From contig NCGO01000002.1 in the NCBI GenBank assembly GCA_002256985.1, positions 124,001 to 188,000 of the forward strand: a stretch of 64,000 nt of DNA. Reading direction: 5' to 3'. Positions 1-64,000 of the stretch are shown here, piece after piece. Position 1 is the stretch's first letter, and each line of letters begins with the position of its first letter. Origin of the DNA: Novosphingobium sp. 28-62-57. GTDB taxonomy: Bacteria; Pseudomonadota; Alphaproteobacteria; Sphingomonadales; Sphingomonadaceae. A program made the position numbers and the translations under genes. The notes beneath the pieces were generated by a model. That model was not told where the DNA came from and searched no databases. It saw nothing but the letters and a program-made list of their open reading frames with translations.

Positions 1-456
1 GATGCCAAGGCGCTTCAGCTGCTCGCGCTGCACATCGACCCACTTCTGGGCATAGGCGCGGCATTCGGCGCGGAATTCCTTGGGGGGAACCTCGTCCTTG
101 TTCTTCTTTTTCTTGCGGTACTCTTCCTCAACCTTCCATTCGATGGGTAGGCCGTGGCAGTCCCAGCCGGGCACATAGGGCGCGTCCTTGCCCAGCAGCG
201 TCTGGGTGCGGCAGACCATGTCCTTCAGGATATGGTTCAGCGCATGGCCGATGTGCATGTCGCCGTTGGCATAGGGCGGGCCATCATGCAGGATGAACTT
301 CTCGCGCCCTTTGCGGCTCTCGCGGACCTTCTGATAAATGCCCTCATCCTGCCAGCGTTGCAGGATCACCGGCTCCTTCTGGGGGAGCCCGGCTTTCATC
401 GGGAAATCGGTCTTCGGCAGGAAGACGGTCGGGCGGAAATCTCGTGGTTCGGTCAT
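1..456 (-). CDS. ileS: Isoleucyl-tRNA synthetase, N-terminal 152 residues (cut by window start)
   Basis: Class I aminoacyl-tRNA synthetase that charges tRNA-Ile in the cytoplasm. The visible part begins MTEPRDFRP and carries the ATP-binding HIGH signature at residues 68-71 (context [11 protein letters not shown]) after the family element HDGPPYANG. It then runs through [12 protein letters not shown], which is diagnostic for IleS. The editing domain, the KMSKS loop and the zinc-binding tail lie outside the window. The ATG at 456 gives the normal IleS N-terminus. The gene is truncated only by the window edge. The neighbour ribF is transcribed in the same direction behind a 240-bp gap filled by an inverted repeat; ribF-ileS is a common bacterial order, here interrupted by the repeat. 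Confidence 0.97.
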
Positions 457-515
457 GACCGGCGGGCCTTAGCGCTGCGACGGCCTTTGCGCAACGAAGG
501 AGGGAAGGAAGGACG

Positions 516-687
516 TTTCGCGCAGAGACCGCGGAGGACCGCAGAGACGCAGAGGGGTTGCGCCTGCGGCGAAGCCGTCTCAGAAACTCGGACAATGCGT
601 TTTGCGATACGCCTCAGGGAGAAAGGGCCTGACAGCCAAGCGCGACATCTCTGCGCCTCTGCGGCCCTCCGCGCTCTCTGCGCGAAA
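516..687. repeat. Long inverted repeat between ileS and ribF
   Basis: Two 39-bp arms (516-554 and 649-687) are reverse complements with three mismatches and flank a 94-bp centre. The arms are rich in GCAGAG steps and begin or end with TTTCGCGCAGAGA. The transcript could fold into a very long stem. No open reading frame with a convincing start lies inside. It resembles mobile palindromic repeats in sphingomonad genomes and may also act as a terminator or mRNA stabiliser behind ribF. Confidence 0.85.
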
Positions 688-698
688 CCCTTAAACCT

Positions 699-1622
699 TC
701 AAGCCAACAACTGCCGCGCCTCATCGCAATCGCGCGCCATCTGCGCCACCAGCGCATCCAGCCCGTCAAACTTGGCCTCGGGCCGCAGGAAGTGGTGGAA
801 CGCCACTTCGATTTCCTGCCCGTAAAGATCGCCCGAAAAGTCGAAGAAATGCGGCTCCAGCAATTCCTTGGGCGGATCGAACGTGGGCCGGATGCCCAGA
901 TTAGCCGCGCCTTTCAGCACGCGCCCATCGGGCAGCCGTCCCGTCACCGCATAGATGCCATAGCGCGGGCGCAGGTACATGCCGATGTCGAGATTGGCGG
1001 TGGGGAAGTTGATCGTGCGGCCCACCTTGTCGCCATGCTGCACCGTACCGCGCATCGCGAAAGGCCGGGTCAGCAGGCGCGTGGCGGTTTCGCAATCGCC
1101 GGAGATCAGCGCATCGCGGATGCGGCTGGACGAAACAACTTCGCCTTCCAGCGTCACCGGCCCCACGGCGCGCGCGGTCAGGCCGAAGCGTGGGCCATCA
1201 TCGCGCAGCACGTCGGCATTGCCGCTGCGGCCCTTGCCAAAGGTGAAGTCCTCGCCGGTCACCACGCCCACCGCGCCCAGATGCCCGACCAGCCCGGCCT
1301 CAATCCATTCAAGCGCGGTCATGCCCGCAACATCCGCGCCGAAGTGGATCACCAGCATCGCATCGGCCCCGGCGGCGGCGAAAAGCTCCTGCCGCTGATC
1401 GAGCGTGGTAAGCCGAAACGGCGCGGCATCGGGTTTGAAATGGCGCACCGGATGCGGATCGAACGTGGCGACGATGGCAGGGCGGCCATTGGCCCGCGCC
1501 CAGCGGATCGCTTCGCCCACCACGGCCTGATGCCCCAGATGAAAGCCATCGAAATTGCCCAGCGCCACAATGCCACCGCGCATGGCTTCGGGCACGGGTT
1601 CAAGACTGCTGAGGCGGATCAC
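699..1622 (-). CDS. ribF: Bifunctional riboflavin kinase / FAD synthetase
   Basis: Converts riboflavin to FMN and then FAD in the cytosol. The N-terminal FAD synthetase (nucleotidyl transferase) domain shows GNFDGFHLGHQAVV near residues 22-35, with the HLGH nucleotide-binding motif, and SSSRIRDAL near residue 165. The C-terminal riboflavin kinase domain begins at RGTVQHGDKVGRTINFPTAN, whose GRTxxFPTAN is the kinase signature, and ends with LRPEAKFDGLDALVAQM. At 307 residues it matches the usual prokaryotic RibF length. It is transcribed toward ileS. Nothing is missing from either active site. Confidence 0.97.
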   Translation of the reverse strand: MIRLSSLEPVPEAMRGGIVALGNFDGFHLGHQAVVGEAIRWARANGRPAIVATFDPHPVRHFKPDAAPFRLTTLDQRQELFAAAGADAMLVIHFGADVAGMTALEWIEAGLVGHLGAVGVVTGEDFTFGKGRSGNADVLRDDGPRFGLTARAVGPVTLEGEVVSSSRIRDALISGDCETATRLLTRPFAMRGTVQHGDKVGRTINFPTANLDIGMYLRPRYGIYAVTGRLPDGRVLKGAANLGIRPTFDPPKELLEPHFFDFSGDLYGQEIEVAFHHFLRPEAKFDGLDALVAQMARDCDEARQLLA

Positions 1623-1691
1623 CGGGCTTCACCCGTCCGGAATGCTTGTGCTCCCATCACAGGCCATATTTCGGTGCGGGCGGGCACGGCG

Positions 1692-3253
<1,562 letters not shown>

Positions 3254-3274
3254 CGAGGGCTCCTGCTGCGGGCG

Positions 3275-3356
3275 TCCTTCGACAGGCTCAGGACGAGCGG
3301 AACTGGGGGCAAGGTGTCCCAGCCCAAAACCCGCTCATGCTGAGCTTGTCGAAGCA
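3275..3356. repeat. Palindromic repeat (TGAGCTTGTCGAAG kind) between purE and purK
   Basis: Arms at 3275-3300 and 3331-3356 form an imperfect inverted repeat with the core TGAGCTTGTCGAAG and its complement. The same element recurs at 19952-20022, 32172-32241 (inside mutS), 38490-38559 and 38599-38668, with a half copy at 26028-26046. Here it sits inside the purE-purK operon, so its hairpin could adjust the relative expression of the two genes. Confidence 0.85.
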
Positions 3357-3365
3357 CCCGAAACA

Positions 3366-3851
3366 TCAGACCGGCTTCTCCGCCACCGATTCGGTCTGCG
3401 CGGTGCGGAAGGCGATCAAACGCTGCGCCAGTGCCTCGTCAGACGTCGCCAGAATCGACGCCGCCAGAATCCCTGCATTCGTCGCGCCCGGAACGCCGAT
3501 GGCGAGCGTCGCCACAGGAATGCCGCCGGGCATCTGCACGATGGAAAGCAGCGAATCCATGCCCTTCAGCGCCTTGGATTCCACCGGCACGCCCAGCACC
3601 GGCAGATGCGTCATCGATGCGACCATGCCAGGCAGATGCGCCGCGCCGCCTGCGCCCGCGATCACCACCTTGAAGCCTTCCAGATGCGCACCCTTGGCAA
3701 AGCTCACCAGCCGGTCCGGCGTGCGATGCGCGGAAACGATGCGGCAATCGTGGCCTACGCCCAGCTTTTCCAGCACGGCGGCGGCGTTCTTCATCGTTTC
3801 CCAGTCAGACTGGCTGCCCATGACGATGGCAACTTGCGGCTTTTCCGTCAT
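3366..3851 (-). CDS. purE: N5-CAIR mutase, class I PurE
   Basis: Rearranges N5-CAIR to CAIR, the step after PurK. The 161-residue protein shows [18 protein letters not shown] (the GSxSD phosphate-binding loop), [10 protein letters not shown] (catalytic His of the SAHRTP motif), and [14 protein letters not shown] followed by PVLGVPV, all standard for class I PurE. The start ATG at 3851 gives [13 protein letters not shown], the expected N-terminus. It is the first gene of a purE-purK-folA run. The core PurE octamer fold should be intact. Confidence 0.97.
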
Positions 3852-3885
3852 CTCTCCCCTGCCCCTTTCAGGCTTGCCGAAACGC

Positions 3886-4572
3886 TCAGCGCTCCGAAAG
3901 GTAGTAGCGTTCCACTTCGGCGAGGTTGTCGTCGAGTTCGTAGATGATCGGCTGCCCGGTCGGGATTTCGAGGCTCGTGATATCCTCGTCCGAAATGCCC
4001 GAAAGGTGTTTCACCAGCGCGCGCAAGCTGTTGCCATGGGCCGAAACGATCACCGTTTCCCCGGCACGCAGCGCGGGCGCGATCTTTTCTTCCCAGCACG
4101 GCAGCACGCGAGCGATCGTGTCCTTCAGGCTTTCGGTCGATGGCACAGCGATCCCGGCATAACGCGGATCGGACGCCAGATCGAACTCGCTGCCCGCTTC
4201 CAGCACCGGCGGCGGCACGTCAAAGCTGCGGCGCCAGATCTTCACCTGATCTTCGCCATGCTTGGCTGCCGTCTCGGCCTTGTCCAGCCCGGTCAGCCCG
4301 CCATAGTGCCGCTCGTTCAGCCGCCAGTCCTTGTCCACTTGCACCCACAGGCGGCCCATGGCCTCCAACGCCAGGTTCAGCGTCTTGATCGCGCGGGTCT
4401 GCAACGAGGTGAAGGCGAGTGTGGGCAATACGTCCTTGTCTTTCAGCAACTTGCCCGCCGCAAAGGCTTCGGCCGCGCCTTTTTCGGTCACGTCCACGTC
4501 CCACCAGCCGGTGAAGCGGTTTTCAAGGTTCCACTGCGATTGGCCGTGGCGAATCAGGATCAGGCGGGGCAT
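3886..4572 (-). CDS. gpmA: 2,3-bisphosphoglycerate-dependent phosphoglycerate mutase
   Basis: Glycolytic and gluconeogenic interconversion of 3- and 2-phosphoglycerate. The 228-residue histidine phosphatase has the phospho-acceptor motif [10 protein letters not shown] (His9), then [28 protein letters not shown] (the catalytic Glu), and a second histidine in [18 protein letters not shown] chose the ATG at 4572 because it places RHG at residues 8-10, as in the family; an in-frame upstream extension to 4686 has no matching homology. A 59-bp gap separates it from the small conserved gene upstream. Confidence 0.95.
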
Positions 4573-4630
4573 CGGGGCATCCTGTGGCTGACTGAAATGG
4601 GAGACGGTAATTGGGCTTTGGGCCCTAGCG

Positions 4631-4798
4631 TCAGGACGCCGGATTGGAAAGCCCGGTTTCCGGCAAATCTGGCGATTCGCTATCACCTTGCGCCGCGGCC
4701 CCCATCGCGCGCGCCTGCGCTTTGCGGCGCTTCAGATTTTCGCGCAGCCGCTGAGCCAGTCGCTCTTCGCGGGTCATGGCTGGTTTCGTGTCGCTCAT
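4631..4798 (-). CDS. Small conserved basic protein, 55 residues, function unknown
   Basis: Reads MSDTKPAMTREERLAQRLREN followed by LKRRKAQARAMG and an acidic, proline-containing tail ending SNPAS, with stop TGA at 4631-4633. The centre is a highly charged amphipathic helix rich in Arg, Lys and Glu. Third codon positions are strongly G/C, like neighbouring genes. I recall similar short proteins with LRxNLxRRKxQARA next to housekeeping genes in sphingomonads, but I cannot search for them. It precedes gpmA in the same direction and could be co-transcribed. No function is assigned. Confidence 0.65.
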   Translation of the reverse strand: MSDTKPAMTREERLAQRLRENLKRRKAQARAMGAAAQGDSESPDLPETGLSNPAS

Positions 4799-4944
4799 GG
4801 CGCGCTTGATTGCAGTGATTGCCCATCAACTGCAAGCACCGCCAGAACAGTTGCTTGACATTACCCGCGCCCACCGTCATTAGCCCGCCCCTGCCCACCC
4901 TGCCGGTTTGCCGGTGAACAGGTGTGGCCAAGCGGAAATGGTGT

Positions 4945-5019
<75 letters not shown>

Positions 5020-5038
5020 TTTCCCTTCCCCCTACAGG

Positions 5039-5329
5039 TCATGCGCGCAAATCCGCCCATTCGGGGTGCCACCGGAACGCGGCTTCAACATAACTGCACT
5101 GCGGCACGATCCTGAAGCCCTGTGCGCGCGCATCGGCAATCAACGCCTTGACCAGTTCTGCCGCCACCCCGCGCCCGCCGATTGCGCTGGGCACCAGCGT
5201 GTGATCGGCTACCACCACATCACCATTTCGCTGATAGGTCAGGCGGCCAATCGCTTCGCTGCCCGCCACTGCCGCGTGGTATTCACCGCGCGCGCCTTGA
5301 TCCATATGCGTGATGACAATATCCGGCAT
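5039..5329 (-). CDS. GNAT-like acetyltransferase of the short YjdJ type
   Basis: A 96-residue protein from ATG 5329 with the reduced N-acetyltransferase fold. EAIGRLTYQRNGDVVVADHTLVP forms the central strands, and AIGGRGVAAELVKALIADARAQG is the acetyl-CoA pyrophosphate loop (G-G-R-G in place of R/QxxGxG/A) plus helix. The end RIVPQCSYVEAAFRWHPEW matches the family consensus for the PxC(S/P)Y motif. The substrate is unknown. The gene is divergent from threonine aldolase (66-bp gap holding both promoters) and converges on tRNA-Thr. Longer in-frame starts upstream would run into that promoter region. Confidence 0.85.
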   Translation of the reverse strand: MPDIVITHMDQGARGEYHAAVAGSEAIGRLTYQRNGDVVVADHTLVPSAIGGRGVAAELVKALIADARAQGFRIVPQCSYVEAAFRWHPEWADLRA

Positions 5330-5394
5330 AGTGTGTTCCCTACCCTTTTGGTGATGCTTGACCGGAAACGCGCAGAGCCACATGGCGGTTTCCG

Positions 5395-6411
5395 ATGAAG
5401 TTCTTCTCCGACAATGCCGCCGCCGTCCACCCCCGCGTGTGGGAAGCGATGCACGCCGCCGATACACCCGATGCGGGCTATGATGGCGATGCGCTGTCCG
5501 CCCGCATGGACGATGCCTTTTCCACGCTGTTCGGCACCGAATGCACCGCACTGTGGGTGGCCACTGGCACGGCGGCCAATTGCCTTGCCTTGGCGGCAAT
5601 GGTCCCGCCCCACGGCGGCGTGGTCTGCCACCGCGAGGCGCATATAGAGATGGACGAAGGCGGCGCGCCCGGCTTCTACACCCATGGAGCCAAGCTCATG
5701 CTGGCCGATGGCGAAGGCGCAAAGCTGACGCCCGATGGGATCGCGGCGATAATCGATCCGATCCGCAACGATGTGCATCAGGTGCAGCCCCACGCGATTT
5801 CGATCACGCAGGCCACCGAATACGGGCGCGTCTATACGCCCGAGGAAGTCGCCGCCATCGGATCGCTGGCACAGGGCCGCGGCCTTGGCCTGCACATGGA
5901 CGGCGCGCGCTTTGCCAATGCCGTCGCGCATCTTGGCTGCCATCCGGCGGAAGCCGCCGCGCAGGCAGGCGTCGATGTGCTGACTTTTGGCTGCGTCAAG
6001 AACGGCGGGATGAACGCCGAAGCGCTGGTGTTCTTCGATATGGAACTGGCCGATGTGGTCCGCTATCGCCGCAAGCGCGCCGGCCATCTGCAGTCCAAGG
6101 GCCGTTATCTTGCCGCGCAAGTGCTGGCGATGATCGAGGGCGACCTGTGGCTCGAAAACGCCCGCGCCGCCAATGCCGCCGCGCGCGAAATCGCCGATGC
6201 GTGCGCAGACCGGCTGTTCCACCCGGTTGAGGCGAACGAGCTGTTCATGATCCTCTCCCCGGCCGAGCAGGATGCCTTGCGCGCACAAGGCTTTGATTTC
6301 TATGATTGGACCGCACCCCAAGGTGCTGCCGGTGCGGCCCGCTTCGTCACCGCATGGAATAGCGATCCTGCACATGTATCGGCGCTTGCCCGCGCGATTG
6401 GCGCGCTGTGA
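5395..6411 (+). CDS. ltaE: Low-specificity L-threonine aldolase (PLP enzyme)
   Basis: Fold type I PLP enzyme that cleaves L-threonine or L-allo-threonine to glycine and acetaldehyde. The 338-residue protein starts MKFFSDNAAAVHP. It has the cofactor stacking region CHREAHIEMDEGGAP, the aspartate in GLGLHMDGARFANA, and the Schiff-base lysine in FGCVKNGGMNAEA (Lys202). The gene overlaps the EamA transporter downstream by 4 bp, so the pair is probably translated together; the transporter may export threonine or another amino acid. Confidence 0.92.
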   Translation: MKFFSDNAAAVHPRVWEAMHAADTPDAGYDGDALSARMDDAFSTLFGTECTALWVATGTAANCLALAAMVPPHGGVVCHREAHIEMDEGGAPGFYTHGAKLMLADGEGAKLTPDGIAAIIDPIRNDVHQVQPHAISITQATEYGRVYTPEEVAAIGSLAQGRGLGLHMDGARFANAVAHLGCHPAEAAAQAGVDVLTFGCVKNGGMNAEALVFFDMELADVVRYRRKRAGHLQSKGRYLAAQVLAMIEGDLWLENARAANAAAREIADACADRLFHPVEANELFMILSPAEQDALRAQGFDFYDWTAPQGAAGAARFVTAWNSDPAHVSALARAIGAL

Positions 6412-7343
6412 CCGAGCAGGAATTGGCCCAAGAACTGCCGGGTCAGGCAAAGTTCTGGCAGTGGTCCGTAGCGGGGCCGTTCCTGATCGTCGCGCTGATC
6501 TGGGGGTCGACCTGGCTGGTGATCAAGGACCAGATCGGAAGCGTCCCGCCCAGTTGGTCGGTCACCTGGCGCTTCGTCACCGCTGCTGTCGGCATGGGCC
6601 TGCTGGCGGTGATCCGGCGCGAATCGCTGCGCATTTCCGCCACGGGCCTGAAAATCGCCGCTTTGGTCGGCCTGATGCAATTCGTGCTGAATTTCCAGTT
6701 CGTCTATCGCGCCGAAACACACCTGACATCGGGCATCGTTGCGGTGTTCTTTGCGCTGCTGGTGGTCCCCAATACGTTGCTGGCATGGATCACCTTCAAG
6801 CAGCCCGTCACGCGCGGCTTCCTTGGCGGATCGGCTGTGGCGGGCGCTGGCATCGCGCTGCTGCTGCTGCACGAATACCGCATGGCCCCGCCCGAAGGCC
6901 AAGTGCTGACCGGGATTGCTCTGATGGCCGCGGCGGTGTTCAGCGCATCATCGGCCAATGTCCTGCAATCGAGCCCGGCCGCGCGCAGCGTGCCGATGAT
7001 CCCGATGCTGACATATGCGATGGTGTTCGGCGCATTGGTTGATGGCGCGTTCGCATGGGCTGTCGAAGGCCCGCCGCAATTTGATTTCCGCGCGGGCTAT
7101 GTGTTCGGCGTGCTCTACCTTGGCATCATGGGTTCAGTCGTCACCTTCCCGCTCTATTTCCGGTTGCTCCAGCGTCTTGGTGCAGGGCGCGGGGCCTATA
7201 ACGGAGTGCTGGTGCCGGTCGTGGCCATGCTGCTGTCCACCCTGTTCGAAGGTTACCAGTGGTCCACGCTGGCACTGGCGGGTTCGGCGCTGGCGATGTT
7301 CGGCCTCGTGCTGGCGTTAAGAGCGCGCAACCCCTCGCGATAA
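6408..7343 (+). CDS. EamA/DMT-family inner-membrane transporter
   Basis: A 311-residue drug/metabolite transporter with about ten hydrophobic segments and two EamA repeats. The first repeat shows the typical ALIWGSTWLVIKDQ in TM1, and the second begins near residue 155 (LTGIALMAAAVFSASSANV) and ends in LVLALRARN. It starts at GTG 6408 inside the ltaE stop (GTGA). Export of an amino acid or metabolite is likely from the context with threonine aldolase, but the substrate cannot be read from the sequence. Its 3' end overlaps the convergent epimerase gene by 91 bp. Confidence 0.9.
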   Translation: MTEQELAQELPGQAKFWQWSVAGPFLIVALIWGSTWLVIKDQIGSVPPSWSVTWRFVTAAVGMGLLAVIRRESLRISATGLKIAALVGLMQFVLNFQFVYRAETHLTSGIVAVFFALLVVPNTLLAWITFKQPVTRGFLGGSAVAGAGIALLLLHEYRMAPPEGQVLTGIALMAAAVFSASSANVLQSSPAARSVPMIPMLTYAMVFGALVDGAFAWAVEGPPQFDFRAGYVFGVLYLGIMGSVVTFPLYFRLLQRLGAGRGAYNGVLVPVVAMLLSTLFEGYQWSTLALAGSALAMFGLVLALRARNPSR

Positions 7344-8101
7344 GTCGGAAAGGCAGGCTTCCAGTCCAGCAGGCGCTTGGCCTTGCCATTGGCAACGCGC
7401 CGGTTCTCGGCATAGAAACCAAGCGCCATCGGCGAAAGGTTCGCCTGCTCCAAAGATTGCATCGGCGGTGGCTCCACCCCCAGCAGCCGCGCGGCCTCTT
7501 CGATCACTGCGTTCTGGCTGCACGGCAGATCGTCGGACAGATTATAGACGCCCGATGGCCCTTCCAGCCCGGCGATCACCCCGCTGGCGATGTCCTCCAC
7601 ATGCACGCGGCTGAACACCTGGCCTGCAATATCAATCCGGTGCGCCTTGCCTTCCCGCACCCGGTCCAGCGCACTGCGCCCCGGCCCATAGATCCCGGGC
7701 AGACGGAACACCCGCGTACGGTAGGACAGCGCCTGCCAATCGAGATCGGCCTGCGTGCGGGCAGAGCGTCTGCCCGTGCCAACACTCGCGGTTTCATCCA
7801 CCCACGCCCCGCCCGCATCGCCATAGACCCCGGTTGAGGACAAGTAGCCGACCCACGCAAGCCACCCGGCCGCAATGTCTGCGCCATAAGCCTGCAGTAC
7901 TGGATCGCCACCATCGCGGGCAGGAGGAACCGAGGACAGCACATGCGTGGCATTGGCCAAGGCCGCCTCCACCGCCGCCCGGTCATCAAAAGCGATATCG
8001 CCCGCGCGGCCTGTGCCTCGCACCGTCCAGCCCAGCGCCCGCAATCGCGCGGCGATGACTTGGCTGGTGTAGCCCATTCCGAAGATCAGCAAGTTTCCCA
8101 T
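7253..8101 (-). CDS. NAD(P)-dependent epimerase/dehydratase-like protein (YeeZ type)
   Basis: A 282-residue short-chain dehydrogenase of the extended, atypical class. The start at ATG 8101 gives MGNLLIFGMGYTSQVIAARL, a glycine-rich nucleotide loop G-M-G-Y as in YeeZ/YbjS-like proteins. YLSSTGVYGDAGG is the usual active-site region; the canonical YxxxK is not obvious, and FRLPGIYGPGRSALDRV is conserved. The C-terminal 30 residues (to 7253) run antisense through the end of the EamA gene and look like poorly constrained sequence, so the original stop may have been lost. The substrate is unknown. Confidence 0.8.
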   Translation of the reverse strand: MGNLLIFGMGYTSQVIAARLRALGWTVRGTGRAGDIAFDDRAAVEAALANATHVLSSVPPARDGGDPVLQAYGADIAAGWLAWVGYLSSTGVYGDAGGAWVDETASVGTGRRSARTQADLDWQALSYRTRVFRLPGIYGPGRSALDRVREGKAHRIDIAGQVFSRVHVEDIASGVIAGLEGPSGVYNLSDDLPCSQNAVIEEAARLLGVEPPPMQSLEQANLSPMALGFYAENRRVANGKAKRLLDWKPAFPTYREGLRALNASTRPNIASAEPASASVDHW

Positions 8102-8156
8102 GCTTTTCCCTATAACCGCGATTGCCGCTTTGCGCACGGGTTCCTAAGTTGGCGGC

Positions 8157-10766
8157 ATGAACGATCTTTCCGGCACGCCCGTCATCGCCCCTACTGTCAT
8201 TCACCGCGCCGATTATCGCCCGCCTGAATGGCTGGTGCCGGAAATCGCTTTGGACTTCGCGCTGTCGCTGAATGCCACGCGCGTTCAGGCCACGCTGACA
8301 GTGGCCAAGAACCCCGCAGGAAGCGGCACGGCCCAACTGCGCCTCAACGGCGATGGGCTGGAAGCCAAAGCCGTGACGGTCGATGGCCAAGCGCACAACG
8401 ATTGGCATATGGACGGCACCGATCTGGTCATCACGCTGCCCGGCGACGCGCACGCAGTGGGCATCGAAACGCTGATCGATCCTGCCGCCAACACCCAGCT
8501 TTCCGGCCTCTATGCCTCGAACGGGTTGCTATGCACCCAATGCGAGGCCGAAGGCTTCCGCCGCATCACTTTCTTCCCCGATCGGCCCGATGTGCTCTCG
8601 GTCTATTCGGTGAGGATGAGCGGGGACAAGGCGCAGTTCCCGGTGCTGCTGTCGAACGGCAATCCCACCGCTTCGGGCGATGGCCCCGATGGAACCCACT
8701 GGGCCGAATGGCACGATCCCTGGCCCAAGCCTTCGTACCTCTTCGCGCTGGTCGCCGGCGAACTCATCGCCAATCGCGACAGCTTCACCACCATGAGCGG
8801 ACGCAAGGTCAATCTTGCCATCTACGTCCGCCCCGGCGATGAATCTCGCACCGACCACGCCATGCGCTCGCTGATCGCCTCGATGAAGTGGGACGAGGAC
8901 GTCTATGGCCGCGAATACGATCTTGATGATTTCAACATCGTCGCGGTCAGCGATTTCAACGCAGGCGCGATGGAGAACAAGGGCCTCAACGTCTTCAACA
9001 CGCGCTATATTCTGGCCGATCCCGAAACCGCCACCGAAGGCGATTATGACGCGATCGAAGGCGTAGTGGCGCACGAATACTTCCACAACTGGTCGGGCAA
9101 CCGCGTCACCTGCCGTGACTGGTTCCAGTTGAGCCTCAAGGAAGGCTTCACCGTGCTGCGCGACCAGCAGTTCAGCGCAGATCGCGGCTCACCCCCGGTC
9201 AAGCGGATCGAGGATGTGCGAATCCTGCGCGCCGCCCAGTTCCCCGAGGATTCCGGCCCGCTTGCCCACCCGATCCGCCCCGATTCCTATCAGGAAATCA
9301 GCAACTTCTACACCGCCACCGTCTATAACAAGGGTGCCGAAGTCATCCGCATGATGACCGTGATGGCCGGCATGGAGCGGTTCCTGAAAGGCACGACGCT
9401 CTATTTCGACCGCCACGATGGCGAAGCGGCCACCTGCGAGGATTTCGTCAAGGCCATTGAAGACGGCGCCGGGTTGGACCTCACCCAGTTCCGCCGCTGG
9501 TACGAGCAGGCGGGCACCCCCAAAGTCACCGTCACAATGGCGCTGGAAGGCACTACGCTTACGTTGACCCTCACGCAGAGCATGGCCCCCACGCCTGGCC
9601 AGATGGTCAAGCAGCCGATGGTCATCCCGCTGCGCACCGCCCTGTTTGATCAGACAAGCGGCACCCATCGCGGTGAGGAACTGCTGGTGCTCACCCAGCC
9701 GCAGCAGACCTTCACTTTCGAAGGCTTCGATGCGCTCCCGGTCCTGTCGATCAACCGCGGCTTTTCCGCGCCGGTCGAAGTGACCGCGCCCGTCACCGCC
9801 GATGATCTCGTGTTCCTTGCGCGGCATGATGACGATCCCTTCGCCCGCTATGAAGCGATGCAGCAGTTGATCGTGCGCCATCTGGTGGGCGCTGTGGCGG
9901 GCACGCTCGAAGGCCGTGAAGCCTCGCAAGCCGCCATCGGCGCGGCCATGGGTGCGATTCTGGATGACACCGCGCTGGATGATCTGATGCGCGGCGAACT
10001 GTTGATCCTGCCGGGCGAAGCCTACCTTGCCGAACAGCTGACCTGCGCCGATCCCACCCGCATCTTTGCCGAGCGCGAAGGCCTGAAGCGCTGGTTGGGC
10101 GAGACGCTGAAAGACAAGTGGCTGGCCCTACACGATGGCTGCTCTGCCGTGCCCTACAGCCTTGAAGCCGCCGCCCGTGGCGCGCGCAAATGCAAGACAC
10201 AAGCGCTGGTCTACCTTGCCGCCGCCGATCCGGCCGAAGCCGCACGCCGGGCCAAGGCGCAATATGACGCCGCCACCAACATGACCGACCGTCAGGGCGC
10301 GCTGATGGTGTTGTGCAGCCTGAACTGTCCGGAACGCGAAGCCGCGCTGGCCGATTTCCACGCCCGCTTCGAAGGCAACATGCTGGTCACCGACAAGTGG
10401 TTCTCTCTGCAAGCAGGCTCGCTGAATCCGAACGTGACCGAACACGTGAAGGCCTTGGCCGCGCATCCCGATTTCACCCTGACCAACCCCAACCGCGTGC
10501 GCGCGCTGTGGATGGCCTATGCGGTGAACGCGCAAGGCTTCCACCGTGAAGGCGGCGAAGGCTACCGCCTGATCGCCGACCTGATCCTGAAGCTGGACCC
10601 GATCAACGGCAATGTCGCCGCGCGCTTCGTGCCCCCGCTTGGCCGATGGAAGAAGGTGGACGAAACCCGCGCCGCCCTGATGCGCGCCGAATTGGAACGC
10701 ATCGCGGCGGAACCGTCGTTGTCCAAAGACGTCCGCGAGCAGGTGACCAAGAGCTTGGAGGCTTAA
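8157..10766 (+). CDS. pepN: Aminopeptidase N (M1 family)
   Basis: Zinc metallo-aminopeptidase that removes N-terminal residues from peptides in the cytosol, 869 residues. The exopeptidase signature GAMEN is at 270-274. The zinc site HEYFH is at 306-310 with the third ligand Glu in SLKEGFTV about 20 residues later, and the catalytic Tyr lies in the NFYTATVYNKGAEVI segment. The C-terminal alpha-solenoid follows to the end (VREQVTKSLEA). Length and organisation match the E. coli PepN subtype. It is divergent from the epimerase with a 55-bp gap and is followed by a palindromic repeat. Confidence 0.96.
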   Translation: MNDLSGTPVIAPTVIHRADYRPPEWLVPEIALDFALSLNATRVQATLTVAKNPAGSGTAQLRLNGDGLEAKAVTVDGQAHNDWHMDGTDLVITLPGDAHAVGIETLIDPAANTQLSGLYASNGLLCTQCEAEGFRRITFFPDRPDVLSVYSVRMSGDKAQFPVLLSNGNPTASGDGPDGTHWAEWHDPWPKPSYLFALVAGELIANRDSFTTMSGRKVNLAIYVRPGDESRTDHAMRSLIASMKWDEDVYGREYDLDDFNIVAVSDFNAGAMENKGLNVFNTRYILADPETATEGDYDAIEGVVAHEYFHNWSGNRVTCRDWFQLSLKEGFTVLRDQQFSADRGSPPVKRIEDVRILRAAQFPEDSGPLAHPIRPDSYQEISNFYTATVYNKGAEVIRMMTVMAGMERFLKGTTLYFDRHDGEAATCEDFVKAIEDGAGLDLTQFRRWYEQAGTPKVTVTMALEGTTLTLTLTQSMAPTPGQMVKQPMVIPLRTALFDQTSGTHRGEELLVLTQPQQTFTFEGFDALPVLSINRGFSAPVEVTAPVTADDLVFLARHDDDPFARYEAMQQLIVRHLVGAVAGTLEGREASQAAIGAAMGAILDDTALDDLMRGELLILPGEAYLAEQLTCADPTRIFAEREGLKRWLGETLKDKWLALHDGCSAVPYSLEAAARGARKCKTQALVYLAAADPAEAARRAKAQYDAATNMTDRQGALMVLCSLNCPEREAALADFHARFEGNMLVTDKWFSLQAGSLNPNVTEHVKALAAHPDFTLTNPNRVRALWMAYAVNAQGFHREGGEGYRLIADLILKLDPINGNVAARFVPPLGRWKKVDETRAALMRAELERIAAEPSLSKDVREQVTKSLEA

Positions 10767-10784
10767 TGCCCAGAAACCCGCCCC

Positions 10785-10891
10785 CCACTTCACTCGTCAC
10801 CCTGAACTTGTTTCAGGGTCCATCTCTCCGCACTCCCGGACAGTGTTTGCGGAGGGATGGATGCTGAAACAAGTTCAGCATGACGAAGTGG
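10785..10891. repeat. Palindromic repeat (CACCCTGAACTTGTTTCAGG kind) after pepN
   Basis: Arms at about 10785-10823 and 10856-10891 are inverted copies around the core TGAACTTGTTTCAG. A second copy of this kind lies at 15879-15969. It separates pepN from pgeF and could form a long stem at the 3' end of the pepN message. No gene lies within. Confidence 0.85.
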
Positions 10892-10904
10892 GAGGAGCGC
10901 GCTA

Positions 10905-11672
10905 ATGAGCGGGGCGGTCGAAGCTCTGACTCACCCACTACTGGCCGGGGCAGCGCACGGCTTCCTTGGCCGCAAGGGCGGCGTGAGCGCGGGCGATCTT
11001 GCGGGCCTCAACGTCAGCTACAGCGAAGACGACCCGGTCCTTACGGCCGAGAACCGTCGCCGAGCCGTCGAAGCGGTGCTGCCCGGCGGCACCTTGCAGA
11101 CCTGCTACCAGATCCATTCGCCCGATGTGGTCACAGTAACCGAACCGTGGGCCGATGCCGACCGCCCCCGCGCCGATGCGCTGGTCACCAACCGCCCCGG
11201 CCTCGTCCTTGGCGTCCTGACCGCCGACTGCGCACCGGTGCTGTTCTGCGATGCCAGCGCAGGCGTCATCGGCGCGGCCCATGCAGGCTGGAAAGGCGCG
11301 TTCACCGGCGTCACTCATGCCACCATCACCGCGATGGAAGCATTGGGCGCCACCCGCGCGAACATCGCCGCCGTCGTCGGCCCGTGCATCGCGCAGAAAA
11401 GCTATGAAGTGGACACCGGCTTTGAAGCCCGCTTTCTCGAACAGGCCGCTGAAAACGAACGCTTCTTCCGCGCAGGCCGCGAAGGCCATGCGTGGTTCGA
11501 CCTTGAAGGCTATGTCGCCTCACGCCTGCGCGATGCGGGCCTCACGCAAGTCGGCCTGCTGGGCGAGGACACTTATGCGCAAGAAGCCCGCTTCTACTCC
11601 TTCCGCCGCGCCACGCACCGCGCCGAGGCCAGCTACGGTCGCCAAATCTCGCTGATCGGCCTGAAAGCCTGA
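10905..11672 (+). CDS. pgeF: Peptidoglycan editing factor (multicopper polyphenol oxidase-like)
   Basis: A 255-residue YfiH/DUF152-family protein. Zinc-site residues are visible: His in CYQIHSPDVVTV, Cys in LTADCAPVLFCD, and His in GAAHAGWKGAF. E. coli PgeF removes wrongly incorporated amino acids (Ser or Gly for Ala) from peptidoglycan precursors; laccase and adenosine deaminase activities have been reported for relatives. The start ATG 10905 gives MSGAVEALTHPLLAGAAHGF, the normal N-terminus. The downstream GST gene overlaps its stop if the CTG start is used. Confidence 0.94.
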   Translation: MSGAVEALTHPLLAGAAHGFLGRKGGVSAGDLAGLNVSYSEDDPVLTAENRRRAVEAVLPGGTLQTCYQIHSPDVVTVTEPWADADRPRADALVTNRPGLVLGVLTADCAPVLFCDASAGVIGAAHAGWKGAFTGVTHATITAMEALGATRANIAAVVGPCIAQKSYEVDTGFEARFLEQAAENERFFRAGREGHAWFDLEGYVASRLRDAGLTQVGLLGEDTYAQEARFYSFRRATHRAEASYGRQISLIGLKA

Positions 11673-12298
11673 GCGCCCTGCCGATCCTCTACAGCTTCCG
11701 CCGCTGCCCCTATGCCATGCGCGCAAGGCTGGCGCTGGCGATCAGCCGCACACAGGTTGAACTGCGCGAAGTGAAACTCGCCGCCAAGCCGCCCGAAATG
11801 CTGAAAGCCTCACCCAAAGGCACCGTCCCGGTCCTCGTCCTGCCCGATGGCACGGTGATCGACGAAAGCCTCGACGTGATGCACTGGGCGCTGTCCCTGA
11901 ACGACCCCGAACACTGGCTGAAGCGCACCGACACCGCCCTGATCACCCGCAACGACGGCGCGTTCAAGCACGACCTCGACCGCTACAAATACCCCGAACG
12001 CCACAGCAGCGATTCGCTGGCGCATCGGCAAAGCGGGCTGGCGTTCCTGCACACGCTGGACGAGCGGCTTGCAGCACACGGCCAGCTTTGCGGCCCATTG
12101 CGCGGCCTTGCCGACATGGCGATATTGCCCTTCGTCCGCCAATTCGCCGCAGTCGATCCAGCGTGGTTCGAAGCGCAGCCGCTGCCGCATCTCCATCATT
12201 GGCTGGCCGGGCACTGCGAATCCGCACTGTTCAGTGCGGTTATGCCAAAGTTCGCACCGTGGCGGGATGGCGATTTGCCAGTGCATTTCATCGGATAA
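11669..12298 (+). CDS. Glutathione S-transferase-like protein with probable CTG start
   Basis: A thioredoxin-fold N-terminal domain followed by an all-helical GST domain. The conserved first strand and active-site loop LPILYSFRRCPYAMRARLAL begins upstream of the first ATG (11717), which would cut off the CPYAMR motif. The frame is open back to a CTG at 11669 that overlaps the pgeF stop (CTGA); no ATG, GTG or TTG lies between. With CTG the protein has 209 residues and a complete fold (GTVPVLVLPDGTVIDES is the cis-Pro/SNAIL-like region). The fold is certain; the start is inferred. The enzyme's substrate is unknown. Confidence 0.8.
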   Translation: MSALPILYSFRRCPYAMRARLALAISRTQVELREVKLAAKPPEMLKASPKGTVPVLVLPDGTVIDESLDVMHWALSLNDPEHWLKRTDTALITRNDGAFKHDLDRYKYPERHSSDSLAHRQSGLAFLHTLDERLAAHGQLCGPLRGLADMAILPFVRQFAAVDPAWFEAQPLPHLHHWLAGHCESALFSAVMPKFAPWRDGDLPVHFIG

Positions 12299-12321
12299 GG
12301 ACGGTCACCCACAACCAATCC

Positions 12322-12385
12322 CCGTTCGTGTCGAGCGAAGTCGAGACACCCGCAAGCGTGTCTCGACTTCGCTCGACACGAACGG
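12322..12385. repeat. Perfect 28-bp inverted repeat (TCGAGCGAAGTCGAGAC kind)
   Basis: Arms 12322-12349 and 12358-12385 are perfect reverse complements with an 8-nt loop. They lie between the convergent GST and HAD genes, so the element can act as a bidirectional transcription barrier. Related copies are at 33815-33886 and 35923-36033. Confidence 0.9.
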
Positions 12386-12405
12386 AACTCATATCAGCTT
12401 GCAGC

Positions 12406-13029
12406 CTAGAGCAGCCCCAGCCCCTGCAACCGCACTTCCAGCACATCGGCATCGCGCACAAAGTGATGCACGTGCCAGCCCAGCGCCCGCGCCGTGGCAA
12501 TGTTGGCCGCGTTATCATCAATGAACAGCATCGTTTCGGGCGCTCTCCCAAACCGCGCCGCCGCCAGATCGAAGATCGCCGGATCAGGCTTGATCAGCCT
12601 CTCAACCCCCGACACCACGATGTCCTGCATATGGTCCAGCACAGGAAAAGTCGGGCGAAACAGGCCCCAAGCATCGACCCCAAAATTGGTGATGGAATAT
12701 TGCGGCACGCCCCGCGCGGCCAGCCGCTCGATCAGCGCATGCGTTCCCGCCACTGGTCCCGGCAGACTGGCCAGCCAGTTATCGGCATAGAGCGCGATTC
12801 GTGCGGCATGTTCCGGAAACTGCGCCGTGCGCGCCGCCACCATTTCGGCAAAGGACACGCCCTCGTCGTGCTGTGCATGCCAGTCTTCGGTCACCACGTC
12901 GGCAACGAAGCGCGCACGCTCATCCGCGTCGGGGATCGATTCGCGGTAAATGCCGGTCAGATCAAACTCGACCAGCACCCGGCCAATGTCCCAGACCACC
13001 GCTTCGATCACCGCCACAACTCCAGACAT
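12406..13029 (-). CDS. HAD-superfamily hydrolase, YihX-like
   Basis: A 207-residue HAD phosphatase. The first motif VVWDIGRVLVEFDL has the nucleophile Asp followed by DxG rather than DxD, as in the YihX (alpha-glucose-1-phosphate phosphatase-like) group. Motif II SITNFGVD and the motif IV region FIDDNAANIATARALGW are complete; the conserved Lys lies in VSGVERLIKPDPAIF. The ATG at 13029 is preferred over an upstream extension because it puts motif I near residue 13. The substrate is unproven. It may share transcription with rpmJ but has an intervening hairpin. Confidence 0.88.
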   Translation of the reverse strand: MSGVVAVIEAVVWDIGRVLVEFDLTGIYRESIPDADERARFVADVVTEDWHAQHDEGVSFAEMVAARTAQFPEHAARIALYADNWLASLPGPVAGTHALIERLAARGVPQYSITNFGVDAWGLFRPTFPVLDHMQDIVVSGVERLIKPDPAIFDLAAARFGRAPETMLFIDDNAANIATARALGWHVHHFVRDADVLEVRLQGLGLL

Positions 13030-13050
13030 CAAAGGCCTACAAACGACAGC

Positions 13051-13072
13051 GCCCCCGCTGTTGGGCGGGGGC
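13051..13072 (-). terminator. Hairpin downstream of rpmJ
   Basis: A perfect 8-bp GC stem (GCCCCCGC / GCGGGGGC) with a 6-nt loop. It lies about 80 bp after the rpmJ stop on the minus strand, followed in that direction by a weakly T-rich stretch (GTCGTTTG). A likely intrinsic terminator or attenuator between rpmJ and the HAD gene. Confidence 0.55.
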
Positions 13073-13151
13073 AACGCGCTTCACGGGGAAGCCTGCCGGT
13101 GTTTCCGATGCAGTCCCGCCGTCGCGAGACTGCACCGAAACTGAAGAATGA

Positions 13152-13277
13152 TTAGCCCTGACGCGCCTTAAAGCGCTTCTGGGTCTTGTTGATCACATAG
13201 ACGCGGCCACGGCGACGGATCACGCGGTTATCGCGGTGACGGTCCTTGAGCGACTTCAGGCTGTTGCGAATCTTCAT
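13152..13277 (-). CDS. rpmJ: 50S ribosomal protein bL36, zinc-free (C-) form
   Basis: A 41-residue ribosomal protein from ATG 13277 to TAA 13152-13154, beginning [17 protein letters not shown], with [21 protein letters not shown] at the end. It is short, strongly basic and lies in the large subunit near the L7/L12 stalk base. It lacks the Cys/His zinc ribbon of the C+ form, which is normal for alphaproteobacteria, so it should not need zinc. Confidence 0.95.
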
Positions 13278-13454
13278 GTCGAATCCCTTTGCCCGAAGCT
13301 GACCGGGCTGAAAACTGAAGCGTGGCCGTTAAAGACGGTGCGCACCCAAGTCAACCTTGCGAAAGGCCATTGGCTGCATTTCCCTGATTGCGCGCAGGAT
13401 TTCGCCGCTATGTGCGTTCATGACTGCGACAGCCCTTCTGTGGGAAGCACAAAC

Positions 13455-14126
13455 ATGAACTCCAAAATGCTTATCTGCGCCCTCGCAGCGTTATCGCTCC
13501 CTGCCAGCGCCATGGCTCAACCTGCGGGTGGGCGCTGGGGCGGTGGGATGATGGACCAGCGATTCGGCAGCACGCAGCGTCCGTCCTCGCAGCCATCCAA
13601 AAGCGTCGAAGTTACCGCCTTCCTGTCCGCCGATGCCGCTCCCCTGCTAGGCAAGGGTCCAATCACCGTTGCCGCCGCCAATGGCGCCGAAGCGGAATGG
13701 AAGCTGCCCGTATATGAAGCCGCCGTGGTCGATCAGCTGGCCAAGCTGGGCTACGATACTGCCGTCAGTGGCGCAGAAACGGGCCAGATTGCCCAGATCG
13801 GCATCACCCATTCGGTCGTCGTGCCCGAAGAGCAGAAGCGCAAGCCGGTGTCTGGCGCGATGGAGGTGGGTGTCTCCAACCGTGGCAGCTATCAGGCGAT
13901 GGCACTGAACATCGATCTGTCCAAACCGCGCAAGGCCATCGTCGCCACCCGGCTCGACGTGCGCATTCGCGACAAGGCCACCGACCGCGTGCTGTGGGAA
14001 GGCCATGCCGAAGCGCAATCGCGCGAAGATGACGATGGGCTCGATAACGGCGCAATCGCCGCCAAACTTGCAACCGCCCTGTTTGCGCGCTTTGCCGAAG
14101 CGCAAGTGGTGCCAACCGGCGGCTGA
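13455..14126 (+). CDS. Secreted DUF4136-like protein, 223 residues
   Basis: From ATG 13455 (GGGAAG ribosome site about 9 nt upstream) the protein starts with a cleavable signal peptide, MNSKMLICALAALSLPASAMA, without a lipobox cysteine. The mature part has EVTAFL, a segment on a low-complexity glycine/glutamine N-terminus, and the region TRLDVRIRDKATDRVLWEGHA near residue 175. That region is also found in the next gene and is typical of DUF4136 envelope proteins. It is probably periplasmic or outer-membrane associated; its role is unknown. The two neighbouring genes look like diverged tandem duplicates. Confidence 0.75.
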   Translation: MNSKMLICALAALSLPASAMAQPAGGRWGGGMMDQRFGSTQRPSSQPSKSVEVTAFLSADAAPLLGKGPITVAAANGAEAEWKLPVYEAAVVDQLAKLGYDTAVSGAETGQIAQIGITHSVVVPEEQKRKPVSGAMEVGVSNRGSYQAMALNIDLSKPRKAIVATRLDVRIRDKATDRVLWEGHAEAQSREDDDGLDNGAIAAKLATALFARFAEAQVVPTGG

Positions 14127-14196
14127 TTGTGCCCTTTGACATTGCAGCACGGGCCAAACGCCCCCACCTTGGGATCAAACAGATGGATGCTGCACT

Positions 14197-14709
14197 ATGA
14201 AACGCCTCGCCGCCGCCCTCGCTCTTTCCGCCGTGACCATCACCCCAGCGCTGGCCAAGCCCGCGCCGGTCGAAGTCACCCGCTTCCACACGCCAGAAAC
14301 ACTGGCCCGGCTGAAGGGCGTCGCCGCCATGGTCGAAGCCGCCCCCGGCAGCGATCCCAAAAGCCTTGAGGACAAGACCTGGCTCGCCGCCGTGCAGCGT
14401 GAACTGGCCGCGCAGGGCTATGGCCCGGTCAGCGTGGGCGTTGGCGGATCGACCGGCAGCTTCGGTAGCGGGCTGGGCTTGGGCCTTGGCTTCAACCTTG
14501 GCGGCGGCCCGAAGGACTTCGTCGTCACCCGCCTGTCCGTGCGCATCCGCGACAAGAGGACCGGCGAATCGCTGTGGGAAGGCCGCGCCGACAACCGTGA
14601 AAGCGCCAAGGCCAAAGAGGCCGCCATTGGCGAGGCCGCACCGCGCCTTGCCCGCGCGCTGTTCTCGGGCTTCCCCGGCACCTCGGGAGAGACTATCAGC
14701 GTTAAATGA
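14197..14709 (+). CDS. Secreted DUF4136-like protein, paralogue of the preceding gene
   Basis: A 170-residue protein with signal peptide [20 protein letters not shown], the motif VEVTRFHTP, and a glycine/leucine-rich stretch ([17 protein letters not shown]). [21 protein letters not shown] aligns closely with the matching segment of the upstream gene. Probably exported to the periplasm; its function is unknown. The stop overlaps the M14 carboxypeptidase start (ATGA), indicating translational coupling to a cytosolic peptidase. Confidence 0.78.
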
Positions 14710-15836
14710 GTGACATCCGCATCAATGCCGCGTTCGATTCCGGCAATATCGAAGTGCTTTCGGTTTCCGGCGCAAGCGCAACCCTTTCCATCCGCAAGGA
14801 CCGCGATTCGGACTTCTTCCAGTGGTTCCATTTCCGCGTCGATGGCGCGGGCGGGCGCGAACTTGAGCTGAAGATCACCGGCCTTGCCAAATCCGCCTAC
14901 CCCGGCGGCTGGCCCGCCTATCGCGCGGGTTTTTCCGAAGACCGCGAATTCTGGGGCCGCGCGCACACCACTTATGATCCCGCTGAGGCAGAAGGCACGC
15001 TGACCATCCGCCACAGGCCGGATGCAGGCACCTGCTGGTTCGCCTATTTCGCGCCCTATTCGATGGAGCGGCATCACGATCTGGTGGCACAAGTCGCGGC
15101 TGAGCCGGGCGTGGACTACCGCTGCCTTGGCACCAGCATCGAAGGCCAGCCGATCGATTGCCTCGAACTGGGCGAAGGCGATAAGCACGTGTGGCTCTAT
15201 GCCCGCCAGCACCCCGGCGAATCGATGGCCGAATGGTGGATGGAAGGCGCGCTGGAAATGCTGAACGATCCGGCCAACCCGCACGCGCGCCGCCTGCGCC
15301 AGTTATGCCGCTTTCACGTGGTGCCCAATGCCAACCCCGATGGTTCCTGCCGCGGCCACCTGCGCACCAATGCCGTGGGCGTAAACCTCAACCGCGAATG
15401 GCACGAACCCACGCCCGAGCGCTCACCCGAGGTGCTGGCGATTCGCAACGCCATGGACGAAACCGGCTGCCACTTCGCGATGGACGTGCATGGCGACGAG
15501 GCGATTCCCTATGTCTTCATCGCCGGCTTCGAAGGCATCCCTTCATGGACCGAAGCGCTGGGCGATGGCTACACCCGCTACCGCCAGATCCTCGAACGCC
15601 GCACCCCCGATTTCCAGACCAAACGCGGCTATCCCACCGCCGCCCCGGGCCGCGCAAACCTTGCCATGTCCACCAATCAGGTCGCGCAGCGCTTCGGCTG
15701 CGTGGCGATGACGCTGGAAATGCCGTTCAAGGACAACGACGACCTGCCCTGCACCGAACAAGGCTGGAGCCCGGAACGCTCAAAGCTGCTGGCGCACGAA
15801 TGCCTTGCCGCACTGCTGGAGTGGCTGGAGGGCTGA
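14706..15836 (+). CDS. M14-type cytosolic metallocarboxypeptidase
   Basis: A 376-residue zinc carboxypeptidase. An N-terminal beta-sandwich domain ([31 protein letters not shown]) is typical of the cytosolic M14B/M14D group. The zinc ligands are His and Glu in [14 protein letters not shown], and the substrate-binding region is [16 protein letters not shown] with GVNLNREW. The third zinc His is in [12 protein letters not shown]. The catalytic Glu lies in the C-terminal [10 protein letters not shown]. No signal peptide. In bacteria such enzymes are thought to trim C-terminal residues of proteins or peptidoglycan peptides; its substrate is not clear here. Confidence 0.92.
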
Positions 15837-15878
15837 ACGCTTTGGCACTTATCGCGTCCGCACCCGCCTCCCTTTCTC

Positions 15879-15969
15879 CGTCACCCTGAACTCGTTTCAG
15901 GGTCCATGTCTCAGTCGAGAGCGTCGGTCTGATTGGCGGAATGGATCCTGAAACAAGTTCAGGATGACG
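15879..15969. repeat. Palindromic repeat (CACCCTGAACTCGTTTCAGG kind)
   Basis: Arms 15879-15907 and 15941-15969 are inverted copies with few mismatches. It is the second copy of the kind seen at 10785-10891. It follows the M14 peptidase stop by 43 bp. Confidence 0.85.
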
Positions 15970-16050
15970 GTCGTGTTATTCCACTGCCGAACGGGGCAAG
16001 GGCCGTTCGCCTTTACGCAAAGTTAAGAGTTCAGGGCGCATGTCCACCAC

Positions 16051-16182
16051 ATGGCCCGCACCATCGCCCTCATCCAAGCGCCCCTGGCAGACCTCTCCCT
16101 GCAGAACCTCGCGCGCAAAACCATCGTGCTGGGCTGCGCCGCCGCGCTGATCATGGCGGGCAAGCCGTTCCTGTTTTTCTGA
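16051..16182 (+). CDS. Possible 43-residue small hydrophobic protein
   Basis: Reads MARTIALIQAPLADLSLQNL followed by ARKTIVLGCAAALIMAGKPF and LFF, with stop TGA. Nearly every codon ends in G or C, which supports coding in this genome, and the C-terminal half is hydrophobic enough for one membrane segment. There is no clear ribosome site and no recognised family. An ATG at 16040 lies in another frame. It is reported because the codon bias is hard to explain otherwise; it could still be chance. Confidence 0.35.
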   Translation: MARTIALIQAPLADLSLQNLARKTIVLGCAAALIMAGKPFLFF

Positions 16183-16272
16183 CAACCTGAGACGTGGGTA
16201 ATTGCGACGGGCGAATTTAGCGTCCGGTTTTGGCGTGCGCGTGAAATCAATGGAATGGCGGGAAGTGGGTGG

Positions 16273-16512
16273 TTAGCGGTCGTTCAACTTGCGGACCTTT
16301 AGCCACGTCAATACCGATCCCGCATATAGCGCACCGAGCAGCGTTGACGTGACGAATGGAGTTGCTCCGGTGCGGATGGGGAAAAGAGGGATCTCGAACA
16401 AAACGTTGCGAACCAACGTCATAACTAGACCGACAACGGATAGCGCAGCCCACGTCCGAAACGGGAGATAGCGTGCTCGCAATTCAGCGTCGGTTGGAGG
16501 TAGCGGCTTCAT
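16273..16512 (-). CDS. Small two-helix membrane protein, unknown function
   Basis: A 79-residue protein from ATG 16512: a short polar N-terminus (MKPLPPTDAELRARYLPFRT), then two hydrophobic segments (AALSVVGLVMTLVRNVLF and FVTSTLLGALYAGSVLTWL) ending in a charged tail. A TTG start 36 nt upstream is possible. No clear Shine-Dalgarno site. Base composition here is visibly less GC-rich than in neighbouring genes, suggesting relaxed or acquired sequence. No family recognised. Confidence 0.5.
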   Translation of the reverse strand: MKPLPPTDAELRARYLPFRTWAALSVVGLVMTLVRNVLFEIPLFPIRTGATPFVTSTLLGALYAGSVLTWLKVRKLNDR

Positions 16513-16893
16513 ATCAGAGGGATGCCCCAGTTTACGGAATGTCCGCAAGGGCGTCGTTTGCGGAAAGGCAGCTTTTGTCGATCATAAGCGCATTGCAGAC
16601 CTTTGCTGCCCGCCTAACCAGCGGCGGGTTTCGTTGGTATGGACAACGACCTGTTACCGCCGCTTTGAGGTAGCCTGCCGCCGATCTACTCAAAAACCAT
16701 CCGTCGCCCCGTGCTCGACACGGGGCTTGGCTTTTCTTGCGATTTCGCGCTGGGCCGGTAGGCTGATCGACGGGGCCGCTAAGCGAAGTGCGGGAGGTTG
16801 GCGTCAAAAGGCAGCCAAGCCCTGTGTCGAGCACGGGGCGACGAGGGTTTAGGGGTTGGTTGGGGCGGAGAGTGCCTCTGCCCCATGCGCTCC
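16513..16893. other. Gene-free stretch with one inverted repeat
   Basis: About 380 bp without a supported gene. It is partly AT-richer than the rest and holds one inverted repeat: arms 16702-16730 and 16815-16843, 29 bp each with a single mismatch, core GCTCGACACGGGGC. Short open frames here lack ribosome sites and codon bias. I see nothing else in it. Confidence 0.6.
16702..16843. repeat. Inverted repeat (CCCCGTGCTCGACACGGGG kind)
   Basis: Two 29-bp arms, one mismatch, with 84 bp between them. Each arm is itself nearly palindromic (CCCCGTG-CTCGA-CACGGGG), so each can also fold alone. Only copy of this kind in the window. Confidence 0.85.
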
Positions 16894-17235
16894 CTACAAA
16901 ATCTCCAGCACCTTCTCCTTCGGCCTACACAGCCGCACGCCCTTGCCCGTCTCTACCAGCGGGCGTTCGATCAGCTTGGGCTGCGCCACCATCGCGGCCA
17001 GCACCGTCGCGTCATCGGCAGCAAGCAAGCCGCGCGCCTCGGCATCGGTGCCGCGCAGGCGCAGGCCCTGTTGTGGCGTGATCCCGGCATCGCGGTAAAG
17101 CTGGGCGAGCTTCTCCACGCTCGGCGGGGTCTTCAAATAGGGCACGATGGTAACCTCCGCGCCCGCTTCCTGCAGCATCGCCAGCGTATTGCGCGATGTG
17201 CCGCAGCCGGGGTTGTGCCAGATCGTTGCCTTCAT
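16894..17235 (-). CDS. ArsC-family (glutaredoxin-coupled) reductase-like protein
   Basis: A 113-residue thioredoxin-fold protein: MKATIWHNPGCGTSRNTL carries the single active cysteine (Cys11) in the NPxCxxSR motif of ArsC/YffB, then VPYLKTPPS and the substrate loop QPKLIERPLVETGKGVRLCRP, whose RP and K/R residues bind the oxyanion in arsenate reductases. The loop VRLCRPKEKVLEIL is normal for ArsC. No arsenic genes lie nearby, so arsenate reduction is a family inference rather than a context one. The ATG at 17235 is the only sensible start. Confidence 0.85.
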   Translation of the reverse strand: MKATIWHNPGCGTSRNTLAMLQEAGAEVTIVPYLKTPPSVEKLAQLYRDAGITPQQGLRLRGTDAEARGLLAADDATVLAAMVAQPKLIERPLVETGKGVRLCRPKEKVLEIL

Positions 17236-17258
17236 TGCATGGTCCTTCACGGTCAAAG

Positions 17259-17768
17259 TCAGCCCGCCCCCGGTGCCACAATCGCAGGCGGCGGCGCGGC
17301 GCTGATGATCTCTTCCCCGCGCATCACCCGCGCCGCGCGCTGGATCGCGCGAGTCAGCCGGGGATATACGCCGCAACGGCAGATATTGGTAAGGCTGCGC
17401 GCAATGTCCTCGTCCGCCGGGCTGGCGTTCGTCGCCAAGAGGGCCGCCGCCGCCATCACGATGCCCGGCGTGCAGAACCCGCACTGGATCGCCTGCTCGG
17501 CCACCAACGCCTGCTGCACCGGGTGCGACCGGTCAGCCGAAAGCCCTTCGATCGTGGTGACATTGCGCCCTTCAGCCTCGCCCAAGGACAATGTGCAACT
17601 GACCATCGCCTGCCCATCGACGATCACCATGCACGCGCCGCACTCCCCCGTGCCGCAGCCATACTTCGTGCCGGTAAGATTCGCCGCATCGCGCAACGCC
17701 CACAGCAGCGGGGTATCATCCTCAAGCCGGTACTCGACGGGCTGGTTGTTCACGGTCAGGCGAGCCAT
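17259..17768 (-). CDS. 2Fe-2S subunit of a molybdenum hydroxylase (isoquinoline 1-oxidoreductase alpha type), orphan
   Basis: A 169-residue protein with two iron-sulfur centres. The plant-ferredoxin-like centre is in TKYGCGTGECGACMVIVDG with a fourth Cys in VSCTLSL. The second, alpha-helical centre is in CGFCTPG and NICRCGVYPRL. This is the small subunit of xanthine oxidase-family hydroxylases such as isoquinoline 1-oxidoreductase or membrane aldehyde oxidases. The molybdopterin-binding large subunit and any electron-acceptor cytochrome are absent from both sides, so the partner must be encoded elsewhere or is lost. All eight cysteines are present. Confidence 0.92.
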   Translation of the reverse strand: MARLTVNNQPVEYRLEDDTPLLWALRDAANLTGTKYGCGTGECGACMVIVDGQAMVSCTLSLGEAEGRNVTTIEGLSADRSHPVQQALVAEQAIQCGFCTPGIVMAAAALLATNASPADEDIARSLTNICRCGVYPRLTRAIQRAARVMRGEEIISAAPPPAIVAPGAG

Positions 17769-17800
17769 GGCGCTGGCTTAGCCCGCGATACGCCTGCCAA

Positions 17801-18565
17801 TCAATCCCGCCAACTGCGATCGATCCGGTCAATCCGCCGCGTCCACGCTGCAAAGTCCGCCACGCCAGCCGCGCCGCCAGCGCTAACCTGCCCCAGATCA
17901 CGCTGGTGTACCGCCACCACATCGTCCGGCACATGAATCGCGGGGCGGCCCATCGAAAGCGTCGCCATCTGGATTTCGCAGGCGCGCTGCAGGCTCCACT
18001 GCATCAGGAACATCTGCGGCAGCGTCTGCGCCAGCACCACCGGACCGTGGTTTTTCAGCATCAAAATGCGCTTGTCACCAAGGTTCGCCAGCAGCCGCTC
18101 GCCCTCTTCTGCGCGCACCGTCACGCCTTCAAAGTCGTGATAGGCGAGCTGGCCGATGAAGTTGCAGGCATAGAAGTTGATCGGCATCAGCCCTTCTTCA
18201 AGGCTGCACACCGCCATCGTCGCGGTGGTGTGAACATGTGAAATCGCATGCGCCCAGGGCAGATGCCGGTGGAAGTAGGCGTGCTGGGTAAAGCCCGCCT
18301 GATTCACCGGATAGGGGCTGTTATCCAGCTTGTTGCCATCGATATCGATCTTGACGAGGTTCGATGCGGTCACCTCACCATAAAGCAGCCCGAACGGATT
18401 GATCAGGAACGCCCCGTCTTCGTCCGGCACTTTCAAAGAGATGTGGTTGTAGATCGATTCCGACCAGCCGAGGTGGTCATAGATGCGGTAACACGCCGCC
18501 AGTTCCTGCCGCGCCTGCCATTCGGCATCGCTGCATTCGATATTGGGCCTGATCAGACTGGCCAT
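17801..18565 (-). CDS. Class II aldolase/adducin family protein
   Basis: A 254-residue zinc-dependent aldolase-fold protein from ATG 18565. ESIYNHISLKVPDE is the substrate-phosphate-like loop, SHVHTTATMAV holds the paired zinc histidines, and LKNHGPVVLAQTLPQMF carries the third histidine. It resembles the adducin-like group often annotated as hypothetical or as putative sugar aldolases in alphaproteobacteria. The substrate is unknown. It is divergent from the SRAP gene with only 28 bp between start codons, so at least one promoter lies inside the other gene. Confidence 0.88.
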   Translation of the reverse strand: MASLIRPNIECSDAEWQARQELAACYRIYDHLGWSESIYNHISLKVPDEDGAFLINPFGLLYGEVTASNLVKIDIDGNKLDNSPYPVNQAGFTQHAYFHRHLPWAHAISHVHTTATMAVCSLEEGLMPINFYACNFIGQLAYHDFEGVTVRAEEGERLLANLGDKRILMLKNHGPVVLAQTLPQMFLMQWSLQRACEIQMATLSMGRPAIHVPDDVVAVHQRDLGQVSAGGAAGVADFAAWTRRIDRIDRSWRD

Positions 18566-18593
18566 CACGCGCTCTCCGGGTATTATCGTTGCT

Positions 18594-19235
18594 ATGTGCA
18601 ACTTGTATCGCATGACCAGCAACGTGCAAGCCATCGCGCAGATGTTCGGCCCCGTGGCCAATGCGCAGCTGAACCTGCCCGCGTTTCACGAAATCTACCC
18701 CGATGCCGAAGCCCCCGTGCTGATCGCCCGCGCCCAGCAGCGGCGCTTGGGGCTGATGCGCTGGGGCTGGCCTCCCTTCGGCGATATCAAGCGCCCCGTC
18801 ACCAACGTGCGCAACCTCGCCTCACCCATGTGGCGCAGCGCCCTTGAGGACCCCTCGCGCCGCTGCCTCGTGCCCGTCACCCAGTTCTCCGAATGGTCCG
18901 CCACGCCCGATCCCGCCACCGGCCGCAAGCGCAAGCACTGGTTCGCGCTGAACGATCAACCGCTGTTCGCCTTTGCCGGCCTGTGGCGCTCCACGGCAGA
19001 AGGCCCGCGCTTTGCCTTCCTGACCTGCGCCCCCAACGCCACCGTCGGCCGCATCCACCCCAAAGCCATGCCGGTGATCCTCGCCAGCGCCGAAGCTGCG
19101 CACCAGTGGCTCACCGCAGAAGGCGACATTGCTGCCCAAATGCAGCACCCCTTCCCCGATGCCCTGATGCACGAGATTGAGACGCAAGAGGAACCGCCCC
19201 CGCCGCGCAAACCGGAGCAGCAAAGCCTGTTCTAG
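18594..19235 (+). CDS. SRAP (SOS response-associated peptidase / HMCES-YedK family) protein
   Basis: Covalently traps abasic sites in single-stranded DNA through an N-terminal cysteine. The ATG at 18594 is chosen because it puts Cys at position 2 (MCNLYRMTSN), which becomes the catalytic N-terminal residue. Conserved parts: LMRWGWPPFG, NVRNLASPMWRSAL, RRCLVPVTQFSEW with the catalytic-site Glu, and HPKAMPVIL with the His. 213 residues is typical. No LexA-type GTTC-N7-GTTC box is evident in the short upstream gap. Confidence 0.93.
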   Translation: MCNLYRMTSNVQAIAQMFGPVANAQLNLPAFHEIYPDAEAPVLIARAQQRRLGLMRWGWPPFGDIKRPVTNVRNLASPMWRSALEDPSRRCLVPVTQFSEWSATPDPATGRKRKHWFALNDQPLFAFAGLWRSTAEGPRFAFLTCAPNATVGRIHPKAMPVILASAEAAHQWLTAEGDIAAQMQHPFPDALMHEIETQEEPPPPRKPEQQSLF

Positions 19236-19903
19236 CCGCCTTCCCCGCGCCGCAGGACGCGCCGCTCCACTGCGCGGAACAGCGCATCCAGATCGTCCGC
19301 TGCCACGTCGAGCCGCTCGTCCCAGTCGGCCAGCACGGCATCGAGATCGGCGCGGTCATAGGTCACGGTGCGCAGCGGCACAGGCGCAGGCGGTGCGATG
19401 GCGCGGTGTGGCCAGGGATGCCCGGTGAGGCTGTTGTAAATCCAGCCGATCAACACCACGCCCAGCACATTCAGCGCCAGCGGCACCAGCGGCCCCGGCC
19501 ATTGCGCATCGGGCGCAAAGCCCGCCAGCGCGCCCAGAATCGCCGCCGCTCCGCCCGGCGGATGCGTGCAGCGGGCCAGCGCCATCACCGCAATGGCGCA
19601 CCCCACCGCCACGCTCACCGCGACTGGCGCGCCCAGCCCGGCCAGCGCACAAGCCTTGCCGACAGCCATGCCCACTATCGCCGAAACAAGGCTTCCGCCC
19701 ACCACCGGCCAAGGTTGCGCCAGCGGGCTGGCAGGCACGGCAAACACCAGCACCGCCGAAGCGCCCACCGGTGCCATGATCCATGGCAACCCTTCTGCCG
19801 CCGGAACAAGGTGCCCCAGCAAAGCCGCCAGCCCGATCCCCAGCACCGCCCCGATTGCAGCGCGCGGCCGCACTTCGGGAACCCAGTTAAGCAAGACGGT
19901 CAT
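19232..19903 (-). CDS. HPP-family integral membrane protein
   Basis: A 223-residue protein with about five hydrophobic segments and the signature CTHPPGGAAAILGA near residue 112 that names the family, preceded by WIMAPVGASAVLVFAVPASPLAQPW. A basic and acidic C-terminal tail (DLDAVLADWDERLDV) faces the cytoplasm. Some plant and cyanobacterial members transport nitrite; the role in proteobacteria is unclear. It converges on SRAP with a 4-bp overlap of stops. Confidence 0.88.
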   Translation of the reverse strand: MTVLLNWVPEVRPRAAIGAVLGIGLAALLGHLVPAAEGLPWIMAPVGASAVLVFAVPASPLAQPWPVVGGSLVSAIVGMAVGKACALAGLGAPVAVSVAVGCAIAVMALARCTHPPGGAAAILGALAGFAPDAQWPGPLVPLALNVLGVVLIGWIYNSLTGHPWPHRAIAPPAPVPLRTVTYDRADLDAVLADWDERLDVAADDLDALFRAVERRVLRRGEGG

Positions 19904-19951
19904 CGCCCCTCCTCATCATTTCGCACCCCGCCTACGTGATCCGCCCCCAAA

Positions 19952-20022
19952 CCCGCTCATGCTGAGCTTGTCGAAGCATCACACGCAACACCAGCGTCCT
20001 TCGACAGGCTCAGGACGAGCGG
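19952..20022. repeat. Palindromic repeat (TGAGCTTGTCGAAG kind)
   Basis: Arms 19952-19979 and 19995-20022. It lies between the rpsI end region and the 5' side of the HPP gene (49 bp upstream of its start), so it can also influence HPP transcription. Confidence 0.85.
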
Positions 20023-20092
20023 GGTGTGTGGCGCACCTAAGAAAAAAGGGGCCAGTCCGAAGACCAACCCCTTGTTTCTGTTTCGCTTTGCA

Positions 20093-20191
20093 GCCGAGGC
20101 GCGATTGGCGCCCCGAGAACTGTCAGCCGGAGCGCGTTTAGCGCCCCAGGAACTGCCAGCCGAAGCGCGATTAGCGCTTCGAGAACTGGAA
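20093..20191. repeat. Three tandem 33-bp units spanning the rpsI stop codon
   Basis: Units 20093-20125, 20126-20158 and 20159-20191 repeat the same 33-bp sequence with drift. The third contains the last codons and stop of rpsI; the other two lie just beyond the stop. Each unit has a small hairpin, perfect in the third (GAAGCGC-GATTA-GCGCTTC). Because 33 is a multiple of three, the copies keep the rpsI reading frame, and the middle one still carries an in-frame stop. Likely a slippage duplication of the rpsI end that now forms a triple hairpin terminator. Confidence 0.85.
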
Positions 20192-20719
20192 GCTCTTGCG
20201 GGCCTTGGCCTTGCCGTACTTCTTACGCTCGACAACGCGCGGGTCGCGCGTGAGGAAGCCAGCGGCCTTCACGGCGCTGCGCAGTTCGGGTTCGAACTTC
20301 GACAGGGCCTGGGCGATACCGTGCTTTACAGCGCCGGCCTGGCCCGAAAGACCACCACCCTTGACGGTGCAGACGATGTCGTACTGCTCTTCGCGGCCAG
20401 CCACGGCGAACGGCTGGTTGATCACCAGACGCAGCGTGGGGCGTGCAAAGTACACTTCCTGATCGCGGCCATTAACGGTGATCTTGCCCGAACCGGGCTT
20501 CAGCCACACGCGGGCCACGGCATCCTTGCGGCGGCCGGTAGCATACGAACGGCCCTGCGCGTCAACTTCACGCGCGCGGATCACGGCAGCAGGGCCGGTG
20601 CGGATAACCGGAGCGGCAACTTCACCTGCTTCGGCAGATGCAGCAGCGGCAACCGGAGCAGCAGCCGTCAGATCCTTCAGATCAGCCAGGCTCGATACGG
20701 TGTTTTCGGTTTCGGACAT
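20171..20719 (-). CDS. rpsI: 30S ribosomal protein uS9
   Basis: A 182-residue ribosomal protein. The conserved S9 core ([59 protein letters not shown] and the terminal FSKR that reaches the P-site tRNA) is complete. The first 50 residues are an Ala-, Glu- and Val-rich extension common in sphingomonads. Cotranscribed with rplM, 3 bp downstream of its stop. The 3' end is followed by repeated copies of its own last 33 bp. Confidence 0.97.
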
Positions 20720-20722
20720 GGT

Positions 20723-21202
20723 TTACGCCCCCACCTTGTTCTTGCGGTTCATCGAAGCGACGTCGAGCGCCACTGGCTGCGTTCCGCCATGCGGGTGTTC
20801 GGTCCCGGCATAGAGGTGCAGGGCGCGCATCTGCGCACGGCCCAGCGGCCCGCGCGGGATCATGCGTTCCACCGCCTTTTCAAGCACGCGCTCGGGGAAG
20901 CGGCCACCGAGGATCTTGTCCGCGGTCACTTCCTTGATGCCACCGGCATAACCGGTGTGCTTGTAATAGATCTTGTCCTTCAGCTTGTTGCCGGTGAACT
21001 TGACCTTGTCGGCGTTGATCACGACAACGTGATCGCCGCAATCGACGTGCGGGGTGTAGCTCGGCTTGTGCTTGCCGCGCAGATGATTGGCGATGACGAC
21101 GGCGAGACGGCCGACAACCATGCCTTCAGCATCGATCAGATGCCACTTTTTTTCCACCTCAGCCGGTTTGATCGACCGGGTGACCTTGCTCAGTGCCTTC
21201 AT
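20723..21202 (-). CDS. rplM: 50S ribosomal protein uL13
   Basis: A 159-residue ribosomal protein with [17 protein letters not shown] at the start, [23 protein letters not shown] in the middle and [27 protein letters not shown] at the end, the complete L13 signature. The ATG at 21202 gives [20 protein letters not shown], the usual alphaproteobacterial N-terminus. First gene of the rplM-rpsI operon; the 200-bp upstream region holds its leader and the divergent DUF4160 promoter. Confidence 0.97.
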
Positions 21203-21353
21203 GGCGCTTCGGTTCCTTCGGATTTCGGTTCGTCGATCCGGGCGAAAATCCGCTTGCTTCACGACGAAGGAGGTGGGCCTTTGTTGCATATGGCCTGAAG
21301 AGTCAAGCAAACTGCGGGTTTGTGGAGAGGTAAAATAATACCGCTATGGGCAA

Positions 21354-21394
21354 GTAGCGCTACAACTGCCCTTGCTATAGTGCAACAGTTGCAC
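21354..21394 (+). promoter_or_regulatory. Candidate operator/promoter of the DUF4160-DUF2442 pair
   Basis: Two palindromes lie close together: GTAGCGCTAC (21354-21363, perfect) and GTGCAACAGTTGCAC (21380-21394, six-base arms). A TATAGT hexamer (21376-21381), a possible -10 box, runs into the second palindrome, so a bound repressor would block it. The stretch ends 11 nt before the first start codon. Autorepression by the downstream HTH protein is the simple guess. Confidence 0.5.
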
Positions 21395-21405
21395 TACCCT
21401 CGGGC

Positions 21406-21633
21406 ATGGTCACGATGTATCGCAGTGCCCGGTGGAAAATCGCGGTATACGCCCGCGACCACGGCATACCGCATTTTCACATTGAGGGACCGGATTTCCG
21501 CTGCTCGGTGGCGATTGCATCGTTCGACCTGATCATTGGGACGGTCCCGGCATCAGTCTTGATTGATGCGCTGGAATGGGCACGGCCCAGTCAGGCGTTG
21601 CTGATGCAGACATGGCAGGAGTTAAACGGATGA
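21406..21633 (+). CDS. DUF4160 domain protein
   Basis: A 75-residue protein with the DUF4160 pattern: a short basic strand (MYRSARWKIAVYARDHGIPHFHIEG, where the family has a PHVHV-like PHFHI), then CSVAIASFDLIIG, and a helical end (ALEWARPSQALLMQTWQ). DUF4160 genes are usually paired with DUF2442 genes, as here, in what look like toxin-antitoxin-like or regulatory modules; no biochemical function is established to my knowledge. The stop overlaps the next start (ATGA). Confidence 0.8.
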   Translation: MVTMYRSARWKIAVYARDHGIPHFHIEGPDFRCSVAIASFDLIIGTVPASVLIDALEWARPSQALLMQTWQELNG

Positions 21634-22082
21634 GCACCACCGACAATGCCCGCACCATCAAAGCCGTCCGCGCAACCGGCCCGTCCACGCTGCACCTGTC
21701 GTGGTCAGACGGCACCACGGCCAGCCTCGATCTGACGGCCATGCTTGCCGACCGCGCCTTTGCACCCTTGCGCGACGCGGAAGAGTTCGCCCGCGCCGAA
21801 GTGGGCGATTGGGGGCACAGCCTGTGCTGGCCATCGGGCGCAGAATTGGGGGCAGACACGCTCTGGCTCGAAACCCTCTCCGCCACTGGCCACGATGACG
21901 CGCGCACTTTCCTTGAATGGCGCACCCGTCACGCCCTCTCGCTGTCAAAAGCCGCAGACGCGCTGGGCATATCCCGCCGCATGATCGCCTATTACTCCAA
22001 CGGCGAAAAGAAGGTGCCCAAGCCGATCCTGTTGGCCTGCAGGGGGTGGGAGGTCAGCGAAGGGATGCATCAGGCAGCTTGA
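21630..22082 (+). CDS. DUF2442 domain fused to a C-terminal helix-turn-helix
   Basis: 150 residues from ATG 21630. Residues 1-85 fit DUF2442 (TLHLSWSDGTTASLDLTAMLADRAFAPLRD and the LCWPSGAELGADTLW strand). Residues 92-135 form an XRE-like HTH (ALSLSKAADALGISRRMIAYYSNGEKKVPKPI). The arrangement fits an antitoxin-like transcription regulator that binds its partner through DUF2442 and its operator through the HTH. Translationally coupled to DUF4160 by ATGA. Confidence 0.8.
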   Translation: MSTTDNARTIKAVRATGPSTLHLSWSDGTTASLDLTAMLADRAFAPLRDAEEFARAEVGDWGHSLCWPSGAELGADTLWLETLSATGHDDARTFLEWRTRHALSLSKAADALGISRRMIAYYSNGEKKVPKPILLACRGWEVSEGMHQAA

Positions 22083-22192
22083 GAGCGCGAGACTACCCCG
22101 ACATTTCCACCCGTCAGCCGATCTGGACGCTACCCATGTTGAGCAGCGCAACGATCACAGCAACTGTCGCGTCCGCCCCCAAGTCTGCCGGA

Positions 22193-23188
22193 TCAATCAT
22201 CAAATCGCCGGGCGCGCACAGGCGTTCGGCGAACGGGGCTCTCACGCACAAAGGAAAAGCGGCTCGCCGGATTGCGGAGCACGGATGCGGGTTCAGATAC
22301 CAGTTTACGCAAGGCAGCGGCGGTTATGGCAACATCCGGCGACCAGTCGATTTCGGGATTCTTGGGCGCTGAGCTGTATTGGCCGAACCACCGCGCGAAG
22401 GCTTGGCGGTCCAACAGCTTCTCGGTCACCATCGCATGCAGATCATCAATCGATTCAGCGGATATCTCGCCCGGGTTGGCCTGCAATGCCAAGGCAGGAT
22501 CGGCATAGCGGCGGTCGGACGCGGATTCATCCACCAGATGCTCGGCCCAACCTGCAAGCAATTCGTCCTGCGATGGCGCGCGAAAGCCGACCGAATAGGT
22601 CATGCAATCATCCCCCACCGCCACGCCATTGTGGGCAATGCCGGGCGGCACGTAGAGCACGTCGCCGGGTTCCAATACCCATTCCTGCACAGGTTTGAAG
22701 TTGGCCAGCAGGCGCAGATCCGGGTTGGGAAGCAGCGCAGTCGTCTCGTCACAAACCTCGCCGACCTGCCACAGCCGTCGGCCAAGTCCTTGAATCAGAA
22801 AGACGTCATATTGATCGAAGTGCGGCCCCACGCCACCGTGATCCGTGGCATAGCTCACCATCACATCGTCAATCCGCCAGTTGGGAATAAAGCGGAACGT
22901 ATCGATCAGCGCGCTCACATCGGGCACATGATGATCAACCGCATTGACCAGCAGCGTCCACGGCTCCGGGCCTAACGTGCCAAAGCGATCCTCGGCAAAG
23001 GGGCCATGTTCGGTAACCAGTTCAGCCCCTGCATGCCGGATAATCCGTGCCTCCACGCCCTCTTCGCACGCCAGACCCGCCAGTTCGTCGGGTTCGAGGG
23101 GGTTTGCCAACGCGGGGAACAGCCCCCTGATCAGCAGCGGCCGCTTTTGCCAGCAATCGCGCAGGAAAACGTGCGGATCAAAGGTCAT
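22193..23188 (-). CDS. roxA: Ribosomal protein uL16 arginine hydroxylase (RoxA/YcfD-type cupin)
   Basis: A 2-oxoglutarate/Fe(II) oxygenase of the JmjC group, 331 residues from ATG 23188. The iron-binding HxD is in VGPHFDQYDVFLIQGLGRRLW, and the distal His is in VPPGIAHNGVAVGD, as in YcfD, which hydroxylates Arg81 of L16. EPGDVLYVPPG is the second cupin strand. The C-terminal dimerisation/winged-helix part runs from about residue 210. Its start overlaps the ctaA stop by 4 bp, so it is coupled to heme A synthase; both enzymes need oxygen. Confidence 0.9.
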   Translation of the reverse strand: MTFDPHVFLRDCWQKRPLLIRGLFPALANPLEPDELAGLACEEGVEARIIRHAGAELVTEHGPFAEDRFGTLGPEPWTLLVNAVDHHVPDVSALIDTFRFIPNWRIDDVMVSYATDHGGVGPHFDQYDVFLIQGLGRRLWQVGEVCDETTALLPNPDLRLLANFKPVQEWVLEPGDVLYVPPGIAHNGVAVGDDCMTYSVGFRAPSQDELLAGWAEHLVDESASDRRYADPALALQANPGEISAESIDDLHAMVTEKLLDRQAFARWFGQYSSAPKNPEIDWSPDVAITAAALRKLVSEPASVLRNPASRFSFVRESPVRRTPVRARRFDD

Positions 23189-24288
23189 GCCTGTTCCCGG
23201 CTGCCGAGCAGGTGCGCGCACCACACTGTGGTGGCAACCAGCAACGCGCCGACCAACTGGTGCAGCACCGCGATCCACAGCGCCACGCCACTATAGACGG
23301 TGAAAATGCCCAGCAGCACTTGCGTGCCGAACGCGCTGTGCAGCACGACCGATGCCAAGCGGTGATCCTTGCGCAAGCGGCGCGCCAGGACCACCAGCAC
23401 CGCCACCACGCCCCAGGCCCACCAGCGGTGGATGAAGTGGACGAGGAACGGATCGGACAGAAACGCATGGGCCGCGCCCAGCGCCCAGTCCACGCCATCG
23501 GGATAGACCTTGCCCTGCATCAGCGGCCATGCGTCGGCGCTGAACCAGCCCGCCCCTGCCGATGTGCCCGCGCGCATACCGGCCACCAGCGCGCCATAAA
23601 ACAGCTGCACCAGCAGCATGGCCAGCGCCAGCAGGCCCAGCCTTTGCAACCGGGCGCGCGGCTTGTCCTTGGCCAGCGCCAGTAGATCGAGCGCGGTCCA
23701 CACCAGCCCGCCCAGCGTGATCAGCGCCACCAGCAGATGCGCGGCCAAGCGGAAATGGCTGACTTTCACATCATTGACGATGCCGGATTTGACCATCCAC
23801 CAGCCCACCGTGCCCTGCAGCGCACCCAGCGCCAGCAGTGCCAGCAGGCGCGGCTTGTATCCTTCGGGAATGCGGCCCTTCACCCAGAACCACGCCAGCG
23901 GCACCGCGAAGACCAGACCGATGGTGCGCGCGATCAGCCGATGCACCCATTCCCAGAAGAAGATGAATTTATACGATTCCAGCGTCATCCCCGCCGGGCC
24001 ATTGATCAACTGATACTGCGGCGTGGCGCGATAGGCGGCGAATTCTGCCTCCCACTGTGCATCGGTGATCGGCGGGATCGTGCCCGTCACCGGCTTCCAT
24101 TCGGTGATCGAAACGCCCGATTCGGTCAGCCGCGTGATGCCGCCCACCGCCACGATCATCACCACCATCAGCGCCACGATGAACAGCCAGCGGGCAAGCG
24201 CGCGCGCATGGCTACGCGTATCGGCCAGACGGTTTGCGGACTTTGGGCTGCCGGACCGCACGTCCGGCGAAAGGGCGCTTGCAGACAT
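23185..24288 (-). CDS. ctaA: Heme A synthase (COX15/CtaA, type 2)
   Basis: Oxidises the C8 methyl group of heme O to give heme A for cytochrome c oxidase. A 367-residue membrane protein with about eight helices in two four-helix halves. Heme-ligand histidines are visible in FFWEWVHRLIARTIGL, FRLAAHLLVALITLGG, VHFIHRWWAWGVVAV and VLHQLVGALLVAT. The N-terminal cytosolic segment is about 30 residues. The start ATG 24288 fits. It is divergent from the MerC-domain gene (119 bp gap). Confidence 0.95.
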   Translation of the reverse strand: MSASALSPDVRSGSPKSANRLADTRSHARALARWLFIVALMVVMIVAVGGITRLTESGVSITEWKPVTGTIPPITDAQWEAEFAAYRATPQYQLINGPAGMTLESYKFIFFWEWVHRLIARTIGLVFAVPLAWFWVKGRIPEGYKPRLLALLALGALQGTVGWWMVKSGIVNDVKVSHFRLAAHLLVALITLGGLVWTALDLLALAKDKPRARLQRLGLLALAMLLVQLFYGALVAGMRAGTSAGAGWFSADAWPLMQGKVYPDGVDWALGAAHAFLSDPFLVHFIHRWWAWGVVAVLVVLARRLRKDHRLASVVLHSAFGTQVLLGIFTVYSGVALWIAVLHQLVGALLVATTVWCAHLLGSREQA

Positions 24289-24388
24289 GAGTTCGCCCTG
24301 CTCCCCACGTCAGCGAAGCGCAAGGGGGATTGTCGGGCGGCGGCCCCGAACCTTGGGGCAAAATAGTTCGGTGGCCTACCCTTGCGCC

Positions 24389-24405
24389 ATGTAATACTAT
24401 AACAT
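24389..24405 (+). promoter_or_regulatory. Zur-like operator over the MerC-gene promoter
   Basis: ATGTAATACTATAACAT is a 17-bp palindrome with a single mismatched pair and closely fits the alphaproteobacterial Zur box (TGTTATA-N-TATAACA). It contains TATAAC (24398-24403), a plausible -10 box, and ends 2 nt before the ATG at 24408. Repression by a zinc sensor is predicted; the assignment rests on consensus recall, not on a search. Confidence 0.55.
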
Positions 24406-24407
24406 AT

Positions 24408-24800
24408 ATGCCGACAGCGATGAGCGATGCCCTCCCCTCCTTCCGCGCCCGGCTTGACCGGTTCGGCGTGATCCTTTCGGGCCTGTGCCTGATTCACTGC
24501 GTTGCGGGCGTATTCCTCGTGGGCGTTCTGGGCATTGGCGGCGGCGTGCTGCTCGATCCCGATTGGCACCGCTGGGGCCTTGCCCTCGCGCTGGTGATCG
24601 GCGCGCTGACCATCGGCCTTGGCGCATTGCGGCACGGGCGGTTCCTGCCGCTGATGGTGGGCAGCACCGGCCTTGCCCTGATGGGCGGCGCGCTGGCCGT
24701 GGGGCACGGCGACGAGGAAGTGGTGCTGACCGTCATCGGCGTGGTGCTGGTGGCCATTGCCCACCTGATCAATATCCGCACCAACAGCTGCAATTCCTGA
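24408..24800 (+). CDS. MerC-domain small membrane protein
   Basis: A 130-residue protein with four predicted helices in the MerC/DUF fold. The second ATG (24420, MSDALPSFRARLDRFG) is an alternative start. The CLIHC motif in ILSGLCLIHCVAGVF corresponds to the metal-binding Cys pair of MerC's first membrane region, here CxxxC. A polar C-terminus ends NIRTNSCNS with a further Cys. Despite the name no mer genes are near, and the Zur-like box points to zinc rather than mercury. No ribosome site is visible at either start, so the message may be leaderless. Confidence 0.82.
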   Translation: MPTAMSDALPSFRARLDRFGVILSGLCLIHCVAGVFLVGVLGIGGGVLLDPDWHRWGLALALVIGALTIGLGALRHGRFLPLMVGSTGLALMGGALAVGHGDEEVVLTVIGVVLVAIAHLINIRTNSCNS

Positions 24801-24810
24801 AACACTGAAG

Positions 24811-24911
24811 CCCCCTCTTCTTCAGAGGAGGGGGTTGGGGGTGGTGCTGGAACCAACACGCCGCTTCGGGACCTACCACCCCCCCGCCCCCCTCCTCTGA
24901 AGAAGAGGGGG
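24811..24911. repeat. GC-rich inverted repeat before thiSG
   Basis: Arms 24811-24845 and 24875-24911 are inverted copies (cores CCTCTTCTTCAGAGGAGG and its complement). It follows the MerC gene by 10 bp and could terminate it. The arms are themselves near-palindromic. It lies just before the 10-bp direct repeats. Confidence 0.85.
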
Positions 24912-24923
24912 AGTTTCTGAAGT

Positions 24924-24957
24924 GCACCTAGATGCACCTAGAAGCACTTAGGCGCAC
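24924..24957 (+). promoter_or_regulatory. 10-bp direct repeats upstream of thiSG
   Basis: Three consecutive 10-bp units, GCACCTAGAT (24924), GCACCTAGAA (24934) and GCACTTAGGC (24944), plus a fourth GCAC (24954), stand on one face of the helix. A degenerate GCACCTTTGA follows at 24973. The array ends 46 bp before the thiSG start codon. An equivalent array lies upstream of cnoX (41975-42010); both are preceded by TGAAGTGCACCTA. No TPP riboswitch elements are present in this leader. Confidence 0.6.
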
Positions 24958-25003
24958 ACAACCCGGCCTTGCGCACCTTTGACGCATCGCTAAAGCGTCC
25001 CGC

Positions 25004-26002
25004 ATGACTGCAATGCTATCCCTCACCATCAACGGCGAACCGCGCCGCGCCGCTCCCGGATCGATTGCCGATCTGGTGCGTAGTTTGGACCTTGAACCCA
25101 CCAAGGTCGCGGTGGAGCGCAATGGCGAAATCGTCCCCCGTTCGACTCTGGCCGATGTGCAGATTGCCGAGGGAGATGTGCTGGAAATCGTGCATTTCGT
25201 GGGCGGAGGACAGACTGACGTGACCGACTCGAACGCAGATACATGGACCGTGGCAGGCCGCACATTCACTTCGCGCCTGATCGTGGGAACGGGGAAATAC
25301 AAGGACTTCGCACAGAATGCCGCCGCGGTTGAGGCTTCGGGTGCGGAAATCGTGACGGTCGCGGTGCGCCGCGTGAATGTGTCGGACCCCAAAGCCCCGA
25401 TGCTGACGGATTTTATCGACCCCAAGAAGATCACCTACCTGCCCAACACCGCCGGATGCTTCACCGCCGAAGACGCGATCCGCACGCTGCGTCTGGCACG
25501 TGAAGCGGGCGGTTGGGATCTGGTGAAGCTCGAAGTGCTGGGCGAAGCGCGGACGCTTTACCCCAATATGGTCGAAACCATCCGCGCCACCGAAGTGCTT
25601 GCCAAGGAAGGCTTTCTTCCGATGGTTTACTGCGTCGATGATCCGATTGCGGCCAAGCAGCTTGAAGATGTGGGCGCGGTCGCCGTCATGCCGCTGGGCG
25701 CGCCGATTGGTTCGGGGCTAGGCATCCAGAACCGCGTGACCATCCGCCTGATCGTGGAAGGGGCCAAGGTGCCGGTGCTGGTTGATGCAGGCGTGGGCAC
25801 CGCGTCTGAAGCGGCCGTGGCGATGGAACTGGGCTGCGATGGCGTGCTGATGAACACCGCGATTGCCGAAGCCAAAGACCCGATCCGCATGGCCCGCGCG
25901 ATGAAGCTGGCAGTGCAGGCCGGGCGCGATGCCTATCTGGCCGGCCGGATGCAAACGCGCAAATATGCCGATCCGAGCAGCCCGCTGGCGGGGTTGATCT
26001 GA
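25004..26002 (+). CDS. thiG: ThiS-ThiG fusion: sulfur carrier protein / thiazole synthase
   Basis: Residues 4-69 are a ThiS ubiquitin-like domain ([20 protein letters not shown] to [11 protein letters not shown]); residues 80-332 are ThiG. ThiG builds the thiazole of vitamin B1 from DXP, dehydroglycine and ThiS-thiocarboxylate. Visible ThiG parts: [13 protein letters not shown], the DXP lysine in [29 protein letters not shown] and [20 protein letters not shown]. ThiS should end in a free Gly-Gly, but here the glycines continue into ThiG. GGAGGA (25205-25210), encoding that glycine stretch, is correctly spaced from an in-frame GTG (25220), so free ThiG might also be made. Confidence 0.93.
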
Positions 26003-26018
26003 ACGCCAAGTAATCGCT

Positions 26019-26140
26019 GCGCCCCCGCCCTTCGACAAGCTCAGGATAAACTTCCGGCTTTGCCGGAAGGCGGGGGCCTCGGGAGTTTTACGGAACACTT
26101 GCGTAGACGGCCTGAGGCCCCCGCCTTCGCGGGGGCGCGC
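26019..26140. repeat. Convergent intergenic hairpins between thiSG and maeB
   Basis: Holds a half copy of the TGAGCTTGTCGAAG-kind repeat (26028-26046). It also has a perfect 8-bp hairpin CTTCCGGC-TTT-GCCGGAAG (26051-26069) and an inverted repeat GGCGGGGGCCTC/GAGGCCCCCGCC (26069-26080 and 26114-26125). The region separates two convergent genes and probably terminates both. Confidence 0.7.
26117..26136 (-). terminator. Hairpin after maeB
   Basis: GCCCCCGC / GCGGGGGC, 8-bp perfect stem with a CTTC loop, 20 bp beyond the maeB stop on the minus strand. No T-run follows, so termination strength is uncertain. Confidence 0.4.
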
Positions 26141-26155
26141 AGATTTCTGTGGAGG

Positions 26156-28420
26156 TCAGCCAACAACCCCCGCTGCCGCCAGCACCGCCAGCGTCAGCAG
26201 ATCGGGCGCGAGCGCGGTCATCGGGGCGATCTGGACCGGCTTTTCCATGCCGATCAGCATCGGGCCGATCACGGCATTGCCCGCCAGTTCACGCAGCAGC
26301 TTGGCCGAGATGTTGGCCGATTGCAGGCCCGGCATGATCAGCACGTTGGCAGGGCCGGACAGGCGGCTGAACGGATAGTTGGCCATGACCTTGGGGTTCA
26401 GGGCCGCATCCGGGGCCAGTTCGCCTTCGTATTCAAAGCCGGGATTATCGGCATCGAGGATCGACACCGCGCCGCGAATCGGTTCGAGGAACCGGCCATT
26501 GGGATTGCCGAAGGTGGCGTAAGAGATGAACGCCACGCGCGGTTCGTGGCCCATGCGGCGGGCAACGGCGGCGGTTTCGCGCGCGATGTGCGCCAGTTCT
26601 TCGGCGCTCGGGCGCTCGTTGATCGTGGTGTCGGCGATGAACACCGTGTAGTTCTTGGCGACCATCAGATGGATGCCGAAGGGCAGATGCCCCGGCTTCG
26701 GGTCCAGCACCCGGCGCACATCCTTGATCGATTGCGCAAAAGTGCGGGTCATGCCGGTGATCAGCGCATCGCCATGCCCCAGCGCCACCAGCAGCGAGGC
26801 GAACACGTTGCGGTCCTGATTGACCATGCGGCGCACATCGCGTTCCAGATAGCCGCGGCGCTGCAGGCGTTCGTACAGGTAGGTGACCATATCGGGCACA
26901 AGTGGCGAGACCAACGAGTTGTGAATCTCGTAAGATTCAGGATTGCCCACGCCCAGCTCGGTCAACCGGTCCAGCACCGCCTGCGTGCGGCCCACCAGCA
27001 CCGGGATGCCATAGCCGAAATCGCGGAACTGGATCGCGGCGCGCAGCACCACTTCGTTTTCCGCCTCGGCAAAGACCACGCGCTTGGGGTTCGCCTTGGC
27101 CTTGGCAAACACGTTGGTCAGGACCGATGTGGTCGGGTTCAACCGCGCCTTCAGACTGGTGCGATAGGCCTCCATGTCCTCAATCGGCTTTTGCGCCACG
27201 CCCGAATCCATCGCCGCCTGCGCCACGGCAGAGGAGACGACTTCCATCAGGCGCGGATCGAACGGCGCGGGGATGATGTAATCAAGGCCGAAGGTGTGGT
27301 TGATGCCATAGGCGGCGGCCACTTCTTCGGGCACCGGTTCGCGCGCCAATTCGGCAATAGCGCGGGCGGCAGCGATCTTCATTTCCTCGTTGATCGTGGT
27401 GGCCCGCACATCGAGCGCGCCGCGGAAGATGAACGGGAAGCCCAGCACGTTGTTGACCTGATTCGGATAGTCCGAACGGCCCGTGGCCACGATGCAATCA
27501 GGGCGCACCGCCTTGGCATCGGGCGGGGTGATTTCCGGGTCAGGGTTGGCCATCGCAAAGATGATCGGCTGCGGCGCCATTTTCGTGACCCAATCGGGAC
27601 GCAGCGCGCCTGCAGCGGACAAGCCGAGGAAAATGTCTGCGCCATCGAGCGCATCTTCAAGACTGCGCGCGGAGGTGTCGACCGCGTGCGCGCTCTTCCA
27701 CTGGTCCATGCCGGATTCGCGGCCGCGATAGATCACGCCCGAACGGTCGCACATGATCACATTGTTGTGGCGCACGCCCATGGCCTTGATCAGCGCGGTG
27801 CAGGCGATTGCCGCCGCGCCCGCGCCATTGACCACGACTTTCACGTCGTCGAGTTTGCGCCCGGTCAGGTAGCAGGCGTTCAGCAGGCCAGCGGCAGAGA
27901 TGATCGCCGTGCCGTGCTGGTCATCGTGCATGATCGGGATCTTCAGCCGCTCTTTCAGCGTCTGTTCGATGATGAAGCATTCGGGCGCCTTGATATCTTC
28001 AAGGTTGATGCCGCCGAACGTGGGCTCCATCAGCGCCACGGCATTGACGAAGGCATCGGCGTCCTCGGTATCGAGTTCGATGTCGATAGCATCCACATCG
28101 GCAAAGCGCTTGAACAGCACGGCTTTGCCTTCCATCACTGGCTTCGAGGCTAACGCGCCCAGATTGCCCATGCCGAGGATCGCGGTGCCGTTCGAGATAA
28201 CCGCCACCAGATTGCCCTTGGCGGTATATTCATAGGCATCTGCAGGGTTTTCGGCGATCGCACGGACCGGCACGGCCACACCCGGCGAATAGGCCAGCGA
28301 CAAATCGCGCTGTGTCGCCATCGGCTTGGAAGCGATAATCTCGATCTTACCGGGGCGGATGGTGTTGTGGTAGAAAAGCGCCTCGCGCTCAGTAAAGCGG
28401 ACGTTGCTTTCCTCGGACAT
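26156..28420 (-). CDS. maeB: NADP-dependent malic enzyme with phosphotransacetylase-like domain
   Basis: Oxidative decarboxylation of malate to pyruvate with NADPH. 754 residues from ATG 28420. The malic enzyme half (1-430) shows [36 protein letters not shown], the metal-binding region [20 protein letters not shown] and [17 protein letters not shown] for NADP. The C-terminal PTA-like half (about 440-754) has [12 protein letters not shown] and ends [10 protein letters not shown]; it is regulatory (acetyl-CoA sensing in E. coli MaeB) rather than catalytic. Alternative in-frame starts up to 28468 are less typical. Confidence 0.96.
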
Positions 28421-28536
28421 GAATTTCCCCGTAACTGACCAGCCGTGTTCAATATGCCCTGTCCGCACTTTGTCGCTACGTCAAGGCGCGCAGACGCCGG
28501 ATTGGCGGCATGACATTTCGTTACAGTGGCGCGAGC

Positions 28537-30249
28537 TTACAGTTCAGGCAATTTCCGGCTGGGAATGCCCAAACGGCGGACCTTGAACAGCAGGCTGCGG
28601 CCTTCCTGCCAGACCAGTTGCAGGCGTGGATCGGCACGGCGCGGCAGGCCGGTATCGATCAGCCAGACGTAATCGACCCGCTCAATCGGCGCAGCCTTCA
28701 GCGCGCTATCGACATTGCGCCGCCAACCGCCCGCACAGCGGCGCGACCAGACGAATTCGGATGGATCGGCGGTAAAATTGCGGCCCGGACGGAAGCGCGG
28801 CACCACCATGTGCAGGCCCGGCACCGCCCAGTTATCGTTGACCCAGGCCTGCCGATAGAGGCTGGCAAGGCTGGCCAGATGATCGCGCCGGGTATTGCGC
28901 CACGATTCATCGATGCAGGAATGTTCGACAAAGGCCAGCACACGGCTGCCCGGCTCTACATGGGTGAGCGCCGAGAGCTGCTTTTTGTAATCGACGGCAT
29001 AGTCGTTGAAACTCCATGCCGTAACCGCCAGCCGCACCGCCAGCAGCGCCATGCCAACATAGGCCACTGTCTTTGCCCATTCAGGACGGCGCGCGCCGCT
29101 CCAGTCCTGCAGCCCAAGGCCGAGCATAGCAGCCACCGGCAAGAGGCGGATATCGACAAACGAGGAGCCGTTGATGTCGCTGGGAATGGCAAGGAACAGC
29201 AGAAACACCGTGAGCGCGGGCAGACCCTGCCGCCAGCGCCACTTTGCGCCAAGGAATGGCCCCACCAGCACCAACAGCCCGGCGATGATCGACGTGGTGA
29301 AATCCAGCAGCTTGGACTGATCGCGCAGCGTCAGCACAAACGACCACGCCTTCTGATCCCAGCGCCAGATATTCATCGATTTGACCGGCGGCGAAAACGC
29401 CTTCCACAGCACGATCGTGATGACCGTGGCGAGCAGTGGCCAGCACGCCTGCCACAGGCGCAGGCCGATGGCTTTCCAATCGAGCGACTTCACCCATTCG
29501 CGATTGGTGAAATCGCGGAAACGCCAACCTGCGGGCAGTTCGTCCATCGCACGGCCAAAGGCATGCGCGCCGACCAGCAGCGCCAGCAGCAGTCCGCCAA
29601 TAGCATGGCACAGCATCGCCACAGGCTGCGCGATAATAAGCATCGTGGCGCGGGCGCGCGGGTTCTTTTCCAGCCAGAGCGAGGCGCCGAACGCCGTCAA
29701 CGAAAGGCCGGTGGCAAGAATATAGTTCAGAAAGCCGGTGAGCAGCGGGAAGCTGAATACGAACATCAGCGACCATGCCGCCGCATGCCCGCCCTTGGGG
29801 TTCAGCATGCGGATGGTCCACAGGCACCCGCCCGCAAACAGGCCGGTGGCCAGCACCGTGCTCCACCATCCGGCGGCCAGAATGCCGAACTGTGCGCCCA
29901 GCACTTTCATCAGCACGCCGCCGCCGATGTTCAGCGTGAACACCCACTTCCACGTGAAGTATTGCTCAAGCGGGTTGCCGGGACCTGCCGCCTCGATCGC
30001 GGCGGCACCCATGTGGCCGGGAATGTCGATCAGCGGGGGCACATCGACCAGCGCGAAAGGCGCGATGATCAGCAGGATCGCCAAAGCAATGCCGGGGCCG
30101 GATAGCCATGGCAAAGCTCCGGCCCGCGCCAGCAACGCCTTAACCGAATCCCGCCAGTTGCTTTCGCCGACTTGCTTCAAATTCTGCCAACCCCAAAAAA
30201 GACCGCGCCAGAAAGACCACACCTGCCGCGCGCTACGCGCCGCGCCCAT
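28537..30249 (-). CDS. Polytopic membrane protein, 570 residues, function unknown
   Basis: About ten to twelve hydrophobic segments follow a short cytosolic start. The first membrane loop has FALVDVPPLIDIPGHMGAAA, where the aspartates sit in the place of the DxD/ExD loop of GT-C glycosyltransferases, so a lipid-linked sugar transferase is possible but unproven. A soluble C-terminal part of about 130 residues ends LGIPSRKLPEL. It is divergent from mutS (71-bp gap). No partner genes suggest a pathway. Confidence 0.75.
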   Translation of the reverse strand: MGAARSARQVWSFWRGLFWGWQNLKQVGESNWRDSVKALLARAGALPWLSGPGIALAILLIIAPFALVDVPPLIDIPGHMGAAAIEAAGPGNPLEQYFTWKWVFTLNIGGGVLMKVLGAQFGILAAGWWSTVLATGLFAGGCLWTIRMLNPKGGHAAAWSLMFVFSFPLLTGFLNYILATGLSLTAFGASLWLEKNPRARATMLIIAQPVAMLCHAIGGLLLALLVGAHAFGRAMDELPAGWRFRDFTNREWVKSLDWKAIGLRLWQACWPLLATVITIVLWKAFSPPVKSMNIWRWDQKAWSFVLTLRDQSKLLDFTTSIIAGLLVLVGPFLGAKWRWRQGLPALTVFLLFLAIPSDINGSSFVDIRLLPVAAMLGLGLQDWSGARRPEWAKTVAYVGMALLAVRLAVTAWSFNDYAVDYKKQLSALTHVEPGSRVLAFVEHSCIDESWRNTRRDHLASLASLYRQAWVNDNWAVPGLHMVVPRFRPGRNFTADPSEFVWSRRCAGGWRRNVDSALKAAPIERVDYVWLIDTGLPRRADPRLQLVWQEGRSLLFKVRRLGIPSRKLPEL

Positions 30250-30320
30250 AGCGCGCGCAGTTGCGGATATCCAGCTTCAATGGTTTGAGAAACACGCGGC
30301 GCTCGTCTAGCCACTTGCGC

Positions 30321-33032
30321 GTGACGCTTAATGCCCCAACTCCGATGATGGCGCAATATCTCGCGCTGAAAGAGCAGGCCGCCGATTGCCTGCTGTTTTA
30401 TCGCATGGGCGACTTCTTCGAGCTGTTCTTTGACGATGCCAAAGTGGCCGCCCAAGTGCTCGACATTGCGCTGACCAGCCGGGGTGAACATGGCGGCGTG
30501 CCGATCCCGATGTGCGGGGTGCCGGTCCACTCGGCGGAAGGGTATCTGGCCCGCCTGATCAAGGCCGGGTGCCGCGTGGCCATTGCCGAGCAAGTGGAAA
30601 CGCCTGAGGAAGCGCGCAAACGTGGCGGTTCCAAGACATTGGTGGCGCGCGATATCGTGCGCTTCGTCACCGCCGGCACACTGACCGAGGAAGCCCTGCT
30701 CGAACCGCGCCGCGCCAATGTGCTGGCGGCGGTATGCGATGTGCGCGGCGTGATCGGACTAGCGGCTTGCGACATTTCAACCGGGCGGATGGAGCTGGAA
30801 GAGTGCGCGCCCGACCAGATGGGCGCGGCGCTGGCGCGGCTGGGCGCGAGCGAAATTGTTGCGGCGGATTCGTGGGAGGCTGCTCCAATTGATTGCGTGC
30901 CGCGCCCGAATCGGTCGTTCTCCAGCGATGAGGGTGCAGCGCGGCTGATGGCGCTGCATGGCGTTTCCACGCTGGATGGCTTTGGTCAGTTCAGCAGGGC
31001 GATGCTGGCGGCGGCAGGCGGGCTGATTTCATACCTCGACCACGTGGGGCGGGGGAGCCTGCCGCTGCTGCTGCCTCCGCTGGTGCGCGAAGCGGGCACG
31101 CATATGGCGATGGACGAGGCGACGCGGGCCAGCCTTGAGATTCTGACCAGTTCCACCGGCACGCGGCGCGGATCGCTGGTGGAGGCGATTGACCGCTGCG
31201 TGACCGGGGCGGGTGCGCGGTTGCTGGCCGAGGACTTGTCGGCCCCGCTCACCGATGCGCGCGCCATCAACCGGCGGCTGGAACTGGTCAGCTGGCTGCA
31301 TGACGATCCGCTGCTGCGCGGGGACATTCGCGGAGTCCTGCGCGCCTTGCCCGATGTTGGCCGCGCGCTGGGCCGCGTTGTGGCGGGGCGTGGGAGCCCG
31401 CGCGATCTGGGGCAATTGCGCGATGGTTTGAGCGAGGCGCGGCGGTTGCACGATCTGCTGGCTGCGCGGGCCGACAAGCCGGAGCCGATGGTGGCGCTGC
31501 TGCCCGCGCTTTCGGGCCACGGTGCGTTGACCGATCTCTATGCCCGCGCGCTGGTGCCCGCGCCGCCGACCGAACGGTCGCAGGGCGGGTATATCGCCGA
31601 GGGCTATGACGCGGGGCTGGACGAATTGCGCCGCGTTTCGGGCAATGCCCGCCGAGCGATTGCAGCGCTGGAGGCCAAGTACCGTGACGAAACCGGCATT
31701 GCCGCGCTGAAGATCCGCCACAACGGCGTGCTGGGATATTTCATCGAGGTTCCGGCCAAGCATGCCGACCGGCTGATGGCGCCGGAGACCGGCTTCACCC
31801 ATCGCCAGACGATGGCGGGCGCGGTGCGGTTCAATGCGCTGGCGCTGCATGAGGAAGCGAGCCGGATTGCCGAGAGTGGGGGGCATGCGCTGGCGGCGGA
31901 GGAAGCGCACTTCGAGGAACTCGTTACCCACGCGGTGCGCGCGAAAGAGGCGATTGCCGCCACGGCAGCGGCGCTGGCGCGGATCGATGTGACGGCGGGG
32001 CAGGCCGAGCGCGCGGCGGAAGGCGGCTGGGCCTTGCCGCGCGTGGTGGACGAGCCATGCCTTGAGATCGTGGGCGGGCGGCATCCGGTGGTCGAAGCTG
32101 CGCTGGCGGTGAAGGGTGAGCGGTTTGTCGCCAACGATTGTTACCTGAACACACCTTATTCCAGTCCAAGTCCCGCTCGTGCTGAGCTTGTCGAAGCACC
32201 GCAGCGCGGCGCTCATCCTTCGACAAGCTCAGGAAGAGCGGAAGCGGGAGAGGGTGGGGTAAAATCATCGCGTTTGTGGCTGGTCGGCGGGCCGAACATG
32301 GGCGGCAAATCCACATTCCTGCGCCAGAACGCGCTGATCGTGCTGCTGGCGCAGGCGGGCGGGTTCGTGCCCGCACAGGCCGCCACGGTGGGTCTGGTGG
32401 ACCGGCTGTTCAGCCGCGTGGGCGCTTCAGACAATTTGGCGCGCGGGCGGTCTACCTTCATGGTCGAGATGGTGGAAACCGCCGCGATCCTGTCTCAAGC
32501 CACGCCCCGCAGCTTTGTCATTCTCGACGAGGTGGGGCGCGGGACGTCCACTTACGATGGCCTCGCACTGGCATGGGCGGTGGCCGAGGCGGTCCATTCG
32601 ATCAACCAGTGCCGGTGCCTGTTCGCCACGCATTACCACGAACTCGCCCGGCTGGCCGAGACGTGTGATGCACTCTCGCTCCACCACGTGCGGGCGCGGG
32701 AGTGGAAGGGCGATCTCGTGCTGCTGCACGAACTGGCAGAAGGCCCGGCGGACAAGTCCTATGGCCTGGCTGTCGCGCGGCTGGCAGGCGTGCCTGCGCC
32801 GGTGTTGAAGCGCGCCAAATCGGTGCTGGAAAAGCTGGAAAAGGGCCGAGCGGCGACTGGCGGGCTGGCGGCGGGGCTGGATGACCTGCCGTTGTTCGCC
32901 GCTGCGATCGAGGCTGCGGAGGAAAAAGTCGATGCTTTGCGCGAACGGCTTAACGGACTGGACATCGACGCGCTGTCGCCACGGGAGGCGCTGGATTTAC
33001 TCTATCAATTGAAGGCGCAGGCCAATGGTTGA
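30321..33032 (+). CDS. mutS: DNA mismatch repair ATPase MutS
   Basis: Recognises mismatches and starts repair. The GTG start at 30321 gives MTLNAPTPMMAQYLALKEQ, the normal N-terminus; an ATG at 30345 would remove part of it. The mismatch-stacking Phe and Glu are in RMGDFFELF (Phe32, Glu34). Walker A GPNMGGKST is at 657-665; Walker B and the signature are in STFMVEMVETAAIL and FVILDEVGRGTSTYDGLALAW. Residues about 618-641 are encoded by an intact palindromic repeat inserted in frame before Walker A. The C-terminal dimerisation helix is present (LSPREALDLLYQLKAQ). Confidence 0.96.
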   Translation: MTLNAPTPMMAQYLALKEQAADCLLFYRMGDFFELFFDDAKVAAQVLDIALTSRGEHGGVPIPMCGVPVHSAEGYLARLIKAGCRVAIAEQVETPEEARKRGGSKTLVARDIVRFVTAGTLTEEALLEPRRANVLAAVCDVRGVIGLAACDISTGRMELEECAPDQMGAALARLGASEIVAADSWEAAPIDCVPRPNRSFSSDEGAARLMALHGVSTLDGFGQFSRAMLAAAGGLISYLDHVGRGSLPLLLPPLVREAGTHMAMDEATRASLEILTSSTGTRRGSLVEAIDRCVTGAGARLLAEDLSAPLTDARAINRRLELVSWLHDDPLLRGDIRGVLRALPDVGRALGRVVAGRGSPRDLGQLRDGLSEARRLHDLLAARADKPEPMVALLPALSGHGALTDLYARALVPAPPTERSQGGYIAEGYDAGLDELRRVSGNARRAIAALEAKYRDETGIAALKIRHNGVLGYFIEVPAKHADRLMAPETGFTHRQTMAGAVRFNALALHEEASRIAESGGHALAAEEAHFEELVTHAVRAKEAIAATAAALARIDVTAGQAERAAEGGWALPRVVDEPCLEIVGGRHPVVEAALAVKGERFVANDCYLNTPYSSPSPARAELVEAPQRGAHPSTSSGRAEAGEGGVKSSRLWLVGGPNMGGKSTFLRQNALIVLLAQAGGFVPAQAATVGLVDRLFSRVGASDNLARGRSTFMVEMVETAAILSQATPRSFVILDEVGRGTSTYDGLALAWAVAEAVHSINQCRCLFATHYHELARLAETCDALSLHHVRAREWKGDLVLLHELAEGPADKSYGLAVARLAGVPAPVLKRAKSVLEKLEKGRAATGGLAAGLDDLPLFAAAIEAAEEKVDALRERLNGLDIDALSPREALDLLYQLKAQANG
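32172..32241. repeat. Palindromic repeat (TGAGCTTGTCGAAG kind) inside mutS
   Basis: Arms 32172-32198 and 32216-32241 match the intergenic copies at 3275, 19952, 38490 and 38599. It keeps the mutS frame and encodes about 24 residues (ARAELVEAPQRGAHPSTSSG within them), a low-complexity linker between the MutS clamp/lever region and the ATPase domain. Confidence 0.9.
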
Positions 33033-33106
33033 AACACCAATTCCGTCATCCCTCTACCCCTCTTCCTCGTTCCCCTACCCCTCTTCGTCATTCGCCTACC
33101 CCACTT

Positions 33107-33178
33107 CGTCATTCCCGCGTAGGCGGGAATCCAGCGCGCAAACGTGGGAACTGGATTCCCGCCTGCGCGGGAATGACG
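33107..33178. repeat. Palindromic repeat (CGTCATTCCCGCG kind) after mutS
   Basis: Arms 33107-33134 and 33151-33178 are inverted with few mismatches; a short direct repeat of CTACCCC and CTTCGTCATTC lies just before it (33060-33110). A second copy of this kind is at 38710-38812. It ends 13 bp before the nucleosidase start. Confidence 0.85.
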
Positions 33179-33191
33179 AGGGTTTGGTGTG

Positions 33192-33803
33192 ATGGAACTG
33201 ACCTCACTCGGCACCACGCGCGCGCTGTTTGTCATGGCCGCTGAGCCGGAATACGGCCCGCAGTTGCGCGCGCGGTTCACGCCGCTGATCACCGGTATCG
33301 GCCCGGTTGAGGCTGCATTGCACGTTGGCATAGCGCTCGCTCGGCTGGAAGCGGCGGGCGAACTGCCGGACCTGATCGTCTGCCTTGGCTCAGCCGGATC
33401 GCGGCGGTGCGCGCTGGGATCGGTCCACCAGATCGGCAGCGTTTCGTGGCGGGATATTGACGCATCGGCTTTGGGAATTGAGCCGGGGGTGGTGCCCTAT
33501 CTCGATGAGCCAAAGGACCTGCCGCTGGAAACGCCGCTGGACCTGCCGGTGGCCACGCTATCGACTGGCGGCGATGTAGTGAGCGGTGCAGGCTGGGACC
33601 GGGTCAGCGCCGACATGGTCGACATGGAAACCTACGCCGTGGCCCGCGCCGCCCACACCTTTGGCGTGCCGCTGATCGGCCTGCGCGGGGTGTCCGACGG
33701 CCCCGGCGAACTGGCGGGCGCGCATGACTGGCACAAGTTGCTGGGCTATTTGGACGGCGAACTGGCCAAGGCAGTGGATCTGCTGGCGGCTCATTTTGGT
33801 TGA
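33192..33803 (+). CDS. 5'-methylthioadenosine/S-adenosylhomocysteine nucleosidase-like phosphorylase-fold protein
   Basis: A 203-residue PNP/UDP-type nucleosidase. LFVMAAEPEYGPQL is the N-terminal strand with the general-acid Glu, ITGIGPVEAALHVGIAL matches the substrate-binding Gly-rich region, VSADMVDMETYAVARAAHTFGVP contains the ribose-binding MET motif, and LRGVSDG carries the catalytic Asp. Family members split MTA, SAH or 5'-deoxyadenosine; the short length suggests the smaller alphaproteobacterial group. The ATG at 33192 is one codon after an in-frame GTG. Confidence 0.88.
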   Translation: MELTSLGTTRALFVMAAEPEYGPQLRARFTPLITGIGPVEAALHVGIALARLEAAGELPDLIVCLGSAGSRRCALGSVHQIGSVSWRDIDASALGIEPGVVPYLDEPKDLPLETPLDLPVATLSTGGDVVSGAGWDRVSADMVDMETYAVARAAHTFGVPLIGLRGVSDGPGELAGAHDWHKLLGYLDGELAKAVDLLAAHFG

Positions 33804-33814
33804 GCAAATCCACC

Positions 33815-33886
33815 CACCCCGTTCGTGTCGAGCGTAGTCGAGACACTGCGCGCCGCTTCTCGACTACGCTCGAAGCGAACGGGGTG
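33815..33886. repeat. Inverted repeat (TCGAGCGTAGTCGAGA kind)
   Basis: Arms 33815-33843 and 33858-33886 differ at two or three bases. It lies between two convergent genes (nucleosidase and nucleoside transporter). Same kind as 12322-12385. Confidence 0.85.
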
Positions 33887-33901
33887 GTGTGCGGGTGATC
33901 G

Positions 33902-35158
33902 CTAGAGGCTGAGGAACATCCCCGCCAGCGCCGCGCTCATCAGGTTGCTCAATGCGCCAGCCACCAGCGCGCGCATGCCAAGCTTGGCGATGATCGGGCG
34001 CTGGTTGGGGGCAAGGCCGCCGGTTACTGCCATCTGAATCGCAATCGAGCTGAAATTGGCAAAGCCGCACAGCGCGAAAGTGACGATGGCAACGGTGTGC
34101 GCCGATAGCGCCGTATCCTTGCCCAGTTCGATGAAGGCCACAAATTCGTTGAGCACGATCTTGGAGCCGAACAATCCGCCCGCCCGCATCGCCTCGGTCC
34201 AGCCATCGGCGCCGAGCAGGAAGAACACCGGCGCGAACACGTATCCCAGCACCATCTGGAACGACAGCTCCGGCATGCCGAACCAGCCGCCCAGCCAGCC
34301 CAGAATGCCGTTGGCCAGCGCCACCAGCGCCACGAAAGCCAGCACCATCGCGCCCACGGCCACGGCCAGCTTCACGCCGGTCTGCGCGCCCTGGCTTGCA
34401 GCCATGATGATGTTGGCGGGGCGCTCTTCCTCGTCCGAGGCGAGGCTGGGCTTCACGTGCGGGTTGGGCAGCGCTTCATCGGCCATTTCCGCAGGCACCG
34501 GCGGCTCGTCCGGCATGATCAGCTTGGCCATCAGAATGCCGCCGGGGGCCGACATGAAGGCCGCGGCCACCAGATAATCGATGCGGATGCCCATGCTGGC
34601 ATAGGCGGCAAGGATCGTGCCCGCCACGCCCGCCATGCCCACGGTCATCACGGTGAACAGCTGGCTGGGGTTGAGCGCGGAAAGATAAGGCCGGATCACC
34701 AGCGGCGATTCGCTTTGCCCCACAAAGATGTTGCTGGCCGCGCACAGCGATTCGACCTTGCTGATGCCGGTGACCTTTTCCAGCGCCCCGCCGATCCAGC
34801 GGATCACCAGTTGCATCACGCCGATGTAGTAAAGGATCGAGATCAGCGCGGCGAAGAACACGATCACCGGCAGTGCCGATATCGCAAAGCTGGTGCCGCC
34901 GATGGCAGGGTCGGCCAGCGGCCCGAACAGGAATGAAACACCCGCCCGCGCAAAGCCGAGCAGCCCTTCAACGCCCGAGGCCGCGCCTTGCAGCATCCGG
35001 TTGCCCAGCGGCACATAGAGCACCAGCGCGGCAAAGCCCGCCTGCAGCGCAAAAGCTGCCGCCACCACGCGCAGCCGGATGGCGCGGCGGTTGCTCGACA
35101 GGGCGACGGCGATGGCAAGGATGAGCAGCATCCCCAGAAGGCTGAACAAGACGCGCAT
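33902..35158 (-). CDS. Concentrative nucleoside transporter (NupC/CNT family)
   Basis: Cation-coupled nucleoside uptake across the inner membrane. 418 residues from ATG 35158. Family signatures: the gate segment GGTSFAISALPVIVFFAALISILYYIG, then SLCAASNIFVGQSESPLVIRPYL (the GQSEAP-like substrate-binding motif), GTILAAYASMGI, and the second half GSKIVLNEFVAFIEL with FALCGFANFSSIAIQMA. The two signature motifs, QSESP and NEFVA, form the nucleoside site. It sits tail-to-tail with the nucleosidase, which suggests shared purine salvage, and is divergent from the queuosine-precursor transporter. Confidence 0.94.
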   Translation of the reverse strand: MRVLFSLLGMLLILAIAVALSSNRRAIRLRVVAAAFALQAGFAALVLYVPLGNRMLQGAASGVEGLLGFARAGVSFLFGPLADPAIGGTSFAISALPVIVFFAALISILYYIGVMQLVIRWIGGALEKVTGISKVESLCAASNIFVGQSESPLVIRPYLSALNPSQLFTVMTVGMAGVAGTILAAYASMGIRIDYLVAAAFMSAPGGILMAKLIMPDEPPVPAEMADEALPNPHVKPSLASDEEERPANIIMAASQGAQTGVKLAVAVGAMVLAFVALVALANGILGWLGGWFGMPELSFQMVLGYVFAPVFFLLGADGWTEAMRAGGLFGSKIVLNEFVAFIELGKDTALSAHTVAIVTFALCGFANFSSIAIQMAVTGGLAPNQRPIIAKLGMRALVAGALSNLMSAALAGMFLSL

Positions 35159-35245
35159 CGGGAAGGACAGTGCTCCACAACTGATCGTAACAAAGGAACC
35201 TAATAGCGAATTGGCGCAAGCTGAAAAGCGCGCTATCGGCCTTAG

Positions 35246-35911
35246 ATGCATGATAACGCCCCGGTAGCCCCCGCAATCCCCCGTTCTTTGTTCGCACTAT
35301 CGCTGCTTTACGGCGGCATGTGCGTGCTTGCAGGCGTGCTGGGGGTGAAACTCGCTTCGCTGGGCACTTGGCCATTGCTGGGCGATCTGGCGGTGGAATC
35401 GGGGATTTTCGCGTTCCTGCTGCTGGTGGTCATGGCCAGCGCGGTGGCCGAACTGTTCGGGCAGGATGTGGCGAACAAGCTGGTGCGGTTTGGCTTTGTG
35501 CCGCTGATCGTGTCGATGATCCTGCTGACAGTGGTGATCCGCGTGGTGCCGCCTGCCCCGTTCTGGAACGATCAGGATGCCTTTGCCCGCCTGCTGGGCC
35601 AGGGCGCGCGGATGCAGTTTGCGGGCCTTATTTCCTACGGCACCTCGCAAACGCTCAACGTCTATCTGTTCTCACGCATCGCGGGCGGACGCGGGCGGAT
35701 GCTGATGCTGCGTGCGTGGATCGCCTCGATGCTCAGCCAAGTCGTCGATACGATCCTGTTCATCACGATCTCGTTCTATGGGCAGGACTTGCCGCTGATC
35801 TCGATCATGCAGGGCCAGATCATTTCCAAGCTGGTGCTGTCGACCATCATGGTCCCGCCGCTGATCTGGGTCTTCGTGCAATTGGGCAAGTGGCTCGATC
35901 GTGCGGCATAA
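35246..35911 (+). CDS. yhhQ: Queuosine precursor transporter (YhhQ/VUT family)
   Basis: Imports preQ0/preQ1 for tRNA modification. A 221-residue protein with about six helices: SLLYGGMCVLAGVLGVKL, MASAVAELFGQDVANKLVRFGF (conserved V-A-E-x-F/Y-G), and RAWIASMLSQVVDTILFITISFYG, which matches the VUT signature S-x-x-x-D-T-x-x-F. The start ATG 35246 is the only candidate. It is divergent from the nucleoside transporter, with 87 bp for both promoters. Confidence 0.9.
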   Translation: MHDNAPVAPAIPRSLFALSLLYGGMCVLAGVLGVKLASLGTWPLLGDLAVESGIFAFLLLVVMASAVAELFGQDVANKLVRFGFVPLIVSMILLTVVIRVVPPAPFWNDQDAFARLLGQGARMQFAGLISYGTSQTLNVYLFSRIAGGRGRMLMLRAWIASMLSQVVDTILFITISFYGQDLPLISIMQGQIISKLVLSTIMVPPLIWVFVQLGKWLDRAA

Positions 35912-35922
35912 AATCCCTCCTC

Positions 35923-36033
35923 CCGTTCGTGTCGAGCGAAGTCGAGACACCGCGCGCTGGTTGCCAGTGTCTCGACTTCGTGCCGAAGGCACGAAGTTTA
36001 CCCCGAGCATGTCGAGGGGCTCGACACGAACGG
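35923..36033. repeat. Inverted repeat with a split second arm
   Basis: First arm 35923-35950. The matching second arm is cut in two: 35967-35980 and 36020-36033, separated by a 39-bp insertion (35981-36019). Joined, the second arm equals the intact arm at 12358-12385. It shows that this repeat kind can receive insertions. Confidence 0.8.
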
Positions 36034-36115
36034 ATTTAAAGTTTCAGCATGACATGCTGACAGAGAGGAACCGAGAATATTGGATTCCGCAACTTTTACG
36101 CGTAATGGCGCGGGC

Positions 36116-37012
36116 ATGAGCCAGAACCACGACCCCGCCATGCTTGCCAAGGCCGAGACCCTGACCGAAGCCCTGCCCTATCTGCAGCGCTATGCGGGCA
36201 AGACCTTTGTGGTGAAATATGGCGGCCACGCGATGGGCGATCCCGAAGCTGCGCGCGATTTTGCCGAAGATGTGGTGCTGTTGAAAGCCGTGGGGATCAA
36301 CCCGGTGGTGGTCCACGGCGGCGGCCCGCAGATTGGCGCGATGCTCAAGACGCTGGGCGTGGAATCAAGCTTTATCGATGGCCTGCGCGTGACCGACAAG
36401 GCCACCGCTGAGGTTGCCGAAATGGTGCTGTCGGGCAAGATCAACAAGGAACTGGTCGGCTGGATCGCAGGCGCGGGCGGCAAGGCCATCGGCATTTCCG
36501 GCAAGGACGCAGGGCTCGTAACCGCCACCAAAGTGGAGCGCACCACCAAGGACCCCGGCAGCAATATCGAACGAGCAGTCGATCTGGGCTTTGTGGGCGA
36601 GCCGACCGAAATCGACATCAGCATTCTCGATACGTTGAGCGCGGCCGGCATCATCCCGGTGATTGCGCCGATCGGCGTGGGCAAGGATGGCCACACGTAC
36701 AACATCAATGCCGATACGATGGCAGGCGCCATTGCCGCGGCCCTTGGCGCATCGCGGCTGTTCCTGCTGACCGATGTTCCCGGCGTGCTGGACAAGGACA
36801 AGAACCTGCTGACCGATCTTCGCCCCGCCGATATTGCGCGGCTGGCCGAAGATGGCACGATCAGCGGCGGCATGATCCCCAAGCTGGAAACCTGCGTCCA
36901 CGCGGTGGAGGCGGGCTGCGAGGCTGCCGTGGTGCTGGATGGCCGCGTGCCGCACGCAATGCTGATCGAAATTTTCACCGCGCAAGGTGCAGGCACATTA
37001 ATCCGGGCCTGA
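36116..37012 (+). CDS. argB: Acetylglutamate kinase
   Basis: Phosphorylates N-acetylglutamate in arginine synthesis. 298 residues from ATG 36116. Motifs: [12 protein letters not shown] (catalytic Lys), [65 protein letters not shown], and [15 protein letters not shown]. The length and motifs are typical of the arginine-sensitive hexameric form. A TTG 36 nt upstream is a less likely start. YggT follows 94 bp downstream. Confidence 0.97.
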
Positions 37013-37106
37013 GAAGGACAACGAGCGCTTGCCGAATAACGGGCACTTGTAGGCTGGGGACCGGGTCGGCTAGGTAGCGATCAACTTCGCCAAGGAAACC
37101 ACGCCA

Positions 37107-37406
37107 ATGTTTTTGTACACGCTGATTGCGATGATCAACTACCTCGTCAACATCATCGTGGTGGTGGTGATCGTCCAGTTCGTGCTCAGCCTGCTGATCT
37201 CGTTCAACGTGGTGAACATGCACAACAATGCCGTGGCGGCGATCTGGAAGGCGCTGAACGCCATTCTCGAACCAATCCTGCGCCCGATCCGCAAGATCAT
37301 GCCCGATACCGGCGCGATCGATTTTTCGCCGATGGTGCTGATCATCGGCCTCAACCTGCTGACCATCCTGCTGAGCGGCATAGCCGCCTCCACCGCAGGC
37401 GTTTGA
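37107..37406 (+). CDS. YggT-family membrane protein
   Basis: A 99-residue protein with two hydrophobic segments: one near the N-terminus (INYLVNIIVVVVIVQFVLSLLIS) and one at the C-terminus (MVLIIGLNLLTILLSGIAAS). The connecting region has LEPILRPIRKIMPDTGAIDFSPMV, the YggT signature. Related proteins in other bacteria take part in osmotic or cell division-related processes; the precise role is unknown. Single copy and complete. Confidence 0.92.
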   Translation: MFLYTLIAMINYLVNIIVVVVIVQFVLSLLISFNVVNMHNNAVAAIWKALNAILEPILRPIRKIMPDTGAIDFSPMVLIIGLNLLTILLSGIAASTAGV

Positions 37407-37444
37407 CTTTGGCGATTATGTCTCTTGCAGACATGTTTCTCATT

Positions 37445-37529
37445 GCTTCGTCATTGCGAGCGTAGCGAAGCAATCCAGAGCAGCTCTGCGCGACTCTAGA
37501 TTGCTTCGCTACGCTCGCAATGACGAAGC
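37445..37529. repeat. Inverted repeat (TTGCGAGCGTAGCGAAGCAA kind)
   Basis: Arms 37445-37475 and 37499-37529, perfect 31-bp reverse complements with a 23-nt loop. It lies between yggT and folD. This sequence kind is common in other proteobacterial genomes as a widespread palindromic repeat. Confidence 0.9.
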
Positions 37530-37574
37530 TGTGTTGGCCAACGAGATCAAGCCCTTAACTTTACGGAATTTTTC

Positions 37575-38468
37575 ATGACTGCTGCCGTGATTGATGGAAA
37601 GGCCTTCGCGGCCACCTTGCGCGCCCGCGTGGGCGAACTTGCCCGCGCCTTCGAAGCCAAGGCAGGGCGCAAGGCGGGCCTTGCCGTGGTGCTGGTGGGC
37701 GAAGACCCGGCCAGCCAGGTCTATGTCCGCTCAAAGGGCAAGAGCACCGTGGAAGCGGGCATGAACAGCTTCGAACACAAACTGCCCGCCGATACATCGG
37801 AGGCCGATCTGCTGGCGATGGTGGAAACGCTGAACGCCGATCCGGCGGTCGATGGCATCCTCGTGCAATTGCCGCTGCCCAAGCACATCGACGAGCAGAA
37901 GGTCATCGCCGCGATCAATCCTGACAAGGACGTCGATGGCTTTCACGTGACCAACGCGGGCCGCCTTGCCGTGGGCCAGCCGGGCTTTGTGCCCTGCACA
38001 CCGCTCGGCTGCCTGATGCTGCTGAAGGACCGTCTGGGCGACCTTTCGGGCCTTGATGCGGTGGTGATTGGCCGGTCGAACATCGTGGGCAAGCCGATGG
38101 CGCAGTTATTGATTGCAGAAAGCTGCACCGTCACCGTGGCGCACAGCCGCACCAAGGACCTGGCCAATGTGGTGCGCCGCGCCGATATCGTGGTTGCCGC
38201 CGTGGGCCGCCCGGAGATGGTCAAAGGCGATTGGATCAAGCCCGGCGCAACCGTGATCGACGTGGGCATTAACCGCGTTCCCGGCGCGACAGAGGGCAAG
38301 ACGAAGTTGGTGGGCGATGTGGACTATGCCAGTGCCGCCGCCGTCGCCTCGGCCATCACGCCGGTGCCGGGCGGCGTTGGGCCGATGACCATCGCGGTGC
38401 TGCTGCGTAATGCGCTGGTGGCGGCTTATCGCAACGTTGGATTGGAACTGGCTGCCGACGCGGTTTAA
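37575..38468 (+). CDS. folD: Methylenetetrahydrofolate dehydrogenase / cyclohydrolase
   Basis: Bifunctional enzyme of one-carbon metabolism, 297 residues. [14 protein letters not shown] carries the catalytic Lys and Tyr region, [15 protein letters not shown] and [11 protein letters not shown] are family signatures, and [16 protein letters not shown] is the NADP-binding loop; the end [14 protein letters not shown] is also conserved. It is separate from yggT by a long inverted repeat and likely has its own promoter. Confidence 0.97.
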
Positions 38469-38489
38469 AGGGACTCCAGCCCCCCCACA

Positions 38490-38812
38490 CCGCTCGTCCT
38501 GAGCTTGTCGAAGGACGCTGACGCAGCGCCAGATGCTTCGACAGGCTCAGCATGAGCGGATCAAGGGTAACCCTCCGCTTGCACCCAATCCCCAAACTCC
38601 GCTCGTCCTGAGCTTGTCGAAGGACGCTGGCGCTGTGCCAGGTGCTTCGACAAGCTCAGCATTAGCGGGACCGGGATCAGCTCTTCCTCCGCCTCCCCGT
38701 CCCCCCTTTCGTCATTCCCGCGAAGGCGGGAATCCAGCGACAATAACAACCGTCGCATCGCGACGACCTTTTGCTTACCTGAGTCTGGATTCCCGCCTGC
38801 GCGGGAATGACG
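38490..38812. repeat. Cluster of three palindromic repeats in a 397-bp gap
   Basis: The gene-free gap 38469-38865 is almost filled by three elements. Two are of the TGAGCTTGTCGAAG kind (38490-38559 and 38599-38668, nearly identical and separated by 39 bp); one is of the CGTCATTCCCGCG kind (38710-38736 with 38786-38812). Such stacking suggests repeated insertion at a tolerated site. No promoter-like sequence stands out apart from the 50 bp just before the next gene. Confidence 0.85.
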
Positions 38813-38865
38813 AAGAGGGTGTGAGCGGGGTGGGCAGCGCGCGACCCATCGGCTAGACAGGCGCA

Positions 38866-39648
38866 ATGAAGCGCCTCCTCCCCCTCGCATTCCTCTTGAG
38901 CGCCGCCCCGCTCCTCGCCCAGCCCGGCCCACCAAGCGACGGCAGCGCGGGCCGCCCGCAGCGCGCCTATGCCAACCCCAGCGCGCTGATCGCAGCCGAT
39001 ATCGCCTTTGCCCGCCTCGCTCGCGAAAAGGGCCAGTGGACCGCGTTCCGCGAAACCGCAGCGGAAACGGCCGAAATGTTCGATGGCAAGCGCGTGCCCG
39101 CCAAAGTCCTGCTGAAAGACCGGAAGGACCCCTCAGAGCCCGATAAATGGGCCCCGCACGCCGCGTGGATCGCCTGTGATGGATCGGTGGGCCTGACCAT
39201 CGGCGGTGCCAGCTATCCCGGCGGCGGACATGGCGAATACGTGACGGTGTGGGAGCGCCAACTGAAAGGCAAGGTCGCGTGGAAGTGGGTGCTCGACGAT
39301 GGCGCACCGCTGGCCAAGGCCCTGCCGGAAGTCGATTGGGTGCAAGGCACCGTGGCCGATTGCCCGGTGCGGCGCGGGCCCGAAGGCGATCCACGGCCGC
39401 AGCCAGGCAGCAAGCGTGAGCGCAAGGAGCAGGGCAAGGACGCACCCTTTCTTCCGCTCGCTGGCCCCATCCCCGCCAGCGCCGCACCCGCCGGGGCTGA
39501 CAGCAAGACCGGCCAATCGCGCGATGGCTCTCTGGCGTGGCGCTCCACTGTCCTGCCCGATGGCAGCCGCCATCACACCGCGTGGATCTGGAAGGGCGGC
39601 GCGATGACGCAAGTGTTCGACCGCGTGTTTGCCGGAAAGGTCAGCTAA
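38866..39648 (+). CDS. Secreted protein of unknown function, 260 residues
   Basis: A signal peptide (MKRLLPLAFLLSAAPLLAQ) is followed by a mature domain with LIAADIAFARLAREKGQWTAFRETA (resembling the SnoaL/nuclear transport factor 2-like start seen in DUF4440-type proteins), and then YPGGGHGEYVTVWERQLKGKVAWKWVLDD. A Lys-, Arg- and Pro-rich linker (KRERKEQGKD) leads to SLAWRSTVLPDGSRHHTAWIW. It should be periplasmic. Function unknown; the ketosteroid isomerase-like fold is a guess from the first 80 residues. Followed by marC 4 bp later. Confidence 0.7.
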   Translation: MKRLLPLAFLLSAAPLLAQPGPPSDGSAGRPQRAYANPSALIAADIAFARLAREKGQWTAFRETAAETAEMFDGKRVPAKVLLKDRKDPSEPDKWAPHAAWIACDGSVGLTIGGASYPGGGHGEYVTVWERQLKGKVAWKWVLDDGAPLAKALPEVDWVQGTVADCPVRRGPEGDPRPQPGSKRERKEQGKDAPFLPLAGPIPASAAPAGADSKTGQSRDGSLAWRSTVLPDGSRHHTAWIWKGGAMTQVFDRVFAGKVS

Positions 39649-39652
39649 GACC

Positions 39653-40273
39653 ATGTGGGAGCTGTTCATCTCCGCCTTCATCACGCTGTTCGTGGTGATC
39701 GATCCGCCCGGTTGCGCGCCGATCTATGCCAGTCTTACCGGCAATGCCACGGCCAAGCAGGCCTTCAGCATGGCGGTGCGCGCCTGCCTGATCGCCACCG
39801 GCATTCTGCTGGTGTTCGCGCTGTTCGGCGAGGACCTGCTGGGCGCACTGCACATCGAACTCGACAGTTTCCGCATTGCAGGCGGCATCATGCTGTTCCT
39901 GATCGCGCTCGACATGGTCTTCGAAAAGCGCACCGAACGGCGGGAAGAGCGCGCCGAAAAGGTCCGCAACACGCAGCCGCAGGTGGAGGACGTCTCGGTC
40001 TTCCCTATGGCCATGCCGATGCTGGCAGGGCCCGGCTCGATCGCCTCGGTCATGCTGCTGACGTCAAAAGCCCGGGGCGTTGAGGAAACCGCCGTCATCC
40101 TGAGCGCGCTGGGCGTGGTCATGCTGATGAGCTTCATCGCGCTGGTCGCCGCCCGCCCCCTGATCCGCGCGCTGGGCTCGCAAGTCGAAGCGGTGATCAC
40201 GCGGCTGCTCGGTGTGCTGCTGGCGGCCTTGGCGGCGCAGTTCGTGATCGACGGGATCAGAGCGCAGTTTTAA
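39653..40273 (+). CDS. MarC-family integral membrane protein
   Basis: 206 residues from ATG 39653 with about six hydrophobic segments. SAFITLFVVIDPPGCAPIYASL is the MarC signature at the start (I/V-D-P-x-G/P-x-x-P), repeated as AMPMLAGPGSIASVML after the cytosolic loop of charged residues (EKRTERREERAEKVRN). The family function is unknown; early links to multiple antibiotic resistance were not confirmed. Cotranscribed with the secreted protein upstream (4-bp gap). Confidence 0.9.
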   Translation: MWELFISAFITLFVVIDPPGCAPIYASLTGNATAKQAFSMAVRACLIATGILLVFALFGEDLLGALHIELDSFRIAGGIMLFLIALDMVFEKRTERREERAEKVRNTQPQVEDVSVFPMAMPMLAGPGSIASVMLLTSKARGVEETAVILSALGVVMLMSFIALVAARPLIRALGSQVEAVITRLLGVLLAALAAQFVIDGIRAQF

Positions 40274-40275
40274 GA

Positions 40276-40413
40276 TTCCTCCCCATTTTCACGAAATGCA
40301 AATGGGGAGGGGGACCGCCCGCGCAGCGGGTGGTGGAGGGGGTAAACACCCCTCCGTCATCGGCTACGCCGACGCCACCTCCCCATTTGTGCTTCGCAAA
40401 AACGGGGAGGGAT
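40276..40413. repeat. Inverted repeat (CCTCCCCATTT kind)
   Basis: Nested elements: CCTCCCCATTT with its complement twice (at about 40278 and 40375-40412) and a second pair in the centre (ACCGCCCGCGCAGCGGGTGGTG). It lies between the convergent marC and LON-domain genes, and can terminate both. Confidence 0.75.
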
Positions 40414-40417
40414 GCAG

Positions 40418-41047
40418 TTACTGAAGCGTCACCCGCCCGCCATCATCGCTGTCGCGCTTGCCGAAGAACTGCATCAGTTGCACCAGCAACTCGCACCGCG
40501 CGCCCAGCGAATTGGCCTCAAGCAATGCCTGCTTGGCCGCCGCATCGAACGGGGCAATCTGTGACACGCCATTGATCAGCGACATGTCATCCAGTCGCCC
40601 GACCGAATCCCAATCGACCGAATAGCCTTGCGCATCGGCAAACTTGCGCGATTCGCGCTCGAACGAGGCACGCTCGACCGCGCTCAGCACTTCGGTCATG
40701 TCGTCTTCGAGCAGTTCGGCTTCGACCTGCCGGAACGGCGTGGTTACTTCGAGTTCGCGGATCACACGGAAGCGGGACTTGCCTTCGAGCAACAGGTTGT
40801 AGCGGCCATCCTCCATCGCCTCGACATCCACGATCTTGCCCACGCAGCCAATGTTGAACAGCGGCGCTCCCGGTTCTCCCGATTGCGGCTGGATCATCGC
40901 GATGCGCCGGTCGCGCGCCAGCGAATCGCTGACCATCGCCCGGTAGCGCGGCTCAAAAATGTGCAGCGGCAATTGCAGCCCGGGATAGAGCACGGCGCCA
41001 GACAGCGGGAAGACCGACAGGCGAGTGGATTTGGTGGCCGTCCCCAT
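40418..41047 (-). CDS. LON peptidase substrate-binding-domain protein
   Basis: A 209-residue stand-alone N-terminal LON domain without ATPase or protease parts: RLSVFPLSGAVLYPGLQLPLHIFEPRYRAMV matches the LON substrate-binding start, followed by GCVGKIVDVEAMEDGRYNLLLEG and a helical C-terminus. Such proteins are common in alphaproteobacteria next to thioredoxin-TPR genes, as here (5 bp downstream). Probably helps recognise misfolded proteins, by analogy; unproven. The start is ATG 41047; in-frame upstream codons lie inside the cnoX gene. Confidence 0.9.
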   Translation of the reverse strand: MGTATKSTRLSVFPLSGAVLYPGLQLPLHIFEPRYRAMVSDSLARDRRIAMIQPQSGEPGAPLFNIGCVGKIVDVEAMEDGRYNLLLEGKSRFRVIRELEVTTPFRQVEAELLEDDMTEVLSAVERASFERESRKFADAQGYSVDWDSVGRLDDMSLINGVSQIAPFDAAAKQALLEANSLGARCELLVQLMQFFGKRDSDDGGRVTLQ

Positions 41048-41052
41048 CGCGA

Positions 41053-41949
41053 TCAGCCGAACAGCACAGTGGAGAGCTTGCGCCGCGTGGCCGCAACCCA
41101 CGGGTCTTCAAGGCCGGTCGCCTCGAAGATCTGCAGCAGCCGTGCCTTGGCCGCGCCATCGTTCCACGCCCGGTCCGCCGCGATCATCGCCAGCAGCTTG
41201 GCCGCCGCCTCATCACGATCGCCCGCAGCATAGAGCGCGTTGGCGAAAGCCAGCTGCGCGTCCATGTCCGCCGGACGTTCCGCCGCAGCGGCGCGCAGGG
41301 CAGCCAGCTCGGCCTCCTCGGGCGCATCCTCGGCCAGCGCCAGTGCCGAGCGCGCCTGTGCAAAGACGGGGTCCGCTGCCATTTCGGCCTGAAGCGAATC
41401 CAGCACGCCTTGCGCCTCATCCTTGTGCCCTGCGGCAATCAGCGCGCGCACGAGGCCCGCATGGGCCAGTGCATTATCGGGGGCGATTTCAATGATCTGG
41501 GCAAATACGCTGGCGGCACGTTCGCCATCGCCTTCGGCCAGAATCTCCTCGCCCATCGCCAGCAGCGGCGTCACGTCCTGCTGCACTTCGCCGGCCTGAA
41601 TCGGCAGCTTGGACAGCAACTGGTCCAGATACTGCTTCAACTGCGTTTCCCCGCGCGCAGGCGTCAGGTCGGCCACTGGCTGGCCTTGGAACATCGCATA
41701 GACCGTCGGGATCGAACGCACCTGGAACTGCGCGGCGATGAACTGTTCTTCATCGACGTTCACTTTGGCGAGCACGACGCCCTTGTCGGCATATTCAGCC
41801 GCCACTTTTTCCAGCACCGGGGTGAGCGCCTTGCACGGCCCGCACCACTCTGCCCAGAAATCGAGAATGACCAGTTTGGTCATCGATGGTTCGACCACGT
41901 TGGTGCGGAAGCGATCAACCGCTTTCTGTTCGTCCAGGCTAAGCCCCAT
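41053..41949 (-). CDS. cnoX: Thioredoxin-TPR protein, CnoX/YbbN family
   Basis: 298 residues from ATG 41949. The thioredoxin domain has ILDFWAEWCGPCKALTPVLEKV (active Cys36 and Cys39) and RSIPTVYAMFQG with the cis-proline, then three or four TPR-like helical pairs from residue 125 to the end. CnoX is a chaperedoxin that protects proteins and hands them to GroEL. E. coli CnoX lacks the CxxC, while this one keeps WCGPC, as in Caulobacter. Located in an operon with the LON-domain protein. A 10-bp repeat array precedes it. Confidence 0.93.
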   Translation of the reverse strand: MGLSLDEQKAVDRFRTNVVEPSMTKLVILDFWAEWCGPCKALTPVLEKVAAEYADKGVVLAKVNVDEEQFIAAQFQVRSIPTVYAMFQGQPVADLTPARGETQLKQYLDQLLSKLPIQAGEVQQDVTPLLAMGEEILAEGDGERAASVFAQIIEIAPDNALAHAGLVRALIAAGHKDEAQGVLDSLQAEMAADPVFAQARSALALAEDAPEEAELAALRAAAAERPADMDAQLAFANALYAAGDRDEAAAKLLAMIAADRAWNDGAAKARLLQIFEATGLEDPWVAATRRKLSTVLFG

Positions 41950-41974
41950 GCTGGCCAAGGTAAGTCTCCGACAG

Positions 41975-42010
41975 GTTCAGGTGCATCTAGGTGCGTTTAG
42001 GTGCACTTCA
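41975..42010 (-). promoter_or_regulatory. 10-bp direct repeats upstream of cnoX
   Basis: On the minus strand, TGAAGTGCACCTAAAC (42010-41995) is followed by GCACCTAGAT (41994-41985) and GCACCTGAAC (41984-41975). So three units of the GCACCTAGAT kind sit at exact 10-bp spacing, 25 bp before the cnoX start codon. The same array with the same TGAAGTGCACCTA lead is at 24920-24957 before thiSG. Confidence 0.6.
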
Positions 42011-42106
42011 GGAATTGTCGCACAATGTGGTGTCGCCCGCCCAATCGGCAAGAGGAAACGCGCCACGACCCAAAGACTTCACACCCGCTGCAATTTTGCT
42101 GTTGCG

Positions 42107-43204
42107 CTAATGCCGACTCATGGTTAGAGGCCCCCACACCCCAGCCGGAACGGGCGTTCCCACCCGGCCAGAAACGCACGAGCGGGCGTAGCTCAGGGGT
42201 AGAGCACAACCTTGCCAAGGTTGGGGTCGAGGGTTCGAATCCCTTCGCCCGCTCCAGTTTGGGCCGCGCGGTGCGTTTGTGACTGCGCTGTTCGTTCCGC
42301 CGATCAGGATCGCTTTTTTCAGTTGGTTGCGCAGCCAGAGGTGTCCGCCATCGTTCTGGCGCAACGGGTGATACATGATGATGTCGTCCAAGGTCGGCAT
42401 GGCCAGCGGCACTTCCCACATGACGAGAGCGAAGCTGCGCAGCGAGGCTTCGGCCAGGCGTCGGTTCAGAATGGCGATGTGCTGAGTTTTGACCAGACAG
42501 GCGGGGATGCAGCCAAAGTTTGGCGCGATCAGGGCGGTGCGGTTTCGGCCGGAATAGAGCGCCATCTGCTGTTCTTCCAGAAGCAGGCCGAGGCGATGGC
42601 GATCAAATGGCACGATGACTTGCCGCAGCGACAGGACCGTGGCCAGATCAGGCTGTTCCTGCAGGCAGGTGTTATCCTTGCAGCCAAGCACGACAAGCTG
42701 GTTGGTTGCCAGAACTTCGCACGCATATTCAGGGTCGGCGTAGATCCCCGGTGTCAGCACGAGGTCCAGCTCTCCGGTTGCCAGCGAGGGGGAGGGATCG
42801 CGGCTGGGAGGGCGCACATCGATCATCACGCCCGGCGCTTCGGCAGAAAGCTGGCGCATCAGCATCGGCAGCACCACCAGTTGCAAATGATCGGGCATTT
42901 CCACCGTAAACTGGCGAGTGGAACGCGCTGGGATGAACTGGCGTTCGGTTTCGACCAAGCTGCCGATCTGCAGGATCACGTCCTTGACCGGCTTTTGCAG
43001 CGTTGCCGCAAGGGCCGAGGGCACCATTTGCCGCCCCGAGGCAACCAGCAGATCATCTTCGAAATGCTGCCGCAGCCGCGCAAGAGCCGCGCTCATCGCG
43101 GATTGGCCAACATGCATCCGTTCTGCGGCGCGGGTGACATTGCGCTCTTCCAGCAGCACGTCGAGGGCGACGAGCAGGTTCAGATCAAGACCTCTGAAGC
43201 GCAT
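42107..43204 (-). CDS. LysR-family regulator of the NodD-like type, C-terminus running through tRNA-Gly
   Basis: 365 residues from ATG 43204. The HTH is in residues 1-60 (DLNLLVALDVLLEERNVTRAAERMHVGQSAMSAALARLR); the effector domain follows (PDHLQLVVLPMLMRQLSAE, DLVLTPGIYADPEYACEVLA). Typical length is 300-310. Residues about 316-341 are antisense to tRNA-Gly (DSNPRPQPWQGCALPLSYAR), a sequence often seen when tRNA genes are mistranslated. So the native stop has probably been lost and the last 50 residues are not ancestral. Divergent from the TonB receptor, likely its regulator. Confidence 0.88.
   Translation of the reverse strand: MRFRGLDLNLLVALDVLLEERNVTRAAERMHVGQSAMSAALARLRQHFEDDLLVASGRQMVPSALAATLQKPVKDVILQIGSLVETERQFIPARSTRQFTVEMPDHLQLVVLPMLMRQLSAEAPGVMIDVRPPSRDPSPSLATGELDLVLTPGIYADPEYACEVLATNQLVVLGCKDNTCLQEQPDLATVLSLRQVIVPFDRHRLGLLLEEQQMALYSGRNRTALIAPNFGCIPACLVKTQHIAILNRRLAEASLRSFALVMWEVPLAMPTLDDIIMYHPLRQNDGGHLWLRNQLKKAILIGGTNSAVTNAPRGPNWSGRRDSNPRPQPWQGCALPLSYARSCVSGRVGTPVPAGVWGPLTMSRH
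42182..42256 (+). tRNA. tRNA-Gly (anticodon GCC)
   Basis: 75-nt cloverleaf with encoded CCA. Acceptor GCGGGCG (42182-42188) pairs with CGCCCGC (42246-42252), with discriminator T. The D arm is GCTC/GAGC, the anticodon stem CAACC/GGTTG is perfect, the loop TTGCCAA has GCC at 42214-42216, and the T arm is GAGGG-TTCGAAT-CCCTT with the usual TTCGA. It lies at the junction between the housekeeping region and the catabolic locus, and is overlapped on the other strand by the LysR reading frame. Confidence 0.97.
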
Positions 43205-43232
43205 AAGGTATCATCCAAATCGTTGGCTAAGC

Positions 43233-43247
43233 ATTGTATCAAACAAT
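43233..43247. promoter_or_regulatory. Candidate LysR box between LysR and TonB receptor 1
   Basis: ATTGTATCAAACAAT is a 15-bp palindrome of the T-N11-A type with ATTGT/ACAAT arms. It lies 28 bp upstream of the lysR start and about 226 bp before the TonB receptor, in the AT-richest part of the region, as expected for an autoregulated divergent promoter. Confidence 0.5.
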
Positions 43248-43473
43248 TACCACAATATGCGCGGCGGTCCTATATTGAAACCGCGCTGGACCTCACAGGA
43301 AACCGGTCAGCGCGGATAATGACGCGTCGGAGGGGCCATCCCACGAGTTCGAGTCCGCCTGTTCGGGCCCGCTTGTTCGGAATGGTGATCGATCACGAAG
43401 CGCGGGATCGAGGAGTGCTGAATTGCGGCACGGCTACGTTCCCTTCGTTGCGTCTTCAGGAGGGAGGATTTCA

Positions 43474-45852
43474 ATGCGCAATCTTACACTTACTCTGTTG
43501 CTTGGGGCTGCCATGCCCGGTGCAGCCTATGCCGCCGATGCCACGATGCTGCCCGCCGAACCGCAGGCGCAGCAAGACGCTGCGAACGGCGCTGCGGCGG
43601 ATCAACCCCGCGATTACGACATCGTTGTCACCGCACAACGCCGCACCGAGCGCCTGCAGGATGTTCCGGTCAGCGTGACCGCGGTTACATCGGAATCGCT
43701 GCGTTCGCTTGGCGTCACCAACCTGAGCCAGCTCAATCAGGCTGCCCCCAGCCTGCAAGTGAGCGGCGAGAACAACTTCACGATCCGCGGCGTGGGCACG
43801 CTGGCCTTTCAGCAGACGCTGGAATCAAGCGTGGCCATCCAGCAGGACGAAGTGAACCTTGCCAACTCGATCCTGGGCGGCGCAGTCGGCACGTTTTATG
43901 ACGTGGCCCGCGTTGAGGTTCTGAGCGGTCCGCAGGGCATGCTGTTTGGCAAGAACGCTTCGGCGGGCCTGCTCAACATTGTCACGAACCGCCCGAAGAT
44001 CGGCACGACCGAAGGCAATGTGCAGCTGGAAGGTGTGCACCGCCCGACAACACCGAACAACGGACTGGGCTTCATCGGTCAGGCGACGGTCAACGTGCCG
44101 GTGTCCGAAAATTCGGCGCTGCGCCTGAATGCGGTGTTCTCGACACAGGATCCGGTGGTGAAGTTCATCGGCAGTGGCAAGGGTGATTTCGGCCAAGAAC
44201 AGTGGGGCGTACGCGCCAAGTATCTGGTCAACTTGAGCGATGCGCTCTCGCTCTATGTCATCGGGGATTACAACAAGGAAAAGGGCATCGCGACGTATTT
44301 CGATCGCCCCTACCGAAATCTGTCGCCTCTGGGCGGCGCCGTGCCGCTTAACACGGCGCTGGGCATCGTGCCGAGCAATGAGAACTTGCTGATTGCGGGC
44401 AATGGCGATTTCTTCCGCGATGTAACCCGCGGCGGGGTTCAGGCGACGCTGGCCTATGAGCTGTCCTCGGGCATCGAAATCAGCAATACGGTGGCGTGGA
44501 AGGCTGCCGATCGCGAGCAGAACTTCGACACCGATTATACGAACAGCAACGGGGCGGACCGCAACTATTCGGACACGCGCTATCGCCAGTTCACCAACGA
44601 ATTGCGCGTGGCCCTGCCAGCGGGGGATCGCTTTACCGGGCAGGTCGGCCTGTTCTTCTTCAGCGCGCAGACCGATGTCGAGGCGCAGCTTGGCGGCAAC
44701 AGTCTGCGTCCGCAGAACCTGCTCACGCCATTTCCGTTCTGCGTTGGCGCAACCAACATCGGCGGCCCGCCGCCCGCATGCCCGCGCAGCAACGTGTTCT
44801 TCCTCGGCCAAGACCGCAACTATTCGCTCGACAGCAAGAGCTATGCCGCGTTCGGCCAGTTCACCTATGAGGTGGTCGACAACCTGAAGCTGATCGCAGG
44901 TGCGCGCGTTACGCATGACAAGCTGAAAATCGACTCGGTCCAGAACAACAGCTTCTACTTCGTCACGCTGGGTGGGCCCCGTCGTGAAGTAAAGGCGACC
45001 ACGTCGAACACTGACTTCAGCTATCGGCTTGGTGCGCAATACAACTTTGCCCGCGACGTGATGGTCTATGCGACCTATTCGCGCGGGTACAAGGGGCCGG
45101 GCTTTGCGGATCTCCTGCCCGCCACGGCAGCCTCGCCGGTGGTCGAGCCTGAAACGAACCGCAACATCGAGCTGGGCCTGAAGTCCACCTGGATGGACGG
45201 CAAGCTGTTGTTCAACCTCACCGCCTTCCATTCGAAGTTCAAGAACCTGCAGGTGTCTTCGTTCAATGCACTGGCCGGGGCAAACTTTGTGCAGAACGCT
45301 GCGGCTGCGGTGAGCAAGGGTATTGAAGTGCTGACCGTGATCCGTCCGGTGAGCGGCCTTTCGCTGACAGGGTCAGCCACGCTGCTGGATTCGAAGTTTG
45401 AAGATTTCCCGGGTGCAGAATGCTATCCCGGCCAGCAGACGCCTTCGTGCCTTACGCCGACGGGGCGCCAGTTCAACGCAGGCGGGTTGCGCACGCCCGT
45501 CTCGCCCGAACTGGTTGCCAATGGGCAGGTCAAGTATGAATGGGCGCTCGGCAGTGCGATCGATGCCTTCGTTGAAGGCAATATCACGCATCGCTCCTCG
45601 CAGTGGTTCACGGTCAATCAGGTGCCCGGAACGCAGTTCCGCGCGCATCAATTGCTGGGTGCCAGCCTTGGCGTGAGCGGCAAGGGCGGCTGGCGTGCCT
45701 CGGTATACTGCCGCAATTGCACTGATGAGCGCGTGCCGACCAATATCAGCACCGATCCTGCTGAAGCCAATGCGGGCCGCGTCGGGCTGGGCCACCTGTT
45801 CGGCTTCAACTCCGTGCGCCAGATCGGCGTGACGTTCGGCTTTGATTTCTGA
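43474..45852 (+). CDS. TonB-dependent outer-membrane receptor (first)
   Basis: 792 residues from ATG 43474, which has a strong AGGAGGGAGGA ribosome site. A signal peptide (MRNLTLTLLLGAAMPGAAYA) precedes a linker and the TonB-box-like DIVVTAQRR. The plug domain runs about 60-180 (LQDVPVSVTAVTSESLRSLGV, VEVLSGPQGMLFGKNASAGLLNIVT), followed by the beta-barrel, and the protein ends in the aromatic GVTFGFDF. It belongs to the Sphingomonad receptor type close to FyuA/CirA that handles plant and aromatic compounds, and it opens the operon with the deglycosidase genes, so it is the probable glycoside importer. Confidence 0.93.
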   Translation: MRNLTLTLLLGAAMPGAAYAADATMLPAEPQAQQDAANGAAADQPRDYDIVVTAQRRTERLQDVPVSVTAVTSESLRSLGVTNLSQLNQAAPSLQVSGENNFTIRGVGTLAFQQTLESSVAIQQDEVNLANSILGGAVGTFYDVARVEVLSGPQGMLFGKNASAGLLNIVTNRPKIGTTEGNVQLEGVHRPTTPNNGLGFIGQATVNVPVSENSALRLNAVFSTQDPVVKFIGSGKGDFGQEQWGVRAKYLVNLSDALSLYVIGDYNKEKGIATYFDRPYRNLSPLGGAVPLNTALGIVPSNENLLIAGNGDFFRDVTRGGVQATLAYELSSGIEISNTVAWKAADREQNFDTDYTNSNGADRNYSDTRYRQFTNELRVALPAGDRFTGQVGLFFFSAQTDVEAQLGGNSLRPQNLLTPFPFCVGATNIGGPPPACPRSNVFFLGQDRNYSLDSKSYAAFGQFTYEVVDNLKLIAGARVTHDKLKIDSVQNNSFYFVTLGGPRREVKATTSNTDFSYRLGAQYNFARDVMVYATYSRGYKGPGFADLLPATAASPVVEPETNRNIELGLKSTWMDGKLLFNLTAFHSKFKNLQVSSFNALAGANFVQNAAAAVSKGIEVLTVIRPVSGLSLTGSATLLDSKFEDFPGAECYPGQQTPSCLTPTGRQFNAGGLRTPVSPELVANGQVKYEWALGSAIDAFVEGNITHRSSQWFTVNQVPGTQFRAHQLLGASLGVSGKGGWRASVYCRNCTDERVPTNISTDPAEANAGRVGLGHLFGFNSVRQIGVTFGFDF

Positions 45853-45864
45853 ACTGGTACCAAG

Positions 45865-45906
45865 GCCGGGCGGTTGGCAGCAACTGCCCGGCTGACATTT
45901 TTGAAG
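45865..45906 (+). terminator. Hairpin with T-run after TonB receptor 1
   Basis: Stem GCCGGGC...GTTG / CAAC...GCCCGGC (45865-45892) with one mismatch and a 4-nt loop, then GACATTTTTG. It lies between the TonB gene and the next start at 45917. Because the downstream genes have no other clear promoter, it may act as an attenuator that keeps the downstream enzymes below the receptor level. Confidence 0.6.
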
Positions 45907-45916
45907 AAGGCCTGCG

Positions 45917-46930
45917 ATGTCGAAGATCAAACGGGGCGTCAGCCTCTACTCGTTTCAGGAAGAGATGTTTCTGGGCCAGATGGGCGTGGAGGACTGTGTG
46001 TCCTTTGCCGCTTCGATTGGAGCCACAGGCATCGAGATTCTGCCTGAACAGAACATGCCGACGTTCCCCGATCTGTCAGACGCGCAAGTGGATGAATGGA
46101 AGGCGATGGTTGCCCGCCACGGCTGCCACTTCACCGCCTATGACATGTTCCTCGACACCAAGCTGCGCAAGGATCAGCCGATGTCGGATGACGAGCAGAT
46201 CGAAAGCATCGTGCGCGATCTGACCTTGTGCAACCGGTTGGGCATCAAGAACATGCGCGTGCTGGTGTTCGTGCGGCCCGATATCCTTGGCCGCTGCGTG
46301 CCCTATGCCGAGAAGCTGGACGTGCATATGGGGGTCGAGGTCCATGCGCCGTGGCATCTGGAACATGCGTGGATCTTGCGCACCATCGAAGAAGCCGACC
46401 GGCTGGACACCAAGCACCTTGGCATCCTGCCCGACATGGGCATTTTCATGAAGCACTACCCACCCGCCTTCCGCGCCCGCTTTGAACGGCAGGGTGCGCG
46501 GCCCGAGGTGGCGCAGTTCATCGTGGATAGCCATGAGGCCAAGATCATGGCCGAATACACGATCTATGAAGTTGCCGTGAAAATGCAGGGCAACAAGGCC
46601 GAAGTGGCGATGGCCGAAACGCTGCGCCATGCGCCTTATGCCAATCCCAAGCGGCTGGCTGATTATGCGCCCTATTTCCATCACATTCAGGCCAAGTTCT
46701 ATGAGATGAACGAGGACTGCACCGACCCTGCGATTGCCTATGAAGACGTGATCGACGCGCTGGTGGGCTGCGGCTGGGAAGGCACGCTTTCCAGCGAATA
46801 CGAAGGCAACCGCTGGATTCAGGACGTGAGCGAAGTGGACAGTTGTGAGCAGGTGCGCCGCCAGCATGTGATGTTCGAACGGTTGATTGCAAAGGCGCAA
46901 GCGCGGCACGGCGTCAGGGAGGCTGCGTAA
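45917..46930 (+). CDS. C-glycoside deglycosidase alpha subunit-like (TIM-barrel isomerase/epimerase fold)
   Basis: 337 residues of the xylose isomerase-like TIM-barrel superfamily. Putative metal ligands Glu141 (MGVEVHAPW), Asp173 (ILPDMGIF), His256 (FHHIQAKFYEM) and Glu294 (LSSEYEGN) are in the positions used by the DgpB/CarB subunits. Those enzymes, with DgpC/CarC, cleave 3-keto-C-glycosides by beta-elimination. The identification depends mainly on the tight coupling to the DUF6379 gene (overlapping stop/start at 46930). A plain sugar isomerase is the alternative. No signal peptide: cytosolic. Confidence 0.82.
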   Translation: MSKIKRGVSLYSFQEEMFLGQMGVEDCVSFAASIGATGIEILPEQNMPTFPDLSDAQVDEWKAMVARHGCHFTAYDMFLDTKLRKDQPMSDDEQIESIVRDLTLCNRLGIKNMRVLVFVRPDILGRCVPYAEKLDVHMGVEVHAPWHLEHAWILRTIEEADRLDTKHLGILPDMGIFMKHYPPAFRARFERQGARPEVAQFIVDSHEAKIMAEYTIYEVAVKMQGNKAEVAMAETLRHAPYANPKRLADYAPYFHHIQAKFYEMNEDCTDPAIAYEDVIDALVGCGWEGTLSSEYEGNRWIQDVSEVDSCEQVRRQHVMFERLIAKAQARHGVREAA

Positions 46931-47319
46931 TGTTCGACAAATACATCATCGATCCATCAACCGTGCGCAACACCGGGCCGGAGGACGCGCCCGATGGCTT
47001 CGCGTTCGAAACCAAGCTCGGCTATTATCGCGGCTTGCGGCTGTCCATGGTCGAGGAACTCAACGTCGGGATTGATGGCGAGTTGTTTGCACGCGATGCC
47101 ATTCGTTTTGACGAGGGCGCCGGGCCACTGACGCTGTACGAAATGGAAACCACTTATGATCGGCGCTGGGCCTTTGGCGCTCCGGCGACGATCTATGTGA
47201 ATTGCCCCGGCGGATTTCCGAAAGGCGATCACACGCTTTCGCTGCAGCAAAAGCTGCGCATTTCGTACATGCCGTTCCCTTCGTTCAACAACGATGAAAA
47301 GCAGATCAGGTTCGGGTGA
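46930..47319 (+). CDS. C-glycoside deglycosidase beta subunit-like (DUF6379)
   Basis: A 129-residue all-beta protein: MFDKYIIDPSTVRNTG, then the segment GFAFETKLGYYRGLRLSMVEELNVGIDGE and FPKGDHTLSLQQKLRISYMPFP, which match the small subunit of C-deglycosylation enzymes (DgpC/CarC, DUF6379). In the known complexes the small subunit closes over the active site of the barrel subunit and binds the glycoside. Starts one base inside the preceding stop (TAATG), so the subunits are made together. The family is the strongest functional marker of the cluster. Confidence 0.87.
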   Translation: MFDKYIIDPSTVRNTGPEDAPDGFAFETKLGYYRGLRLSMVEELNVGIDGELFARDAIRFDEGAGPLTLYEMETTYDRRWAFGAPATIYVNCPGGFPKGDHTLSLQQKLRISYMPFPSFNNDEKQIRFG

Positions 47320-47405
47320 TACCGATCCGGCCGGACGAGCCTTGGCTTGGCCGGAACAGCCCCCGCGCACAACGACGATGGGGCCAGAACAAGGTGGAGA
47401 GCGAC

Positions 47406-48629
47406 ATGAATGAAACGCTGGCATTGACGCGCAAGCCCGGCATTGCGCAGGGCTGGACGATCATTCTGGCAGCGTTTCTGCCCATTCTGGCCATCGTCTC
47501 GCTGTTCCCGGCGGTTCCCTCGATCATCGCCCATTTCAGCAAAGAGCCGGGCGCGATGACCAAAGTGCCGGCGATGGTTTCAGCGCCGGGGCTGACGATT
47601 GCGATTGTCGCCCTATTTGCGGGGTTCCTCGTCGACCGGTTCGGGCGGCGGCGCCTGCTGATTGCGGCAGCGGCGATCTATGGCGTAGTGGGCATGGCGC
47701 CATTGGCGCTGAATGATCTTGATGCGATCTACGTGTCCCGCCTCGCGCTGGGTGTGCCAGAGGCGATCTTGCTGACCGCGCTGAACACGCTGATCGGCGA
47801 TTACTGGGATGGCAAGGAGCGGCGCAACTGGCTGGCCTTGCAGAACATGGTGGGGCCATTTCTGGCCAGCGGAGCGATCCTGCTGTCCGGCCACCTGACC
47901 GGGATATTCTGGAACGCTTCGTTCATGATCTATGGCGTCGGGTTCCTGATCTGCCTGCTGAGCTGGGCGTTCATCTACGAGCCACGGCAAGACATTGGCC
48001 TGCCCAGCACCAAGCTGGCCGCAGCCGAAGGAGCAAGCGCCTTTCCGATAAAGGGTGTGGTGACCTACGGCGTGGTCACGCTGCTGTCCTCGGCGCTTTA
48101 TTACGTGTTCATCATCAATGGCGCGATTGTGTGGGGCGAGATCGGGGTGACCAGTTCGCAGGAAGTGGCCAAACTCAGCGCGATCCCCAGCCTGTTCATC
48201 ATTGCAGGCGCAGTGCTGTTCTGGCTGACCGGGCGCTGGGGCCTTGGGCCTTATGGACAGATCACGATGTTCCTGAGCTTTCTGGGCACGGGGCTGGTGC
48301 TGGTCGGCTTTGCGCAGGACTGGCGCTGGATGACCGCGGGGATGATCGTGCAGCAAACCGGGGCAGGCATGGCCATCCCGGTGCTGATCGGGTGGGCGCA
48401 ATCGTTCCTGCCGTTTGAACATCGCGGGCGCGGGATGGGCGTGTGGACGGCGTGCTTCTTTCTCGGCCAGTTTACCTCGCCCCTGCTGATCAGCCTTTCG
48501 CGTCAGACGATGGGCACGATGCAGGGCGCATTCGTGGTGGCAGGGACCATCGGCATTGCAGGCGCGCTTGCGGTCGGCCTCTTTGCAGGGCTTGGCGCAA
48601 AGCCGCGCACAAGTGGAGCCGCAGCATGA
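47406..48629 (+). CDS. MFS permease (first), sugar/acid type
   Basis: 407 residues from ATG 47406, about twelve transmembrane helices with the MFS loop 2-3 motif DRFGRRRLL and the central cytoplasmic loop near residue 200. YGVVTLLSSALYYVFIINGAIVW begins the second half. The N-terminus is short (MNETLALTRKPGIAQGW). Placed between the deglycosidase and the oxidase genes, it probably carries the glycoside or its 3-keto product into the cytoplasm. The direction and substrate are inferred from position. Confidence 0.86.
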   Translation: MNETLALTRKPGIAQGWTIILAAFLPILAIVSLFPAVPSIIAHFSKEPGAMTKVPAMVSAPGLTIAIVALFAGFLVDRFGRRRLLIAAAAIYGVVGMAPLALNDLDAIYVSRLALGVPEAILLTALNTLIGDYWDGKERRNWLALQNMVGPFLASGAILLSGHLTGIFWNASFMIYGVGFLICLLSWAFIYEPRQDIGLPSTKLAAAEGASAFPIKGVVTYGVVTLLSSALYYVFIINGAIVWGEIGVTSSQEVAKLSAIPSLFIIAGAVLFWLTGRWGLGPYGQITMFLSFLGTGLVLVGFAQDWRWMTAGMIVQQTGAGMAIPVLIGWAQSFLPFEHRGRGMGVWTACFFLGQFTSPLLISLSRQTMGTMQGAFVVAGTIGIAGALAVGLFAGLGAKPRTSGAAA

Positions 48630-48734
48630 CCGCGCCGGCCTGTGACTATGCCGTTGGCCGGATCAAGGCTGGCGCGATCTGAACAGAAGAGCCCAACACC
48701 CACCTGATTGCTGCTGCTTGCAAAGGACATTGCG

Positions 48735-49349
48735 ATGCATTCTCCCGTCGAGATAAACCGAAGGACCGCACTGCACGGCATCATGCTGTTGCTGGGCGCA
48801 GTATCGGCACCCGGCTGCGCCTATCTGCCCGGGTCTTCAGAAAAGACCGCACTGCCTGCGCTTCAACGCCAGTTGCTCGATCTGGTGGCCGACGTGATGA
48901 TCCCGCAGACCGACACTGCAGGCGCGCTGAAGTCTGGAACGCCGCAACGGCTTGCCGCGATGTACCGCGATTGGGCCTCGGATGAGACGCGCGACCAGCT
49001 GTCAGGCGCGCTGGACCGGCTGGCCAAGAGCGCGCTGGATTCCACGCAAAAGACGTTTGCTGCGCTTTCGGCTGCGCAGCGGCTGGCCTTTTTGCAAGGT
49101 CACGATGCGGCCGCCCTGAAGCCGGTTCCGCGCAAGCCGGGCGCGCCCGAAGGCAGTTTCTTCGCGCCGATCCCCTCGGTGGTCGACGTTGGCTATCACC
49201 GGCTCAAGCAGCTGATCCTGGCCCTGCATTACACCAGCGAAGCCGCGCTTACCTCCGAGCTGGTCTATGACCATGTCCCCGGTCCGTGGGAGCCTTCCAT
49301 CAAGGTTACGCCCGGCATGCGCCCTGCCGCCTCTATTGGCCCGTTCTGA
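48735..49349 (+). CDS. Gluconate 2-dehydrogenase subunit 3 family protein with Tat signal
   Basis: 204 residues from ATG 48735. The N-terminus carries a twin-arginine signal, Arg9-Arg10 in INRRTALHGIMLLLG, with a possible lipobox cysteine (Cys28) after SAPG. The body has the subunit-3 features (LQRQLLDLVADVMIPQTDTAGALKSGTP, YTSEAALTSELVYDHVPGPW). In FAD-glucose and gluconate dehydrogenases this small subunit is needed for export and stability of the flavin subunit, which lacks its own signal. The GMC gene follows by 17 bp. No cytochrome subunit is found in the window. Confidence 0.85.
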   Translation: MHSPVEINRRTALHGIMLLLGAVSAPGCAYLPGSSEKTALPALQRQLLDLVADVMIPQTDTAGALKSGTPQRLAAMYRDWASDETRDQLSGALDRLAKSALDSTQKTFAALSAAQRLAFLQGHDAAALKPVPRKPGAPEGSFFAPIPSVVDVGYHRLKQLILALHYTSEAALTSELVYDHVPGPWEPSIKVTPGMRPAASIGPF

Positions 49350-49366
49350 TCGGAGCACCCCTTTTC

Positions 49367-51058
49367 ATGTCATTTGATGCCATCGTTATCGGTTCGGGAA
49401 TGAGCGGCGGGATTGCCGCCAAGGAATTGTGTGAGCGCGGCCTGAAAGTGCTGGTGCTGGAACGGGGCAAGAATATCGACCCGGCCCGGGACTATATGGA
49501 CCACCAGATGCCCTGGGAGTTTCCCAACAACATGCAGGTGCCGCAGGACGAGGTCGCGCGCGATTATCCAGTGCAGAGCGAATGCTATGCCTTTAGCGAG
49601 GCGACCAAGAAGTTCTGGCCGAAAGACAGCGAACAGCCCTATTCCACCCCCGAAACCAAGCCCTTCACGTGGATCAGGGGTGACCATCTGGGCGGGCGAT
49701 CGGTGATGTGGGGCCGCCAGAGCTATCGCCTGTCGCCCATGGATTTTGAGGCGAACGCCAAGGACGGCCATGGATGCGATTGGCCGATCCGCTATGATGA
49801 TCTGGCCCCATGGTACGATCATATCGAACGCTTCATCGGCGTGGCAGGATCAAAAGAAGGCCTGCCGCAACTGCCCGATGGCGAATTTCTGCCGCCATTT
49901 GCGCTGAACGATGCAGAACTGCAGTTCAAGGCTGCCGTCGAAACCCGCTTTACCGGTCGCAAGGTGATCCCCGGACGCACGGCCAACCTTTCCGTGGCGC
50001 AGCCGCATCACGAGGAGCTGGGGCGCACAAGCTGCCAGAACCGGTCTATCTGCGAGCGCGGATGCAGCTTTGGCGCGATGCATTCCAGCCTGACGTCATC
50101 GCTGCCCGCGGCGCAGCGCACCGGCAATCTGACGATCGTGACCGATGCCATCGTGCATTCGATCATCCATGATCCCAAATCCGGCAAGGCAACCGGTGTG
50201 CGGGTGATCGATGCCAAGACGATGGAGGGCCGCACTTATCAGGCCAAGCTGTTCTTCCTCAATGCATCGACCATCGGCACTGCGCAAATTCTGCTCAATT
50301 CAGCGTCAGAAGCCAATCCGCGCGGGCTGGCCAATGGGTCGGATCAGGTCGGCCGCAACCTGATGGACCATGTCTATGGACTGGTCACCATCGCGATCTT
50401 TCCGGGGCTGGAAGACCGCTACTATCACGGACGCCGCCCGACCGGGCTCTATGTGCCGCGCTTTCGCAATGTGACCGAACCGGGCGAGGGTTTTGTCCGG
50501 GGCTATGGCTATCAAGGCGGGCTCAGCCGATCGAGCGCGCGCGCCTCGGCCATGCAACCGGGGGTTGTCGGTGCACAGATCAAGGAGCGTGCCGGCCAGA
50601 TCGGGCCGTGGACCGCCTATCTCGGCGGCTTTGGCGAAATGCTCCCCCATCCCGACAACCGCGTGACACTGCACGCCACCCGCAAGGACAAGTGGGGCAT
50701 TCCCATCACGCATATCGATTGCGGGCACGGCCCGAATGAAAAGGCCATGTACCGGCACATTCTGGATGATGCGCGGACAATGCTGGAGGCGGCAGGTGGC
50801 CGCGTGGTGATGCAGACGCCCGAACCTGCCAAACCCGGCGTCGGCATTCACGAGATGGGCACCGCACGCATGGGCCGCGATCCGCGCACGTCGGTGATCA
50901 ACGGCTTCAACCAGGCGCATGACGTGCCGAACCTGTTCATCACCGATGGCGCGGCGATGGCCTCATCGGGGTGCCAAAACCCGTCGCTAACCTATATGGC
51001 GCTGACTGCCCGCGCGGCCGATCATGCGGTCAAGCTGATGAAGGAAAGTGCGATATGA
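49367..51058 (+). CDS. GMC-family FAD oxidoreductase, probable glycoside 3-dehydrogenase
   Basis: 563 residues from ATG 49367. The FAD-binding GSGMSGGIAA is at 9-18, and the active-site His and Asn pair lies in GIHEMGTARMG and ASSGCQNPSLTYMAL. Cys223, Cys229 and Cys233 (TSCQNRSICERGC) fit the 3Fe-4S cluster of FAD-glucose dehydrogenases such as the Burkholderia enzyme. No signal peptide, so export would depend on subunit 3. Expected reaction: oxidation of the C3 hydroxyl of glucosides, the first step of CarA/G3DH pathways. Its stop overlaps the ThuA gene start (ATGA). Alternatives are pyranose 2-oxidation or an alcohol substrate. Confidence 0.86.
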   Translation: MSFDAIVIGSGMSGGIAAKELCERGLKVLVLERGKNIDPARDYMDHQMPWEFPNNMQVPQDEVARDYPVQSECYAFSEATKKFWPKDSEQPYSTPETKPFTWIRGDHLGGRSVMWGRQSYRLSPMDFEANAKDGHGCDWPIRYDDLAPWYDHIERFIGVAGSKEGLPQLPDGEFLPPFALNDAELQFKAAVETRFTGRKVIPGRTANLSVAQPHHEELGRTSCQNRSICERGCSFGAMHSSLTSSLPAAQRTGNLTIVTDAIVHSIIHDPKSGKATGVRVIDAKTMEGRTYQAKLFFLNASTIGTAQILLNSASEANPRGLANGSDQVGRNLMDHVYGLVTIAIFPGLEDRYYHGRRPTGLYVPRFRNVTEPGEGFVRGYGYQGGLSRSSARASAMQPGVVGAQIKERAGQIGPWTAYLGGFGEMLPHPDNRVTLHATRKDKWGIPITHIDCGHGPNEKAMYRHILDDARTMLEAAGGRVVMQTPEPAKPGVGIHEMGTARMGRDPRTSVINGFNQAHDVPNLFITDGAAMASSGCQNPSLTYMALTARAADHAVKLMKESAI

Positions 51059-52230
51059 TAGTGCGTGCAAGACCTGGCCGCTGGGCCATGATCATGGCGG
51101 CGGCGGTCGGCCTTGCTGTGGCCGCACCAGTTCAGGCGCGTGCGCCCCGGTTGCTGGATTGCCCCATGCGCGATGCCGCGTTTTCGCTGGAGAGCCCGCT
51201 GATCGACGTGCTGCTGAGCGATGCCGCCAAGGCCGTGATCGACCAGCAGGCCCCCGGCGCGATCCAGCAGATCCCCTCGTTTCTTTCCGGCACCCGCGCG
51301 CCGACCTTCAGCGCCATCCTGAAACTCAAAAACCTGAAGGATATGGTTCCTGCGCTGAAGGCGGCCGATGGTGCGGCATTGGATCGGGCATTGCAGGCCC
51401 TTCCGGTCACGCGCGCAGACCAGCTGGCGCGGTGCGCGCGCTACGATGACGAACGCCCCAAATTCAAGCTGGGCCAATCGCAGACGAGCGGGGGCAAGCT
51501 GCGCGTGCTCGTGTTCGAAAAGATGACCGGCTTTCGCGATGGTCCCTCAGTCGCCGCAGCCCACGCCGCGTTTGAGACGCTGGCCAAGCGCAATGGCTGG
51601 GCGATTGCCTTCACCGACAAGGGCGGCGCCATGCACCGTTCGGTTCTGCGCAAATTCGATGTGGTGATCTGGAACAATGTCAGCGGCGATGTGCTGACCC
51701 TGTCGCAGCGCACAGCGTTCCGATCCTTTGTTGAAAACGGCGGCGGCTATGTCGGCATCCATGGATCGGCCGGAGACCCGGAGTATTTCTGGGACTGGTA
51801 TCCCGACACCTTGATTGGCGCGCGCTTCATCGGCCATCCCAACGATCCGCAATTTCAGGATGCCCAAGTCGTGATCGAACCATCGGCCACCGGTGTCGGG
51901 CGTGATCTTGGCCCAGGCTGGACGATGAACGATGAATGGTACTCCTTTGCCAAGAGCCCGCGGCTGAGCGGCGCACACATCATCGCCACGCTGAACGAGG
52001 ATACCTACAAGCCCGGCACCGCGCTGTTCGTCGGCACCTCGCTTGCGATGGGCGCAGACCATCCGATCGCCTGGGCCCGCTGCGTCGGCAAGGGGCGGTC
52101 CTTCTATTCGGCCATCGGGCACCGGCCCGAAGTCTATGCCGATGCGCATCATCTGAAACTGCTTGAACAAGGCGTGGCATGGTCCGCACAAGGCGGCGGC
52201 TCTGCCTGCTCGGGCGTGTCGGCCCGATGA
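51055..52230 (+). CDS. Secreted ThuA-domain protein
   Basis: 391 residues from ATG 51055 with a signal peptide (IMAAAVGLAVAAPVQARA). The first 130 mature residues match no domain I know (SFLSGTRAPTFSAILKLKNL). A ThuA/glutamine amidotransferase-like domain follows: LRVLVFEKMTGFRDGPSVAAA, VVIWNNVSGDVL, and FVENGGGYVGIHGSAGDPEYFWDWYP, and it ends with GHRPEVYADAHHLKLL. ThuA takes part in 3-keto-trehalose metabolism in rhizobia, so its place next to a glycoside 3-dehydrogenase supports a 3-keto-sugar role. Periplasmic if the signal is used. Confidence 0.84.
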   Translation: MIVRARPGRWAMIMAAAVGLAVAAPVQARAPRLLDCPMRDAAFSLESPLIDVLLSDAAKAVIDQQAPGAIQQIPSFLSGTRAPTFSAILKLKNLKDMVPALKAADGAALDRALQALPVTRADQLARCARYDDERPKFKLGQSQTSGGKLRVLVFEKMTGFRDGPSVAAAHAAFETLAKRNGWAIAFTDKGGAMHRSVLRKFDVVIWNNVSGDVLTLSQRTAFRSFVENGGGYVGIHGSAGDPEYFWDWYPDTLIGARFIGHPNDPQFQDAQVVIEPSATGVGRDLGPGWTMNDEWYSFAKSPRLSGAHIIATLNEDTYKPGTALFVGTSLAMGADHPIAWARCVGKGRSFYSAIGHRPEVYADAHHLKLLEQGVAWSAQGGGSACSGVSAR

Positions 52231-52264
52231 ACCGCGCCAACACAGATCGGGCGCGGTGCCGGTG

Positions 52265-53569
52265 ATGAGCGCGGCTGCACCGGCATGGCCGCCTGCCAAC
52301 CACCGCTCGATCTTCTGGATCAGCGTGCTGGCGCTTTTCACCGCCGCGTTAAGCAATGCGGTCCGGGCTGGCGCTGCCGGAGCGATCAAGACCGCCGTGC
52401 TCGACCCGATCGATGCGCAGCGCGGCGGCGAGATGATTGGCACCGTGCTTGGCAACAGCTTTCTGGGATTTGCAATCAGCCTGCTGGTGATCAGCCCATT
52501 GCTCGACCGGATCGGAGCCAAAAGAGTTATTCTGTTTGCCGCCGCCTGCTTCATTGCCGGGCCATGCCTTGTGCTGGCAGCACCCGGGGCGGGGACATCG
52601 GTTTATACGGTGCTCAACATGGCCATGATCATCTGGGGGTTCGGCTGGGGCGCAACCGAGGCGACGATCAACCCGCTGGCCACGACGCTCTATCCCGATG
52701 ACAAGACCGGCAGGCTCAATGTCCTGCACGCGTGGTGGCCGGCCGGTATCGTGCTGGGTGGCGTGCTGAGTGTGCTCTTTTTCAAGCAGTTGGCACTGCA
52801 ATGGGAACTGCTGGTCGGCCTCACAATCATCCCCGGCGTCGTGCTGGCGTTCTGGACAATGCGCCACACCTTCCCGCAAACGCAAAGCACGGCGCAAGGC
52901 GTACCCTTTGGCGAAATGATGGCCGAACCGTTCAGGCGGCCCGGTTTCTGGGTGTTCTTTGTCATCATGTTCCTCACCGCCTCGGCCGAACTTGCACCGG
53001 GCGCGTGGGTGGACGTGACTCTGACTGAAACGGTTGGCTTCTCGGGCATATTGGTGCTGGTCTATGTCTCGGCGATCATGTTCGTGATGCGGCATTTCGC
53101 CGGGGCGCTGGACCATCGCTTTTCGGACATGGGCCTGTTGTGGTTCAGCACCGTGCCTGCGGCGCTCGGCCTCTATCTGCTCAGCACGGCGACATCGGCG
53201 GCGACGGCGCTGGTTGCCGCGACATTCTGGGCCGTGGGCGTATGCTTCATGTGGCCGACCATGCTTGCGGCTGTTGCCCGCCGTTTCCCCAAAAGCGGGC
53301 CGTGGGGCATTGGCTTGGTGGGGTTTGCAGGCGCACTCGCCATCCGCTTTGTGTTGCCGCAATTGGGCACGATCTACGATCAGGCCAAAATCGCCAAAGC
53401 TGGCGGACCCGAGGCTTTGGCCGCGCTCCAGCCCGGATCCGCCGGGATGCAGGCCGTATTGGCCCATGCCGCTGAAACGTCGTTCCAAACCGTCGCGATC
53501 ATTCCGGTCGTGCTGTGCGGTTTGTTCGGTGCGGTCTGGTTTCTCGAACGCGGCAAAGTAACGAAATGA
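52265..53569 (+). CDS. MFS permease (second), FucP/sugar type
   Basis: 434 residues from ATG 52265, about twelve helices. VLGNSFLGFAISLLVISPLLDRIGAKRVILFA is the first-half start with the MFS motif DRIGAKR, and GFGWGATEATINPLATTLYPDDKTGRLNVLHAWWPAGIVLGG matches the sugar-MFS half 1-2 loop. No RBS sequence stands out but GTG ATG lie together at the start. It lies in the same run as the epimerase (10 bp). Likely carries a sugar or keto sugar; the two MFS genes of the cluster are only distantly alike. Confidence 0.86.
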   Translation: MSAAAPAWPPANHRSIFWISVLALFTAALSNAVRAGAAGAIKTAVLDPIDAQRGGEMIGTVLGNSFLGFAISLLVISPLLDRIGAKRVILFAAACFIAGPCLVLAAPGAGTSVYTVLNMAMIIWGFGWGATEATINPLATTLYPDDKTGRLNVLHAWWPAGIVLGGVLSVLFFKQLALQWELLVGLTIIPGVVLAFWTMRHTFPQTQSTAQGVPFGEMMAEPFRRPGFWVFFVIMFLTASAELAPGAWVDVTLTETVGFSGILVLVYVSAIMFVMRHFAGALDHRFSDMGLLWFSTVPAALGLYLLSTATSAATALVAATFWAVGVCFMWPTMLAAVARRFPKSGPWGIGLVGFAGALAIRFVLPQLGTIYDQAKIAKAGGPEALAALQPGSAGMQAVLAHAAETSFQTVAIIPVVLCGLFGAVWFLERGKVTK

Positions 53570-53579
53570 GCCATGCATC

Positions 53580-54440
53580 ATGAAAATCGGAATGAACCTG
53601 CTGCTGTGGTCGGGGCATATCGGCTCTGAACACGCCGATCTGTTGCGGGCGATCAAGGCAACCGGCTTTGATGGTGTCGAAGTGCCAGTGTTTGATCCTG
53701 CCGATACCGATCATTATGCCACGCTGGGCGCAATGCTCGATGATATCGGGCTGGAACGCACCGCCGTCGCCCTGATTCCCGATGAGGCGCATAGCCCCAT
53801 TTCGCCTGATGCAGCGGCCCGGCAGGGTGCAGTGGACCATCTGACAAGGGTCATCGATTGCTGCGCTGCTCTGGGCAGTCAGGGGCTTGTCGGGCCGTGG
53901 TATCAGCCCTTGGGCGTGTTTTCCGGCGCAGGACCGACCGATACCGAACTGGAGCGTTGTGCCGATGTGCACCGTGCCATTGCGGGAAAGGCGCGCGACG
54001 CCGGCATGTTCTGCGCGCTGGAACCTCTCAACCGCTTCGAAAGCTACTTGCTAAACACGTGCGAGCAATCCAGCGCCTATCTTGAACGGCTTGGCGAGCC
54101 GGGTTTCGGCATCCTTTACGATACGTTCCACGCCAATATCGAAGAAAAGGATCCCGTCGCAGCGCTCACCACGGCGCTTGCCAAAGGGCATGTCAATCAT
54201 GTCCATATCAGCGAGAACGACCGCGGCACACCGGGGCGTGGCCATGCCTGCATTCGCGAGACAATCGCTGAACTCAAAGCCAGACACTATGATGGCTGGC
54301 TGACCATTGAGGCCTTCGGCAAAGCCTTGCCCGAACTGGCCGCGGCCACCCGCGTGTGGCGCGATTTCTTCGTCAATCCCGAAGAGGTCTATGTCGAAGG
54401 GTACCGCTATATCACGCAATGCCTTGAGCATTCCGCGTAA
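53580..54440 (+). CDS. Sugar epimerase/isomerase of the D-tagatose 3-epimerase (hydroxypyruvate isomerase-like) group
   Basis: 286-residue TIM-barrel enzyme. Metal ligands are in CALEPLNRFESYLLNT (Glu), ILYDTFHANIEEKD (Asp and His), HVNHVHISENDRGTPGRGH (His), and GWLTIEAFGKAL (Glu), giving the full set of the DTE/YcjR family. In E. coli, YcjR changes the C4 configuration of 3-keto-glycosides, so action on the released 3-keto sugar or anhydro sugar is plausible. It ends the first half of the locus; 247 bp with no other gene follow to TonB receptor 2. Confidence 0.85.
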   Translation: MKIGMNLLLWSGHIGSEHADLLRAIKATGFDGVEVPVFDPADTDHYATLGAMLDDIGLERTAVALIPDEAHSPISPDAAARQGAVDHLTRVIDCCAALGSQGLVGPWYQPLGVFSGAGPTDTELERCADVHRAIAGKARDAGMFCALEPLNRFESYLLNTCEQSSAYLERLGEPGFGILYDTFHANIEEKDPVAALTTALAKGHVNHVHISENDRGTPGRGHACIRETIAELKARHYDGWLTIEAFGKALPELAAATRVWRDFFVNPEEVYVEGYRYITQCLEHSA

Positions 54441-54687
54441 GTCGCTTCGCGGGCAGGACATCTGCAGCGCTCCCACGACCAGCAGACAGAATGCAGCGAC
54501 CCGAGTTTGGCAAGCATCGCTGACGAAGGGCGATAGTGTTCTGGTGCGTCCACCTAAGGGCCATAGCTCAAGGTTATACTGACATAAGATTTTAGCGACT
54601 TTTCTTATTGGATAGCCGGTCTAACACCCCACCCATGAACAAGGTGCCGAAGCGCGCCGTAACGACACCTATGGGGAGGGTTGAACA

Positions 54688-57009
54688 ATGATCAGTCTGA
54701 AATCGCTTATGATCAGCACGGCCAACATTTGCAGCGTATCTTTGCTGGCGCTGGCATCTGCCGCCCAAGCTTCCGATGCATTCGCGCAAGACGCGGGCGC
54801 TCCGCAGTCCGCCGACGAAACAGCCGCCAGCGGTGATTCCGCCATCGTCGTCACCGCGCGCCGCCGGGTGGAAACCCTGCTAGAAGTGCCGGTTTCGGTA
54901 TCGGTCGCCACCGCAGAACAGCTGGCCCGCGATCAGATTTACACGCTCACCGATCTGCAGCGCATTACCCCTGCACTGGAAGTGAGCCAGACTTCGGGCG
55001 GCGAAAACAATGGCGGCGCGCGTCTGCGCGGCCTTGGCACGGCGGTGTTCAACTCATCGGTCACGCCTTCGGTCGCCTTTGTGGTGGATGATGTGCCGCA
55101 AGGCAACCTTGCCTTCCCGCAACTGTTCGACATGGGCCAGGTCGAAGTGCTGCGCGGGCCGCAGGGCACATTGTTCGGCCAGTCGGCTTCGGCTGGTGTG
55201 GTCAATGTCCGTTCGGTTGCGCCCAGCCTTGATGGCTACAGCGCGCAATTTGGCGTCGATTTTGCCGACAAGGGTACGGGCGGTGCGGAATACGGCCTGC
55301 TGGTGCTGCGCGCCGCGATCAACGCCCCACTGTCTGACAAGATCGCGGTGCGCATCGCCAGCCAGCTGCGCGAGGAAAAGGGCCTGCAGCGCAATGTCCG
55401 CCTCGGCAACGATTCAAATATCCGCGATGTCGGCGTGCGCGGGCGCATCCTCGCCAAGCCGACCGAGACGCTGACGGTGAACCTGACGGCTGAATACAAC
55501 AACAACCGCACGCGCGGCACGAACTTCTTCGTCCTCGCCATCGCGCCCACCGGACAGGCCAACAGCACCGCATCCAACAATGCCTTCACCAATCCGGCCG
55601 GGAACTGCCGCATGGTAATCAGCGCGCGGGCAGAACAGTACTGTTCCGAGCTGGAGCCTGCGCAGAGCAGCGAAGTGTTGAGCCTGTCGGGCATGCTCGA
55701 TCTTGAACTCGGCGATGTCACGCTCACCTCGATCACGTCATACCGCAAGCTGGACCGCGAAGTCGTCCGGCAGGACTTCACCCGCCTTGCAGGCGCGGCA
55801 TCGGCCCGCAGCGAAAACCTGCTGCAGAACGTCAACCAGTTCACGCAGGAAGTGCGCGCCAATTACAGCGGCAATGGCTTCGACGTGATCGGCGGCGTGT
55901 TCTATGCCAAATACAACTACGATCAGCTGCCGCTGGGCGGCACGTTCGGCGCACGCACGCCCGCTGATCGCGTCGGCTTCAGCATCTGCAATGCCGGCGG
56001 CACTTTCTGCATCCCCGGCGCTGGCACACCAACCTTCACCCGCGAAGATACGCAAAGCACGACATATGCCGCCTTTGCCGATGTGACGGTCAACCTGTCG
56101 GACCAGATCGATCTGTTTGGCGGGCTGCGCTATACCGATTTCGATACCTCGCTCGGCATCGGCCTGAACCGCGTTACCACCTCCAACCGGTCATCGATCA
56201 AGGACGATAACCTGTCGGGCCGCATCGGCCTGCGCTATCAGCCCAACCGCGATCTGAATATCTATGCCTCCTACGCCCGCGGCTACAAGACGCCTGCGCT
56301 GGTGGTGAATGCCGATCCCAGCGTGGCAACGGTGAACCTGAAGCCGGAACTGGCCGATGCGTTCGAAGTGGGCGTCAAATATGCGGTCACCCCGGACATT
56401 CAGCTGGAAGCCAACGCCTATTACAACAAGACCAAGAATTTCCAGAGCCAGACGCAGCAGCTGATCAACACCCAGCTGGTGTCGGTGGCCAACAACATTC
56501 CCTCTGTCACTTCACGCGGGATCGAGCTGAGCGCGTTTGGCAGGGTCAGCGAAAACCTGACCTTCAACGCTGGCTACCAGTTCAATGTCGTCAAGTATCC
56601 TTCGGGCTTCCTGTCGGACGATGGGGCCAATATCGGCGGCCAGCAGTTGGTCTTCGCGCCGCGCCACAAGGCCTCGCTCTCGGGCGAATATTCGCGCGGC
56701 GTCTTTGGCGATGTGCAGGCCTTCCTCAACGCCAACGTGGTCTACAAGAGCGCGACCCTGCTGGCTGCGCGCGTTGACCCACGCTATCGCTTCCCGGCCC
56801 ATGCCACCATCGGCGGTGCCATCGGCATTCGCGAGGCAGAGAACGCCTGGCGCGCCTCGATCTTCGTGCGCAACCTGACCAAGCAGCGCGAGCCGACCGC
56901 CTACCTTGCCAACTCGTTCGCAGGCTCGATCGATGGCGGCATCCGCGCATGGCCGGTTGGCGGCCTCACCGCGCGCGTGGTGGGTCTGTCATTCGATGCC
57001 AGCTTCTGA
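54688..57009 (+). CDS. TonB-dependent outer-membrane receptor (second)
   Basis: 773 residues from ATG 54688, with a GGGGAGGG ribosome site. A signal peptide to about residue 34 (ASAAQASDAFAQ) precedes the TonB-box-like AIVVTARRRVETLLEVPVSV. The plug has VEVLRGPQGTLFGQSASAGVVNV; the barrel ends in RVVGLSFDASF. The 247-bp upstream gap (54441-54687) probably carries its promoter. It leads the aromatic half of the locus, and the sequence is only moderately similar to the first receptor, so the two may import different glycosides or free aglycones. Confidence 0.93.
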   Translation: MISLKSLMISTANICSVSLLALASAAQASDAFAQDAGAPQSADETAASGDSAIVVTARRRVETLLEVPVSVSVATAEQLARDQIYTLTDLQRITPALEVSQTSGGENNGGARLRGLGTAVFNSSVTPSVAFVVDDVPQGNLAFPQLFDMGQVEVLRGPQGTLFGQSASAGVVNVRSVAPSLDGYSAQFGVDFADKGTGGAEYGLLVLRAAINAPLSDKIAVRIASQLREEKGLQRNVRLGNDSNIRDVGVRGRILAKPTETLTVNLTAEYNNNRTRGTNFFVLAIAPTGQANSTASNNAFTNPAGNCRMVISARAEQYCSELEPAQSSEVLSLSGMLDLELGDVTLTSITSYRKLDREVVRQDFTRLAGAASARSENLLQNVNQFTQEVRANYSGNGFDVIGGVFYAKYNYDQLPLGGTFGARTPADRVGFSICNAGGTFCIPGAGTPTFTREDTQSTTYAAFADVTVNLSDQIDLFGGLRYTDFDTSLGIGLNRVTTSNRSSIKDDNLSGRIGLRYQPNRDLNIYASYARGYKTPALVVNADPSVATVNLKPELADAFEVGVKYAVTPDIQLEANAYYNKTKNFQSQTQQLINTQLVSVANNIPSVTSRGIELSAFGRVSENLTFNAGYQFNVVKYPSGFLSDDGANIGGQQLVFAPRHKASLSGEYSRGVFGDVQAFLNANVVYKSATLLAARVDPRYRFPAHATIGGAIGIREAENAWRASIFVRNLTKQREPTAYLANSFAGSIDGGIRAWPVGGLTARVVGLSFDASF

Positions 57010-57017
57010 AAACGCTG

Positions 57018-57040
57018 CGGGGCAGCATCGTGCTGCCCCG
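57018..57040 (+). terminator. Hairpin after TonB receptor 2
   Basis: Perfect 10-bp stem CGGGGCAGCA / TGCTGCCCCG with a 3-nt loop, 9 bp after the receptor stop and about 48 bp before the amidohydrolase start. A weak T-rich stretch follows. Same placement as the hairpin after TonB receptor 1. Confidence 0.6.
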
Positions 57041-57088
57041 TGCCACAACGTTTGAATTGTTCTGCACCAACACGCAGCCGGAGTAAGC

Positions 57089-58306
57089 ATGGCAACGCTG
57101 ATACGCAACGTCCGGATTTTTGATGGCGAAGGCCTGCTCGAAGGCGAACATTCCGTACTGATCGAAGGGGACCGCATCGCCTCGGTCCTGCCAGCGGCTG
57201 CGCAGACTGAGATCGCTGGTGCTGATGTGATCGAAGGCGCGGGCCGCACGCTGATGCCCGGCATGGTCGAAGCGCACGCCCACCTGACGTGGGGGTCATC
57301 GGTCGAAAAGATCTATCACCAATTCATCCTCCCGCCCGACGAGCTGAAGATCGCCACATGGCGTAATGCACGCGTCCTGCTCGATCACGGATTTACCAGC
57401 GCCTATTCCGCAGGCGCACTGGGCGATGGCATCGAGGTTGAACTGGCGCGCGCCATCGAAGCCGGAGAAACGCCGGGACCGCGTCTGGTCCCCTCCACGC
57501 TGGAACGCAGCCCTGAAGGCGCTGAAGGCGTTGAAACGGGCGATGTGTTCAACGGACGCGGGCCCGACGCGATCCGCAAGTTCGTCAGCTATTGCAAGGA
57601 TCAGGGCATCGGCTCGATCAAGCTGGTCGTCTCGGGCGAGGATGCGCTGAAGCCGGGTACGGCCAAGGAAGTGCTCTACACCGACGAAGAAATGGAAGCC
57701 GCGGGGCAAGCCGCGCGCGAGGCGGGTTTGTGGATTGCCACGCACGCCTATTATCCCAAGGCCATTGATCTGGCGCTGAGGGCCGGTGCGCGGATCATCT
57801 ATCACGCATCCTATGCCGATGAGGCCGCCGCCGATGCAATGATCGCAGCCAAGGACGCCACGTTCTACGCCCCTTCGCCCGGCGTCTCCATCGCCGCGCT
57901 CGAAGCCACCCCGCCCCCGCACATCGACATGAGCCACATGAAGGCCAGCGCGGCTGAGCGGATGGCGCTTGAGGCAAAGCTAGTCCCTGCACTCAAGGCG
58001 CGCGGGATGCGCATCCTGATCGGCGGGGATTATGGCTTTCCCTTCAATCCGATAGGCCGCAATGCGCGCGACCTGCAAATCTTTGTCGATCATTTCGGGT
58101 ACACGCCCACCGAGGCGCTGAAGGCAGCAACCGCACTCGGCGGCGAACTGATGGGGCTGGAAGTAGGCCGGGTGAAAGAGGGCTGGCTGGCCGATCTCCT
58201 GCTGGTCGATGGCGATCCGACGCAGGATGTTTCGATCCTGCAGGACAAGACCCGCCTTGCCATGATCATGAAGGGCGGCGCGCTGCACAAGGCATCTGCT
58301 GCATGA
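57089..58306 (+). CDS. Metal-dependent amidohydrolase
   Basis: 405-residue TIM-barrel hydrolase of the imidazolonepropionase/dipeptidase-like group. The metal HxH is His63-His65 (MVEAHAHLTWG), the bridging Lys is in SIKLVVSGED, further histidines lie in WIATHAYYPKA and IYHASYADEAA, and Asp is in ILIGGDYGFPF. The C-terminal sheet ends with GWLADLLLVDGDPTQDV, a family signature. In aromatic loci such enzymes hydrolyse amide or ring-cleavage products; the substrate is open here. Followed by the hydroxylase with a 4-bp overlap. Confidence 0.88.
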   Translation: MATLIRNVRIFDGEGLLEGEHSVLIEGDRIASVLPAAAQTEIAGADVIEGAGRTLMPGMVEAHAHLTWGSSVEKIYHQFILPPDELKIATWRNARVLLDHGFTSAYSAGALGDGIEVELARAIEAGETPGPRLVPSTLERSPEGAEGVETGDVFNGRGPDAIRKFVSYCKDQGIGSIKLVVSGEDALKPGTAKEVLYTDEEMEAAGQAAREAGLWIATHAYYPKAIDLALRAGARIIYHASYADEAAADAMIAAKDATFYAPSPGVSIAALEATPPPHIDMSHMKASAAERMALEAKLVPALKARGMRILIGGDYGFPFNPIGRNARDLQIFVDHFGYTPTEALKAATALGGELMGLEVGRVKEGWLADLLLVDGDPTQDVSILQDKTRLAMIMKGGALHKASAA

Positions 58307-59832
58307 TCGACGTTGCCATCATCGGGTGCGGCCCGGTTGGTGCGATGGCCGCCAACCTGCTGGGAAGGCTCGGCCTTTCGGTCGTGGTGCTGGAAAAGGA
58401 AGCCGATCACTACCCCCTCCCCCGCGCCGTCCACCTCGATCACGAGATGATGCGCCTGTTCCAGAGCGCAGGCGTGATCGAGCGCGTGGCGCCCGACATG
58501 ATCGCTACTGACGGGCATTTGCACGTGGGCGCTGACCATGGCGTGATCCGCTACATGGGCACCGTGGGCAAGCCCAAGCCGTTTGGATGGGGCAACGATT
58601 ACTTTTTCTACCAGCCCGAATTCGAAGCACACCTGCGCGCGGCGTTCTCTGAAAATGGCGCGATAAAACTGCTGACCGGAGCCGAGTTTTCCGAACTGGA
58701 ACAGCACGATAGCCATGTCCGCGTGCGCTATTTTCTGAACGACACCAAGATGCACCTAAACCGCCCAGAGCAGCACTTGGACGCACGCTGGGTGATCGCC
58801 GCCGACGGTTCACGCAGCCCGGTGCGCAAGGCGCTGGGCGTGAAACTCGACGATCTGGATTTTGAAGAGCCCTGGCTCGTCGTCGATGCCGAAGTCGAAG
58901 GCCCGGTCACCTTCCCGCCGATCACCGGCGTGCCCGAAGGCGCGGACTTGCAGCGCCTGTCGGTGATGATGTGCGATCCGGCGCGGCCTGCGACGGTAGT
59001 TCCGGGCCGTCGCAACCATCGCCGCTGGGAATTCATGCTGCTTCCGGGTGAAGACGATACCGAAATGATGCGCAGCGAGAATGTTGCCGCGCTGGTCGGC
59101 GCGTGGATGAAGGACACGTCCCACACCATCGTGCGCGCGGTGACTTATCGCTTTCACGGGCTGGTGGCGGAGCAATGGCAGGTGGGCCGGGTATTTCTGG
59201 CAGGCGATGCCGCGCACCAGACGCCCCCGTTCTTTGGCCAAGGCATGTGTCATGGCTTACGCGATGTGGCCAATCTGGCTTGGAAAATGGCGGCGATCGT
59301 CAAGGGCGGCGCGGATGAGGCGATCCTCGATACCTATCAGCCCGAGCGCGATCCGCATGTGCGCGCCGTGATCGGCGCGGCGGTGGCGGCGGGGCGCTAT
59401 ATCTGCGAACTTGATCCGGCCAAGGCCGCAGCGCGCGATGCCGCGATCCGCGCCCAGTCTGCGCAGAAAGCGGGCGAGACGGCAGCGGACCTGATCCCGG
59501 CGATTGCCACAGGTTTCATCCTGCCGGGCTCCCCCGCTGCCGGAACCCGCTTTATCCAGCCCGGACTGGACGATGGGCGCAAGCTTGACGACCTGACCGG
59601 CCAAGGCTGGCGGCTGTTCGTGCGCAGTGCAGGCGCAGATGGCGGTCCAGATGGCGGTATCGTGGCTGAAGACCTGCCCGATGGCGGAGCAGTGGCGGCA
59701 TGGCTTGATGCCCATGGCGCGCAAGCCGTGCTGGTGCGGCCCGATCACTATGTTTTCGGCAGTGGCAAAGCGGCAGACCTGCTGGCTGCGCGCGACCGGA
59801 TGCTGGGACTGCGGCAGGAGCTGGCGGCATGA
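58303..59832 (+). CDS. FAD-dependent aromatic hydroxylase, MhpA-like
   Basis: 509-residue class A flavin monooxygenase. The nucleotide motif GCGPVGAMAANLLGRLG at 8-24, the DG motif WVIAADGSRSPVRKALG, and the GD motif VFLAGDAAHQTPPFFGQGMCHG are complete, and a thioredoxin-like C-terminal domain ends the protein. MhpA hydroxylates 3-(3-hydroxyphenyl)propionate to the 2,3-dihydroxy compound, the substrate type for the extradiol dioxygenase downstream. Phenylpropanoids derived from flavonoid aglycones would fit. The gene starts with ATGA over the previous stop. Confidence 0.91.
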   Translation: MIDVAIIGCGPVGAMAANLLGRLGLSVVVLEKEADHYPLPRAVHLDHEMMRLFQSAGVIERVAPDMIATDGHLHVGADHGVIRYMGTVGKPKPFGWGNDYFFYQPEFEAHLRAAFSENGAIKLLTGAEFSELEQHDSHVRVRYFLNDTKMHLNRPEQHLDARWVIAADGSRSPVRKALGVKLDDLDFEEPWLVVDAEVEGPVTFPPITGVPEGADLQRLSVMMCDPARPATVVPGRRNHRRWEFMLLPGEDDTEMMRSENVAALVGAWMKDTSHTIVRAVTYRFHGLVAEQWQVGRVFLAGDAAHQTPPFFGQGMCHGLRDVANLAWKMAAIVKGGADEAILDTYQPERDPHVRAVIGAAVAAGRYICELDPAKAAARDAAIRAQSAQKAGETAADLIPAIATGFILPGSPAAGTRFIQPGLDDGRKLDDLTGQGWRLFVRSAGADGGPDGGIVAEDLPDGGAVAAWLDAHGAQAVLVRPDHYVFGSGKAADLLAARDRMLGLRQELAA

Positions 59833-60257
59833 CCCTGTCGCTGAACGCCGCACAGACGATCATCGCTGCCGCACTGGCCGAAGCCCGCGCCCGCCATGCA
59901 AAGCCATTGGCCATTATCGTGCTGGACGCAGGCGGGCATCCGATAAGCTTTGCCCGGGAAGACGGCGCGACGATGTTCCGCCACGACATTGCCCGGGCCA
60001 AGGCGCTAGGTGCCATCGGCATGGGCGACGATACGCGCGTGATTGCCGAGCGCGCCAAGGGCAATCCGGCGTTCTTCCAGAGCGTGACGGCGGTCGTTGG
60101 CGGCAATATCGCGTTCTCCCCCGGCGGCGTGCTGATCCGTGATGGGGGCGCGGTGATCGGTGCGGTGGGCGTGAGCGGCGATACCGGCGATTGCGATGAA
60201 GAATGCGCATTTGCTGGCATTCGCGCCGCCGGGTTCAATCTGGAGACAGCAAAGTGA
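59829..60257 (+). CDS. GlcG/HbpS-like small protein
   Basis: 142-residue protein of the GlcG/HbpS (DUF336) family: KPLAIIVLDAGGHPISFAREDGA, then GVLIRDGGAVIGAVGVSGDTGDCDEECAFAGI, a highly conserved stretch. HbpS binds heme and GlcG belongs to glycolate loci; in aromatic-degradation operons the protein is common, role uncertain. It overlaps both neighbours by 4 bp, so it is translated as part of the hydroxylase-dioxygenase unit. Confidence 0.9.
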   Translation: MTLSLNAAQTIIAAALAEARARHAKPLAIIVLDAGGHPISFAREDGATMFRHDIARAKALGAIGMGDDTRVIAERAKGNPAFFQSVTAVVGGNIAFSPGGVLIRDGGAVIGAVGVSGDTGDCDEECAFAGIRAAGFNLETAK

Positions 60258-61162
60258 AGTTGCGCAGCATCGAACTGGCCCTGCCCGATCCGGCAGGCGC
60301 GGCGGCGTGGATGGTGGACGTTTGGGGCCTGTTCCCGGCAGAGGTGCGTGGGTCCACGCACTATCTGCGCGGCACCGGCACAATGCCCTATCTGGTGGCG
60401 TTCGAGCAGTCTGACGAAGAGTTCGTGCGCTCCACCACGTTCACCTGCACCGATGCGGAACTTGCCGCGATCCGGCGCAAGGTGGCGGCGCACGGCTGGC
60501 CCGCCTGCGCGGTGACATCGGACGATCCGGGCGATGGCGCGGGGTTGCTGGTGGAATTGCCCGAAGGCACGATCCTGCGTTTTCTGGCGGGCGCATCCGA
60601 AGTGGCACCGCGCGAAGGCTTTACCAAGGCCAGCAAGCGCGTGGCCCCGGTCAAGCTGACGCATGTGGTGTTCAACTCTGCCGATGCCGAACTGCTGGGC
60701 CATGCGGTGGAATATGTGCTGGACTTCCGCGTATCCGACCGCACCAAGGGCATGGTCTTCGTGCGCTGCAACGAGAGCCACCATTCGACCGCCTTTGCCC
60801 GCGCAGGCTTTGCTAGCCTGAACCACGTAGCATTCGAGATGGACGATCTGGACGCGGTGATGCGCGGCATCGGCTGGATGCGCGACAATGGCTTTGCGCC
60901 TGCATGGGGGCCGGGACGGCACGGTCCGGGCGACAATGTCTATGCCTACTACATTGCGCCGTTCGGCCCGGTGATCGAATATTCGACTGCGGTCGAAAAA
61001 GTCCCGGCAGATTACCGCACCGGCGTGCCCGAGGACTGGACATGGCCCGAACAGCGGATTGACCAGTGGGGCGTTTCGGACAAGGACTTTGCCGGGCTTC
61101 GCGTGGCCGAGGAACGCTTCCGTTGCCGCCGGGACTGGCAGCCCCAAGAGCTTGCAATTTGA
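60254..61162 (+). CDS. Type I extradiol ring-cleavage dioxygenase (two-domain VOC protein)
   Basis: 302 residues from GTG 60254 (overlapping the GlcG stop). Two VOC modules; the second holds the Fe(II) site: His137 (LTHVVFNSAD), His191 (LNHVAFEMDD) and Glu242 (GPVIEYST), as His146, His210 and Glu260 in BphC. Tyr233 and His177 match second-shell residues of BphC. The 2-His-1-carboxylate triad is complete, so it should be active on catechol-type rings. It cleaves the product expected from the MhpA-like enzyme. The name comes from motif positions only. Confidence 0.88.
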   Translation: MKLRSIELALPDPAGAAAWMVDVWGLFPAEVRGSTHYLRGTGTMPYLVAFEQSDEEFVRSTTFTCTDAELAAIRRKVAAHGWPACAVTSDDPGDGAGLLVELPEGTILRFLAGASEVAPREGFTKASKRVAPVKLTHVVFNSADAELLGHAVEYVLDFRVSDRTKGMVFVRCNESHHSTAFARAGFASLNHVAFEMDDLDAVMRGIGWMRDNGFAPAWGPGRHGPGDNVYAYYIAPFGPVIEYSTAVEKVPADYRTGVPEDWTWPEQRIDQWGVSDKDFAGLRVAEERFRCRRDWQPQELAI

Positions 61163-61253
61163 TCGTAGGGCCTTTGTCGCCAGTTCTGCTGCAGCACTCC
61201 TGATCGGAGCGGGCGGCAGCACAACAGCGGCAAGGCCACGGGGAGACACGAGA

Positions 61254-62087
61254 ATGACGCAATACATCAGCTTCCGCCGTCCCGATGGCACCGCCAGCTT
61301 TGGCCGCCTTGATGGCGATGCCGTGCATGATCTGGGCGCTCCGGGTGCCGATGCCTGGCTGCGCGATGTGCTGGACGCAGACCTTGCCGCGCTGACGACG
61401 GCCGGCACTTTCGCTCGCGCCGATGTGAAGCTTCTTCCGGTTGTGCCCAATCCGGGCAAGATCCTGTGCGTGGGCCTGAATTATGCGACGCACGTAGCCG
61501 AGACGGGCCGCGAGCAGAAGGAGTACCCTGCCATCTTCACCCGCTGGGCCGACAGCATGATTGCCGATGGCGACCCGCTGGTCCGCCCGCGCGAGACAAC
61601 ACGCTTTGATTACGAGGGCGAGCTGGCCGTCGTGATCGGCAAAGGCGGCCGCCGCATCCCGCGCGCCCGCGCCCACGAACACATCGCCGGGTATTCGGTG
61701 TTCAACGATGGATCGGTGCGCGATTGGCAGCGCCATAATATCCAGTTCACCCCGGGCAAGACCTTCCCCGGCACGGGCGCATTCGGTCCGGCGCTGATCA
61801 CCCCCGATGCAGTGCCAGACCTTGGCAGCCAGCGCGTGCAGACGCGGCTGAACGGCGAGCTGGTGCAGGATCAGCCGATCTCGGACATGATCTGGGACGT
61901 GGCTTTCGTGATCGAATACTGCTCCACCTTCGCGCCGCTTTCTCCGGGTGACGTGATCGTCACCGGCACCCCCGGCGGCGTGGGCGACAAGCGCAATCCC
62001 CCGCTTTACATGAAGGGTGGCGATCTGTGCGAAGTGTCGATCGGTGTGATCGGCACGCTTTCCAACCCGGTGATCGACGAGGCCTGA
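61254..62087 (+). CDS. Fumarylacetoacetate hydrolase-family protein
   Basis: 277 residues from ATG 61254, with the ribosome site GGGGAGA. A FAH catalytic domain: KILCVGLNYATHVAETGREQKEYP, the metal-binding Glu-x-Glu in FDYEGELAVVIGKGG, and VIVTGTPGGVGDKRNPPLYMKGGD, which matches FAH hydratases and decarboxylases of ring-cleavage pathways (MhpD or HpcE type). In the 91 bp upstream, the same frame encodes an RR-type leader-like sequence (see findings), so an alternative TTG start is possible. Confidence 0.9.
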   Translation: MTQYISFRRPDGTASFGRLDGDAVHDLGAPGADAWLRDVLDADLAALTTAGTFARADVKLLPVVPNPGKILCVGLNYATHVAETGREQKEYPAIFTRWADSMIADGDPLVRPRETTRFDYEGELAVVIGKGGRRIPRARAHEHIAGYSVFNDGSVRDWQRHNIQFTPGKTFPGTGAFGPALITPDAVPDLGSQRVQTRLNGELVQDQPISDMIWDVAFVIEYCSTFAPLSPGDVIVTGTPGGVGDKRNPPLYMKGGDLCEVSIGVIGTLSNPVIDEA

Positions 62088-62911
62088 TGCAGGCCGCCGA
62101 TGCGATCAGGGCGATGGGCCAGGAGCTTGGCCCGCACGTGGTCGAAGCCTGCCGCGCGCTTTATGCTGCAGACCATGCGGCGCTGGCGGGGTGCGTGCCG
62201 GTGTTGGCAGGTGATTGCGCCTACGGCTCGCACGAACGGCAGCGACTGGACCTTTATCGTATCGCACCTGCAGGCGATGTGCCGGTGGTGCTATTCGTCC
62301 ACGGTGGAGGCTTCCGCGTGGGCGACAAGGCGGGCGGGGCCAATGTAGCGCGCACGATGGCCCAGGCCGGGTTTCTGGGCGCGGCAATGAACTACCGGCT
62401 CCTGCCCGATGCACGCTGGCCGCAAGGAGGCGAGGATGTGGTGGCGGCAGTAGAATGGCTGCGCGCCCACGCAGCGGCGCATGGTGGAAATCCCCTGCGG
62501 ATCGTGCTGATCGGCACTTCGGCAGGGGCAGTGCACATCGCCACGGCACTGAAACTGCGGCCCGATTTGCCACTGGCGGGCGCGGTGCTGCTTTCAGGCC
62601 TTTATGGCCACTCCCCGCTGGATGCACGTGACGAGGCTTATTACGGACCGGACGCGGACTATCCGCAACGGATGCCGCGCAAGGCGGTGGCGCGAACCAC
62701 GATTCCGCTGTTCGTGGCCTGCGCGCAATACGATCCGCCGCGCTTTCAGGCAGAGTTTCTGGGCCTGATGCAGGACCGGCTTCATGAGCACGGCACGATG
62801 CCCGCAGGCGTGATCGCGCCGGACCACAACCACTATTCGCTGGCCATGCATATCGGCAGTGAGGACCGCCGCCTGACCGACGCCATCACGGGCTTTGTCA
62901 GGAGCCTGTGA
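62087..62911 (+). CDS. Alpha/beta hydrolase, HSL-like esterase
   Basis: 274 residues, starting at ATG 62087 on the last base of the FAH stop. The oxyanion HGGGF (VVLFVHGGGFRVGD) and nucleophile GTSAG (IVLIGTSAGAVHIATAL) motifs are clear, with a C-terminal His in APDHNHYSLAMHIG and an acidic residue near CAQYDPPRF. The hormone-sensitive lipase-like group hydrolyses small esters; acylated glycosides or ring-cleavage intermediates are possible. Its last 14 bases overlap the convergent GH1 gene. Confidence 0.9.
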   Translation: MQAADAIRAMGQELGPHVVEACRALYAADHAALAGCVPVLAGDCAYGSHERQRLDLYRIAPAGDVPVVLFVHGGGFRVGDKAGGANVARTMAQAGFLGAAMNYRLLPDARWPQGGEDVVAAVEWLRAHAAAHGGNPLRIVLIGTSAGAVHIATALKLRPDLPLAGAVLLSGLYGHSPLDARDEAYYGPDADYPQRMPRKAVARTTIPLFVACAQYDPPRFQAEFLGLMQDRLHEHGTMPAGVIAPDHNHYSLAMHIGSEDRRLTDAITGFVRSL

Positions 62912-64000
62912 GCGCGTTGGCGCGGGCAATCGCACCAAGGACCGCAGCGCTGGGCTTTGGCGTGCGCACGAAGCTGACCGGATCGACACTGGCGAGGCCA
63001 AACTTGGGCTTGTAGCCGAAGATCCATTCGAAATTGTCGATCAGCGACCAGTGGCAATAGCCCAGCACTGGCACGCCGTCATCAATGGCCTGCTTCAACC
63101 CGGCCAGCGCCGCCGGGATGAAAGCGGCGCGTACGCGATCATCTTCGGTGCCGACGCCATGTTCGGAAACCAGCACCGGCCGCCCGGTTGCGGCATGGGC
63201 ATAGCGGACCGCGCCTGCCAGCGATCCCGGCCAGATTTCGGTGCCCGACCAGTTCAGCGTGCTGCCCGGCGGCGGCGCAACGCGGCCCTTGGCGTCCCAG
63301 ATCGCGCGTTCATAGTTCTGCACGCCGATGAAATCGTCTGCTTTGGCAAGGTCCAGCCATTCGCCGTAAAGTTCGCGGCGGATGCTGTCGCGGATGGAAT
63401 TGCGGCCAACGGCCTGATCATCAAGCATGGCCAGCGATACGCCGACGGGCAGATCGGCCCGCACCGCCTTGATCGCGGCGCGACCGGCGGCGTGGGCGGC
63501 CAGCAGCCCTTTCTGCAGTTCGGGCAGATCATCAATCCCAGCCACATTGGCGCAGACGAACTTTTCGACACCCAACCGCCGCGCGGCGGTTTCGTTGGTC
63601 AGCTTCTGGATTTCCCACACCTTAGGCGGCAGCACCGGCTTCAAGATGGCAAGGATATTGGGTTCATTCAGCGTGATCACCGCATGGATCGCATCGCCCA
63701 GCGCCTGCGTAATGCGGGTGCAGTATCGCGCGAACAGCGTGGCGCTTTCAGGGTTGGTCCAGCCCCCTTGCGCGCTGAACCAGCGCGGCGCGGTAAAGTG
63801 GCTGTAGGTCACGACCGGGGCCAACCCGCGCGCGCGGCAGCCTTCGATCACGCGGCGGTAGTGATCGATCATCGCGCGGCTGAACTGGCCCTTTTCCGGC
63901 TCAATCCGCGCCCATTCAATGCCGAAGCGATAAGTGTTGAGGCCGATGCCCTTGGCCAGATCCAGATCGCGCTCCCACAGCAGGAAGCTGTTTGCTGCAT
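62898..64000 (-). CDS. GH1 beta-glucosidase, C-terminal part (5' end beyond window)
   Basis: At least 366 residues; the frame is open to the window end (the start lies outside). Seen in order: GLNTYRFGIEWARIEPEKGQ (strand 2 with the conserved Arg), VTYSHFTAPRWF, the acid/base Glu in VITLNEPNI, and the nucleophile region VLVSEHGVGTEDD, which is TENG in most GH1 enzymes and SEHG here. GDIAHWSLIDNFEW-like WSLIDNFEWIFGYK and GLASVDP complete the fold. It releases glucose from O-glycosides. No leader can be seen. It is convergent with the aromatic module. Confidence 0.9.
   Translation of the reverse strand, partial: AANSFLLWERDLDLAKGIGLNTYRFGIEWARIEPEKGQFSRAMIDHYRRVIEGCRARGLAPVVTYSHFTAPRWFSAQGGWTNPESATLFARYCTRITQALGDAIHAVITLNEPNILAILKPVLPPKVWEIQKLTNETAARRLGVEKFVCANVAGIDDLPELQKGLLAAHAAGRAAIKAVRADLPVGVSLAMLDDQAVGRNSIRDSIRRELYGEWLDLAKADDFIGVQNYERAIWDAKGRVAPPPGSTLNWSGTEIWPGSLAGAVRYAHAATGRPVLVSEHGVGTEDDRVRAAFIPAALAGLKQAIDDGVPVLGYCHWSLIDNFEWIFGYKPKFGLASVDPVSFVRTPKPSAAVLGAIARANALTGS

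Follow-up and report, generated by a model that had tools for sequence, protein, structure and literature searches.

Organization of the locus

The window, that is the whole stretch of 64,000 nucleotides of Novosphingobium sp. 28-62-57 that was analysed, contains a string of genes and features beginning with a divergent LysR-type gene. They are listed below, with the E-values of the family matches in brackets.

42107..43204 (−), LysR-type regulator gene, transcribed away from the operon (Pfam HTH_1, 1.3e-12; LysR_substrate, 4.1e-12)
43231..43248 (+), putative LysR operator GCATTGTATCAAACAATT, 18 bp, exact pattern in the intergenic region between the LysR and TonB receptor 1 genes
43247-43276 (+), weak sigma-70-like promoter after the operator
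43474..45852 (+), TonB-dependent outer-membrane receptor 1, 792 aa from the ATG at 43474 (TonB_dep_Rec, 2e-41; Plug, 4.3e-13)
45864..45893 (+), terminator-like hairpin, 13 pairs plus a T-rich tail, between the TonB receptor and alpha genes
45917..46930 (+), predicted C-glycoside deglycosidase (CGD) alpha subunit, TIM barrel (Pfam AP_endonuc_2, 2.8e-13)
46930..47319 (+), predicted CGD beta subunit, the DUF6379 gene (PF19906, CGDB, 1.6e-34)
47316..48629 (+), MFS transporter (PF07690, 5.3e-31)
48708..49349 (+), Gluconate_2-dh3 small subunit (PF13618, 3.4e-18)
49286..51058 (+), GMC FAD dehydrogenase, probably starting at 49367 (fructose dehydrogenase large subunit, 4.2e-52)
50971..52230 (+), ThuA-domain protein, probably starting at 51055, with a signal-peptide-like N terminus (PF06283, 9.7e-51)
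52163..53569 (+), second MFS transporter, probably starting near 52265 (PF07690, 7.5e-20)
53580..54440 (+), AP_endonuc_2 sugar epimerase, tagatose/allulose (psicose) 3-epimerase-like TIM barrel (PF01261, 7.9e-38)
54688..57009 (+), TonB-dependent receptor 2 (PF00593, 8.3e-43)
57089..58306 (+), amidohydrolase of the aromatic module (PF01979, 2.2e-26)
58303..59832 (+), MhpA-like FAD aromatic hydroxylase (NF004829, 478.9 bits, cut-off 390)
59829..60257 (+), HbpS-like heme-binding family protein (PF03928, 2.6e-32)
60203..61162 (+), VOC extradiol-dioxygenase-like protein, probably starting at 60254 (catechol 2,3-dioxygenase model, 7.3e-16, below cut-off; 3b59, 2.4e-31)
61059..62087 (+), fumarylacetoacetate hydrolase (FAH) family protein (PF01557, 5.9e-64; HpaG C-terminal model, 5.8e-44, below cut-off)
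62027..62911 (+), alpha/beta hydrolase, esterase-like (BD-FAE, 1.4e-20)
62898..64000 (−), GH1 beta-glucosidase-like gene, extending beyond the window to about 64244 (PF00232, 2.2e-35)

All the genes named in a preliminary description of this DNA are open frames where it had placed them. The epimerase at 53580-54440 gave structure-sequence matches with 7erm (4.8e-37) and with the 3-keto-D-glucoside 4-epimerase 6wn6 (1.4e-14). The island extends beyond the CGD operon into an aromatic meta-cleavage-type module and the GH1 gene, and then, just outside the window, into genes for a GH106 rhamnosidase, L-rhamnose isomerase and RhaD, the latter two of L-rhamnose catabolism. The GH1 gene was considered as a truncated gene and this was discarded, a 449-aa homologue aligning over residues 1-449 (56% identity) across the window end. 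Also rejected as a gene was a 777-aa plus-strand frame of a relative locus (L109:51-2384), which overlaps GH1 and GH106 genes of the opposite strand and has no Pfam match. By its gene families, the string supports the reading of a Gram-negative C-glycoside (3-keto-glycoside) locus that includes a TonB receptor gene.

The predicted alpha and beta subunits

It had been claimed that the TIM-barrel and DUF6379 genes overlap and match the subunits of DgpBC/CarBC-type enzymes, and this was borne out. The two genes overlap by one base (TAATG), and in a profile search the beta gene matched PF19906, 'C-glycoside deglycosidase beta subunit', with E 1.6e-34 and a score of 118.6 bits, the cut-off being 27.6. 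Each subunit matched eight distinct sequences of solved structures (E ≤ 0.01), all of them CGD-type entries by title or molecule name (Dgp, Dfg, AgCar or 'CGD'). Since PF19906 had zero matches in 14 control genomes, the match of the alpha-beta pair is beyond chance. The alpha protein shares 50% identity with the C-glucosyl deglycosidase of Deinococcus aerius (structure 8qvc), with a TM of 0.90. Its fold, a xylose-isomerase-like barrel, is common to epimerases, and would also suit an isomerase or epimerase acting on a 3-keto-sugar instead of a lyase. Against this, the 16 top structure-ranked chains are all CGD-type entries, xylose-isomerase-like barrels and epimerases appearing from rank 17, and alpha has a CGDB-like beta subunit after it in all 80 relative loci, which makes such an activity very improbable.

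The active-site positions of alpha are E141, H143, D173, Q258, K260, E294 and E296, with the numbering verified against 7dnm and 7bvr. Six of the seven are invariant in 120/120 alpha rows, some of which are one record twice (e.g. L047 and L097), and the seventh is Gln or His. Both the catalytic His (H143 in PuCGD and in alpha) and the supporting Glu (E301 of PuCGD, E296 here) are present in all 120 rows. Four of the five ligands of the 1His/2Glu/1Asp/1Lys metal site are retained (E141, D173, K260 and E294), and the fifth, His269 of AgCGD2 (the AgCGD enzymes originate from Arthrobacter globiformis), is replaced by Gln258. This His269 ligand is required in PuCGD and MiCGD. Gln258 was also found in 66/66 close relatives, which form a distinct clade in an alpha tree obtained by a quick method that carries a long-branch warning, after removal of 4 of the 120 rows (<285 aa). 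Among the solved alpha chains compared, that of the Microbacterium testaceum CGD (8qrz) likewise has Gln at this place, and the other six have His. Alpha is proposed to be a metal-dependent 3-keto-C-glycoside beta-eliminase.

Tyr33 of the beta subunit corresponds to Tyr39-beta of PuCGE, as judged from the offset between the two proteins in their match (11-116 to 17-122). Tyr occupies this position in 107 of 108 rows, and the remaining row has a gap in a truncated frame. According to the available part of PMC10628242, the Tyr39Phe change in PuCGE abolishes C- but not O-glycoside cleavage. The same portion of that paper reports that PuCGE cleaves both 3-keto-phlorizin and C-glycosides, and alpha-beta might accordingly act mainly on plant phenolic 3-keto-O-glucosides of the phlorizin, rutin or hesperidin type, with C-glycosides as minor or unused substrates. 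The His-to-Gln change could alter the active site, and the GH1, GH106 and rhamnose genes would suit flavonoid O-rhamnoglucosides equally. However, the beta Tyr that PuCGE requires for C-glycosides is retained, the nearest enzyme of known structure bears the title C-glucosyl deglycosidase, and the solved M. testaceum enzyme has the same Gln; a main role in O-glucoside cleavage is considered less likely than not.

Regulator, proposed oxidising enzyme and neighbouring modules

The divergent LysR gene followed by the TonB receptor, alpha, beta and MFS genes, with the 18-bp operator, is an order also present in four other sphingomonad loci. A TonB receptor 1 orthologue (66-67%) lies immediately 5' of alpha in L039, L046, L047 and L113, and each is adjoined by a LysR protein with 59-62% identity to that of the window in the first three loci and 55% in L113. 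The best NCBIfam models for this LysR protein were BsrA, LelA and LeuO, none reaching its cut-off, and the NodD-type label of the preliminary description found no support in them. The loci and the window, together 1.87 Mb, hold five exact copies of the operator pattern, all in LysR-TonB1 intergenic regions; the pattern was derived from four of the five loci matched, L113 being the sole independent case. Elsewhere in the window it was seen only with 3 mismatches, which is chance level, and a second operator sought upstream of TonB receptor 2 was not found. The promoter scan gave sites that were no more numerous than in shuffles (they were fewer). Terminator-like hairpins numbered 20 against 13.3 expected, which is not proof for the hairpin at 45864..45893, a possible attenuator. 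We propose that the divergent LysR protein may control the locus through the conserved operator.

Gene associations were counted in 80 relative loci, of which 55 close loci (the Gln clade) and 15 others are at least 14 kb long, with representatives taken from the same loci. TonB receptors were present in 33/55 and 6/15 of these, respectively, against about 27% of 20-kb stretches expected, a difference whose binomial significance is overstated because the loci are related. With 66 TonB plug domains in the genome itself, a neighbouring TonB receptor says little when taken alone, and it was discarded as a stand-alone argument; the conserved LysR-TonB-alpha-beta order with its operator is the stronger evidence. 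The first MFS transporter (47316-48629) has an 81% counterpart in L003 and a homologue in 42 of 63 close relative loci; it is the proposed carrier of the (3-keto-)glycoside through the inner membrane.

The best matches of the GMC protein were fructose dehydrogenase (4.2e-52) and FAD-glucose dehydrogenase (3.1e-44), with pyranose oxidases at 7.2e-11 or weaker; these matches do not identify it as a pyranose-oxidase-type C-glycoside 3-oxidase, the trait of CarABC and PurABC. The Gluconate_2-dh3 subunit has, judged by eye, a Tat-like twin-arginine leader from the ATG at 48735, and a GMC large subunit is thus paired with a Tat-type Gluconate_2-dh3 protein, as in FAD sugar dehydrogenase complexes. 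No cytochrome c electron-transfer subunit was found among the locus genes, and the gene scan, which covered 42107 to 63872, showed no member of the Gfo/Idh/MocA family (DgpA type, 3-keto-sugar reductase). In the close loci, a GMC gene of this type was counted in 14/55, a Gluconate_2-dh3 gene in 14/55 (the two are annotated as adjacent on a Croceicoccus plasmid) and a Gfo/Idh/MocA 3-keto-sugar reductase in 21/55. Unlike DgpA, the putative oxidant of this locus resembles a GMC protein of the fructose-dehydrogenase type with a Tat-like subunit, and it is proposed to be a glycoside C3 dehydrogenase.

The aromatic module is separated from the CGD operon by a gap of 247 bp and has its own TonB receptor. 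It stands alone, with the same gene order, on plasmids of N. aromaticivorans (pNL2, with an amidohydrolase 85% identical), ES2-1 and RAC03, and the stretches of these plasmids shown contain no CGD gene. The ThuA, second MFS, amidohydrolase, MhpA-like hydroxylase and FAH proteins of the window had no counterpart in the 80 relative loci (E 1e-12, >40% coverage), where the hydroxylases and FAHs are of different types. Aromatic FAD hydroxylases (PF01494) were present in 32/55 close loci; the genome of the strain (4.1 Mb) has 7 clear FAD_binding_3 places (E < 1e-12) among 19 matches in total. Together with the lack of a further operator above chance level in the window, the stand-alone module, the gap and the hydroxylase and FAH types would fit two or three unrelated neighbours with no shared substrate, namely the operon of the CGD genes (43474-54440), an aromatic module general to sphingomonads (54688-62911) and a locus for rhamnose. 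Yet other CGD loci have aromatic genes of their own (hydroxylase plus VOC in 19/55 close loci, with a cyclase-family gene added in 16 and an FAH added in 8; cyclase genes were counted in 19 close loci), GH1 is present in 18/55, and GH106 homologues in 9 other relative loci. A complete lack of relation is doubtful, though far from negligible, and the tie of the aromatic module to the CGD operon is one of position only. By Pfam, the relative loci also contain two further gene clusters, one an alpha/beta hydrolase (Peptidase_S9-like) and the other a GH39.

Proposed pathway and relation to known systems

We consider, with a probability of roughly 0.7, that the locus forms an inducible island for the catabolism of plant aryl glycosides, most probably of flavonoid C-glucosides with O-linked rhamnose or glucose. 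The O-linked sugars would be trimmed by GH1 and GH106, and the C-glycoside would cross the outer membrane through the TonB receptor. Its C-linked sugar may then be oxidised at C3 in the periplasm by the GMC protein and its Tat-like subunit, as suggested by their fructose-dehydrogenase kinship and by the precedent of GlycDH, and the 3-keto-C-glycoside would be taken into the cytoplasm by an MFS carrier. The alpha-beta CGD is predicted to remove the aglycone by metal-dependent beta-elimination, in which H143 would serve as acid/base and the phenolate of the aglycone would be held by Y33 of beta. The epimerase and the ThuA protein may handle 2-hydroxy-3-keto-glucal or 3-keto-glucose. Least surely, the MhpA-like hydroxylase, the VOC protein and the FAH hydrolase could cleave an aromatic ring, which may be the ring of the aglycone. 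The most extensive form of this proposal, to which we give somewhat less than an even chance, is that the sphingomonad Gln-for-His lyase branch resides in islands that join TonB uptake of rhamnosylated flavonoid C-glycosides, periplasmic C3 oxidation, cytoplasmic C-C cleavage and aglycone ring cleavage in a complete Gram-negative mineralisation system.

C-glycosides are resistant to hydrolysis, and a system of this kind in sphingomonads, with its dozens of relatives, would reveal the use of their carbon by Gram-negative bacteria; if true, this would be full C-glycoside mineralisation in which oxidant, metal site and regulator are the system's own. A lyase clade whose metal site is altered would serve mechanism studies and biocatalysis, the reverse reaction yielding aryl C-glycosides (PMC13273386), and the regulator-operator pair is a possible glycoside sensor.

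The preliminary description had taken the known systems as Gram-positive. The characterised CGDs of the cited literature do come from Firmicutes or Actinobacteria, with that of Deinococcus known by structure title, but homologues of Proteobacteria/Pseudomonadota found in database searches are in print (Mori 2021, PMC8563793; the PurABC paper, PMC12724307), and a restriction of CGDs to Gram-positives is ruled out by them. As to the novelty it saw in a TonB-coupled version, the receptor does stand in the string with conserved order and operator, whereas a Gram-negative 3-keto-O-glycoside pathway is already described for Agrobacterium in the accessible text of PMC10628242. No paper on a sphingomonad C-glycoside lyase was present among the open-licence literature matches listed. 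The Gln-for-His ligand, the fructose-dehydrogenase-like GMC protein with its subunit 3, and the continuation into the aromatic module, GH1, GH106 and rhamnose genes go beyond that description.

The nearest known enzyme is the Deinococcus aerius TR0125 CGD (8qvc, 8qvd, 8umc; known by structure titles), which is also the best PDB match of beta but has His at the metal-ligand place occupied by Gln in the window. On a Deinococcus aetherius plasmid, GMC, VOC, cyclase and FAH genes come immediately after a 50% identical CGD; an ABC importer is also encoded nearby, and the annotation shows no TonB receptor up to 10 kb away. The M. testaceum CGD (8qrz, 8un2; known by titles) shares the Gln, but is a single 435-aa chain matching beta plus alpha and falls on a separate tree branch. 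DgpABC of the PUE strain (with PuCGD) belongs to the same alpha-beta lyase family, with catalytic His143 and beta Tyr39, but comes from a gut bacterium, its alpha is only 26% identical (7bvr), and its oxidant DgpA is, in the part of PMC11239390 available, of the Gfo/Idh/MocA family, which is absent from the window locus. CarABC (Microbacterium) and PurABC (Paenarthrobacter) have in common with it the alpha-beta lyase and an oxidising enzyme of the GMC superfamily (PMC8563793, PMC12724307). Their oxidants are described in the available portion of PMC10807413 as FAD C-glycoside oxidases, kin of pyranose oxidase, in contrast to the fructose-dehydrogenase-like GMC and Gluconate_2-dh3 pair found here. 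The Agrobacterium GlycDH/AtOGE pathway is likewise a Gram-negative 3-keto-glycoside route, in which, as stated in the accessible section of PMC10628242, a flavoenzyme dehydrogenase is expressed with a TAT-signal partner, but AtOGE is unrelated to CGD in sequence and specific for O-glycosides. The aromatic module is likened by families to the A-ring cleavage genes fde (Herbaspirillum, naringenin) and ifc (Variovorax, isoflavone), for which the available extracts of PMC11069340 and PMC11303751 give the same order of FAD hydroxylase, glyoxalase-type dioxygenase and hydrolase, whereas the hydroxylase of the window is MhpA-like.

Gene string and family identity

The genes discussed here are as follows.

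42107-43204, minus strand, LysR regulator gene
43231-43248, putative operator in the gap between the LysR gene and the first TonB receptor gene
43474-45852, plus strand, first TonB receptor gene (TonB1)
45917-46930, plus strand, alpha subunit gene of the C-glycoside deglycosidase (CGD)
46930-47319, plus strand, beta subunit gene
49286-51058, plus strand, GMC flavoprotein gene
54688-57009, second TonB receptor gene (TonB2)
57089-62911, aromatic module, from amidohydrolase to esterase-like genes

The gene list of the preliminary description for 43474-54440 proved correct by gene frames and profile matches. Downstream of the divergent LysR gene, the plus-strand string comprises TonB receptor, alpha, beta, MFS, Gluconate_2-dh3, GMC, ThuA, MFS and epimerase genes. 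As listed, the frames are spaced by -88 to +78 bases, but several probably begin later than given. One base is common to the alpha and beta genes. The gene described beforehand as DUF6379 matches Pfam PF19906, "C-glycoside deglycosidase beta subunit" (E 1.6e-34), and comparison with solved structures likewise bore out the assignment, the C-glucosyl deglycosidase of Deinococcus aerius being the closest (phmmer 8.9e-103 for alpha and 9.9e-17 for beta). The AlphaFold model of alpha (mean pLDDT 82.6) superimposes on this enzyme with a TM of 0.90 at 50% identity; among the 50 matches listed, the top 16 chains are all of CGD type, with isomerases and epimerases below. Sequence and predicted fold thus place the enzyme in the CGD family, with a substitution at one of the metal ligands, and C-C bond cleavage is its predicted activity.

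The GMC protein is closest to the fructose dehydrogenase large subunit (4.2e-52) and to FAD glucose dehydrogenase, and matches pyranose oxidases weakly. Its Gluconate_2-dh3 partner starts with a twin-arginine leader. By description, this pair resembles the glycoside dehydrogenase GlycDH of PMC10628242, a flavoenzyme with a TAT protein, more than it resembles DgpA or CarA/PurA. No Gfo/Idh/MocA gene was found by profile search among the locus genes scanned.

Active site of the alpha and beta subunits

According to PMC8563793, AgCGD2 binds its metal through E147, D179, H269, K271 and E305 and uses H149 and E307 in catalysis, and in both PuCGD and MiCGD the H269A exchange caused a dramatic drop in activity. 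In an alignment whose numbering recovers these published residues, the counterparts are E141, D173, Q258, K260, E294, H143 and E296, all but Q258 being invariant in 120/120 alpha rows (the window's own and those of 119 homologues). At position 258, the window shares Gln with 66/66 homologues of 75.5-95% identity; the remaining 53 carry His (46, 24-48% identity) or Gln (7, 28-30% identity). On a tree of 123 rows (116 of the 120 alpha rows plus 7 solved chains) the window falls in a 67-row clade (SH-aLRT 100). On this tree, Gln at 258 was gained more than once, or lost, because the Gln/His label requires two changes and a second, separate Gln group contains the Microbacterium testaceum CGD (8qrz). 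Since glutamine is still able to act as a metal ligand, Gln258 would make for an altered metal site, not an inactive one. In the beta subunit, Tyr33 corresponds to Tyr39, which Bitter et al. (PMC10628242) showed to be required for cleavage of C-glycosides and hardly for that of O-glycosides; this position is Tyr in 107/108 beta rows, the one exception being a truncated frame with a gap there.

Receptor, regulator and neighbourhoods of related loci

The divergent order LysR, TonB1, alpha, beta, MFS recurs in three fetched loci around CGD relatives (L039, L046, L047) and on the Sphingobium RAC03 plasmid pBSY17_1 (L113), with identities of 55-62% for LysR and 66-67% for TonB1. GMC and Gfo genes continue the operon in all four, and GH43, GH1 and AP_endonuc_2 epimerase genes in three of the four each. 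The pattern GCATYRNAWCAAWCAATT, derived with L113 left out, occurs exactly five times in 1.87 Mb (fetched loci and window), always in the LysR-TonB1 intergenic region. This recurrent order and the shared pattern are the strongest evidence for placing the TonB receptor in the CGD pathway. A strong terminator-like hairpin (45864-45893) lies between receptor and alpha genes and could set the receptor-to-enzyme ratio.

A total of 84,980 species genomes were scanned for relatives and the best 80 of 170 were kept, 63 of which belong to the Gln clade (close alpha relatives with Gln at this position); by title, 61 of these come from Sphingomonadales genera or bins and 2 from Ideonella. The beta gene follows alpha in all 80, with a gap of more than 500 bases in 14, several of which hold an alpha/beta-hydrolase gene within it. 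Neighbours were counted, for tested families, in loci of at least 14 kb. The 55 Gln-clade loci have MFS (38), TonB (33), FAD hydroxylase (32), GMC (25), Gfo (21), VOC (20), cyclase family (19), LysR (19), GH1 (18), Gluconate_2-dh3 (14), GH43 (13) and FAH (12); the 15 other, mostly His, loci have TonB (6), Gfo (6), hydroxylase (5), VOC (5), GMC (5) and GH1 (1). The window's own types of ThuA, second MFS, amidohydrolase, MhpA-like hydroxylase and FAH occur in 0/55 Gln-clade loci. As background, its genome (4.1 Mb) has 7 clear FAD_binding_3 places and 66 TonB plug domains. PF19906 is rare, passing the cut-off in 3/398 sampled Pseudomonadota genomes (this one and two of the same family) and, within the family, in 17/298, this one included.

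In the two Ideonella loci (Burkholderiales; L040, L042), which have an aromatic hydroxylase gene nearby, horizontal transfer is likely, because their CGD nests inside the sphingomonad clade. Up to three CGD pairs of different family branches occur in single genomes of the window's family (L084, L099 and L106 in G036; L088, L100 and L107 in G127). The window's own genome has a second pair on contig C21 (L108:2550-3949), whose alpha is 42% identical and carries His at the metal-ligand position; genes next to this pair cluster with GH3, AP_endonuc_2 epimerase, MFS/GPH carrier and TonB receptor. On N. aromaticivorans pNL2, two distinct pairs lie a few kb apart (L112:12656-17671) among ThuA, DUF1080, GMC, GPH symporter and TonB genes.

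Aromatic module and probable substrate class

TonB2 starts 247 bases past the 43474-54440 string and is followed by amidohydrolase, MhpA-like hydroxylase (scoring above its NCBIfam cut-off), HbpS, VOC dioxygenase-like, FAH and esterase-like genes. The amidohydrolase-to-FAH core keeps its order on N. aromaticivorans pNL2, Novosphingobium ES2-1 p1 and Sphingobium RAC03 plasmids, and no CGD gene was found in the stretches examined around it there; its proposed link to C-glycosides therefore comes from its location and from the parallel with other CGD loci. On a Deinococcus aetherius plasmid, GMC, VOC, cyclase and FAH genes directly follow a 50% identical CGD, together with a prolyl-oligopeptidase-type hydrolase and FAD-dependent oxidoreductases; the chemistry is similar, but uptake differs (an ABC importer there). 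Upstream of the probable start of the FAH frame (61059-62087) lies a twin-arginine, signal-like stretch, and on N. aromaticivorans pNL2 a comparable stretch is in frame; an exported FAH would fit poorly with ring cleavage in the cytoplasm.

A GH1 gene spans the window end. Beyond it the same contig encodes a GH106 alpha-L-rhamnosidase (1034.8 bits; homologues in 9/108 other fetched loci), an esterase-like protein whose type recurs in 25 further fetched loci, L-rhamnose isomerase and bifunctional RhaD (each scoring above its cut-off), and L-lactate dehydrogenase. Given the GH1, GH106 and L-rhamnose catabolism genes beside the CGD island, the substrates would most likely belong to the rhamnosylated flavonoid glycosides. 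The isomerase, RhaD and lactate dehydrogenase genes adjoin GH106 together with MFS and DeoR regulator genes (L109:5701-14847, past the window end).

Overall, the locus represents a new form of the known CGD systems: Gram-negative, probably TonB-fed, with a fructose-dehydrogenase-type dehydrogenase and an enzyme of the Gln-site clade.
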